Shown: positions 1 to 35,687 of the stretch, in pieces
Position numbering within the stretch: the stretch's first letter is position 1
Layout of the letters: each line of letters begins with the position of its first letter
Source: a virus
Length of the DNA: 35,687 nt
Strand: one strand, 5' to 3'
Virus record (IMG/VR): IMGVR_UViG_3300029922_000189
Coordinates: 1-35,687 of that record
Notes under the pieces: generated by a model
Databases searched by the model: none
What the model was told of the DNA's origin: nothing
The model's input: only the letters and a program-made list of their open reading frames with translations
Program-made: the position numbers and the translations under genes

Positions 1-669
1 AAGATCTTTACCGAAGTTACCAAACTCTCCGGCCAGTACATAACTCACGGTGTGGAGATTCTTGAGCGCCTGCCATTCTACCAATTTAAAACGATCAAAA
101 TGTGCGAGTATTACGCAAACTCTCGCTACTTAACGAACCGCCTGATTGACGGAGGAAACTATGGCGCCGTCATGGATGCTGCCAACATTGACGATATCGG
201 CCGCGAAAAACCTTTTTATAACATTGTGAACTACCGCGTAACGCTTGCCAAGGTGGCTACCGCCATTCACGTCCGAGATATTCAGATCGTCGGAGACGAG
301 CCGAAGGATTGGGTCAAGGCCATGTTCTTGCAGCGCCAGGCCTACGAATGGATGATGGATCCCGAAGTGAACTTCTCGTACTTCCTCAATAAGGCGACCT
401 ACACTCGTCCCAAATACGGCGGTCTTTTGGTAAAGAAAACCGAAACGGAATCAGGGAAGCTTCTTATCGAGGTGGTGGACTGGCGTCTTGTCGTAACCGA
501 TCAGGTGGATATTTTAACCGGCGTGATCATTGAGCGTCATTTCATGACGCCGGTGGAACTCTCAAAAATGGGCGGCGCATGGAACCAGCAACAAGTAACT
601 GCGGCTATCAAGGCGGCCGCAAAACTGAAACAGCGCAAGCAGCGAGGATATGAGAAAACAATCTTTAAT
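1..669. repeat. Terminal overlap, left copy (genome unit closure)
   Basis: This block matches 35019-35687 without gaps, with 24 substitutions (about 96.4 percent identity). It encodes part of the portal protein in both places. The overlap shows that the genome unit is about 35,018 bp and circularly permuted or concatemeric. The substitutions fall at third or silent codon positions in 23 of 24 cases, so they look like natural strain variation and not read errors. Confidence 0.95.
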
Positions 670-1902
670 TCCGAGCGCATCGAAGTGCAGGAAGTGCACG
701 GCGAGTTTCCCATTGCATATTTGAAGGATGCGAACGCCGATCTTACGGACGGCGAGGACACGGATGAAAACGAGGAAATCACCGAAGCCGACAACTGGAA
801 TTACTCGCGCCAGCGCTATTTCATCTCAACCGTCGGAAACGAACGCTTCGTATTCCTTGCCGAAGAAGAAAAGGAAAATCCGTATGACTACCTTGCCTGG
901 GAAGAAATGCCCGGTCGCGCTCTTGGAAAAGGCGTTATTGAAGATTGCCAGGAGGCCCAGGTATGGACAAACGACTCGATCATCTCGAAGAAAAATGCCC
1001 TTGATCTCGCCGGAAAGGTGGTTTTGACGACCGACGATCCGAACATGCCCGAGAACATCCTCACGGTGGATAACGGCAAGATGTTCAACTTGCAGCAAGG
1101 AAAATCATTGAACGTCCTCAAGCTCGATCCGGCAGCCCTCACGGAATTTGACGACCAGGTAAACGTATGGGCGCAGCAGGCGAACTTTGCGACCTCCTCA
1201 TTCTCGGCAAACCTCGGATCAGGAAACTCAAGCGCGCGCGTATCGGCTGCTCAGACTTCATTCCTCAACCAAATTGCCAACCGTCCCTTTGAATCGCGCC
1301 AGGAAGAAATGTCCGTATGGCTTTCCGTCATTTTTGATAAGTGGATCATTCCCTATCTCATCAAACAGATCAGCTCGGGTCATGTCCTCACATCAGAGTT
1401 TAACGACGAGGAATTGGCCATCATTGATCATTCCTTCGGTGTAACCAAGGCAAACGAGAAGGTAATCAACCATGTCATCAAGACCGGCAAGGTTCCTTCC
1501 CCTGATGAATACTCGGGACTCATTACAACGGAAAAAAGCGCTTTGTACGGTGGCAAGCGCGCCATTGAATTTCCCGAGGACTATTTCGACGACATTGAAT
1601 GCTCGACTACGGTAAACATCACCGACGAGCAGAAGGATACGACCAAGATGCTTGCGTCCCTCTCGCAGATCCTCCAGGACGTCTCATCGACGTACAATCC
1701 CCAGACGGGCAAGTTCATGGTGCTCGAGGATCCGGTGCTCGCCAAGATCTTCGGGAACATCGTGGAATTGTCAGGCTTGGACATCTCGCCTACGAGTCTT
1801 GGCATTGACGCATTTGCAAAACCAACGCCTCCCCCTCCACCGGCTCAGAATCCACAGATTGCACCGGTCGCATCTCGCCTTACAAATCCTTTGCAGTTAT
1901 AG
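1..1902 (+). CDS. Portal protein (5' end at the other end of the window)
   Basis: The reading frame is open from base 1. Joined to the 10 codons at 34989-35018 it gives a complete 643-residue protein. Portals form the dodecameric DNA-entry ring of the capsid and dock the terminase. The assignment rests on the position directly after the terminase large subunit and before scaffold and capsid, on a length typical of podovirus portals, and on an alpha/beta character with an extended helical C-terminal half. The C-terminus is a proline-rich tail (a PTPPPPPA stretch) before the final residues. A GTG at base 52 is in frame but is not the real start. No strong family motif is visible, so the call is contextual. 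Confidence 0.8.
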   Translation, partial: KIFTEVTKLSGQYITHGVEILERLPFYQFKTIKMCEYYANSRYLTNRLIDGGNYGAVMDAANIDDIGREKPFYNIVNYRVTLAKVATAIHVRDIQIVGDEPKDWVKAMFLQRQAYEWMMDPEVNFSYFLNKATYTRPKYGGLLVKKTETESGKLLIEVVDWRLVVTDQVDILTGVIIERHFMTPVELSKMGGAWNQQQVTAAIKAAAKLKQRKQRGYEKTIFNSERIEVQEVHGEFPIAYLKDANADLTDGEDTDENEEITEADNWNYSRQRYFISTVGNERFVFLAEEEKENPYDYLAWEEMPGRALGKGVIEDCQEAQVWTNDSIISKKNALDLAGKVVLTTDDPNMPENILTVDNGKMFNLQQGKSLNVLKLDPAALTEFDDQVNVWAQQANFATSSFSANLGSGNSSARVSAAQTSFLNQIANRPFESRQEEMSVWLSVIFDKWIIPYLIKQISSGHVLTSEFNDEELAIIDHSFGVTKANEKVINHVIKTGKVPSPDEYSGLITTEKSALYGGKRAIEFPEDYFDDIECSTTVNITDEQKDTTKMLASLSQILQDVSSTYNPQTGKFMVLEDPVLAKIFGNIVELSGLDISPTSLGIDAFAKPTPPPPPAQNPQIAPVASRLTNPLQL

Positions 1903-1914
1903 TATTATTAACCT

Positions 1915-2139
1915 ATGGAAACCTACCTCGCACAGTTTTACGAGAATAAGGAATTGCGTGAAGCCGTGCAGGCGTTTCTCATTGATCAACTGGGAAAGCT
2001 CGCAGTCACGGAGTCATTTGCCGGAAGGCCGACGCAAGGAATTGTGGAAGCAAAGAAAGCACTTGATAACGCATTTACAGAATTGGCAAAGCTTTACGCA
2101 AGGAAGGCTGCGCCAAAGGTCGAAAACCAATCACGATAA
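1915..2139 (+). CDS. Small head-region protein, unknown function
   Basis: This 74-residue protein begins 12 bases after the portal stop. It is predicted to be mostly helical, and ends in a basic tail (ARKAAPKVENQSR). I do not recognise a family. Its position between portal and scaffold suggests a head-assembly or minor virion role. The upstream bases carry overlapping -10-like hexamers (TAGTAT ends 9 bases before the ATG) and no Shine-Dalgarno site. Confidence 0.7.
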   Translation: METYLAQFYENKELREAVQAFLIDQLGKLAVTESFAGRPTQGIVEAKKALDNAFTELAKLYARKAAPKVENQSR

Positions 2140-2145
2140 ATTTTT

Positions 2146-2406
2146 ATGGCAAAATCACCAAGCTACAAATGGAACAAGGGAGCAACGCAGGGAGGACAAG
2201 CCTCGTATGCGAATGACGCTATGGACACGGCGAATAGCAACACCTTCAACAAGACAGGTGCGCGTCCGCAGCATCAGGCTCAGCCCCTCGTCAAGATGCC
2301 GAGTATGGGCGGATCAGGCGGAGACGCACGAGTGGATGCGGCTACGCGAGGACTTAATCCTGCGCACGCTGACGACATCATCAACGCTCGCCGAGGAAAG
2401 CAGTAA
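2146..2406 (+). CDS. Small Gly/Ala-rich head-region protein, unknown function
   Basis: This 86-residue protein starts 6 bases after the preceding stop, preceded by a T-rich stretch (AATTTTT then ATG). It is polar and low in hydrophobic residues, with many Gly, Ala, Asn and Gln, and a central GGSGGDARVD stretch, so it is probably disordered. The final RRGKQ is basic. Co-directional placement with portal and scaffold suggests a minor head protein. No family is recognised. Confidence 0.65.
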   Translation: MAKSPSYKWNKGATQGGQASYANDAMDTANSNTFNKTGARPQHQAQPLVKMPSMGGSGGDARVDAATRGLNPAHADDIINARRGKQ

Positions 2407-2521
2407 TCAGTAACCTGATTTGGGGGGTGTGCATCCATCCAACACACTTTAATACGCACCACAAGATGCTGGACGCCCTTCGGGGCCCGACTCCGTTCTT
2501 GCTAACCTTTTAAAACCATTT
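2407..2521 (+). other. Intergenic segment with UUCG tetraloop hairpin
   Basis: This 115-base gap separates the small head gene from the scaffold gene. It contains GCCC-TTCG-GGGC at 2475-2486, a short stem closed by the very stable UUCG loop, and a looser GTGTG/CACAC inverted repeat upstream. No T tract follows, so it is more likely an RNA-processing or stability element than an intrinsic terminator. Confidence 0.45.
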
Positions 2522-3136
2522 ATGGCAAAAAAAGCACTCCTCGACCAAGAAGAGGCGACAAAAGACTTGGACACTGATACCGACGAGGATACCGACGACG
2601 GTACGGACGAGGAATCAAACGAGGACTCAAAGAAGAAATCCAAAAAGGCCGACGACTCGAAAGAGGACGACGCCGATGAGGAGGACGACAATGACGAGGA
2701 TGATTCTGAGGAAACTGAAACTGATGCTGAGAAAATTGCTCGCCTCGAGAAAGCGAACAACAAGTACCAGCGAAAGTTACAGGCAGCGCGCGAAGGCAGA
2801 AAATCGTCGAAGTCTACCGACGATGCGACACGGTCATCTGCTCCTTCCGCTTTCGAGATGGACGAGCGCATCTTGCTCGCCGGTGGAATGTCCAAAGAGC
2901 TCTTAAAACAGCTCAAGGACGTTGCACGGCTGCGAGGCACCGGCCTTATCGAGGCACAATCCGACCCCCTGTTCGCAGGGATCAAGGATCAGTACGAAAA
3001 GGATAAAAAACAGAAAGCAGCAAGTCTCCCTGCGGCAAAGGGCGGCGGCGGATCCAAAGTCAAAAAGACTTTGTCCACTCCCGGCCTTACCAAAGAAGAG
3101 CACAAGCGGCTTACTGAGGAAGCTCTCACTTCCTAG
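2522..3136 (+). CDS. Putative scaffolding protein (highly acidic)
   Basis: This 204-residue protein lies directly before the major capsid gene, where scaffolding proteins normally sit. Residues 8-70 are dominated by Asp and Glu broken by Lys clusters. A helical, coiled-coil-prone segment follows at about 67-91 (AEKIARLEKANNKYQRKLQ), and the C-terminus is basic, a usual feature of capsid-binding scaffold tails. Scaffold proteins assemble the procapsid and leave or are cleaved before DNA packaging. The evidence is position, length, charge pattern and helix content; no catalytic motif is expected. The start ATG follows an AT-rich stretch with no Shine-Dalgarno site. Confidence 0.75.
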   Translation: MAKKALLDQEEATKDLDTDTDEDTDDGTDEESNEDSKKKSKKADDSKEDDADEEDDNDEDDSEETETDAEKIARLEKANNKYQRKLQAAREGRKSSKSTDDATRSSAPSAFEMDERILLAGGMSKELLKQLKDVARLRGTGLIEAQSDPLFAGIKDQYEKDKKQKAASLPAAKGGGGSKVKKTLSTPGLTKEEHKRLTEEALTS

Positions 3137-3177
3137 AGTTCTTTGAGAAGGAGTACAGCTAAACTTCATATTTTTAT

Positions 3178-4083
3178 ATGGGTTTTGCATTTCCTACCAA
3201 TACCGAAACCAGTACGTCACTGGCGTCGTTTATCCCGAATATTTGGGGTCAGCGTATCAACGACTTCTACAAAGCTAAGCTTACTTGCGCTCCGTTCTTT
3301 ACCGATCGAAGTGACGAGGTGGAAGAAGGAGGTACGAATCTGTACACTCCAAACTTGACGGAAATGACGGCAAACGCAAAGGTAAACGCAACACAGGTAA
3401 CGCTTAACGCGCCTACAGAAACAAAGATCACTCTCACCATCAATCAATGGTACGAATGTTCCTTTGCTATCGAAGACGCGCAGGCTGCGCAGGTGAAGCG
3501 TTCCTACTCGATCATGGAACGTTACGCAATGAACGCCGGATACTCTATCGCGAGAAATCTCGATACCGCTATCACGTCGCTCTTCAGTACGTTCACCAAC
3601 TCTGTTGGTTCGTCTACTGTCAATTTGGCAGACTCCGACATCCGAGACGCGATTGCTGCCCTTGAAGCGCTCAATGTAGATACCGAAGAGTGTGCCTTCT
3701 TCTTCCATCCAAACACGTTTTGGAAACAGATGCAGGCCATTGATAAGTTCTCATTGGCGATCAACGCACCAGTACAGGACCCGGTTGCGAAGGATCCTAA
3801 GGCTTCCCTTTACGGTCGCCCAGTATTCGTCACAACGCAGATCCAGTACGTTTCCGGTACGACAGGACGCTACAACGCGCTTGCTCACCCTGATGCAGTT
3901 CACTTTGCCACGTCCCCCCTCGGTGAGGGCGGATCAATGGGCAAGATGGTCGGCTCAGACGGCATCCGCGTGCAATCTAACTACTTCCCTACCTACCTTT
4001 CAACGGTTACTACCGCAGACATTCTCTACGGCGTAGTCTTGAACCGTGCGTATGCCGGAGTAGTTATGTTGTCACCAGCGTAA
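3178..4083 (+). CDS. Major capsid protein (HK97-like fold expected)
   Basis: This 301-residue protein follows the scaffold gene. It has the pattern of HK97-fold coat proteins: a flexible N-terminus, a beta-rich segment with alternating Thr/Val (about residues 55-85), a central helix-rich domain, and a conserved-looking C-terminal strand region ending in VVMLSPA. No protease gene is visible nearby, so maturation probably depends on the scaffold and not on prohead proteolysis. A GAAGGAGT string lies about 28 bases before the ATG, too far to be its ribosome site; the bases next to the ATG are TTTTTAT. Confidence 0.85.
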   Translation: MGFAFPTNTETSTSLASFIPNIWGQRINDFYKAKLTCAPFFTDRSDEVEEGGTNLYTPNLTEMTANAKVNATQVTLNAPTETKITLTINQWYECSFAIEDAQAAQVKRSYSIMERYAMNAGYSIARNLDTAITSLFSTFTNSVGSSTVNLADSDIRDAIAALEALNVDTEECAFFFHPNTFWKQMQAIDKFSLAINAPVQDPVAKDPKASLYGRPVFVTTQIQYVSGTTGRYNALAHPDAVHFATSPLGEGGSMGKMVGSDGIRVQSNYFPTYLSTVTTADILYGVVLNRAYAGVVMLSPA

Positions 4084-4097
4084 ACTTTCGGTGCTAA

Positions 4098-4168
4098 TTA
4101 TTCACAAATAATAATTGTTTATCGCTCGTTTCCACTTCAAAGCGCGGAAAATGAGCGGTAGCTTTGAA
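4098..4168 (+). promoter_or_regulatory. Structured leader with mutually exclusive hairpins
   Basis: The capsid to island gap (4084-4176) is dense in pairing. Stem 1 joins CGCTCGTTTCC (4123-4133) to GGAAAATGAGCG (4146-4157) with one bulge and one G-U pair. Its loop holds TTCAAAGC (4136-4143), which is perfectly complementary to GCTTTGAA (4161-4168). Both cannot form fully, since only three bases would span an 11-bp stem, so this looks like a two-state element and not a full pseudoknot. Upstream are GTGCTAA at 4091 and a DnaA-box-like TTATTCACA at 4098-4106. The next ATG is 8 bases downstream. Confidence 0.55.
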
Positions 4169-4176
4169 AGCAATTT

Positions 4177-4359
4177 ATGGTCATCACGATATATTGGACA
4201 AAAAGTCCTTTCATTGAAATGAACCCTACGATATACAAACTGGTGAGCAGTTATGATATTTTAGGGAATTATCTTGTAATAAGGTCGAAAGGAGAGGGAG
4301 TTACCAGTGTTAAGATCCACAATCTCGAATACATATTGTCATTCGACGTCGAGGAATAA
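4177..4359 (+). CDS. Small hypothetical protein at island start
   Basis: This 60-residue protein has alternating hydrophobic residues suggesting a small beta fold. It is separated by only 4 bases from the next gene and follows the structured leader. Its base composition is more AT-rich than the capsid gene before it. No family is recognised. It may be a genuine small gene or a leader peptide for the cassette; continuity with the next start favours a real gene. Confidence 0.6.
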   Translation: MVITIYWTKSPFIEMNPTIYKLVSSYDILGNYLVIRSKGEGVTSVKIHNLEYILSFDVEE

Positions 4360-4363
4360 TTTT

Positions 4364-4534
4364 ATGCCAGACATCTTTAAAGGAATGAATGAAAGAAAAG
4401 GAACGGTCGGACCGGCGCGCGGCAAAACCGTCGTAGCCCAGACGTTCACGAAAAAGTCCGAACGCATCGACTCGGAAGGGAATGTCATCGACCCTGAAAC
4501 GAAGCGCATCATTAAGCCGGCAAGTCAGTTATGA
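4364..4534 (+). CDS. Small basic hypothetical protein
   Basis: This 56-residue protein is read from the ATG after AATAATTTT; a longer frame exists upstream but overlaps the previous gene and looks unnatural. It is polar and basic, with a KGTVGPARGKT segment and a C-terminal IDPETKRIIKP stretch. Its stop overlaps the start of the glycosyltransferase gene (ATGA), indicating translational coupling. A similar TGTVGPR string ends the 5925-6104 product, hinting at a shared short motif. Function unknown. Confidence 0.7.
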   Translation: MPDIFKGMNERKGTVGPARGKTVVAQTFTKKSERIDSEGNVIDPETKRIIKPASQL

Positions 4535-5652
4535 GGGTATATTACATTTCATCCGGCCTTCAAGGCTGCTACGTCGTGCGATGCCTCCTACCGCTCAATG
4601 AGAATGGCTGGGACGGTGATCAGACTTCACTTTCCCTTGATGCCAAGACGCCTGAGAATAAGCGAGAAGCGGCCAAGAACGCAGACGTGGTTGTTTTCCA
4701 TAGACCGGATAATCCTAAAAAGCTAGAGCTTGCGCGCCTGTTGAAAAAGATCAACAAGAAAATCGTCTACGATAATGATGACACATTCAAGGATGACGGC
4801 GGAGTAAAATTTAACGACTTCATGGACAAGGAACGCCTTGAAAAAGGATTAAAGAAGATCAATGAAACGCTCGACGCTTTCATCGCCGAAGCCGATCTTG
4901 TAACCTGTTCCACGGAATTTTTGCGCCAAGAGTATTTAAAACTCAATCCGAACGTCGTCGTCCTTCCAAACTGCATAGATCCTTTTTATTATGATGAACC
5001 ATTGCGTAATGAAGACCCCACGGTGATGCGTATTGGTATTGTTGGATCATTAGGAATCACGGCCGACATAGACGTTTTACGGCCGATTGTTGAGCATTTT
5101 AAAGATGACAAGCGTGTAAAATTTGTCCTCTTCTCACTTCCGCCTTTGCAGCACGATAAGATCACACGCGAGTTATATTCCGAAGAATATAAGTTTTGGG
5201 AATCAATGCCGATCGAATGGCAACCGTTCGTGGACATGCAAAACTACTATGACACGCTCAATAATCTCCGGCTCGACTTGATGATCATTCCGCGCGCCGA
5301 TACCTATTTCACCCGATGCAAGAGCAACCTTAAGTTCCTTGAGGCATCCATGTTTGAAATTCCGGTTATTGCACAATCATTTCCAACCAAGGATTCTCCT
5401 TATGAAGTGAATCCCGAAGACAAAAAGCATTTAATTCTCGCCGCAACGCCTGAGGATTTTATTTCGGAGATTAATTTTTTAATTGATAATCCACCTACTA
5501 GAAGAAGGATAGGCTGGGAAGCAAAGAAATACGTGGTCGAAAATTATTCAATAGAAAAGAACGCCCACCTTTGGGAGGAGGCGTATCAGACAATGTATGA
5601 CCAAGAAAAAGCCAATGTTTCGGATAGGGGATCTGGTAATAAGGTGGAGTAG
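4531..5652 (+). CDS. GT-B fold glycosyltransferase (group 1 / GT4-like)
   Basis: This 373-residue protein has the organisation of a nucleotide-sugar glycosyltransferase. An N-terminal Rossmann half contains VVFHRP and KIVYDNDDTF. A linker CSTEFLRQ and VVLPNCIDP are followed by a second Rossmann half opening with IGIVGSLG. The donor-binding helix is seen in KSNLKFLEASMFEIPVIA, the site where group 1 enzymes carry their E-x7-E type motif. It would transfer a sugar from an NDP or UDP donor to a glycan, lipid or protein in the cytoplasm. It heads an island with sulfotransferase, methyltransferase and GT2-like genes, so a joint role in building a modified glycan is likely. Acceptor and sugar cannot be deduced. 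Confidence 0.85.
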   Translation: MRVYYISSGLQGCYVVRCLLPLNENGWDGDQTSLSLDAKTPENKREAAKNADVVVFHRPDNPKKLELARLLKKINKKIVYDNDDTFKDDGGVKFNDFMDKERLEKGLKKINETLDAFIAEADLVTCSTEFLRQEYLKLNPNVVVLPNCIDPFYYDEPLRNEDPTVMRIGIVGSLGITADIDVLRPIVEHFKDDKRVKFVLFSLPPLQHDKITRELYSEEYKFWESMPIEWQPFVDMQNYYDTLNNLRLDLMIIPRADTYFTRCKSNLKFLEASMFEIPVIAQSFPTKDSPYEVNPEDKKHLILAATPEDFISEINFLIDNPPTRRRIGWEAKKYVVENYSIEKNAHLWEEAYQTMYDQEKANVSDRGSGNKVE

Positions 5653-5923
5653 GCCTAACGAAGGAAGGATAATCCTAGGGGTTATTCGGGATTGTTATCA
5701 CTTTGTAGATTTTGATTTTGATAACAAGACTTTTTTCTTTAATCCAACTAAGGCAGCATTTGGAATACCGCTTATGGAATTAAATTTTAGAAAGATTGGT
5801 AAAATAAAGAATGTAAAGAAATTTAGAAACGACATCACTGAAGTAGTAAAAAAACATAATGAGTCATTTGATTTTGCGAAGCTTACATTGACTCTTAAGA
5901 AGCATCCTATAGAATTTAAATAA
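5597..5923 (+). CDS. Hypothetical small beta-barrel-like protein, AT-rich
   Basis: This 108-residue protein overlaps the end of the glycosyltransferase gene by 56 bases in another frame. Its first half (FRIGDLVIRW, GRIILGVIRD, YHFVDFDF) has the spacing of a small SH3-like or Tudor-like barrel; the second half is lysine-rich and helical. Base composition is striking: 5761-5820 has 15 G or C in 60 bases, far below the neighbours, which suggests recent acquisition. Function unknown; a nucleic-acid-binding or adaptor role is only a guess. Confidence 0.7.
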   Translation: MTKKKPMFRIGDLVIRWSRPNEGRIILGVIRDCYHFVDFDFDNKTFFFNPTKAAFGIPLMELNFRKIGKIKNVKKFRNDITEVVKKHNESFDFAKLTLTLKKHPIEFK

Positions 5924-5924
5924 T

Positions 5925-6104
5925 ATGGTCAAAGACATCTACGAAGCAGTAAACATGGAGTACGAAGTAACCGTCGCAGACGCTAAGGGTAATGTTCGCG
6001 TCGCCCGGTCGCTCGAGTACGCTCCGCGTGCTGCACCGCTTCCTGAGATGGTCTTCAATGAAATCACTGGCACGGTCGGGCCGCGCATAAGATCAAGTCG
6101 CTGA
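5925..6104 (+). CDS. Small hypothetical protein
   Basis: This 59-residue protein starts with ATG right after TAAT, and its stop is one base before the metallopeptidase start. Sequence features are an amphipathic strand (EYEVTVADAKGNVRVARS), a proline-containing linker and a basic C-terminus ending GPRIRSSR. Tight packing with both neighbours supports a real gene. No family is recognised. Confidence 0.65.
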   Translation: MVKDIYEAVNMEYEVTVADAKGNVRVARSLEYAPRAAPLPEMVFNEITGTVGPRIRSSR

Positions 6105-6105
6105 T

Positions 6106-6540
6106 ATGAAAGTCAAACTGACAAAACCTCCTAATTGGAAACGCCTTGAAGAAGCCTTTGGCGTCTCATGGGATTCCGGCGTACTCGTAACCTACGGCGA
6201 CACGATCCACACCAAGTCGCGCGGTGGTGTCTCACCCGATCTCATCATCCACGAAGGAGTCCATGTCAAACAGCAGGAAAGCATCGGTCCCGAGAAATGG
6301 TGGGAAAGATATATCGCCGATCCTCAGTTCCGCTTGCAACAGGAAATGGAAGCGTATACTAAGCAATGCAACTACATCCGCGTCGCGTTCAGAAACGATC
6401 CATCAAAAGTCCTGCGCCTCTTTAATCACATTTGGCGCTCAATGTCGGACATGTATGGTGGAATGATCACCTACCAGGAAGCAAAAAACGCCCTGCCTAT
6501 CGAGCCCAATAGGAACCCAACCCTATTTCAGAAAACTTAA
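6106..6540 (+). CDS. Putative HExxH zinc metallopeptidase
   Basis: This 144-residue protein carries HEGVH (His49, Glu50, His53), the zincin active-site motif, inside LIIHEGVHVKQQ, and a plausible third zinc ligand in QQEMEAY (Glu80 or Glu82). The length suits a minimal phage-type metallopeptidase domain. No signal peptide is present, so it acts in the cytoplasm or inside the virion. The location next to capsid genes would permit a virion maturation role, and a neighbour-specific role within the glycan island is also possible. The substrate is unknown. Its stop codon lies inside a palindromic repeat array. Confidence 0.75.
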   Translation: MKVKLTKPPNWKRLEEAFGVSWDSGVLVTYGDTIHTKSRGGVSPDLIIHEGVHVKQQESIGPEKWWERYIADPQFRLQQEMEAYTKQCNYIRVAFRNDPSKVLRLFNHIWRSMSDMYGGMITYQEAKNALPIEPNRNPTLFQKT

Positions 6541-6566
6541 GATATCTTAAGTTAATCTTAAGTTTT
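6532..6566 (+). terminator. Triple palindromic unit, terminator-like
   Basis: AAAACTTAAGAT (6532-6543) is followed by ATCTTAAGTT (6544-6553) and ATCTTAAGTTTT (6555-6566). The first and third copies form a perfect 12-bp inverted repeat around the second, while the first and second form a perfect 20-bp palindrome, so two hairpins compete. The distal arm ends in TTTT three bases before the sulfotransferase start region. It could be a weak intrinsic terminator or a switch between metallopeptidase and sulfotransferase expression. Confidence 0.5.
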
Positions 6567-6568
6567 AT

Positions 6569-7219
6569 ATGCCTAAACTACTCATTTCAATTCACATACC
6601 CAAGACCGCCGGCACGACCCTAGGATCGCTTCTCAAGCAGAAGTACAAGGATAAGATGCTCTTCGTCTATCCAGCCCTCGTAAACGGCTTCTATTGCTAC
6701 GGCAGCACGCCCCAGGAAGCCCACGACAAGATTATGTCAGGTCGGGGGGAATCGCTCGCCTTGGTCATGTTTTACGCATTTCAACATGGTATTGAAGCCA
6801 TCCACGGCCATGTTCCCATTACGGAATTTGAGCCCTTTGAAAACAAGTTTGATATTCAATACATAACCTTTCTTCGGGAACCTGCCGTGCGCGCCTTTTC
6901 CAACTACTGCCATTTCCGCATATTTGAAAGCAAAACCTTGACTGATGAAGAGCTCTATTATCAAGGAGGAAATCAGATCTACAAGTTCACAGGCGGCAAA
7001 TTGGAGAAATTTTGGTATATTGGATCTAGTGAAACGTGGGAGCAAGACCTTGTAAACTTAAAATTACAAGGGAAAAGTATTCCGCTCAATGTCACACCTC
7101 GGCATAGTCTAAAGCCGAATTACGATCTTATTACCAAGTATAACCAGCTCGATATGGACATATGGACAAGGTATGTCATCTCATATCGCAGCCAACCGAA
7201 TTATGGCGAGAAAAAATAA
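6569..7219 (+). CDS. Sulfotransferase family protein
   Basis: This 216-residue protein opens with the strand-loop-helix ISIHIPKTAGTT. PKTAGT (residues 11-16) is the 5'-phosphosulfate-binding loop of PAPS-dependent sulfotransferases. The second signature, FLREPAVRAFSNY (101-113), matches the 3'-phosphate-binding motif with Arg108 and Ser111. Such enzymes move sulfate from PAPS onto hydroxyl or amino groups of glycans or proteins. Neighbouring glycosyltransferases make a glycan acceptor likely. It is shorter than many Golgi or bacterial relatives but has both signatures. The phage carries no PAPS-synthesis gene, so it would use the host pool. Confidence 0.85.
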   Translation: MPKLLISIHIPKTAGTTLGSLLKQKYKDKMLFVYPALVNGFYCYGSTPQEAHDKIMSGRGESLALVMFYAFQHGIEAIHGHVPITEFEPFENKFDIQYITFLREPAVRAFSNYCHFRIFESKTLTDEELYYQGGNQIYKFTGGKLEKFWYIGSSETWEQDLVNLKLQGKSIPLNVTPRHSLKPNYDLITKYNQLDMDIWTRYVISYRSQPNYGEKK

Positions 7220-7370
7220 TTGTTTGGTTACTTACGACGAAGCCACCAATGTCATTACCTTCCAAGCAAAAAATGCGGAATCAAACCTGTATGGAAAGTA
7301 CATGAACGCAGTGAGTGGTCCCGAGCTCTTTGAAACACTGAAACAGTTTATCGCCCTAATCAAGAAATAA
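7203..7370 (+). CDS. Small hypothetical protein
   Basis: This 55-residue protein is read from the ATG inside the end of the sulfotransferase gene (17-base overlap); a longer in-frame start exists at 7173. The N-terminal half looks like two beta strands (NCLVTYDEATNVITF) and the C-terminal half like one amphipathic helix (GPELFETLKQFIALIKK). The next start follows its stop by one base. Function unknown; tight coupling places it in the island operon. Confidence 0.65.
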   Translation: MARKNNCLVTYDEATNVITFQAKNAESNLYGKYMNAVSGPELFETLKQFIALIKK

Positions 7371-7371
7371 T

Positions 7372-7914
7372 ATGGCACACGAAGCACAACACAAATTCTT
7401 TGAAAAAGTGAAAGACGACTACCTCGAGTTCTTCATCGGCACGAAAGTCCTCGACTGCGGAGCATTAAACGTCAATGGATCGTTCCGCGATCTGTTCAGT
7501 TCATGCGATTATACCGGTATTGATATTGTTGCCGGCAAAGATGTTGATCATGTCACCAGTGTCCACGATTGGAAAACTAAAAAGCATGACGGTGAAATTC
7601 CGCAATGGCCGGTCGGCCATTACGACGTCGTGGTTTCCGGCGAGATGCTTGAGCATTCCGAAACGTGGGAAGAAGACATACAGGACATGATTGACATGCT
7701 TCGCCCCGGAGGACTGCTTGCGTTCTCGTGTGCCGGCAAAGACCGTCCCGAGCACGGTACGCGCAAGACCGGCAATGTGTGGGGAACATCGCCTGACTAC
7801 TACCGCAACCTCGAGAAGCACGACGTAAACCCGTTCTTCGGCCAATTTGAGACGTGCGAGTGCATCGAGAATACCCGGGATCACGACCTCTACTTCTATG
7901 GAATCAAAAAGTAA
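7372..7914 (+). CDS. Class I SAM-dependent methyltransferase
   Basis: This 180-residue protein shows the Rossmann methyltransferase pattern: motif I VLDCGALNVNG (27-37), the acidic end of strand 2 in YTGIDIVAG (Asp51), motif post-I/IV in YDVVVSGEMLEHSETW (84-99), and LRPGGLLAFSCAG (110-122). It resembles Methyltransf_11-type small-molecule or sugar methylases more than DNA methylases, since no DPPY or PC motif is present. It overlaps the following GT2-like gene by 17 bases. In this setting it probably methylates a sugar or other glycan substituent; the exact target is unknown. Confidence 0.85.
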   Translation: MAHEAQHKFFEKVKDDYLEFFIGTKVLDCGALNVNGSFRDLFSSCDYTGIDIVAGKDVDHVTSVHDWKTKKHDGEIPQWPVGHYDVVVSGEMLEHSETWEEDIQDMIDMLRPGGLLAFSCAGKDRPEHGTRKTGNVWGTSPDYYRNLEKHDVNPFFGQFETCECIENTRDHDLYFYGIKK

Positions 7915-8461
7915 CTTCCATATCGTGACGCCGTTCTATCGTCACCAAAACCGAGCACTTCTTCAGAAGAATTTAGAAGGCTTTATATGGCATCCGATCG
8001 AGGGAAATTTCCCAAACTTCGGAGATCAAGCATATGCGAAAATCAACCACTTCATCCAAACGGCAGAAATCATTGATGATGATTACTACCAAATACTTAA
8101 CGACGATGATGCTTTACCGGCTGATTTCATACGAACAACTCGGGAAATTGGCGGAGACATCGTTATCTTCTCCCTCGACCGGGGGCAACGAACTCCTCCC
8201 GAGGCACAAGGCATCCACCGACACGAAGCCGGAAAGCTCATAGCCTCACGTGAGAACATGCGGATAGGGGGCATGGGCCTTCAACAAATTAGATTCAAAG
8301 GCAGCCTATTTAAAACACTCAGGTGCGCCGATCATCCCTTCGCCGACGGAATGATCGCACAAAGCCTTCGGGATCGAGACGATATAGTATTCGTTCCCGA
8401 CGTCTTCATTTTATTCAACTATTTAGAACCAGGACGCTATGACAAGAACCATTCAAATTGA
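7898..8461 (+). CDS. Short GT2-like (GT-A) glycosyltransferase
   Basis: This 187-residue protein, counted from the ATG at 7898, begins FHIVTPFYRHQNRALLQKNL, the usual opening strand and helix of GT-A enzymes, and carries YYQILNDDDALP, where the Asp triplet is a plausible metal and nucleotide-sugar binding DxD. It lacks a membrane segment and is short for family 2, so it may hold only the catalytic core. It overlaps the methyltransferase upstream and the coiled-coil gene downstream, which indicates one translationally coupled unit. The family call is by motif pattern and moderate in certainty. Confidence 0.65.
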   Translation: MESKSNFHIVTPFYRHQNRALLQKNLEGFIWHPIEGNFPNFGDQAYAKINHFIQTAEIIDDDYYQILNDDDALPADFIRTTREIGGDIVIFSLDRGQRTPPEAQGIHRHEAGKLIASRENMRIGGMGLQQIRFKGSLFKTLRCADHPFADGMIAQSLRDRDDIVFVPDVFILFNYLEPGRYDKNHSN

Positions 8462-9032
8462 CAACCCAAAAATCGCGACGATGGTGAAGGAAAAGGATGA
8501 ACTCGTAAAGAGTGGCATTGCCATTTCCAAGGATATTGAAAAACTCGAGATTAAGATTGAAAAGCAAAATAACATTGAGCGAGAATTTACAAATAAAGTC
8601 ACACCGGAAATTCAAAAGCTCATTGACGAAGGCGACGCGCTTGAAAAGGAATTGCAGGAGCGCATGACGGTCATGGAAAAACTCGGCGACGAGATCATGA
8701 ATCAGAAGCTGGCACTTATCCCCAAAGAGCACCTAGATATGCACTATAAGCTCAGAGCCGATAAAGAGAAGCTTGAGCGCGATCGTAACAAGATTGGCTT
8801 GAAGATTCAGAAGTACAAGGACAAGTTGGTGCCAGCGCTCCGCAAAATCCTCCCTGACTTACTTACTGAATATGAAGACACCGAAACGGTCCAGGTAAAA
8901 AATGGTAAACTGAGCATCACCATATTCTCTCACCTTGAAGAGTGGAAGGAAAAGTTTAACAACCGGAAAGTAAAGGCTGTCACGCAAGCGTCATCTGAGC
9001 TCAAGGAAACCGTATCGGAACCCTCAAAATAG
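8439..9032 (+). CDS. Coiled-coil protein, unknown function
   Basis: This 197-residue protein is almost wholly helical and charged. Long heptad-like Lys/Glu/Leu segments span about residues 14-135 with a few breaks, then a short beta-like stretch (NGKLSITIFSHLEEW) and a polar tail. It overlaps the GT2-like gene by 23 bases. It is the last gene before a strong hairpin and a new promoter. A structural or scaffold role for the island enzymes, or a virion role, are both open. Confidence 0.7.
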   Translation: MTRTIQIDNPKIATMVKEKDELVKSGIAISKDIEKLEIKIEKQNNIEREFTNKVTPEIQKLIDEGDALEKELQERMTVMEKLGDEIMNQKLALIPKEHLDMHYKLRADKEKLERDRNKIGLKIQKYKDKLVPALRKILPDLLTEYEDTETVQVKNGKLSITIFSHLEEWKEKFNNRKVKAVTQASSELKETVSEPSK

Positions 9033-9038
9033 AGTTTG

Positions 9039-9110
9039 GGGCGCAAGGGAACAACCAGAAGCGAATATGCCTATGGTCGCCTAATTTCAGGGCTTTGTCC
9101 CCTTGCACCC
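9039..9110 (+). terminator. Long-range hairpin closing the island operon
   Basis: GGGCGCAAGGGAACAA (9039-9054) pairs with TTGTCCCCTTGCACCC (9095-9110) in 14 of 16 positions, with single mismatches at 9042/9107 and 9050/9099. The loop is 40 bases. It starts 7 bases after the stop of the coiled-coil gene. There is no immediate T run, so it may be an RNA-stability or processing hairpin as well as a transcription barrier. Confidence 0.5.
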
Positions 9111-9127
9111 TCCACTTTATTTCATGC

Positions 9128-9133
9128 TAGAAT
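9128..9133 (+). promoter_or_regulatory. Leaderless-type promoter -10 box
   Basis: TGC-TAGAAT is an extended -10 element. The hexamer ends 8 bases before the ATG at 9142, which puts the expected transcription start at or next to the A of the start codon. No Shine-Dalgarno site is present, so the adaptor gene transcript should be leaderless or nearly so. Confidence 0.55.
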
Positions 9134-9141
9134 AAGCACAT

Positions 9142-9879
9142 ATGGAGTTTAGCGATCCAATCAATTATAACGGAATCATCCAGCAGTGTGAGATGAACCT
9201 GTTTGGAGACGCGCCTTTTGGATCTATTTCCGACAACCCGGATCGCCTTGCGCTCTTCACGGCGCTCATTAATGCAGCTTACGGACGCTACGCAATCCTC
9301 GCGCTCATGGCAGATAACGCATGGCAGTTTGACGATAATAACTATAGCGACTTTCCGATTGCTACGACTGATCTCAATGCCGGCCAGCCGGACTACACGC
9401 TTAATAACAATCAGATCATCATTGAGCAGGTGGAAGTGCTTGACCCGACCGGTAAGGTATGGCTTGCGGTTCCCGAAGGCGATGAGCGAAAATTCGCCGA
9501 GTACAAGATCTCGGAATCTCAGTATTTCAACAACGTCGCAGCCGTTCCTATTTTCCACATCAAGAAAGGGAACTCAATCCTTTTGATGCCGACCCCATCC
9601 TACGGAGTGCCTCAGGGATTGAAAGTGCGCTTCAAGCGCCCGGTCAATTATTTCGTATCGACCGACACTACCAAGATGCCGGGCTTCAACCGTCTCCATC
9701 ACCTCTACCTGGCCGACTATGCAAGCTACCGCTATGCGTTCATGCGCACGCTTGCCGTGGCCGGCGCCTTCGGACAGGCGGTCCAGGTATGGGAGCAGAC
9801 TTCGATCCCCCAGTTTTATAACTCCCGTTCGGTCGAGCGTCAGCACATTATGAGATCAATTCAGCGCTCGTCGCGTTAA
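9142..9879 (+). CDS. Tail adaptor / head-tail connector protein (podovirus type)
   Basis: This 245-residue protein has a helical N-terminal part with a run of Ala/Leu (about residues 38-60), a central beta insertion (about 70-180), and a C-terminal helical region, the architecture of adaptor proteins that bridge portal and tail nozzle in T7- and P22-like phages. Its place after the head and island genes and ahead of the tail genes fits. No catalytic motif is seen. The call rests on length, helix-beta-helix layout and synteny, so alternatives such as a minor tail protein remain possible. Confidence 0.6.
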   Translation: MEFSDPINYNGIIQQCEMNLFGDAPFGSISDNPDRLALFTALINAAYGRYAILALMADNAWQFDDNNYSDFPIATTDLNAGQPDYTLNNNQIIIEQVEVLDPTGKVWLAVPEGDERKFAEYKISESQYFNNVAAVPIFHIKKGNSILLMPTPSYGVPQGLKVRFKRPVNYFVSTDTTKMPGFNRLHHLYLADYASYRYAFMRTLAVAGAFGQAVQVWEQTSIPQFYNSRSVERQHIMRSIQRSSR

Positions 9880-9884
9880 ACTCT

Positions 9885-10055
9885 ATGACCTATCCCGACA
9901 CTACATGGACAGATCAGGACAAGAGCGCAACGCTCAACGGCTCATTTTTCCTTCTGATCGGCCAAGAATTCTTCCTACAAATTGATAGCTCGCAACATCA
10001 GCTATTACTTGATAATATAGGAGGGACGGACTGGACGGATCAGGATAAATCATAA
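9885..10055 (+). CDS. Small protein with duplicated end motif
   Basis: This 56-residue protein starts 5 bases after the adaptor stop and ends 5 bases before the next gene. Both termini carry W-TDQDKS (near residues 7-13 and 50-56), so the ends are duplicated around a hydrophobic centre (FFLLIGQEFFLQ). The close packing suggests a real gene in the tail operon. Function unknown; perhaps a small tail component. Confidence 0.65.
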   Translation: MTYPDTTWTDQDKSATLNGSFFLLIGQEFFLQIDSSQHQLLLDNIGGTDWTDQDKS

Positions 10056-10060
10056 ACTCT

Positions 10061-12502
10061 ATGGGAGCACCTTATACACAAAATGAATTGCCGAGCGGAC
10101 TTAATCTAAAAACTTCCCTTAATGAAGCGGATTTGATTGTCGTCGGCGACAGTGAAAGCTCGGGGCAGGCGGCAGCAATCACGGAAGAAAATCTTGAGGA
10201 TACAATAGCCGCGAGTGAGAACTTTCACACTGAGCTCATCGACAGCGACTTCGTCACCGAGCTCGCGCAGGATTCGACCTTCGTGGATGCACTTACGGAA
10301 AACACTATCTTCCAGGATGCCGTGAACAACTTTATTATCACTGGCGGCGGAGGCGGAGGCGGAGCAGGAGCAGGAAAGCCTATGACGTTTAACTCGCCAG
10401 TCACTCCTTCGACAGGAAACCTCGTATCGTATTTCACTGATACGGAAGCTTTTATTTCCATCGGTATTTCATCGCCGACACTTTTACAGATTCAGGGATC
10501 GCCTTCGATCAACTGGGTACGCGACATTGCAACCGACTTTTCAGGAGCTACCGGAATTGCCGGCGTCGTTTTATTGCAGAATAAGATCTATGTCTTGGGC
10601 AAGAACTCAAGCGGCATTGCATCGGCTGTGTATATGTACAACGCTCTTGACGACACGATTGCAGGTACGCTGATGACGTTCTCAGGTGAGACGCTTGGAG
10701 CAACCGGATCCTCAACCATGACGTGCGACGGCTCCAATTTTTACTTTAGCTATGACGCAGGAAACAACAGTGCGGACAACTTGATTGCAAAGTTTACCCT
10801 TGCAGCGACAACCTTTACATACGTTTCAACGACGACCATGACCGGAGGAGCAGGATTGTTCACGCCAAACTTTCTCGTCTCGGCCGACGGGGAATATTAC
10901 GGATTTAACACGAGCGGCAATAAGATTGTCCAGTTTAATTCCGTCGGAGCGGTCCTTGTCACGAGCGGACAACTTGCTTTCGTTTCAAACACACCCCTCG
11001 TAAATTACGCGAATACCTTTTACGCCGGTCGCAAGAACAGCGTCACCAACGGATATGAGTACATAAAAATCTATATCGCCGATACTGATAACGGCGCATC
11101 CACGATCATTAACGGAAACGCCAACCGAAACTTGATCCCGGGAAATACCGTGGGAATTGCCCCATTTGGAGGAGGTTTTGATTATGCAAATAAATATTCT
11201 GTAAGTGCCAGTTTTCCCGATACCGTAGACGAATCAGGCGCAAACCCTTTTCAGACACAATGGCTTGATACGAATAATATCTTTGTCCTTTATCATGTGA
11301 ACGGTGGAACAGTTCTTAAAGGTGTTGTCGGTACTATTAATCCTTCCACGCGGACGATCTCATGGGGAACGCCGCATATTTACACCAGCACGTTGTATGT
11401 GCCGACGATCGACGGAACCAACTCACAGATGTTTTCCCTGTGCAAATTCGTTGCCGACAAAGTAGGGGTATTCTTTGTTCAGACTGCGGCTGAAAATCAG
11501 ATTGTCCTCGATATTACAACAACGGCCGCACAGGTGATCACTCCCTCAGGAAACCAAAACTTCGGAAGCGCACTTGCAAACCATCTCACAGCGCTTGCGT
11601 CCGTTGGGCTTTCGGGTACTGCCGGAGCTATCTTTAAAAATGAAACAAGCTCCCATCTTCCTGCATATATTGCCTTTTCATTCACCGGTACGACGCTTGG
11701 AACCGTTGGAACAGCGGTAGCAGGAATTGATCAGACGGCAAACTCATACAAATTAATTGTCTCATCGGTCGCTGGAAATAAGATCACGCTCATTCCTCAG
11801 GTTACGAGCGGCGAGCCTATTTACATCCAAACAGCGACGGTCTCAGGAACGACTATTGCAAGCGTAGGAACAGCGATTGATCTTGCGACACCAAGCGGCG
11901 GCTCTCAAACATTCAGCGACATAGCATATCTTGCCGATGATAAATTCGCCGTTTCATACAGTGGTGCAGGTCCGAGTGGAATCGCGGATATTGGAACACA
12001 ATCAGGAGATACTATTTCTATGAGTGGATCGGCATATGACGTTCCTTCGGCAGGCGGCCAACCCGGATCATCCCTTATACTCATTTCTTCATCTTTGGTT
12101 GTAGTAACGGGTCAAAACGGATGGTATGCCATTGACGTTTCGGGAGCTACCCCTGCACTCGCATATCTAGTTCAAGGAAGCGGAAGCGCAATCACTATCG
12201 TTCCTCAATCATTTATTCAGCTTGCGGGATATTTTGTAGTCCTTAATCTTGTCATTCCAGTGGTAGGCGGCGGAGGAAATATTGATCAGGTTTACATGCA
12301 GGGAATGTCATTTACCTATAAGGGAATTTGCCAAACAACTTCATCGCGCGGAACGTCGGCCGGCGTTATGATCATCGGTCAGGACAACAATCAAACCGGC
12401 GTTTTCATAGGACAAGACTATGAGCCGGACGGAAACGGAAGTATTCAGCAGGGTGCAGGAAATATGCAGGGTATTGAGGCAACCAGTGTCGTACTATCAT
12501 AA
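10061..12502 (+). CDS. Large fibre- or appendage-like tail protein
   Basis: This 813-residue protein has a helical N-terminus with three tandem 10-residue units (DSDFVTELAQ, DSTFVDALTE, NTIFQDAVNN; residues 61-90), then a glycine run of seven and GAGAG (95-105), then about 700 residues rich in Gly, Thr, Ser and Asn with repeated short strands. That layout suggests a virion-attachment helix, a hinge, and a beta-propeller or beta-helix body. It lies between adaptor and nozzle, where podoviruses may keep appendage proteins. No enzyme motif is seen. Fibre, appendage or nozzle-associated protein are the likely readings. Confidence 0.65.
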   Translation: MGAPYTQNELPSGLNLKTSLNEADLIVVGDSESSGQAAAITEENLEDTIAASENFHTELIDSDFVTELAQDSTFVDALTENTIFQDAVNNFIITGGGGGGGAGAGKPMTFNSPVTPSTGNLVSYFTDTEAFISIGISSPTLLQIQGSPSINWVRDIATDFSGATGIAGVVLLQNKIYVLGKNSSGIASAVYMYNALDDTIAGTLMTFSGETLGATGSSTMTCDGSNFYFSYDAGNNSADNLIAKFTLAATTFTYVSTTTMTGGAGLFTPNFLVSADGEYYGFNTSGNKIVQFNSVGAVLVTSGQLAFVSNTPLVNYANTFYAGRKNSVTNGYEYIKIYIADTDNGASTIINGNANRNLIPGNTVGIAPFGGGFDYANKYSVSASFPDTVDESGANPFQTQWLDTNNIFVLYHVNGGTVLKGVVGTINPSTRTISWGTPHIYTSTLYVPTIDGTNSQMFSLCKFVADKVGVFFVQTAAENQIVLDITTTAAQVITPSGNQNFGSALANHLTALASVGLSGTAGAIFKNETSSHLPAYIAFSFTGTTLGTVGTAVAGIDQTANSYKLIVSSVAGNKITLIPQVTSGEPIYIQTATVSGTTIASVGTAIDLATPSGGSQTFSDIAYLADDKFAVSYSGAGPSGIADIGTQSGDTISMSGSAYDVPSAGGQPGSSLILISSSLVVVTGQNGWYAIDVSGATPALAYLVQGSGSAITIVPQSFIQLAGYFVVLNLVIPVVGGGGNIDQVYMQGMSFTYKGICQTTSSRGTSAGVMIIGQDNNQTGVFIGQDYEPDGNGSIQQGAGNMQGIEATSVVLS

Positions 12503-12522
12503 TTTCTTTAACGATCAACTAT

Positions 12523-12789
12523 ATGGCAAACACACCCAGCAAAAAAGCACCCTTGGTGCAAAAAGAGTTCTCGCCAGCAGCCCTTCAAGCGCAGATTGAC
12601 GAGCTTATGGATTTTAAAAACCGAGTGGTCGGCCAGCAGATTCAATACCCCCTTGATAACGCATCGCAGACGATCATTTACAACAATGTACCTCTTTTGG
12701 TTTCCAAGACTCCGAACACAAGCGCCACGATCAGCGGTTTCATTACCGTAACGATCAACGGTCGCCAGTATCGCCTACTCATTTATTAA
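12523..12789 (+). CDS. Small tail-region protein with coiled coil and beta end
   Basis: This 88-residue protein has a basic disordered start, a helix at about residues 17-37 (SPAALQAQIDELMDFKNRVV) and a C-terminal beta segment (ATISGFITVTINGRQYRLLIY). The helix plus beta end resembles small trimeric fibre parts or tail chaperones. It sits 3 bases before the nozzle gene. No family is recognised. Confidence 0.7.
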   Translation: MANTPSKKAPLVQKEFSPAALQAQIDELMDFKNRVVGQQIQYPLDNASQTIIYNNVPLLVSKTPNTSATISGFITVTINGRQYRLLIY

Positions 12790-12792
12790 TTT

Positions 12793-15036
12793 ATGATTAC
12801 CATTCCTTCCGCAAAAAAACAGTTCAGCCAGCCAAACAACTCTGATCTCTTCGGCAATATTTTCTATACGAAAAATATCAACCTTGCGGAATCGGGATAC
12901 ATAAAATTAGCAAATCGTTCAGCTCTCTTAAAATCAAACCAGGGCGATGCAAACTTCGGCATTGTTCCTTCATTCGGCCGTGTCAATTCAGGGGGCTTTC
13001 TCATTCCAACGCAGGGCAATCCGTATGTCACGGCTATGTCTCAACTGGGGATGTATGTTACGCCCGATAGCAATCCGAATGCACCTAGTGGCCTTGGTTT
13101 TACCACGTGGGGACGCTGGTGGAATGGACGCTGGTACGTGGCAGGTCCCTCAAGTATCTTTTCTCGTGATACTTCAAGCAGTCCTTGGATTTCCATTACC
13201 GTGCCGGCAAATGCTGTGGATCAGGGAAACTGGGACGCATCCACCAACTCACCAAGCCTTGCATCGGGCATAGGAACGCCGGGATGGTTCTATACCGTGA
13301 GTGTAGCCGGTCAAACCAACCTCGACGGTAATTATCCCTGGAATGTCGGCGATATTGCATATTTTAGCGGTCAGCTTGGAATGTGGATCCGCATCTATCC
13401 GACCAATAATCTGACGCCGGGAAATATTCATGCTATGGAAGTTTTCAGAAGCCGTGACACTCTCTGCGTTTCGGATGGCAATCAGGTTTACCAGTTTGAT
13501 ACTTCGTTCGCCCAATCGCCGACAACCAACCTACAACTGCAAAGCGATTTCCAAGTATGCGGCATGGCATTCAACGGCACAAATATGGGAATTATTACCC
13601 AACTCTCGCCTTCTGTTCAGGGTAAGAATGTGGAATCACAATTTTATATTTGGGATGGTACTGCTTCCTCGGTTAATAACGGCTATCCCATCGCATCCGA
13701 TCGCGCGATTGCCATTGCCGCTTATAAGGCGTCATGGGTGATCCTCACGCGCAAAGGTCAGCTTCTTGAATATTCAGGAGGCGGTTTTAAACTTCTTGCA
13801 ACGTTTCCATTTTATTTCAAGGATCAGGTATGGGGGGATTTCCTTAATCAACTTTCCTATGGCGATGCCATTCAGATCAACGGCGATTATATCTACATCA
13901 ACATAGCTTCAAACCTCAATAACTTCGGGCTGATTCCTCAATCCTACAATCCGCAATTCCCTTCGGGCATCTGGTGCTACGATCCGGCCGTCGGCCTGTA
14001 TCATAAATATTCCCCTTCGATTTCCCCGGTAAGTGTCTCACAGGTTTTACAATCGAGCGTAAACCTTTCAACAAGCGAGATGACAATTATAAGCGGCACC
14101 GTTCCGCCAACTGGAAGCCCAGTGCGTTACACGGATGCCCAAGGATCCCCTATTGGCGGCCTATCAATCAATACCACCTATTACTGCATCAATATATCTT
14201 CAACCGTCTTTCAGCTCGCCACAAGCCTTGTAAACGCCCAAAACGGCGTCTTTATCCCACTCACCAGCCAAGGAGGATCAACCTCATCCTTCTGCTTTAT
14301 TTCCATGCTTGATTATGGCGGTGCGCGAAGCTCGCGGTGCGCCGGTCTTGGTCTTCAAGGCGTAGTAAGCCCCGTCTTTCACGAAGTCATTTACTCCGGC
14401 TATTATCTTCCTTCCCAAAGTGCTATTGAAATTCCCTCGCTTTGCATTGACGTGCCGTTTTTCAAGTCAATCGGATATTTCGTTACGGCAAAAATAACCT
14501 CGGCTCAGGTGAAGGACAGCTATGAAAAAGTATTTATTAAATTTGACAATTTAGTGGATGACGACCTTATCACGGTCAAAACAAAACTTGCCGACATTCC
14601 CGGCCTTCCGATCACCACAAGCGGAAACGGTGCGACATGGACAAGCCCGACCGTGCTCACAACCACGCAGGATATTTCCGATGCCTTTGATTATCTGCAA
14701 GCACCCAGTACGTCGCTTGAGTGTGAGATCATTGCAGGCACTGGAGCCGGGCAAATGGCCCAGGTTTCATCAATAACCCTCGCAGGTGGCGTTTATACCG
14801 TTACGCTCGCATCGCCTTTTGAGGGAGCAATAAGTGGCCTTCAATGTGATATAAAGCTCGAGAATTGGAAGCAGATCGGAACGGTAACGACTGCCGACGC
14901 GGACGGTTACAAAGAGCTGCCTATTGGTTCACCTTCAAAGCAGATTACTGTCAAGGTTATCTTCTTCGGAGCGCCAAACCAGGGTCGAATCGAAGGGGTA
15001 CAGCTCATTAATTCAACAAATCAGGCTGCGGTCTGA
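12793..15036 (+). CDS. Putative tail nozzle (tail tubular B / gp10-like) protein
   Basis: This 747-residue, beta-rich protein has repeated WxxRxY-like and YxW/D blades in residues 100-400 that suggest a beta-propeller platform, plus a C-terminal beta domain. The size, beta character and the position after the adaptor and before the internal virion proteins match the nozzle proteins of podoviruses, which form the distal tail tube through which DNA passes. I see no enzymatic signature. The assignment is by architecture and order. Confidence 0.6.
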   Translation: MITIPSAKKQFSQPNNSDLFGNIFYTKNINLAESGYIKLANRSALLKSNQGDANFGIVPSFGRVNSGGFLIPTQGNPYVTAMSQLGMYVTPDSNPNAPSGLGFTTWGRWWNGRWYVAGPSSIFSRDTSSSPWISITVPANAVDQGNWDASTNSPSLASGIGTPGWFYTVSVAGQTNLDGNYPWNVGDIAYFSGQLGMWIRIYPTNNLTPGNIHAMEVFRSRDTLCVSDGNQVYQFDTSFAQSPTTNLQLQSDFQVCGMAFNGTNMGIITQLSPSVQGKNVESQFYIWDGTASSVNNGYPIASDRAIAIAAYKASWVILTRKGQLLEYSGGGFKLLATFPFYFKDQVWGDFLNQLSYGDAIQINGDYIYINIASNLNNFGLIPQSYNPQFPSGIWCYDPAVGLYHKYSPSISPVSVSQVLQSSVNLSTSEMTIISGTVPPTGSPVRYTDAQGSPIGGLSINTTYYCINISSTVFQLATSLVNAQNGVFIPLTSQGGSTSSFCFISMLDYGGARSSRCAGLGLQGVVSPVFHEVIYSGYYLPSQSAIEIPSLCIDVPFFKSIGYFVTAKITSAQVKDSYEKVFIKFDNLVDDDLITVKTKLADIPGLPITTSGNGATWTSPTVLTTTQDISDAFDYLQAPSTSLECEIIAGTGAGQMAQVSSITLAGGVYTVTLASPFEGAISGLQCDIKLENWKQIGTVTTADADGYKELPIGSPSKQITVKVIFFGAPNQGRIEGVQLINSTNQAAV

Positions 15037-15042
15037 TATAAT
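15037..15042 (+). promoter_or_regulatory. Leaderless-type promoter -10 box (perfect TATAAT)
   Basis: TGA-TATAAT is an extended, consensus -10 box that overlaps the end of the nozzle gene. It ends 8 bases before the ATG at 15051, so transcription should start at or within two bases of the start codon. No Shine-Dalgarno sequence is present. Confidence 0.65.
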
Positions 15043-15050
15043 AAATCTAT

Positions 15051-16142
15051 ATGGCAGCATCAGCAGCAAGCACAATTTTACCGGGTACGCCCAATATTAA
15101 TTTCAATAACAACCCGACCGCTCCCACTACCTCGACCCCAGCAGCCGCAGCGCCAGTTTCAAGTGCCGTTACCACTCCCGGTGTCTCGGGAACGCAGCCG
15201 ACCATTGCCGCTCCTACCGTTGGAAATACACCCGAGCTCTCTATTCCTGCACCTGCGTCAAACAAATACGTCGCCGCTTTCCAGCAGCAATTAAACTCAA
15301 AGAACGCTGGCCAACCCGGCTATGTTCCCTTGAACGTGGACGGCGTGTACGGTCCCAAGACACAAGCTGCCGCGCAGTATCAGGCAGTAGCGCCTTCCGT
15401 TCCTGCTTATACGACTGACACGACCACCACCAATGCCGAAGGCGACACCGTAAACGGAGTATCCCAGACCGATCTCGCCACCCAGATCCAAAATATTATC
15501 GGTGAGCAGGGAACGCTTGGTAATGAAATCAACGGCGTCAATGAAGGACAAGCCGGCGGCGGCGTGGGAACGGCAGCGTATCGAGGAGCCGTAACAAGCG
15601 CGGTTAAGGGATTAACGGCGAATAACGCGGCACTCCAAGACCAACTTGATAACCTTCAGAAGTTCTACGACTCAAACCAAACAACCCTTGACGACCAGCA
15701 GAAAGAAGACCTGCAAAATACCATCGACGAGCAGAAGACGAATGCGGCAACGCTTACGGCAGCGCAAAAATATGCCTTCCAAGCTGCGGTAAAGGCCGGA
15801 GAATCAGAAACTGTCCTAAACGCTATTGCAAACGCAACTACTCCCGAAGAGGTCTATGACGCAGTTCAGGGTACTTCAAAATATACCGGCGTTGCCAGCC
15901 CTACCATAGTTTCAATCGGAGAACAGAAACTGAACGCAAGCCGCGGTCCCGACGGCTACGTGGATCCGAACCTTTACCAGCAGGCCTTCAACGACTGGAC
16001 GGCACATGGATATTCCACTGCTTCCTTTGTTAAAGCTTATCCGCCGGATCAGTATGTTAATCCCGCAAATACCTTCCTACCTGAATATCTGATGCCTACG
16101 GCTGCACAGACAAAAACATCCTCAAGCGATAGAACGCTTTAG
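15051..16142 (+). CDS. Virion protein with peptidoglycan-binding domain
   Basis: This 363-residue protein opens with a low-complexity Ala/Pro/Thr region (residues 1-70), then a PG_binding_1-like unit at about 73-111 whose core is LNVDGVYGPKTQAAAQ, the signature of peptidoglycan-binding domains. The rest is helical, with long Gln/Asn/Ala segments typical of ejection proteins. It has its own consensus -10 box. It probably anchors or guides the ejection apparatus at the host wall. No hydrolase motif is visible, so it binds the wall without evident cutting activity. Confidence 0.75.
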   Translation: MAASAASTILPGTPNINFNNNPTAPTTSTPAAAAPVSSAVTTPGVSGTQPTIAAPTVGNTPELSIPAPASNKYVAAFQQQLNSKNAGQPGYVPLNVDGVYGPKTQAAAQYQAVAPSVPAYTTDTTTTNAEGDTVNGVSQTDLATQIQNIIGEQGTLGNEINGVNEGQAGGGVGTAAYRGAVTSAVKGLTANNAALQDQLDNLQKFYDSNQTTLDDQQKEDLQNTIDEQKTNAATLTAAQKYAFQAAVKAGESETVLNAIANATTPEEVYDAVQGTSKYTGVASPTIVSIGEQKLNASRGPDGYVDPNLYQQAFNDWTAHGYSTASFVKAYPPDQYVNPANTFLPEYLMPTAAQTKTSSSDRTL

Positions 16143-16147
16143 TGGTG

Positions 16148-16153
16148 TATACT
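16148..16153 (+). promoter_or_regulatory. Leaderless-type promoter -10 box
   Basis: TATACT ends 8 bases before the ATG at 16162, the same spacing as at 9128 and 15037. It lies just after the stop of the preceding gene. The gene has no Shine-Dalgarno site. Confidence 0.5.
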
Positions 16154-16161
16154 GAGAATAT

Positions 16162-19100
16162 ATGGCACCTCAAGCCCCAGCCGCTCCCACAACACCATCA
16201 GGAAATTTCTTCAGTTCTCCTGCTCCTGCTGAACAAGGGAACGGTTTTTTTGAAAGCGCCGTATCAACTCCTCAACCTGCACCAGCCTCTCCGGCAAGTA
16301 ATGGTTTTTTTAGCTCCTCACCAGCTCCTTCTACTCCTGTCGCCGCAACCAACGAGCAAGGAAGTGGTTTTGGTGTTTTAAAATCATCTGAAAATCCCCC
16401 AGCACCGGCAACCGATCTCTTTTCCCCCTTATCCCCCCAATCTCCACAGACTCAAAAAACCACCATTTCCTCAACATTAAAAACTGTAACCAGTAAGCCA
16501 TATATCCAAATGACGGAAAATCAGGCTGATGCTTTTGGTCACGCTATTACCACCAATGAACGCAATTTAGGTCAAGGTGTTACTTCGCGCCTCGCCGTAG
16601 CCAATGCAACACCGATTTCCGAGAAACAAGGAATTTTACCTAAAGCATATTTAGCAGTAAAAAAGATTGCAGCAGACTTGGAAAATCAGGCAACGGAGGG
16701 CGTTCATATTGCACCGATTGGCAGTAAGTCTCCCTATCCTGTTTACACGAAAGGCGTCATCGCTGAAAATGCTCCGCAGGTTCAAAGTCTTGTGCAGCAG
16801 ATACGGGTGCGCAAAGCCGCTGGCCTTGATACTACTCCCCAAGAAACACAGCTCAAAACAATATTGCCCGGTCTTAATTTATCCAAGAAGCAGATTGCCG
16901 GTGCGGCTCTAGGGACAGGATTAGATATCGCAACGACCGCAGTGGGAGTTCCTGAATTAGCTGGTGCCATTGACACCGTTAAAGCTGGTCAAACCGTTGC
17001 AGGTGCGGCAGCACTCGCAGATGCACTTTCATCAACCAATGATGTTTTTAAAGCAGGTGTTTCAATCAGTGAACTCACACGCGCCCAACAGATTGCATCA
17101 GGGGTGGCTCATCTCGCCGAAGGTGCGAGCGTCGGATACGGATATGACGTAGCAAATAATCTGCAATCAGGAAAAACAGGGCCTGCTGCTTTCAAGCCAG
17201 GTTTAGGATCAATCATTGGTTCAAGTCTTGGTGCATTACCAGGCGCCATTGATATCGCCGGATCCGCCGCAGATCTTTATAAGGGCATGACTCCTGCCGA
17301 ACGACAGGCAGGTTTCGTGCGCAATCCTTTGTCCATGTTCGATGATGACACGCAGAACATAGGCAACGTCATTAAGGCAAAGGGCGTCTCCAGGGAAGAC
17401 TTTATCGCTCAAATGGATGATCCGAGCAATGTGGAAGCGGTAGAAGCATTTAAGGCTGATTTGGCTACTCATGACATGTCTCCTTCCGAGTTTTACGACC
17501 GTGCCAATTCTCCGCGCGACATTGCGCCGAAGGTCAAGAACCTTCCCTATACCCAAACGGAATATAACGACTTCCTTGATAAGTTGGGAATAACCGATGA
17601 GGAATACAAAAATACCCTTATAAAACAAGGATTTGATGGGGTACAGTTACAGGATGAAAAGCAGCCTGAAACGCTTTTTGAAAGTGAAAAACCAATTTCG
17701 GAACCTACCGAAAAAGGTCCTGCTAAAATCACCGCCGACATGCGCGAGGAATTGCGAAATAACGGTTATACCGACGCTGAAATAAAGACGCTTACACCGG
17801 AAGATGCAACCGCTCGTATCAAGGAAAACAATCCTGAATTTTTCAATAAGGAATCAGAAGCAGGTGAAAAGGCGCCAAAGTTTCTCCCTGCTGATCAGGA
17901 AAAGATTGACCAGCTTGAAGCGCAGCGACAGGTTCAGCAGGAACAGTTACGCGATCATCCGGGCCGACAGCTCACTCCTTTTATTTCCAGGAAGGAAGGT
18001 GAGTATGTTGAACTTCCAAAAGAGAGCCCTAAAAATACCGCCGCGCAGAATCTTAAAATTGCCGAACGCCGCGCAAGGGTTTTGAAGGCGTCCGAGACTG
18101 CCTTTTCCGGCACGAAATATGCCGATGAATTTGACAACGAGGACCGAATCAAGGAATCCATTGATCAGTATCGCAAAATGCAGGATGATTATAAGGATAC
18201 GGTAGATCAGATCAAGGAAGCGAAGACAACTGCTCGCGCCGCAAAACTTGCGCAGCAAGACGAGGAAGTGGCAAATAAATTCAATGACAAGCAGGCCGAA
18301 AAGGAAAAGGCGCAGACTGAAAAATCTCAGCGTGTCGCAGAGCGCAAGCAGGCATTTGATGAAGGGGTTGCTAAGGCTCGCTCTGAATCAGAACGAAAGG
18401 CGGATCTTCGTGCAAAACAAAATGCTGAAATGATCAAGGAAGATAAGCCCCTTGGATTCTTTCAGAAGATCAAGAACAAGCTCTTTCCGCTTGATTATTT
18501 GGACAAGGATACTGCTGATGCGTTCCGGCAATGGGACGGCGCACGTAAGCAGGCACCGGTCCTTGCAGAACGCGAAATGGGACAAATTAATGTTCCCCGG
18601 GGTGAAGGATTGGATGTTATTCTCAAATATCAGGCAGGAAAAAATACTGTTTTTAATAATAAAATTGAAGAGGTTTTCGACGGCCTCTACAATGAAGCTA
18701 AGGAACGCGGCTTTGATCCGGGTTTCCGTGAAAATTACATACCGCAGGTTTACAAGGAATCAAGCGCCCAAATTAAGGAAGTGGTCCGCGATTATCTTGC
18801 CGGAAAAGGCATGAGTGCACAGGACATTGACTTGTATCTCGAAGGATCTCCGCGCGCATCACGACCGGCAAGCAGTCTTGGCCTTAACCCGTTCTTCACG
18901 AAAGATCGCATTTTCCCCGACTATAAAACAGCTATGGAATGGGGACTTACGCCGCGCTTTACCGATCCCGATCAGCTTGCCGCATATTATCGCGACCAAC
19001 TTGAAAAGAACATCGCCAACAAGAATCTCCTGGATAAGCTCACGAGCACAGGCAAGCTCATCCCCGAGCAGATTGCGCCTCACGATATGGTCCCGGTTAA

Positions 19101-20796
19101 GTACCTTCCGCTCGGACAGCGTGGATATTTTGCCAACCCGCGACTGGCGGACATGCTCGACGGAATGTTCAAGGGCGACGAGGAATTATCGCCGCTCGGA
19201 TCTTTCGCAAAGACGTTCGCCGGAGTATCAAAACTCACCCAGCAGGTAGCCCTTTCGGCAGGCGTTCCTTTCACCGATATTAACTTTTTCAGCATCGGGC
19301 AGGTGATCAAGGAATTGACGGCCGGAAACTACAAGGTAATACCCTCTTTTGTACGAGGATTCTTCGGAGTGAATACCGACGCTGTTGTAAAATTCTTCAC
19401 CGAGAACAGCGAGTACGCCGACAAGCTTGCAAGCACTGGTTTTGATATTGGCAACCGTGTGGGTACTTACGGCGACGTCTACGACAACTGGATGAACAAA
19501 TTCAGGGAAGCGGTCAATAACGCACGCGCTCCCGGCGGTCTTGGAAAAGGGCAAACCTATAAGGATTTTGCATCGCTTATCGGTGAAGGGTTCAATAAGG
19601 TCTTCGCGGAAAAAACATTCGGATCATTCATGCCGCAGATGTATTTGCAATCGTTCAAGGATGATTACTTGTCGCTTCTCAAAAGCGGAATGAGCGATGA
19701 GGATGCAACTGCGCTTGCAGGATCAATCACTAAGAAAATGGCCGGCATCACTGAAAGCGTTGGACGATCCCAGCAGACAAAAGACCTTTTGAGCAGCGTA
19801 CTATTTGCTCCAAAGTTCCGAGAAAGCATGGTCAATGCGCTGTGGAATGCCGGTGCATCAGGCGTGGATTTCGTGAGGAATCTTGGTGGACTGACTGGGG
19901 ATCTTGATCCCACGTTGCAACGCAGCAGAAAACTCCTTGCCGGTATGGCAATCACATTCGCCGGCTATAACGCGCTCAACTACAAACTGAACGGCCACTT
20001 TATGTGGGACAACCCTTCGGGCCACCAGTTTGACCTTCGCATTGCCGGTAAGAACGGAAACATTACCTATGTGCCGTTCATGCCCTCATTCCTGACTGTT
20101 GCACGAAACCTTGGGACAGCTGCTTTGTCATACGCGACTGGAAACTTCAAAGCAGGAAATTCGGCCGTGGAATCAAACCTCTCGCAACCCCTTCAAATTA
20201 CTCTGTCGCTTATTGGAAACTCTGATTATTACGGAGATCCTATTTATAACGCAACCGATACAACCGGCCAAAAACTTAAAAAACTTGCCGCATATACCGG
20301 TCTTGAATTGAACCATCCTTACATCAAAGCTGTCGTGAATGAGATCCAAAAGAAGCAGCCGATCGGCGAATTGATAAATAATGCTTTGGAATTGCCTTTG
20401 AAATTCAGCAATACCGGCACGGAAAATGAGGAATCATTCTTTAATGAAGTAGATAAACAAACCGCTATCAATGCCAAAGCCGACAATGAAGTGAAGCCGA
20501 TCTACCAACATATTCAGCAGCTTGTTGCACAAGGTGACAAGCAGCAAGCAGAACAAATCCTTAATAGCCTTTCCGATTCACAATACGCCGCTTACACGCG
20601 TGTGAAGGATAGTGATGACACTAAGCTAACTGAAAAAAACGAAGAGGCTATTTTCCCGACCGTCGAACAGGTCCAACGATTGGTCAATGACGGCCAAACG
20701 CAACAAGCTCAAACCATAATAAACGGTTTGAGCGATGCGCAGTATAAAGCTTATAAGCTCGCCAAGGCTAAACTTCCAGCTTCTCAGCAATATTAA
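16162..20796 (+). CDS. Giant internal virion / ejection protein (1544 residues)
   Basis: The N-terminus (about residues 1-90) is Pro/Ala/Ser-rich with recurring GNFFSS, GNGFFES and SNGFFSSS motifs. Next comes a Gly/Ala-rich, membrane-compatible segment (around 230-350), a long charged coiled-coil region (around 470-770), and a mixed domain with FGSFMPQMYLQSF and KFRESMVNALW, resembling the large polyvalent-protein-associated domains of phage internal proteins. The last 100 residues hold two copies of a 30-residue unit (QQLVAQGDKQQAEQIL and QRLVNDGQTQQAQTII). Such proteins are packed in the head and ejected to build the DNA channel. No lysozyme or protease signature was found. Confidence 0.75.
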   Translation: MAPQAPAAPTTPSGNFFSSPAPAEQGNGFFESAVSTPQPAPASPASNGFFSSSPAPSTPVAATNEQGSGFGVLKSSENPPAPATDLFSPLSPQSPQTQKTTISSTLKTVTSKPYIQMTENQADAFGHAITTNERNLGQGVTSRLAVANATPISEKQGILPKAYLAVKKIAADLENQATEGVHIAPIGSKSPYPVYTKGVIAENAPQVQSLVQQIRVRKAAGLDTTPQETQLKTILPGLNLSKKQIAGAALGTGLDIATTAVGVPELAGAIDTVKAGQTVAGAAALADALSSTNDVFKAGVSISELTRAQQIASGVAHLAEGASVGYGYDVANNLQSGKTGPAAFKPGLGSIIGSSLGALPGAIDIAGSAADLYKGMTPAERQAGFVRNPLSMFDDDTQNIGNVIKAKGVSREDFIAQMDDPSNVEAVEAFKADLATHDMSPSEFYDRANSPRDIAPKVKNLPYTQTEYNDFLDKLGITDEEYKNTLIKQGFDGVQLQDEKQPETLFESEKPISEPTEKGPAKITADMREELRNNGYTDAEIKTLTPEDATARIKENNPEFFNKESEAGEKAPKFLPADQEKIDQLEAQRQVQQEQLRDHPGRQLTPFISRKEGEYVELPKESPKNTAAQNLKIAERRARVLKASETAFSGTKYADEFDNEDRIKESIDQYRKMQDDYKDTVDQIKEAKTTARAAKLAQQDEEVANKFNDKQAEKEKAQTEKSQRVAERKQAFDEGVAKARSESERKADLRAKQNAEMIKEDKPLGFFQKIKNKLFPLDYLDKDTADAFRQWDGARKQAPVLAEREMGQINVPRGEGLDVILKYQAGKNTVFNNKIEEVFDGLYNEAKERGFDPGFRENYIPQVYKESSAQIKEVVRDYLAGKGMSAQDIDLYLEGSPRASRPASSLGLNPFFTKDRIFPDYKTAMEWGLTPRFTDPDQLAAYYRDQLEKNIANKNLLDKLTSTGKLIPEQIAPHDMVPVKYLPLGQRGYFANPRLADMLDGMFKGDEELSPLGSFAKTFAGVSKLTQQVALSAGVPFTDINFFSIGQVIKELTAGNYKVIPSFVRGFFGVNTDAVVKFFTENSEYADKLASTGFDIGNRVGTYGDVYDNWMNKFREAVNNARAPGGLGKGQTYKDFASLIGEGFNKVFAEKTFGSFMPQMYLQSFKDDYLSLLKSGMSDEDATALAGSITKKMAGITESVGRSQQTKDLLSSVLFAPKFRESMVNALWNAGASGVDFVRNLGGLTGDLDPTLQRSRKLLAGMAITFAGYNALNYKLNGHFMWDNPSGHQFDLRIAGKNGNITYVPFMPSFLTVARNLGTAALSYATGNFKAGNSAVESNLSQPLQITLSLIGNSDYYGDPIYNATDTTGQKLKKLAAYTGLELNHPYIKAVVNEIQKKQPIGELINNALELPLKFSNTGTENEESFFNEVDKQTAINAKADNEVKPIYQHIQQLVAQGDKQQAEQILNSLSDSQYAAYTRVKDSDDTKLTEKNEEAIFPTVEQVQRLVNDGQTQQAQTIINGLSDAQYKAYKLAKAKLPASQQY

Positions 20797-21137
20797 TTCG
20801 GCGCGCAGTCTCCCAGCTGACTGCAATCATTGAAAGCGTTGAAGGGACTTTTTGTAGGATCATCTGCATGTTTGATGCTCTCAAAAAGACCAATCAATAA
20901 AACCGCTCCGATTATGATTGCGGCAAATGCAAAAGCATAATTTGCGACATGAAAAGAAGTGGGCATTTGAGGTTTTTGTACTGGACCTTCAAAAAATGTC
21001 TGTGCTTCCGAATACCTATGTGCAATCATTGTTTTGTCATTTTTAAGATCAAGACACAGAACAGATAATTGTTCCCCTGGTCTTATATTCTTTTTAAACC
21101 ACTCAAAGGCCTCTGAGGATGAATATACTTTATCCAT
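20793..21137 (-). CDS. Lone minus-strand single-span membrane protein
   Basis: This 114-residue protein is read from the ATG at 21137; a GTG start at 21149 would add four residues but sits inside an operator-like repeat. The first 60 residues are soluble, followed by a membrane segment at about 67-85 (YAFAFAAIIIGAVLLIGLF) and a short polar tail. It converges on and overlaps the end of the giant virion gene by 4 bases. It is the only leftward gene in the late region and shares a divergent control region with the fibre gene. Superinfection exclusion or lysogenic conversion are possible roles; nothing in the sequence proves either. Confidence 0.75.
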   Translation of the reverse strand: MDKVYSSSEAFEWFKKNIRPGEQLSVLCLDLKNDKTMIAHRYSEAQTFFEGPVQKPQMPTSFHVANYAFAFAAIIIGAVLLIGLFESIKHADDPTKSPFNAFNDCSQLGDCAPN

Positions 21138-21140
21138 AAA

Positions 21141-21246
21141 TGTGAGCACAAACTGTTAGCAGTAGTGCTAACAAGATGTTAGCACATTGTTAATAACAGC
21201 ACAATAACCCTGTGAATAACTTTGTACGATGTGGATATGTGCTAAA
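21141..21246. promoter_or_regulatory. Divergent operator region with GTTAGCAC repeats
   Basis: The region between the leftward membrane gene and the rightward fibre gene holds a perfect 7-4-7 palindrome GTTAGCA-GTAG-TGCTAAC (21155-21172), a direct copy GTTAGCAC (21178-21185), an inverted GTGCTAAA (21239-21246) and a related TGTGAGCACA (21141-21150). DnaA-box-like TGTGAATAA (21211-21219) and TGTGGATAT (21230-21238) lie between. The pattern looks like a cluster of sites for a dimeric repressor or activator controlling both genes. Confidence 0.6.
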
Positions 21247-21248
21247 AT
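21243..21248 (+). promoter_or_regulatory. Leaderless-type promoter -10 box inside operator half-site
   Basis: TGC-TAAAAT is an extended -10 element that ends 9 bases before the ATG at 21258. It overlaps the GTGCTAAA operator-like half-site, so a protein bound there would block the promoter. Confidence 0.5.
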
Positions 21249-21257
21249 AAATACCAT

Positions 21258-22154
21258 ATGCAGACGGCCAAAGCACCACTAATAAAGCACCGCATCAAAG
21301 GGCTTATTGATTTAAACAAGAAAACACCCGGCGAGCTTCTGGTCCATATCTTAGAGCTCAAGGATAAGGTGGACGAGCATACCGGCTCAAACCAGGATCT
21401 CATGGACAGGATTGATGAGTTTCTGAAAATGCCCGAAAAGATCAAGCCGGTCAAGGGCAAGGATTACATGACGCCCGAAGAGGTGGAGGAAATGAAAAAC
21501 GGCGTCCTTGAAAAAATCCAAAAGCCTGAAGAAATTGACTATGAAAAAATAAACACGGATCTTGCCCATGAAGTCATGGCGCAGATTCCCAAGCCGAAGG
21601 AACCCAAGGATCCTGCTGTCGATTATGAAAAGCTTGCAAAGAAGGTATCCAAGCATATCGAGCTGCCGGAAGACGGCCGCGATGGAAAGGATGGCAAGGA
21701 CGGATCGCCCGATACCGGCGACCAGATCCTCGACAAGATCGAGGAGCTTGGCGATCCCGAACGCACCGAAGATCCGCGTCGCCTTCATGTGAAATATATT
21801 GCAGGCCTTGAAACATTTCCTACAAGGCAGGATGTGGATTTTCAATTATCAACCGCTCGCAATCAGATCAGCTATTTGATAAACAAGGTAGAAAGTCTTT
21901 CAAATCAAACAGCCCCCCCAAGCCCGGGCGGAGGATATGCCTATTGCGAGATCCCTAGCGGAACGGTGGACGGTATAAACGCCACCTTTACGCTTGCCCA
22001 CACACCGGTTGCCCCAGGCACGATGCTCGTGACCCTTGGAGGCATCGTGATGAGCCAGCTTGGCGGATCGCCCGATTATTCCGTTTCAGGAAACACAATT
22101 ACTTTTACCAGCGCGCCTATAACCGGTACCTTTATTCAGGTATACTATTCTTAA
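21258..22154 (+). CDS. Tail fibre-like protein with short collagen-like stretch
   Basis: This 298-residue protein has a helical, charged N-terminal half with several proline breaks (residues 1-135), four Gly-X-Y triplets (GRDGKDGKDG, from residue 140), a helix with heptad features (about 195-216), and a C-terminal beta domain beginning GGYAYCEIPSG (225-298). This order of helix, collagen-like segment and compact beta tip is common in trimeric phage fibres. It is followed after one base by the YadA-like gene. The role is probably host binding or linking of a receptor-binding protein. Confidence 0.7.
   Translation: MQTAKAPLIKHRIKGLIDLNKKTPGELLVHILELKDKVDEHTGSNQDLMDRIDEFLKMPEKIKPVKGKDYMTPEEVEEMKNGVLEKIQKPEEIDYEKINTDLAHEVMAQIPKPKEPKDPAVDYEKLAKKVSKHIELPEDGRDGKDGKDGSPDTGDQILDKIEELGDPERTEDPRRLHVKYIAGLETFPTRQDVDFQLSTARNQISYLINKVESLSNQTAPPSPGGGYAYCEIPSGTVDGINATFTLAHTPVAPGTMLVTLGGIVMSQLGGSPDYSVSGNTITFTSAPITGTFIQVYYS
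22141..22146 (+). promoter_or_regulatory. Candidate -10 box before the YadA-like gene
   Basis: TATACT ends 9 bases before the ATG at 22156, matching the spacing seen at the other leaderless candidates. It lies inside the last codons of the preceding gene, so chance occurrence is possible. Confidence 0.35.
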
Positions 22155-22155
22155 T

Positions 22156-24666
22156 ATGAAAAAATATCTTAAACATCTCCTCATCGCGCTGGTAGGAATC
22201 GGACTGCTTGCCGCAGGAACCGTCTTTGCGGCCACGGTGGCCCAGGTCCCGCAGGGAGGGACGGGCGTAAGCGGCATCACCGGGATCATATCCGGCAACG
22301 GCACTTCTCCGTTCACGCCGGTCACGATCGGCTCGGGACTCACGTTCGACGGCACGACGCTCTCCTCCACGGGAAGCGCACCCGTATATCCCGACACCGA
22401 CGTTCCGTTCGGGGACGGAACAACCCCGGGAGGAGTCACCGATTCAAGTTTCACCTACGACAACGTTGGAAACATCTTCAACGTCACTTTTGATACTGCC
22501 GATACGGGCCTTACCCTTGACGGGGGCAACCAGCTGCTCGACTTCCATTCGGACGGGGATTCCTGGCTGCGGCTGAACGGCGACACGCGCGACTTCCAGC
22601 TGGGCGACCTCACGGACGACTGGTACGGGGACTACATCGACGTGAACGACGACCCGTCGGCGCAGACGTTCAAGTTCTACAGCGAGGGAAGTGCAAGATT
22701 CACTGTCGACAACGTGAACAACCTGGTGAACATGTCCGCATATCCTTCCACCCGTGATGATTCAGGAACGACGGCTCCGATAAACTTCCTTTACACGGAT
22801 TCTTCAGGAGATGTTTTGTCAGCACCTGCTTCTGCATTATTTTCAGGAGGCAGATTTCTCATCGGTCAAACATCGGGACTGGTTTCAGCACCTACACCTG
22901 GCGTCACGACAGAAACATGGCTCGGAGACGGAGCAGGATTTGGTACGGCAAGTACGAATCAGACTGTCTTCTTAGGGATCAATTCTGGTTTCAATGCAAC
23001 GAATGCTTATGCAACTGTCGCTATTGGAAACCAAGCGGGTCTTAATGCTACGAATGCGAGCAGCTCTGAATTTATAGGGCAAAACGCTGGTGGAAATGCT
23101 ACTAATGCTTCCAATTCGGCTTTCTTTGGAAACAGTGCTGGTCTTGGTGCGACAAACGCCGCCAATTCATTATTCCTAGGTTTTCAGGCTGGTAACAATG
23201 ATACGGTTGATAACACATTAGGTGGCCATTCGATCTTGATTGGTGATGTTACGTCGACGGGCGGATTCCAAAACTCGATTGCATTGGGAACAGGGGCTAC
23301 GAACACGTCTGCAAATCAGCTCATGATCGGATCAATGTCTAATCCGATTAGCCTAATGACAAATCCAGCTTATCCTAGTACACGAGACGATTCAGGAACG
23401 ACGGCTCCGATAAACTTCCTTTACACGGATGCGAGCGGGGACATCCTTTCCGCTCCCTGGTCGGCGGCACCGACAGGCGGCTTGATTGGTCAGACATCGG
23501 GTATCGTCTCTGGCAGTGCTCCGATTTCAGGTGAAGAGGTGTGGCTGGGACAAGGGGCTGGTTCCTCTGGTGCGACAAACAACAACACGACATTCATGGG
23601 ATACTTTGCTGGACGCGCCGCCACGAATGCGGCCGACGCAATCTTCATAGGGAGCGCGGCGGGCGACGGCGCGACCAATTCGATAGGATCGATCTTCATC
23701 GGGTCGAATTCGGGATTCAACGATGCTTCGACCGGAAGCGGCATCCTGATCGGGACGAACACGAGCACGGGGGGATTTTCTAATTCAATCGCCTTGGGAA
23801 CAGGTGCTACGAACACAGTGGCTAATCAGTTCCTAGTAGATCCATCATATACCGAAATTTCACTAGGTGCTACAACGGCTCAATTTCTTTCTCAAAGCGG
23901 GGTAACTCAGATGGGTGATACCAGCGGAGCCACTGAAATTCAAGTTGACCCTGCAAATCGAGACATTTCTAATTTTGCAAACTACAACGGCACAACATCA
24001 TCTTTAATTTTTAATTCGGTATACCTTGATGATGGAAGTGTCGGTTACACTGCAATTGGTGATGATTCAGGTGCTAAAAACGGAACATTACTAACTATTA
24101 ACGACTCCTCGCAAGATTTTTCCGTCGGAGGGACTTATGGCGATTCATCGGTTGGAAATGCAGGCTTGTTTGATGCAAATTTCGCAAATGGAACTGTTTC
24201 AGAAGGTGATCTGTATGATTCTGGCAACGGAACGATATTTAAGGTGGATGATCCCGACCAGACATTCAACTTTTACGGCGGTTCAGCCCTAAGCTACACG
24301 TTCCCCGACACCTCTCCGACCCAGCCGGGACAGGTATTGCAGGTGACTACAAGCGGAGTGGGTTCTGCTGCGGTCTGGGGCAACGGGCAGCTTCCGCACA
24401 TCATCTCGTACCCGGTGGGAAGCACCATAACCCTTCCCGACAACGAGCGGACCATAATTCCCAACGGGCTTACGATAACGACCCTCACTATTGATCTGCC
24501 AGCGTCCCCGACCGACAACGACCGGGTAGAAATTAAATTTGATAGTGCCGCTCCTGCTATAACTTGGAGTGTCCCTCTCGGTTCTGTAAACGATCCAACA
24601 GTATCAGCAACAGCAGGAACACTTATTTCATTGTCTTGGGATGAAGCAGATGATGCCTGGTATTAA
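22156..24666 (+). CDS. Sec-targeted YadA-like repeat protein (adhesin or fibre)
   Basis: This 836-residue protein starts with MKKYLKH, a hydrophobic core and VFA-AT, a convincing signal peptide with cleavage near residue 25. The body holds GATN-type repeats (FIGQNAGGNATNASNS, SIALGTGATNT) in 12-16 residue steps, like the left-handed beta-roll of YadA heads in trimeric adhesins. Two large tandem halves of about 210 residues both begin STRDDSGTTAPINFLYTD. The C-terminal domain resembles phage fibre tips. A signal peptide is not expected on a virion fibre, so this product may be exported to the host surface. GC content swings strongly inside the gene. A true tail fibre with a hydrophobic anchor is the alternative. 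Confidence 0.7.
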   Translation: MKKYLKHLLIALVGIGLLAAGTVFAATVAQVPQGGTGVSGITGIISGNGTSPFTPVTIGSGLTFDGTTLSSTGSAPVYPDTDVPFGDGTTPGGVTDSSFTYDNVGNIFNVTFDTADTGLTLDGGNQLLDFHSDGDSWLRLNGDTRDFQLGDLTDDWYGDYIDVNDDPSAQTFKFYSEGSARFTVDNVNNLVNMSAYPSTRDDSGTTAPINFLYTDSSGDVLSAPASALFSGGRFLIGQTSGLVSAPTPGVTTETWLGDGAGFGTASTNQTVFLGINSGFNATNAYATVAIGNQAGLNATNASSSEFIGQNAGGNATNASNSAFFGNSAGLGATNAANSLFLGFQAGNNDTVDNTLGGHSILIGDVTSTGGFQNSIALGTGATNTSANQLMIGSMSNPISLMTNPAYPSTRDDSGTTAPINFLYTDASGDILSAPWSAAPTGGLIGQTSGIVSGSAPISGEEVWLGQGAGSSGATNNNTTFMGYFAGRAATNAADAIFIGSAAGDGATNSIGSIFIGSNSGFNDASTGSGILIGTNTSTGGFSNSIALGTGATNTVANQFLVDPSYTEISLGATTAQFLSQSGVTQMGDTSGATEIQVDPANRDISNFANYNGTTSSLIFNSVYLDDGSVGYTAIGDDSGAKNGTLLTINDSSQDFSVGGTYGDSSVGNAGLFDANFANGTVSEGDLYDSGNGTIFKVDDPDQTFNFYGGSALSYTFPDTSPTQPGQVLQVTTSGVGSAAVWGNGQLPHIISYPVGSTITLPDNERTIIPNGLTITTLTIDLPASPTDNDRVEIKFDSAAPAITWSVPLGSVNDPTVSATAGTLISLSWDEADDAWY
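22759..22800 (+). repeat. 42-bp perfect direct repeat, copy 1
   Basis: This segment is identical to 23389-23430, exactly 630 bp (210 codons) apart, and encodes DSGTTAPINFLYTD in the YadA-like protein. Identity at silent positions in a gene otherwise diverged between halves points to recent recombination or gene conversion. Confidence 0.9.
23389..23430 (+). repeat. 42-bp perfect direct repeat, copy 2
   Basis: Second copy of the repeat at 22759-22800, in the same frame. A further near repeat follows in both halves (NSIALGTGATNT, near 23275 and 23783). Recombination between copies would delete or add one 210-codon module in frame. Confidence 0.9.
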
Positions 24667-24673
24667 TTCGCGC

Positions 24674-24725
24674 GACTGTAGGCGGGCGTAAATAACGCCC
24701 CCCTGTCAGTCTTACGAAAAGACTG
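24674..24725 (+). promoter_or_regulatory. Attenuator-like alternating hairpins before lysis genes
   Basis: Three segments compete: GACTG (24674-24678) can pair with CAGTC (24707-24711), enclosing the perfect hairpin GGGCGT-AAATA-ACGCCC (24684-24700); alternatively CAGTCTT (24707-24713) pairs with AAGACTG (24719-24725). The two states are exclusive. No T tract follows, so the outcome is more likely RNA processing or translation control than classical termination. A CATAAT hexamer ends 13 bases before the next ATG. Confidence 0.45.
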
Positions 24726-24759
24726 CACGACCCTTATCAACATAATTTACATTAAAGAC

Positions 24760-25077
24760 ATGAAGAAAATTTACTCAACAATCGGATTACTGGCAATCGC
24801 ACTGGCGGTAGGCGTCGGCGTTGCCCATGCTGCCGGAACTCAGTCATCTTCCCCCATAAAGCACGCAAGCAGGCCTGTCGTGCAGTCGGTAGCTCCCGTG
24901 AGCGACACGACGACCACGGCCCTCGTTAACGGCAGTGTCCAGGTGACGGAGGTGAAGACGTTCACGGTGGCCCAGGAAACGGCCATCCTGAACGCCCAGA
25001 TCGCGCAGCTTCAGAAACAGGCGACGACCATCCAGGCTAAAATAACGGCCGACCAGGCATCCTTGGCCGCACTCTAG
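24760..25077 (+). CDS. Exported coiled-coil protein of the lysis region
   Basis: This 105-residue protein has a clear signal peptide (MKK start, hydrophobic core, AHA cleavage after residue 24), a polar Ser/Thr/Val linker and a C-terminal coiled coil (about 71-105, AILNAQIAQLQKQATTIQAK). No lipobox cysteine is present. The location directly before small membrane genes and the endolysin suggests a spanin-like or wall-linked role, but the usual lipoprotein partner is missing. The gene is GC-rich compared with the preceding region. Confidence 0.7.
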   Translation: MKKIYSTIGLLAIALAVGVGVAHAAGTQSSSPIKHASRPVVQSVAPVSDTTTTALVNGSVQVTEVKTFTVAQETAILNAQIAQLQKQATTIQAKITADQASLAAL

Positions 25078-25078
25078 T

Positions 25079-25258
25079 ATGAAAGAACACGCTAAAAACA
25101 TCCTCACGGTCTCCCTGGCGATCATAGTGGCCGCCGTCATCCTGTTCGGCCTGTGGACGCTTCATGAGGACCACCTGAAAACCACGGCGACGTACGACTT
25201 CATCTCCCAGCAGCTGGCGAACGCGAAGGCGCAGCAGGCGACCCAGACTGCAAAATAA
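25079..25258 (+). CDS. Small single-span membrane protein (lysis region)
   Basis: This 59-residue protein begins 1 base after the preceding stop. A basic start (MKEHAK) precedes one membrane span (residues 9-27), then a polar helical tail rich in Gln, Ala and Lys that would face outward. The order of an exported coiled-coil gene, this N-in/C-out protein, a membrane-anchored helix and the lysin suggests a two-component spanin-like or holin accessory system. Function is inferred from context only. Confidence 0.65.
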   Translation: MKEHAKNILTVSLAIIVAAVILFGLWTLHEDHLKTTATYDFISQQLANAKAQQATQTAK

Positions 25259-25264
25259 AACACC

Positions 25265-25561
25265 ATGACACCCGATCAAGTTTCCGCCATCCAAAATACG
25301 ATCAAAGAAACCGTCAATGGAAAGATTGATCTTTTGACCTTCAAGATAGAATCCCACATTACTGCCGACAACGAGTGGAAAAAGGAAAATGCGACGCAGT
25401 GGGGAGAAATGAAAGAATCTGTGAAGCCGGTAATAGATACCTATATGTCTATCAGGAGCTTTGGAAAGGTGGGAGCCTACATTGCCGGTGTGCTTACCGG
25501 AATCATGGGACTCCTTCTCATCGTCCTTGAAATTATCAGAAGCCTTAATAAACTCAAGTAA
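25265..25561 (+). CDS. Holin-like / XhlA-type membrane protein
   Basis: This 98-residue protein has a soluble amphipathic N-terminal half and one C-terminal membrane segment (about 69-91, GAYIAGVLTGIMGLLLIVLEI) followed by a short basic tail. That order, immediately upstream of an endolysin, is the usual one for XhlA/BhlA-type holin accessory proteins. It would sit in the host membrane with its N-terminus in the cytoplasm. A tail-associated role is less likely given the gene order. Confidence 0.65.
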   Translation: MTPDQVSAIQNTIKETVNGKIDLLTFKIESHITADNEWKKENATQWGEMKESVKPVIDTYMSIRSFGKVGAYIAGVLTGIMGLLLIVLEIIRSLNKLK

Positions 25562-25564
25562 CTT

Positions 25565-26683
25565 ATGAAACCGACTCTCGTAGACCTCTCGATCATGAAC
25601 CTTCCGCAGCTGTACCAGGGCCAGGAGCCGGCGTGCGACGCGTTCGACATCTCAAAGTATGTGATGCTTTTGATTTATATAAAGACCGGAAAGATAACAA
25701 ACATCTCGCCGCGGTGGATCTATGCAAACTGTGTGCGTCCCGGCATTGTGGGACTCTACACAGCAGATGTCCTTGATTTTGGTATGAAGGTAGGCTTCTG
25801 CACTTCAGACCTCATAGACGAGGATATTACGCTGCCTGAGAGCGAATACCGGGTACTTACGGTTACACCTGCCATGACGGCAGCGGCAGCGCAGTACAAG
25901 ATTGGCGGATTTGTTGCTATCCAGCCTGACCTGGACTCGGTTTATACAGCCCTGGCAGCCTATAAGGCGGTGATTGCCTCGATCCCTGTGGGAAACTTCA
26001 ATACGCAGCCGGTACAGCCTCCGGTGGGCAACAACAGCCTGGGACTGCACGCCGCGCTCATCTACGGCATGGCGCCGGTGGGAACTGCGGACGAAATCAT
26101 CCTATGGGACAACTGGTGGGGTATTACTTGGGGCAACCAGGGATACGGCGTATTCCTCTGGTCCCAGTTTCAAAGCGTGATCCAGCAGATCTACGCCATT
26201 ACCAGCATCATCATCTCACCCATGCAACCAACCGTACAACCATCAACGCTGAGCCTCATTGAGGGATTTGAGCAGTTTTCGGCGTCACCGTATCAGGACG
26301 AAGGCGGCGTATGGACGATCGGCTACGGGGCAACCTACGATCTCTCCGGCAATCCGGTGACTGCCAGCACGGCACCGGTTACGCAGGAACAGGCAGCGCA
26401 GCTCTTGCAGGTCCAGGTGGTTCCACGTGCCCAGGCCGTAGTGAGTGCAATAAAGGTTCCTCTCAATCAAAACCAATTTGATGCGTGCGTTTCGCTTTGT
26501 TACAATATCGGAATTTCCGGTTTTACTAACTCGACCGTAGCGCGCATGTGCAACGCAAATAACTTCTCAGCCGCCGCGCAAGCCTTCCTTATGTGGAAAC
26601 TGGTGAATGGAAAAGTAAGCGCCGGACTTATGAACAGGCGAGAAAAAGAAATGACCTTGTTTAATACACCTGTCGCGGTATAA
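25565..26683 (+). CDS. Bifunctional endolysin: papain-like peptidase plus GH24 lysozyme
   Basis: This 372-residue enzyme joins two hydrolases. Residues 1-215 match the C1 papain pattern: Gln18 and Cys24 in QGQEPACDAF, His162 in LGLHAALIYGM, and WDNWWGITWGNQGYGVF (181-197) with Asn183, equivalent to the papain NSWGxxWGxxGY block. Residues 228-366 match GH24 phage lysozymes: Glu236, Asp245 and Thr251 (FEQF, then YQDEGGVWTIGYG) with T4 lysozyme spacing, and a C-terminal NRREKEMTLF. The usual GYGHT is GYGAT here. It would cleave both peptide and glycan bonds of the wall. No signal peptide is visible, so release should need a holin. Confidence 0.85.
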   Translation: MKPTLVDLSIMNLPQLYQGQEPACDAFDISKYVMLLIYIKTGKITNISPRWIYANCVRPGIVGLYTADVLDFGMKVGFCTSDLIDEDITLPESEYRVLTVTPAMTAAAAQYKIGGFVAIQPDLDSVYTALAAYKAVIASIPVGNFNTQPVQPPVGNNSLGLHAALIYGMAPVGTADEIILWDNWWGITWGNQGYGVFLWSQFQSVIQQIYAITSIIISPMQPTVQPSTLSLIEGFEQFSASPYQDEGGVWTIGYGATYDLSGNPVTASTAPVTQEQAAQLLQVQVVPRAQAVVSAIKVPLNQNQFDACVSLCYNIGISGFTNSTVARMCNANNFSAAAQAFLMWKLVNGKVSAGLMNRREKEMTLFNTPVAV

Positions 26684-26720
26684 TCATTTTGTTATCAATT
26701 AATTAGCGATTACATTACTT

Positions 26721-26921
26721 ATGTCAAATTCACTTTTAGGATTTCTTCGCGGTCTTGGATACTCATTGCTTTACGCATTGCTGGTATTCATTGCAACCAA
26801 TATCGGTGCCAGTGGTTTGGTTTCCTTGACGGTATCCGCCCTGATCACAGCCGGATGCGCCGCGCTTGAACACTACCTGACTACGGTAGATCCCGATCTC
26901 GGAACGATTGCGCCCCAGTAG
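26721..26921 (+). CDS. Putative holin (two membrane spans)
   Basis: This 66-residue protein has two hydrophobic spans (about residues 8-28 and 33-50) separated by a short Gly/Ser turn, and a polar acidic C-terminus. Size, topology and its place just after the endolysin fit a class II holin. A TATAAT lies at 26680-26685, overlapping the endolysin stop, which may give separate expression. Confidence 0.65.
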   Translation: MSNSLLGFLRGLGYSLLYALLVFIATNIGASGLVSLTVSALITAGCAALEHYLTTVDPDLGTIAPQ

Positions 26922-26957
26922 CCTTTATTATTCGCCCTTAATTATTTAATTTTACCT

Positions 26958-27290
26958 ATGTCAAAAATTTTAACCGTCGGCACCGATAGCCGATTCGCTG
27001 AGTTTAATGGAATGACGTTTCAGCAAGTGAGTGATCTTGCGCAACACTCAAGTAATGCGCGCCTATGCGTTGATTCATATTCTGAACTGTTCGTAGAACA
27101 GGATAGTGGTGATAATTCCGCCGATTCCGATACGAATACCGGAGTTGCTACTGATGCCGGTGCATCAGATGAAACTGCCAAGCCGGCAGATGAAAAAACT
27201 GATGAAGCGCAAGCTGATTCCACGGACGGCGAAGCTGTTGCGGCTGATTCGGCAGATGAAACTGCCGCTGGACAAATTGCTGCCGAATAA
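26958..27290 (+). CDS. Hypothetical protein with acidic low-complexity tail
   Basis: This 110-residue protein has a compact-looking N-terminal half (residues 1-48) and an Asp/Ala/Thr/Glu-rich tail with recurring DETAKPADE and DSADETAA units. No family is known to me. It is the last rightward gene before a strong terminator. The tail is probably disordered; a DNA-mimic or structural linker role is only speculative. Confidence 0.6.
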   Translation: MSKILTVGTDSRFAEFNGMTFQQVSDLAQHSSNARLCVDSYSELFVEQDSGDNSADSDTNTGVATDAGASDETAKPADEKTDEAQADSTDGEAVAADSADETAAGQIAAE

Positions 27291-27354
27291 CTTAAAATGA
27301 TTTTGGTACATCGGTACCCTCAGTGTTCTTTCCGGGGATTCATGGAAAAAGTAC

Positions 27355-27386
27355 AAAAATACCTTATTGCAAGGTATTTTTGTTTC
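27355..27386 (+). terminator. Strong intrinsic terminator ending late operon
   Basis: AAAAATACCTT (27355-27365) and AAGGTATTTTT (27371-27381) form an 11-bp perfect stem with loop ATTGC, followed by GTTT. The A-rich left arm makes it work in both directions. Confidence 0.85.
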
Positions 27387-27395
27387 CTGTATCAT

Positions 27396-27424
27396 GCGAA
27401 AAGCCCCCGGTCAGGAGCTTTCGC
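27396..27424. terminator. Second hairpin after late operon
   Basis: GCGAAAAGC (27396-27404) pairs with GCTTTCGC (27417-27424) with one bulged A. It lies 10 bases after the main terminator and may back it up or protect the RNA end. No T run follows. Confidence 0.5.
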
Positions 27425-27521
27425 AGTAGAGAGGCCGTCAAAGCGGCGTCCCTGGTTTAAAAAATGTGTCTAGCCTGCACAGTGTGGCCCACTGCCGGCA
27501 TAGCTTACGCCGTAGCCATGG

Positions 27522-27527
27522 TAGAAT
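27522..27527 (+). promoter_or_regulatory. Extended -10 box of the mini-protein gene
   Basis: TGG-TAGAAT is an extended -10 element that ends 6 bases before the ATG at 27534, so the transcript should be leaderless. It is the only promoter-like element between two terminators. Confidence 0.5.
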
Positions 27528-27533
27528 CATTAC

Positions 27534-27620
27534 ATGGAGAAATTAAAGATAGGATTTTATATCGTGGAAGGAGTGCTAATTTTATTGTTTATTTTCGGAA
27601 AATATACCCTGTGGAAATGA
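27534..27620 (+). CDS. 28-residue membrane mini-protein
   Basis: The product is MEKLKIGF followed by one membrane span (YIVEGVLILLFIFGKY) and TLWK. It has its own extended -10 box directly upstream and an intrinsic terminator directly downstream, so it forms an independent transcription unit. Such isolated membrane mini-proteins in phages often act as toxins, lysis or exclusion factors; nothing here decides between these. Confidence 0.55.
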   Translation: MEKLKIGFYIVEGVLILLFIFGKYTLWK

Positions 27621-27663
27621 AAAAAACCGCTTCACTTCGTGGGCGGTCTTTTGTTCCTTTTTT
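27621..27663 (+). terminator. Intrinsic terminator of mini-protein gene
   Basis: ACCGC (27626-27630) pairs with GCGGT (27643-27647) and encloses CAC/GTG, with an A-run before and CTTTTGTTCCTTTTTT after. It begins at the stop codon of the mini-protein gene. Confidence 0.75.
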
Positions 27664-27727
27664 GCATGGAGTGCGTGCGTGCCAGGAACGCCATAAATAA
27701 TACAATCATGAGTAGTGATGGAATCAT
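27632..27727 (-). CDS. Possible 31-residue leftward membrane mini-protein
   Basis: From the ATG at 27727 on the minus strand the frame gives MIPSLLMIVLFMAFLAR followed by a basic tail. It begins 12 bases after the stop of the leftward 126-residue gene. Its C-terminal codons lie across the terminator hairpin, which lowers confidence. It may be real or chance. Confidence 0.3.
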   Translation of the reverse strand: MIPSLLMIVLFMAFLARTHSMQKRNKRPPTK

Positions 27728-27739
27728 TAGTTTGTGGTT

Positions 27740-28120
27740 TTACATTTCGTAGCCGAAGTCCTGTTCCACCAATGCGTGAAAATCAGCGATGGGCATATCA
27801 AGCTCGTGGGCCGTGAGAAAATCAAGTGCCACATGCTCGGTATCCGTTCCGTCAACGATCGTTACTCCGCAGTCGAGCATCGCACAGCAGAAGGTGACCT
27901 TTACGGTTCCTTTCTTCGTGTCGATGTCGCTATCCTGCCAAGTAATGAAGTGCGGCACGAATCCCTTCGCGTGCGCGTGGGAATGAAGCGTCCTGCTGAT
28001 GCTTAGTTTTGCATCTTCACCATTGATGACGTAGATGTAATACTCGTCTCCAATTGGTCTGTGGTAACTGTTGCACTGCTCGCAGTACATGATTCGAGTA
28101 AGCAAATACGTCTGGTTCAT
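27740..28120 (-). CDS. Leftward protein with zinc-binding N-terminus
   Basis: This 126-residue protein carries YCEQCNSYH at residues 12-20 and a later cysteine group (TFCCAMLDC), suggesting metal binding. Histidines are frequent (HSHAHAKGF). The C-terminal half is acidic. It is the second gene of a leftward operon after the 65-residue zinc-ribbon gene and is preceded by a structured leader. An internal ATG at residue 11 is an alternative start. No family is recognised; a regulatory or host-takeover role is a guess. Confidence 0.65.
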   Translation of the reverse strand: MNQTYLLTRIMYCEQCNSYHRPIGDEYYIYVINGEDAKLSISRTLHSHAHAKGFVPHFITWQDSDIDTKKGTVKVTFCCAMLDCGVTIVDGTDTEHVALDFLTAHELDMPIADFHALVEQDFGYEM

Positions 28121-28124
28121 AGTC

Positions 28125-28187
28125 CCCCCGTCTTCCTCGCGGAAGATACAGGCGTGCGGCTAGGTATATGCACCGCACCCTCGGGGA
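28125..28187 (-). promoter_or_regulatory. Three-way-junction leader RNA (riboswitch-like)
   Basis: Read on the minus strand, an outer stem CCCCG/CGGGG (28186-28182 with 28130-28126) encloses two hairpins: GTGCGG/CCGCAC (28178-28173 with 28159-28154, 13-base loop) and TCTTCC-GCGA-GGAAGA (28146-28131), closed by a GNRA tetraloop. The structure ends 4 bases before the start codon at 28120, and its last G run could be the ribosome site. This is the layout of a cis-regulatory RNA; no known class is recognised. Confidence 0.5.
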
Positions 28188-28194
28188 GTTTTGA

Positions 28195-28392
28195 CTAGTA
28201 GATTTTAGCATCGGGAGGAATCTCAGGCTTTTCATTGTGTGCCGGCAGCTTCTCCATCGTTTGTTTACAGCATGACGAGCAGGTCCAGCGTATGGCAATA
28301 AACTTTTTGTCGGTAGTGAGTCCGATATCTTCGTGGTCCCCATACCGGTTTTCCTTGCAATGCTCGCAATAGAACAGGCTTTTAGCTTTCAT
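28195..28392 (-). CDS. Leftward zinc-ribbon small protein
   Basis: This 65-residue protein has two CxxC pairs (YCEHC at 8-12 and TCSSCC at 37-42) separated by 25 residues with beta-like content (KFIAIRW), a standard zinc-ribbon arrangement. The C-terminus is polar. It is the first gene of the leftward operon from a TATAAT promoter. Zinc ribbons of this size often bind nucleic acid or RNA polymerase; the target is unknown. Confidence 0.7.
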   Translation of the reverse strand: MKAKSLFYCEHCKENRYGDHEDIGLTTDKKFIAIRWTCSSCCKQTMEKLPAHNEKPEIPPDAKIY

Positions 28393-28411
28393 TTTAAGGT
28401 GCTTTTATTTA

Positions 28412-28417
28412 ATTATA
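28412..28417 (-). promoter_or_regulatory. -10 box of leftward operon
   Basis: TATAAT on the minus strand is followed by 19 bases to the ATG at 28392, giving a short leader of about 12 bases. A leftward terminator lies immediately upstream. Confidence 0.5.
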
Positions 28418-28421
28418 TACC

Positions 28422-28450
28422 AAAAAGGGCTGACCGCGAGATCTGCCCTT
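28422..28450 (-). terminator. Leftward intrinsic terminator insulating the origin region
   Basis: On the minus strand AAGGGC (28450-28445) pairs with GCCCTT (28430-28425), loop 14 bases, followed by TTT (five T in a row in total). It would stop leftward transcripts coming from the AT-rich region just before the leftward promoter. Confidence 0.6.
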
Positions 28451-28569
28451 AGTTAAGTGACCACTTATAGTTTTCACTTCTCTTTACGGAGGGTTGCCCG
28501 GCGTAGTTCCGAGGTACGACTTTATAGTGCATATAAATTTGATATTTGTAAAGTATTATATTGTAATAC

Positions 28570-28578
28570 TGTGGATAA
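28570..28578 (-). promoter_or_regulatory. DnaA box (perfect)
   Basis: TTATCCACA on the minus strand, identical to the E. coli R1/R4 box. Confidence 0.7.
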
Positions 28579-28727
28579 CTATGTGTGTAAGGTGTGGTAA
28601 TAATCGTGGATATCATATGGACGGTTTGGGATATCTACTCATGGTTTATGTGATACTTACTCACTATCAGAAAGTTATCAGATTTGTTAGCACCACTTTT
28701 AGTCTTATTTTTCAAAAGTTATGCAGG

Positions 28728-28736
28728 TTATCCACA
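28728..28736 (+). promoter_or_regulatory. DnaA box (perfect)
   Basis: TTATCCACA on the plus strand, 14 bases before the first 15-bp direct repeat. Confidence 0.7.
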
Positions 28737-28749
28737 GTATATACAGGGC

Positions 28750-28792
28750 TAATAATAAGGGATTCTTTTAAAAAGTTTAATAATAAGGGATT
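28750..28792 (+). repeat. Two 15-bp direct repeats (iteron-like)
   Basis: TAATAATAAGGGATT occurs at 28750-28764 and 28778-28792, 28 bp apart. The AT-rich unit between DnaA boxes could be a DNA-unwinding element or initiator site. Confidence 0.75.
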
Positions 28793-28865
28793 AATGATTT
28801 CGGAGAAATCGTTTTGCCAGAGCCGGAAAAAAGGTAACAACAAGTAGTTTACTTACTGTTACCAC

Positions 28866-28874
28866 TTATCCACA
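28866..28874 (+). promoter_or_regulatory. DnaA box (perfect)
   Basis: TTATCCACA on the plus strand, just after the GGTAACA/TGTTACC inverted repeat and 20 bases before a GTTAGCAC motif. Confidence 0.7.
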
Positions 28875-28918
28875 AGAAAATATTTGCACGAATGTTAGCA
28901 CTTTGTTATCATAATGTA

Positions 28919-29005
28919 TCGGCTATCAAATACTGGTCTATAGGAGACTAAGGCGAATCGGCCGGTTCGCCTAAAAGAACCTACATACTGGTATTTGGTA
29001 GCTGA
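28919..29005 (+). ncRNA. 87-nt long-stem structured RNA element
   Basis: The arms 28919-28944 and 28980-29005 pair in 24 of 26 positions on the plus-strand RNA, including four G-U pairs in both orientations that would be A-C mismatches in the opposite strand. That asymmetry favours a plus-strand RNA. Inside sits a second perfect 7-bp hairpin AGGCGAA/TTCGCCT (28951-28972) with loop TCGGCCGG, a self-complementary core. It ends 9 bases before the ATG at 29015. It may control the rightward operon, or act at the DNA level as part of the origin. Confidence 0.55.
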
Positions 29006-29014
29006 AATTAAAAT

Positions 29015-29191
29015 ATGACATTAATTTTCAAACAACGAGAAAAGACGGAAATGGTCGGTATCCGGCTTACGCCCCAAGAGAAGGCAGAAGCTTTAAAAAT
29101 CGGCTCTAAGCACGGAATTAAAGTGATGTCTACGATTTGCGCGGCACTTGTTCGTTACGCTTTGAAAGCGATCAAGGAAGAAAACAAATGA
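29015..29191 (+). CDS. Ribbon-helix-helix (CopG-like) DNA-binding protein
   Basis: This 58-residue protein has a beta strand MVGIRLTPQEKAEAL followed by two helices (KAEALKIGSKHG and STICAALVRYALKAI), the compact RHH fold that binds DNA as a dimer. It is the first gene of the rightward early operon and overlaps the next gene by ATGA. A repressor or partition-type role for the neighbouring origin and operators is plausible. Its short length is usual for the family. Confidence 0.7.
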   Translation: MTLIFKQREKTEMVGIRLTPQEKAEALKIGSKHGIKVMSTICAALVRYALKAIKEENK

Positions 29192-29631
29192 CAATCCGCA
29201 TCAAAAACGCAACAAGTCGAACCGGTGCTAATATGGAGAAAATTCAGCGTCTTTTGTCTGAGAATGGAGCACAGAAGGTGATGATGGATTACCGGGGCGA
29301 CGGTACGCTTGAATCAATAACTTTCGCCATGATGATAAATGGAAAACTCGCCGGATTTCGTTTGCCTGCGATGGTAGATAATGTCGCCGAGATAATGTTT
29401 GGTGGTGAAGACCGGTGGGGAAGAAAAAAGGATATTAATCAGTCGCATCGAGATAAGGCGTACATCACTGCCTGGGCTAATATACGAGATTGGCTTGATG
29501 CTCAAATGGCCCTCGTGCAAACGCGACAGGCAGAGGTTGTACAAATTTTTCTGCCCTACATGGTGATGAAGGATGATCGCACTTTGTACGAGCAGGTTAT
29601 AAGCGATCCTAAATTCCTTTTGGAAAAATAG
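29188..29631 (+). CDS. Phage hypothetical protein (early operon)
   Basis: This 147-residue protein begins at the ATG coupled to the RHH gene; an in-frame upstream start at 29137 would overlap that gene. It contains a strand-rich N-terminus and a helix with YITAWANIRDWLDAQMALVQ, a pattern I associate with an uncharacterised family in phage early regions. Function unknown; an association with replication or recombination is possible. Confidence 0.7.
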   Translation: MTIRIKNATSRTGANMEKIQRLLSENGAQKVMMDYRGDGTLESITFAMMINGKLAGFRLPAMVDNVAEIMFGGEDRWGRKKDINQSHRDKAYITAWANIRDWLDAQMALVQTRQAEVVQIFLPYMVMKDDRTLYEQVISDPKFLLEK

Positions 29632-29632
29632 T

Positions 29633-30013
29633 ATGAGAAAAATCCCTAAAAAAATGCGCGATGAAATGGCACAAGATCCTTTCTATAAGGTCTGCGTATT
29701 TAAGCAATTTAAATTTATCGGAATGGGTCCATTTGAATCATGCGACGGACGCATAGAATGGCACCACAACCTTATTTACGGCGGCCGCCAGGTCAATGAA
29801 ATCTTTTGCATACTTCCAGTCTGCCATGCACATCACATGGTTGCCGATCGCCGGGACGTAAAAGCATTTCTGAACCGAGTCATGGCAACTCGTGCCACGG
29901 AAGAGGATAAGGCAAAATTCCCTCGGATAAGCATTGACTCATTCCTGAAATATCCACTGCCTGCCGACATGAGCGCAATAGGGATTAAATACCCTGCTGA
30001 AATGCCTCTATGA
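29633..30013 (+). CDS. HNH-type nuclease
   Basis: This 126-residue protein carries IEWHHNLIYGG (41-51) and ILPVCHAHH (60-68), the beta-beta-alpha metal core of HNH nucleases, with Cys37 as a possible zinc ligand. HNH proteins next to terminases assist DNA packaging in several phages; here TerS and TerL lie 1 to 4 kb downstream in the same operon. Homing or recombination functions are alternatives. Its stop overlaps the next start (ATGA). Confidence 0.75.
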   Translation: MRKIPKKMRDEMAQDPFYKVCVFKQFKFIGMGPFESCDGRIEWHHNLIYGGRQVNEIFCILPVCHAHHMVADRRDVKAFLNRVMATRATEEDKAKFPRISIDSFLKYPLPADMSAIGIKYPAEMPL

Positions 30014-30189
30014 AAACACGTAAAGAATTGATGATAGCTTGGATTGAAAAGAATAAGGCGATGAGTATAAAACATGGTGGTCGCCCACTAACATCAGAAG
30101 AGGTGATGGCATGCAGAGATATGGCAGAATGGTGGCTCAACGTTATTGATGAGGATCGAAAAGAGAGAATTAATAAAGTTCCTAATTAA
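30010..30189 (+). CDS. Small hypothetical protein
   Basis: This 59-residue protein is coupled to the HNH gene by ATGA. It is charged and probably helical, with a GGRPLTSEEVMACRDMAEWW segment. No family is recognised. Placement in a run of tightly packed short genes supports it being real. Confidence 0.6.
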   Translation: MKTRKELMIAWIEKNKAMSIKHGGRPLTSEEVMACRDMAEWWLNVIDEDRKERINKVPN

Positions 30190-30197
30190 AAATTTTT

Positions 30198-30374
30198 ATG
30201 AAACAAAGATACTGGGCATTATTTAACAACAAGGGTCAGCTATTGAAATATAAGAGCTTGTTTCTTATTTATTCATCACGAGATGAAGCTCGTGCCCGAG
30301 GTGCTGAAGCGGATGATTATCACGCAACACACGAAATAAATATTTCAGTTCCAAAACCTAAAAAGCGTAAATAA
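30198..30374 (+). CDS. Small basic hypothetical protein
   Basis: This 58-residue protein starts after AAATTTTT with no Shine-Dalgarno site. The N-terminal strands (YWALFNNKGQLLKYKSLFLI) and a helix with SSRDEARARGAEADD resemble small phage proteins of the kind that pair with nucleases, and it ends in a basic PKPKKRK tail. Function unknown. Confidence 0.6.
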   Translation: MKQRYWALFNNKGQLLKYKSLFLIYSSRDEARARGAEADDYHATHEINISVPKPKKRK

Positions 30375-30380
30375 AAAATT

Positions 30381-30560
30381 ATGGAAGATCCAAGATACAC
30401 AGAAGAAAATAGAAAGAAAGCTTGGCTCGCTCGCTGGGTGAAAAACCATACCTGTAAGACTCAAGAATGCAAGAATCCTCGCGCCTTTGGATCCAGTAGA
30501 TGTACGGAATGTTCGGCCAAGCATAGGCCCTTAATTAACGGAGATATTTCAATAATTTGA
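30381..30560 (+). CDS. Small zinc-binding protein
   Basis: This 59-residue protein has four cysteines (C25, C30, C41, C44; CKTQEC and CTEC) that form a small zinc knuckle. The N-terminus is charged and helical. It is the last gene before a new promoter. It may bind nucleic acid; the target is unknown. Confidence 0.6.
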   Translation: MEDPRYTEENRKKAWLARWVKNHTCKTQECKNPRAFGSSRCTECSAKHRPLINGDISII

Positions 30561-30566
30561 GCATGA

Positions 30567-30595
30567 TATAATTTCACTGTCGAAATTATTAGCAC
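30567..30595 (+). promoter_or_regulatory. Promoter with overlapping inverted repeat and TTAGCAC motif
   Basis: TGA-TATAAT (-10 at 30567-30572) overlaps a perfect 8-bp inverted repeat ATAATTTC/GAAATTAT (30568-30575, 30582-30589) and is followed by TTAGCAC (30589-30595), the core of the motif seen at other control regions. The ATG is 40 bases downstream, so this transcript has a leader, unlike the leaderless set. Confidence 0.6.
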
Positions 30596-30612
30596 TTAAT
30601 TCATTACTTTAT

Positions 30613-30810
30613 ATGGCCAAAAAGAAATGGATCCAAGGTGCGCATCTCAAAAAGGGCGCACTTCACGAAGATCTAGGGGTCCCAGAAGGCGAGAAGATCC
30701 CAGTCGAGAAATTGCATAAGGCTGCTCAATCGAAGGACAGCACCATTGCAAAGCGCGCTCGATTCGCCCTGACAGCACGTGGTTTCTCCCACAAGAAAAA
30801 AGAGGAGTAA
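30613..30810 (+). CDS. Small phage protein, conserved-looking
   Basis: This 65-residue basic protein reads KKGALHEDLGVPEGEKIP, then KLHKAAQSKD and a C-terminal RARFALTARGFSHKK. I recognise this pattern from small uncharacterised proteins of many phages. It is driven by its own TATAAT promoter. Its stop codon forms part of the downstream tRNA-like element. Function unknown. Confidence 0.7.
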   Translation: MAKKKWIQGAHLKKGALHEDLGVPEGEKIPVEKLHKAAQSKDSTIAKRARFALTARGFSHKKKEE

Positions 30811-30851
30811 GCGAAAGGGAATACGGCCGGGTTCGAGTCTCGGCTCGCTTC
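30809..30851 (+). other. tRNA-like minihelix (acceptor plus T-arm) before TerS
   Basis: CCGGG-TTCGAGT-CTCGG (30827-30843) is a full T-arm with the invariant G53-C61 pair and TTCRANY loop. It is followed without gap by CTCGCTT (30844-30850), six bases of which pair with AAGCGA (30809-30814) as an acceptor stem, then a discriminator-like C. The D and anticodon arms are missing; only 12 bases lie between. It may be a decayed tRNA, an attachment-site fragment or a regulatory mimic. The TerS ATG follows directly at 30852. Confidence 0.45.
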
Positions 30852-31439
30852 ATGGAAACTCAAATGGACAAGCCAAAGCAAAGATTATATTTCTCCGGTG
30901 GTGAGCTGTGCCGGAATTGCGGAAAGCATAAGAGTATTTGCGTATGTCCGCGGTCCTCGCTCCACTCCATTGAGAAGGTATTGACCCCGAAACAGGAGAA
31001 GTTTCTGCGCAATTATATTCAATCAACGGGCGCAATGTGCGGAAATGGAACCCTATCATACGCCAATGCCTATGGGTATGATCTTGAAAATGCCGATACG
31101 ACCAGGCAACTTGATGAAAATGGCAAGCAGATCCAAGGAACAAGCCAGCGAGACAAAATGGCAAAGCTTTGCGAAATGTCGGCGTCGCGTATGCTATCAA
31201 ATGTAATCATTGAGCCGCATATTACCGCGCTTTATATGGAACTTATGGAGGATCACGCGCGCGTTGATCGTGAACTGATGAAGCTGGTCCTCAAGGGTGA
31301 TATTTCTGCCATCCGCGAATACAACGCGCTCAAGCAGCGCATTACCAAAAAGATTGATCTCACCACCAAAGGTGCGTCAATCGTTCTAACCGACGAACAG
31401 CGTGCCAAGCTGGATGCTCTGTTTGAAGAAAAAGTATGA
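30852..31439 (+). CDS. Terminase small subunit-like protein with zinc knuckle
   Basis: This 195-residue protein has an N-terminal Cys4 knuckle (C20, C23, C30, C32), then LTPKQEKFLRNYI (44-56) and GTLSYANAYG, the usual helix-turn-helix opening of small terminases, then ASRMLSNVIIEPHI (111-124). A C-terminal helical oligomerisation region ends LDALFEEKV. Small terminases recognise phage DNA and regulate TerL. The zinc knuckle is unusual. Overlap with the next start (ATGA) indicates coupling. TerL lies 2 kb downstream, separated by accessory genes. Confidence 0.75.
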   Translation: METQMDKPKQRLYFSGGELCRNCGKHKSICVCPRSSLHSIEKVLTPKQEKFLRNYIQSTGAMCGNGTLSYANAYGYDLENADTTRQLDENGKQIQGTSQRDKMAKLCEMSASRMLSNVIIEPHITALYMELMEDHARVDRELMKLVLKGDISAIREYNALKQRITKKIDLTTKGASIVLTDEQRAKLDALFEEKV

Positions 31440-31822
31440 CCACACCCACCACAACAGAAAAGAAACTCGTAAAATACGACGGGCATAGAAAATGGCATTA
31501 CGAAGATTGCAGGTTTATTGCTGAAGACGCTGGCGTATGCAACTGTCCTGCGGGATTGAAGCCAGAAAAATATCCCCTTCCAAAAGATATGACCACAACA
31601 GAAGATAAAGAGATGAGATGGATATGTGCTCCATGCGGAATTTCTGCGAATGTTCTCACGTGCCTGAAAAAATACGGAAAAAGACCAAACAAACTATGCT
31701 TTACTGTTTCCACTTACACAAAAGGAAAAACATGTGATGTATGTGGCAACATTGATGATTGCACCGAACAGAGAGACTTCTTTTACCCTGATTTTAGTTT
31801 ATTGAAAAACTATGGAAAATAA
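31436..31822 (+). CDS. Cysteine-rich zinc-binding protein
   Basis: This 128-residue protein has several cysteine groups: EDCRF, VCNCP, CAPCG, and CDVCGNIDDC. They suggest two zinc sites. There is no family I recognise. It lies between the terminase subunits and overlaps both neighbours slightly, with AT-rich base composition compared with TerL. Confidence 0.65.
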   Translation: MTTPTTTEKKLVKYDGHRKWHYEDCRFIAEDAGVCNCPAGLKPEKYPLPKDMTTTEDKEMRWICAPCGISANVLTCLKKYGKRPNKLCFTVSTYTKGKTCDVCGNIDDCTEQRDFFYPDFSLLKNYGK

Positions 31823-32270
31823 AACAACCACAACAGAATCACTGAAACAGTGCAAAAAATGTCTCACCATGAAGCATATTGATTATGGTGATATTTGCAA
31901 AAGGTGCCTATCTTCAAATTCAGAATCACTAAGGGAAGAATGGGAAGATAAATTTGTTAGCGATTTTCATGATAAATGGAGTTTTTCAGGAGTCACAGAT
32001 GCTTTTTGGAAAGGAGAAATGGAAGATAAAACACCTCGTCCTCAACAGGTTTTGGAATGGACGCTGAAAAAAACCGAAAAATTATTCTCAAAACGCCAAG
32101 CAGATATAGAGGGATTGATACAAGAGTTTCCGAAAAAGAATGTTATAGATTTATTCCCCGAAGCAAAAGTAACTGTTCCCAGCGTTGATTTGTCCTACCA
32201 AGTAACTTTTAAGAATGGGTATAATGAAGCTATTGAAAAAGTCATTCATCATCTAAAATCACTGTTATGA
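31812..32270 (+). CDS. Zinc-finger protein with helical tail
   Basis: This 152-residue protein opens with CKKC (14-17) and CKRC (29-32), a short zinc ribbon, followed by a charged helical middle and a C-terminal helix YNEAIEKVIHHLKSLL that resembles the C-terminus of the 32939-33256 product. It overlaps the previous gene by 11 bases and the FkbM gene by 4. Function unknown. Confidence 0.65.
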   Translation: MENKTTTTESLKQCKKCLTMKHIDYGDICKRCLSSNSESLREEWEDKFVSDFHDKWSFSGVTDAFWKGEMEDKTPRPQQVLEWTLKKTEKLFSKRQADIEGLIQEFPKKNVIDLFPEAKVTVPSVDLSYQVTFKNGYNEAIEKVIHHLKSLL

Positions 32271-32920
32271 TCATAAAAAAAATTGACGGCACAGCTCAAG
32301 AAATCCCCTTCACCAGCGACTCAATGGATGTCATTTTGCGCCAATTCGACGACGGCCTTTATAATCCCTATATTTCAAAAACCGATAAAGTTTTCCTTGA
32401 TATAGGATCAAACGTTGGTTTATTTGCACTCTATGTCTCTCCACAGGCCAGTAAGATAATATGTCTCGAGCCAACACCTGAACATAATGAAAAAGCGGTC
32501 CAAATATTGAAAAATAATCATCCCACATTTATTGTTGTTATTGAGGAGGGTGCGCTTTCGGATCATAATGGTGAAGATCTTTTTTATAGAAATCCGCGCA
32601 ATAGCACAAATAATTCTCTTGATGCTCGAGACAGTACACCGTTTCCAGTTGTATGTTTTACGTTAGCTGGTATTTATAATCGTTTCCATGATATCGATGG
32701 AATAGACCACGTAGACTTCTGCAAAATTGATATTGAAGGTAGTGAATGGAAAGCAATTACTGTAGAAACCTTAAAGCCGGTCTTTAATGTCATTGATAAA
32801 ATCTTCATTGAACTCCACCCCATGACCAAACAGTCTCAAGACGCAATGGCGCCTATCTTTGAAGCCGTCGGCTATAAGGTAGAGCGCGTCGGTAATGATA
32901 CTTTGTTTTGCCATAAGTAA
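32267..32920 (+). CDS. FkbM family methyltransferase
   Basis: This 217-residue protein has KVFLDIGSNVGLFAL (41-55, SAM motif I), ICLEPTPEHNEKA (65-77), and FCKIDIEGSEW, the signature of FkbM methyltransferases that methylate sugars and small molecules. It is coupled (ATGA) to the zinc-finger gene and sits inside the terminase operon, far from the glycan island. It may supply an additional O-methylation of the same glycan. No membrane or secretion signal is present. Confidence 0.85.
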   Translation: MIIKKIDGTAQEIPFTSDSMDVILRQFDDGLYNPYISKTDKVFLDIGSNVGLFALYVSPQASKIICLEPTPEHNEKAVQILKNNHPTFIVVIEEGALSDHNGEDLFYRNPRNSTNNSLDARDSTPFPVVCFTLAGIYNRFHDIDGIDHVDFCKIDIEGSEWKAITVETLKPVFNVIDKIFIELHPMTKQSQDAMAPIFEAVGYKVERVGNDTLFCHK

Positions 32921-32938
32921 TCTAATCAAACAAAATAT

Positions 32939-33256
32939 ATGACGAAAAAATATTTAGTCACTGACTTGAAAAATGAATTTATAGATCACATGAAGGGTAT
33001 TTACTGGGGTAAGGACGATGTAGGCTATCAGCTTCCGGTGAATGAACAGGCGGTAGAATACTGTGCCCATTGGTGGTCACTGAAACTCCAAGACATTCTC
33101 CTTGATAAGATTTCAAGCAAGAGACTAACAAAAAAAGCACTCATAGAGGATCTTGAAAGCCGGATGTTTGTAAACGTCGCCAGGGAAGATCGTGCCGACA
33201 GGGGATACAACCAAGGTTTAAGAGAAGCGGTGAGAGTGATAAAATCATACCTATGA
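32939..33256 (+). CDS. Small helical hypothetical protein
   Basis: This 105-residue protein is mainly helical with a Tyr/Trp-rich middle and a C-terminal YNQGLREAVRVIKSYL helix. The same type of ending is found in the 31812 product. No family is recognised. It starts after AAAATAT with no Shine-Dalgarno site. Confidence 0.65.
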   Translation: MTKKYLVTDLKNEFIDHMKGIYWGKDDVGYQLPVNEQAVEYCAHWWSLKLQDILLDKISSKRLTKKALIEDLESRMFVNVAREDRADRGYNQGLREAVRVIKSYL

Positions 33257-33489
33257 AATGGTTTAACCTCAAAAACAACCGATGTCCCGAATGCAACGGC
33301 GACTTCACCAAAGGTCTTGATGTAACCGAAGGCGGAACGATCGAGGAAATGGAAGCAGGCGACATGTCCGGCAAGATGTTTATCCACCATTGCGGATTTA
33401 TGATCACTGAGAAACGCTACAAGGAAATAGTGGAAGCAACCTTAAACAAGATGCGGCCCGGTGATGCTATGCTGAGCATGCGTCTATGA
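33253..33489 (+). CDS. Small zinc-binding protein before TerL
   Basis: This 78-residue protein has CPECNGDF (11-18) and MFIHHCGF (42-49), together a likely zinc site. It overlaps the previous stop and the TerL start by ATGA junctions, so it is translated with them. Function unknown. Confidence 0.65.
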   Translation: MKWFNLKNNRCPECNGDFTKGLDVTEGGTIEEMEAGDMSGKMFIHHCGFMITEKRYKEIVEATLNKMRPGDAMLSMRL

Positions 33490-34982
33490 TCTCAAAAAAG
33501 CTTCTACAACAAGTGATTGACGGCACGCGCGACGAGCGCATCTACCTTTGCGGCAGGGATTTTGGCCTGTTCTTCATGTACTACTTTGTGGACTATATAA
33601 AATATTCCTTCGCCGACTTTCACTATGAGATGTTCCAGGATGTGAACGATCTCCTCAGCGGCAAGATCCGGGAAGTGGCATGGCTTGGCTTCCGAGAATC
33701 CGCAAAGACGTCAATCGCTAAAGCAGTCATCGCCTATGTCATCTGCTATGAGAAACGTCACTATCCGAACGTGGACGCCTTTGACCGTGAGAATGCCGAG
33801 CGCATGCTTTTTGATACGATTGTTGAACTCCAAGGAAACCTGCGCATCAAGGCCGACTTCGGCGAGATGTTCAATGCGCGCCGCAATATGGACGAGGTTC
33901 AGCAGAAGCGCGTCACCAACTTCGTAACCAATAACAAGGTGCGTGTTGAAGCCCACTCTACACAGGAATCGGTGCGCGGACGCCTGCACGGCAAGCAGCG
34001 CCCTGACATGCTCATTCTCGACGACTTCGAGACCAACAAGACGAAGGACTCAAAAGCCTTCACTGAGCAGATCCAAGGCCATATTGAGGAGTTTATGACC
34101 GGTCTTGATTCAAAGGGCTTCATCATCTATCTTGGAAACTACATCACCGAGCACGGCAACGTCCACAAGATTATTGAGCGGTCCAAAAATGATCCGCGCT
34201 TGCGCATCCGCATCATCAACATCCTCGACCGAGAAGGATTGCCCACGTGGCCGTCAAAATATTGCCTCACCGATGCGGAAGCCAAAGAGACAGGCAAAGT
34301 CTCAATCGAGGACAAGAAACGCCAGCTTGGATCTATTGTGTTCTCTGCCGAGATGATGAACGAGCCGATTGACTCAATCTCACAGAAGTTTAAAAAATCA
34401 ATGTTCAAATACCGAACACTGGACGAAGTGCTCAAATTAAACACGCGCAAGTTTGCAACGCTCGATACTGCCATGTCAAAAGATGCTCACTCCGACTTTA
34501 CCGGCCTTGTGAAGAACTATGTGGATAAAGAGAACAAATGGAACCTGATCGGCAAGCAGATGCGCATTTCGCCGGGTCAGCTCATAGATCTGATCTTCCA
34601 GCTCCACGACGAGGGCTTCGAGAAGATAGGCATCGAGAAAGGCGTCTATTACGACGTATTAAAGCCGTTCTTCGACGAGGAATGCCGCAAGCGCAACAAG
34701 TATCCGTACATTGTCGAATTGAAGCATGGCGGTATAATGAAGGAGTCTCGCGTCGAGGCGCTGGTTGCCCCCTATGAAGCCGGAAGCATTTACCACATTG
34801 TCGGAGAAACCGACGAACTGGAATTGCAGCTCTTGAAGTTTCCAAATGGCTTGCATGATGATATTATTGATGCAGAGCAATACCAGTCTCATATTGCGGA
34901 AGCACCTTACGAGCAATCGCCTCAAAAGGTAGCAGCCCGGGCAAGGGAAATTCGCCGCAATACTACGACTCAGTCTCGATAA
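33486..34982 (+). CDS. terL: Terminase large subunit (ATPase and nuclease)
   Basis: This 498-residue protein is the DNA packaging motor. The ATPase half has a deviant Walker A GFRESAKTS (68-76) and Walker B MLILDDF (175-181). The RNase H-like nuclease half has FATLDTAMSKDAHSD (323-337) and NGLHDDIIDA (454-463), with Asp327 and Asp458/459 as likely metal ligands. Translation is coupled to the zinc protein gene by ATGA. The portal gene starts 6 bases after its stop, the classic order. It binds the portal and packs DNA using ATP. Confidence 0.93.
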   Translation: MISKKLLQQVIDGTRDERIYLCGRDFGLFFMYYFVDYIKYSFADFHYEMFQDVNDLLSGKIREVAWLGFRESAKTSIAKAVIAYVICYEKRHYPNVDAFDRENAERMLFDTIVELQGNLRIKADFGEMFNARRNMDEVQQKRVTNFVTNNKVRVEAHSTQESVRGRLHGKQRPDMLILDDFETNKTKDSKAFTEQIQGHIEEFMTGLDSKGFIIYLGNYITEHGNVHKIIERSKNDPRLRIRIINILDREGLPTWPSKYCLTDAEAKETGKVSIEDKKRQLGSIVFSAEMMNEPIDSISQKFKKSMFKYRTLDEVLKLNTRKFATLDTAMSKDAHSDFTGLVKNYVDKENKWNLIGKQMRISPGQLIDLIFQLHDEGFEKIGIEKGVYYDVLKPFFDEECRKRNKYPYIVELKHGGIMKESRVEALVAPYEAGSIYHIVGETDELELQLLKFPNGLHDDIIDAEQYQSHIAEAPYEQSPQKVAARAREIRRNTTTQSR

Positions 34983-34988
34983 AACCAT

Positions 34989-35687
34989 ATGGCAAAATAC
35001 GCGGAAGCAAACCAAAAAAAGATCTTTACCGAAGTTACCAAACTCTCCGGCCAGTACATAACTCACGGTGTGGAGATTCTTGAGCGCCTGCCATTCTACC
35101 AATTTAAAACGATTAAAATGTGCGAGTATTACGCAAACTCTCGCTACTTAACGAACCGCTTGATAGACGGTGGAAACTATGGCGCCGTCATGGATGCTGC
35201 CAACATTGACGATATCGGCCGCGAAAAACCTTTTTATAACATCGTGAACTACCGCGTAACGCTTGCCAAGGTGGCTACCGCCATTCACGTCCGGGACATT
35301 CAGATCGTCGGAGACGAGCCGAAGGACTGGGTCAAGGCCATGTTCTTGCAGCGCGAGGCCTATGAATGGATGATGGATCCCGAGGTGAACTTCTCGTACT
35401 TCCTCAATAAGGCGACCTACACGCGTCCCAAATACGGTGGTCTTCTGGTGAAGAAAACCGAAACAGAATCAGGGAAGCTCCTCATTGAAGTGGTGGATTG
35501 GCGTCTTGTCGTAACCGATCAGGTGGATATTTTAACCGGCGTGATCATTGAGCGTCACTTCATGACGCCGGTGGAACTCTCAAAAATGGGCGGCGCATGG
35601 AATCAGCAGCAAGTAACTGCGGCTATCAAGGCGGCCGCAAAACTGAAACAGCGCAAGCAGCGAGGATATGAGAAAACAATCTTTAAT
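34989..35687 (+). CDS. Portal protein, 5' part (continues at base 1)
   Basis: ATG at 34989 begins 6 bases after the terminase stop, with 233 codons reaching the window end without a stop. The first ten residues are MAKYAEANQK; from 35019 on the frame is the same as at bases 1-669. It is the true start of the portal gene and completes the 643-residue protein. One amino-acid difference separates the copies (Gln at base 337, Glu at 35355). Confidence 0.9.
   Translation, partial: MAKYAEANQKKIFTEVTKLSGQYITHGVEILERLPFYQFKTIKMCEYYANSRYLTNRLIDGGNYGAVMDAANIDDIGREKPFYNIVNYRVTLAKVATAIHVRDIQIVGDEPKDWVKAMFLQREAYEWMMDPEVNFSYFLNKATYTRPKYGGLLVKKTETESGKLLIEVVDWRLVVTDQVDILTGVIIERHFMTPVELSKMGGAWNQQQVTAAIKAAAKLKQRKQRGYEKTIFN
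35019..35687. repeat. Terminal overlap, right copy
   Basis: This is the second copy of bases 1-669, offset 35,018. There are no gaps; 24 substitutions. The differences begin 95 bases in and stop before the last 76 bases, so the edges are identical. Confidence 0.95.

Follow-up and report, generated by a model that had tools for sequence, protein, structure and literature searches.

A 35,687-nucleotide stretch of viral DNA (IMG/VR record IMGVR_UViG_3300029922_000189; here called the window) carries a GT-B glycosyltransferase gene that is kept beside the major capsid protein (MCP) gene across an uncultured phage family, followed by a slot of exchangeable genes that here includes a putative PAPS-dependent sulfotransferase. 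We propose, with confidence slightly above even, that the conserved GT-B enzyme glycosylates a virion protein and that the neighbouring slot decorates the glycan. Phage sulfotransferases and virion glycosylation are already known. The analysis establishes which genes are present and to which families they belong, that the PAPS motifs are intact, that the borders of the slot are conserved and that its contents are exchanged.

Organization of the capsid-to-tail interval

The interval from the MCP gene (3178-4083) to a tail-tube-like gene (starting at 9142) contains the genes for the GT-B enzyme and the sulfotransferase, a metallopeptidase-like ORF, and genes for a class I methyltransferase and for a small protein of GT-A-like type. 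The features of this region, and one methyltransferase gene from a separate site, are:

3178..4083, + strand, major capsid protein (MCP), bordering the island on its upstream side (PHROG 267 major head protein, E=3.7e-18)
4358..4534, + strand, small conserved protein (sm75), directly before GT-B (C-terminal motif RID..GN.IDP.TK.II)
4531..5652, + strand, GT-B glycosyltransferase, kept beside the MCP across the phage family (PF13524, PHROG 7162)
5597..5923, + strand, 108-aa ORF, by position the first of the variable cargo
6106..6540, + strand, metallopeptidase-like protein (HEGVH motif and one homologue)
6569..7219, + strand, putative PAPS-dependent sulfotransferase, Sulfotransfer_2 type (profile, motifs, fold match)
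7173..7370, + strand, 65-aa ORF overlapping the end of the sulfotransferase gene; a later start is also possible
7372..7914, + strand, class I SAM methyltransferase, PHROG 32762 (profiles)
7898..8461, + strand, GT-A-like (GT2-like) protein with a DDD motif, overlapping the methyltransferase gene by 17 bp
8439..9032, + strand, coiled-coil protein, conserved, closing the slot on its downstream side (homologues in relatives)
9142..9879, + strand, tail-tube-like gene, the next conserved gene after the coiled-coil gene (25-65% homologues in relatives)
32267..32920, + strand, FkbM-family methyltransferase, located elsewhere, upstream of the large terminase gene (PF05050, TIGR01444)

The enzyme ORFs lie where an initial annotation of this DNA had placed them, and its GT-B, sulfotransferase and methyltransferase assignments are borne out by profile and motif evidence. 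It had also described the genes as packed with overlapping starts, which is correct for sm75 and GT-B (4 bp), for the methyltransferase and GT2-like genes, and for the GT2-like and coiled-coil genes (23 bp), but not for the sulfotransferase gene, which starts 28 bp past the upstream stop. The start codon of sm75 is uncertain, its ORF opening at 4307. An ORF at 4177-4359 shows no conservation and was rejected as probably not a gene. Searches of protein families and relatives gave no credible match for the 108-aa ORF and no matches for the 65-aa ORF, while promoter and terminator scans returned signals at chance level only.

The window MCP matches that of L002 at 82% and that of Anabaena phage A-4L at 30%; a megablast search of positions 1-24000 against phages found no match. 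In A-4L, the gene for tail tubular protein A directly follows the related MCP gene with no insertion between them. The label "tail-tube-like" rests on position relative to A-4L rather than on sequence similarity to it, as blastp of the window protein against A-4L tail tubular protein A gave no significant match.

A fixed glycosyltransferase and an exchangeable slot

The GT-B protein matches Pfam Glyco_trans_1_2 (PF13524; E=2e-7, 31.5 bits against a cutoff of 25) and the PHROG 7162 glycosyltransferases (E=6e-34), the profile score placing a Glycos_transf_1-type domain at its C-terminus. Orthologues in relatives match it at 44-69%, and the gene lies 204-997 bp after the MCP gene in every relative that has both. 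The GT-B gene adjoins the MCP gene across the family, a linkage to virion genes of the kind sought in a phage virion glycosylation system. By tblastn, about 40 relatives have a homologue of sm75 ahead of GT-B, and homologues of the coiled-coil protein lie downstream of GT-B in 40 loci.

Across 32 non-redundant loci, the window included, the conserved genes are GT-B, the coiled-coil gene and the tail gene. GT-B and the coiled-coil gene are direct neighbours in 24 of these loci, and only 8 (counting the window) carry extra genes in the slot, with 447-2790 bp inserted. According to Pfam, the contents differ between loci and comprise GT2, GT4, methyltransferases, PIG-L deacetylases, a cytidylyltransferase or an HNH nuclease; loci with incomplete borders add GT2, PIG-L, a UDPG-dehydrogenase-like protein, NUDIX and a LicD-like protein. 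Most of the cargo-bearing members group together in a tree of 27 MCPs (3 changes versus a shuffled mean of 5.7). Since 24 of the 32 slots are empty and the other 8 differ in content, the arrangement is that of a fixed GT-B, usually without extra slot genes, with an exchangeable decoration cassette, and not that of one co-inherited pathway.

This comparison rejects inheritance of the four enzymes as one set and does not support, as a single pathway, the earlier reading that they could together build a sulfated, methylated glycan: GT-B is fixed in the family and usually has no extra enzyme genes beside it, the slot contents are exchanged, and only the methyltransferase and GT2-like genes travel as a pair. 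The glycan-building role itself fares better, as the enzymes are real, the PAPS motifs are intact, and relatives fill the same slot with other glycan-modifying enzymes, which makes glycan modification the natural reading even though a single pathway is not.

Two further members of the postulated island, the metallopeptidase-like and coiled-coil proteins, are present, the latter being conserved, but neither shows any sign of a role as a glycan enzyme. Direct family searches with the metallopeptidase-like protein gave nothing credible. Its sole homologue (L171:2391-2807; 31%, E=1.8e-18) lies about 5 kb upstream of the GT-B gene of that phage, outside the cassette, and the protein is probably unrelated to glycan work. 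Its lack of a glycan link fits an account in which homing endonucleases spread a chance assortment of transferred genes (morons), with no joint function, into a site that tolerates insertions, as does the failure of the four enzymes to be co-inherited as a set. HNH-type endonuclease genes are found in the same gaps of relatives (L145 by Pfam, L176 by appearance). We nevertheless regard this account as quite improbable: slot contents across different phages are mostly glycan or sugar-nucleotide enzymes, and phages that are not related to one another keep the methyltransferase and GT-A-like genes paired and overlapping.

The sulfotransferase

Searched alone, the sulfotransferase gave no credible match in Pfam, PHROG, NCBIfam or PDB; it falls short of the Pfam gathering score for PF03567, with no Pfam match at E<=1. 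When a profile is built from 19 other viral proteins of the PF03567 type, leaving out the window protein, it picks the latter from 313 window ORFs with E=3.6e-20. As all 19 homologues match PF03567 and the window protein alone does not, it is best described as a divergent homologue and not as a scored Pfam member. The residues HIPKTAGT, H81 (within a conserved GH81), R103, P105, R108 and S111 are invariant in the 20 aligned sequences. The 5'-PSB is HIPKTAGTT (residues 9-17), and its invariance through T16 arises partly by construction, because the other sequences were gathered by that motif; the 3'-PB, R103-x-P105-xx-R108-xx-S111 (P105-AV-R108-AF-S111), was not part of the collecting motif. 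A conserved lysine in the PAPS loop and the 3'-phosphate motif PXXRXXS are features of Sulfotransfer_2 enzymes (PMC11625862), and both are present here. Profile searches matched HS6ST3 (E=4e-14) and HS2ST (E=2e-12), and an AF2 model (pLDDT 80) had heparan sulfate 6-O- and 2-O-sulfotransferases as its best PDB fold matches (E=6e-5, TM ~0.5). The initial assignment to the PAPS type is upheld by the intact motifs and the viral profile, and the protein is a putative PAPS-dependent sulfotransferase.

No match was found among phages by tblastn, and a single-sequence scan of viral contigs revealed no close relative. The closest proteins are bacterial (many from Bacteroidota, others from Proteobacteria) and, at ~22-34% identity, too distant for a donor to be named. 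Sulfotransferases of this type are nonetheless common in viral contigs, with at least 119 stretches matching a strict motif and 506 a looser one, and passages in PMC10580990, PMC10829341 and PMC8290583 already report phage-encoded examples, so that phage sulfation cannot be called rarely described, as had been suggested. Around 68 other viral sulfotransferases, the neighbouring genes encode among others GT8, GDP-mannose dehydratase and epimerase, methyltransferases and APS kinase; controls lying over 4 kb away show no recurrence of such families. The combination with the same methyltransferase and GT-A-like gene was found in no other phage. In the incomplete locus L314, a sulfotransferase fragment lies about 4 kb from a methyltransferase gene with unrelated genes between them.

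The methyltransferase and the GT-A-like protein

The methyltransferase matches Methyltransf_23 (E=4e-9) and, over its full length, PHROG 32762 (E=5e-35; residues 1-180 aligned to positions 1-179 of 180). It has 175 relatives in viral contigs, and matches proteins in L285 (49%), Pontimonas phage phiPsal1 (37%) and Synechococcus phage S-CBS4 (35%). The GT-A-like protein matches, at 43-45%, a protein that overlaps the same methyltransferase gene in L289 and L296. In L179 and L180, fused glycosyltransferases of 525 aa have an N-terminal part homologous to it. The Pfam Glycos_transf_2 profile matched neither this protein nor its relatives in L289 and L296. Database searches and a single-sequence scan of viral contigs gave no match and no close relative, respectively, its profile found nothing credible in PDB, and its AF2 model (pLDDT 34) is unusable for judging a GT-A fold. 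Its description as a short GT2-like protein therefore retains the DDD motif and the homology to fused glycosyltransferases but loses the family profile; a glycosyltransferase role is suggested by that motif and by the homologues fused to a GT-B domain.

These two genes occur together, overlapping each other, in phages that are otherwise unrelated. In L285, a more distant member, the same methyltransferase gene lies between the coiled-coil and tail genes. The head regions of phiPsal1 (MCP-GT1-MT-GT2-neck) and S-CBS4 (portal-GT1-GT2-MT) show that the methyltransferase is kept with glycosyltransferases in independent phages.

Proposed role of the locus

In the model we propose, the GT-B enzyme, encoded right after the MCP, would glycosylate a protein of the virion late in infection, the most likely acceptor being a head protein. 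The GT-A-like transferase and the methyltransferase may extend and methylate the glycan, and the Sulfotransfer_2 enzyme would sulfate it with PAPS from the host. In relatives, the slot would supply deacetylation, different sugars or different methylations, or is empty. Several results count against the model: the window genes scanned include no PAPS synthesis gene, the sulfotransferase does not recur elsewhere with this methyltransferase and GT-A-like gene, and the GT-A-like protein has no family match. We infer that the enzymes are active, act jointly on one glycan and have the virion as acceptor. Position in the structural module suggests timing and not substrate; the virion is the most likely target, the host surface is possible and DNA modification is less likely.

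If host surface glycans (O-antigen, capsule, exopolysaccharide) were altered instead, superinfection or re-adsorption of progeny to debris could be blocked. GT2, GT4, FkbM, PIG-L and LicD-like proteins are typical families of surface polysaccharide loci, and relatives' slots carry several of them. Host-serotype-changing phage glycosyltransferases are also known, as noted in part of PMC12619734. We consider this rather unlikely, however, as the slot shows neither a membrane partner nor a flippase, a place inside the head-tail module is late for superinfection exclusion, and GT-B is tied to the MCP throughout the family.

Hypermodification of phage DNA by glycosylation and sulfation appears improbable. 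Phage glycosyltransferases acting on DNA do exist, and base modification by glycosyl- and sulfotransferases was predicted computationally for some phages (Iyer et al. 2013, as cited in a passage of PMC10829341). Here, however, the genes sit with capsid genes, relatives' cargo belongs to polysaccharide and sugar-nucleotide enzyme families, and the window genes scanned include no base hydroxylase, hydroxymethylase or polymerase gene. The scan, which left out several small ORFs at 27-33 kb, also revealed no gene for modified-nucleotide synthesis.

Returning to the virion as target, the variable slot suggests that related viruses vary the sugar coat on their particles. We tentatively extend this to a virion glycan-diversification locus in an uncultured phage family, with a fixed capsid glycosyltransferase, swapped decorations and, in the window, a sulfated glycan; such a locus might be the phage counterpart of a serotype locus. 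To our knowledge, few phages have been shown to carry a glycan coat on their particles. If dozens of environmental phages combine a conserved capsid-linked glycosyltransferase with exchangeable decorations, the chemistry of the coat would vary quickly in nature, with effects on adsorption, scavenging and binding to surfaces. The many phage sulfotransferases, described as unclear in function in part of PMC10580990, would also gain a testable candidate substrate.

Comparison with known systems

Virion glycosylation is known for mycobacteriophages Che8 and Rita (Freeman et al. 2023, cited in passages of PMC11256854 and PMC12619734). There, too, the glycosyltransferases are phage-encoded, and the glycans are reported on capsid and tail-tube subunits, whereas the window system is known from its genes; those passages mention no sulfotransferase. 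Glycosyltransferase genes of Maravista are described there as lying near the 3' end of the genome, and not beside the MCP gene with an exchangeable slot. Phages phiPsal1 and S-CBS4 share the methyltransferase family (35-37%) and the placement of a group 1 and a GT2 glycosyltransferase beside head genes, but they belong to different lineages, their glycosyltransferases are not similar to those of the window (blastp), and the head-region stretches compared hold no sulfotransferase.

The glycan cluster of Moumouvirus australiensis, proposed to decorate capsid fibrils, likewise combines glycosyltransferases and a sulfotransferase (PMC10117803), but in a giant virus of a eukaryote with its own PAPS synthesis and different genes. 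OM43 phages with similarity to S-SRM01 also carry an environmental phage sulfotransferase, with no substrate assigned; it is of the Sulfotransfer_3 type, and the relevant passages of PMC10580990 describe no capsid-linked glycan cassette. The heparan sulfate 2-O and 6-O sulfotransferases (PF03567) share the PAPS-binding fold and motifs but are animal enzymes with ~15% identity.

The FkbM-family methyltransferase had been counted with the island. Its family is confirmed by Methyltransf_21 (PF05050; E=1e-10, 42.5 bits versus a cutoff of 22.7) and TIGR01444 (E=5e-18, 65.9 bits versus 37.7), but the gene stands apart, upstream of the terminase gene. Distant homologues lie similarly far upstream of GT-B in L152, L169 and L173.

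Genome and gene content

The 35,687-base IMG/VR virus contig probably represents a circularly permuted and almost complete genome of about 35 kb, with strain variation, since its first and last 669 bases (1–669 and 35019–35687) are 96.4% identical; the portal gene is split by the record ends. Its nearest relative, L002 (IMGVR_UViG_3300003375_000009; 35,737 bases, with an exact 96-base end repeat), encodes a major capsid protein (MCP) 82% identical to that of the window. Identity to the MCP of Anabaena phage A-4L (Saffermanviridae) is about 30%, and in that phage tail tubular protein A directly follows the MCP. All genes named in the initial annotation are present as ORFs, on one strand, confirming its observation of glycan-modification genes.

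3178–4083, MCP
4358–4534, tiny conserved protein, C-terminal motif RID..GN.IDP.TK.II, preceding the GT-B gene in most relatives
4531–5652, GT-B glycosyltransferase
6106–6540, metallopeptidase-like protein
6569–7219, sulfotransferase
7372–7914, class I methyltransferase
7898–8461, GT2-like (GT-A-like) protein
8439–9032, conserved coiled-coil protein
32267–32920, FkbM-type methyltransferase, about 7.3 kb upstream of GT-B across the record ends

In family profile searches the GT-B, class I methyltransferase and FkbM proteins scored above curated cut-offs, while the GT2-like protein had no family match. The latter is 43–45% identical to a protein overlapping the same methyltransferase in two unrelated phages (L289, L296), and it aligns to the N-terminal region of 525-residue proteins (L179:9660–11234, L180:12832–14433) in which a Pfam glycosyltransferase domain, Glyco_trans_1_2, forms the C-terminal part. 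This overlap and these fusions support, though they do not prove, its assignment as a putative glycosyltransferase. The one metallopeptidase homologue, in relative L171, lies outside the cassette there. The FkbM gene has distant homologues 7.6 kb upstream of GT-B in L152 (423–1169), L169 (407–1147) and L173 (391–1224), marking a second position for methyltransferase genes, in front of the terminase/portal region. The 4358–4534 protein is possibly a head component or acceptor.

Identity of the sulfotransferase

Searched alone, the window sulfotransferase had no credible match in family or PDB libraries. From viral proteins collected by the motif HIPKTAGT[ST], 19 were aligned with it; all 19 match Sulfotransfer_2, and a profile that excluded the window's own sulfotransferase recovered it from 313 window ORFs (E=3.6e-20). 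It carries both family marks, a PAPS-loop lysine and a PXXRXXS motif (PMC11625862), as K12 and P105-R108-S111. Heparan sulfate 6-O and 2-O sulfotransferases are the best PDB matches of the profile; these structures are also what the AF2 model (pLDDT 80) resembles, at a TM of only about 0.5.

An exchangeable slot next to the capsid gene

A GT-B search yielded 55 loci, and the orthologous ones share one arrangement: MCP, small protein, GT-B, coiled-coil protein, tail-tube-like gene. With near-duplicates removed, GT-B is accompanied by both the coiled-coil gene and the tail gene in 32 loci, the window among them. In 24 of these, GT-B and the coiled-coil gene overlap or lie at most 169 bases apart; in the other eight the gap is 447 to 2790 bases. 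Contents are exchanged between these conserved borders: GT2 (L133, L140), GT4 (L133, L151, L159), PIG-L deacetylase (L151, L159), methyltransferases (L131, L159 and, by sequence pattern only, L151) and cytidylyltransferase (L132). Two further relatives whose downstream border is lost at the contig end, L171 and L190, carry GT2, PIG-L, a UDP-glucose-dehydrogenase-like protein, NUDIX and a LicD-like protein scoring just under cut-off. The window's sulfotransferase, methyltransferase and GT-A-like gene are absent from all these slot-bearing relatives, and the sulfotransferase has no match in L002; a more distant member, L285, carries the methyltransferase between the coiled-coil and tail genes. 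Cargo-bearing members group together on a tree of 27 MCPs (three changes, where shuffling gave a mean of 5.7 and none of 500 shuffles was as low). The initial interpretation as a single pathway is borne out only in part: the glycan-modification cassette is real, but in it a conserved core, GT-B, is joined by an exchangeable remainder.

The slot of L145 holds an HNH homing-type endonuclease (5918–6454; Pfam), and L176 has a gene, HNH-like by appearance only, in the coiled-coil to tail gap (9439–9918). Such HNH endonuclease-like genes in the two gaps could offer a means of exchanging cassettes.

The methyltransferase family is widespread, with 175 confirmed relatives in viral contigs. Gene orders are MCP, GT1, methyltransferase, GT2, neck protein in phiPsal1; portal, hypothetical, GT1, GT2-like protein, methyltransferase in S-CBS4; and, with structural names by appearance only, terminase-like protein, GT2, methyltransferase in viral contig L302 and GT2, another ORF, methyltransferase, a further ORF, portal-like protein in L323. 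By blastp the phiPsal1 and S-CBS4 glycosyltransferases are not similar to those of the window, which means that the association came together more than once. No other evidence speaks as strongly as this independent linkage for the methyltransferase working with glycosyltransferases in a virion-linked setting.

Viral sulfotransferases and a proposed mechanism

The initial annotation called phage-encoded sulfation rarely described; sulfotransferase genes are common in phages, not rare: scans of viral contigs found at least 119 stretches with the strict motif and 506 matches with a looser one. Published reports describe such genes from OM43 phages as well as from viruses of glaciers and estuaries (PMC10580990, PMC10829341, PMC8290583), one giving their function in phage genomes as still unclear (PMC10580990). 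For 68 non-redundant viral sulfotransferases, 87 immediate neighbours were set against 87 control proteins lying over 4 kb away. Recurring neighbours were a second sulfotransferase (6), aspartyl/asparaginyl beta-hydroxylase-like proteins (5), GT8 (4), GDP-mannose dehydratase/epimerase (4), methyltransferases (3) and APS kinase (2; best E=9.5e-63); none recurs among the 25 control families listed (highest count 2). Since APS kinases and beta-hydroxylase-like proteins adjoin sulfotransferases, some viruses may make their own PAPS, and protein side chains may be modified by some.

Protein families, motifs, conserved borders and exchanged contents are demonstrated above; the enzyme activities, their order and the acceptor we infer as follows. 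Most likely, GT-B would put a sugar on a head protein, which the GT-A-like enzyme, methyltransferase and sulfotransferase would then extend and decorate, the last drawing on host PAPS. A giant virus with a sulfotransferase within its capsid-fibril glycan cluster offers a precedent (PMC10117803). The virion is favoured over the host surface as target because the genes lie within the structural module and are tightly linked to MCP. Modification of DNA is the least favoured reading, as the proteins scanned, which omitted some small ORFs at 27–33 kb, include no base-activating gene. Interest centres on the sulfotransferase substrate and on the slot by the capsid gene whose contents are swapped.

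Other features

Profiles run on the window proteins scanned, a set omitting several ORFs of 26700–33500, detected no DNA polymerase, primase or helicase. That region holds short unassigned ORFs, one with an HNH-like look (29633–30013). A 63-base direct repeat (22738–22800 and 23368–23430; 89%) lies within an 836-aa gene (22156–24666).
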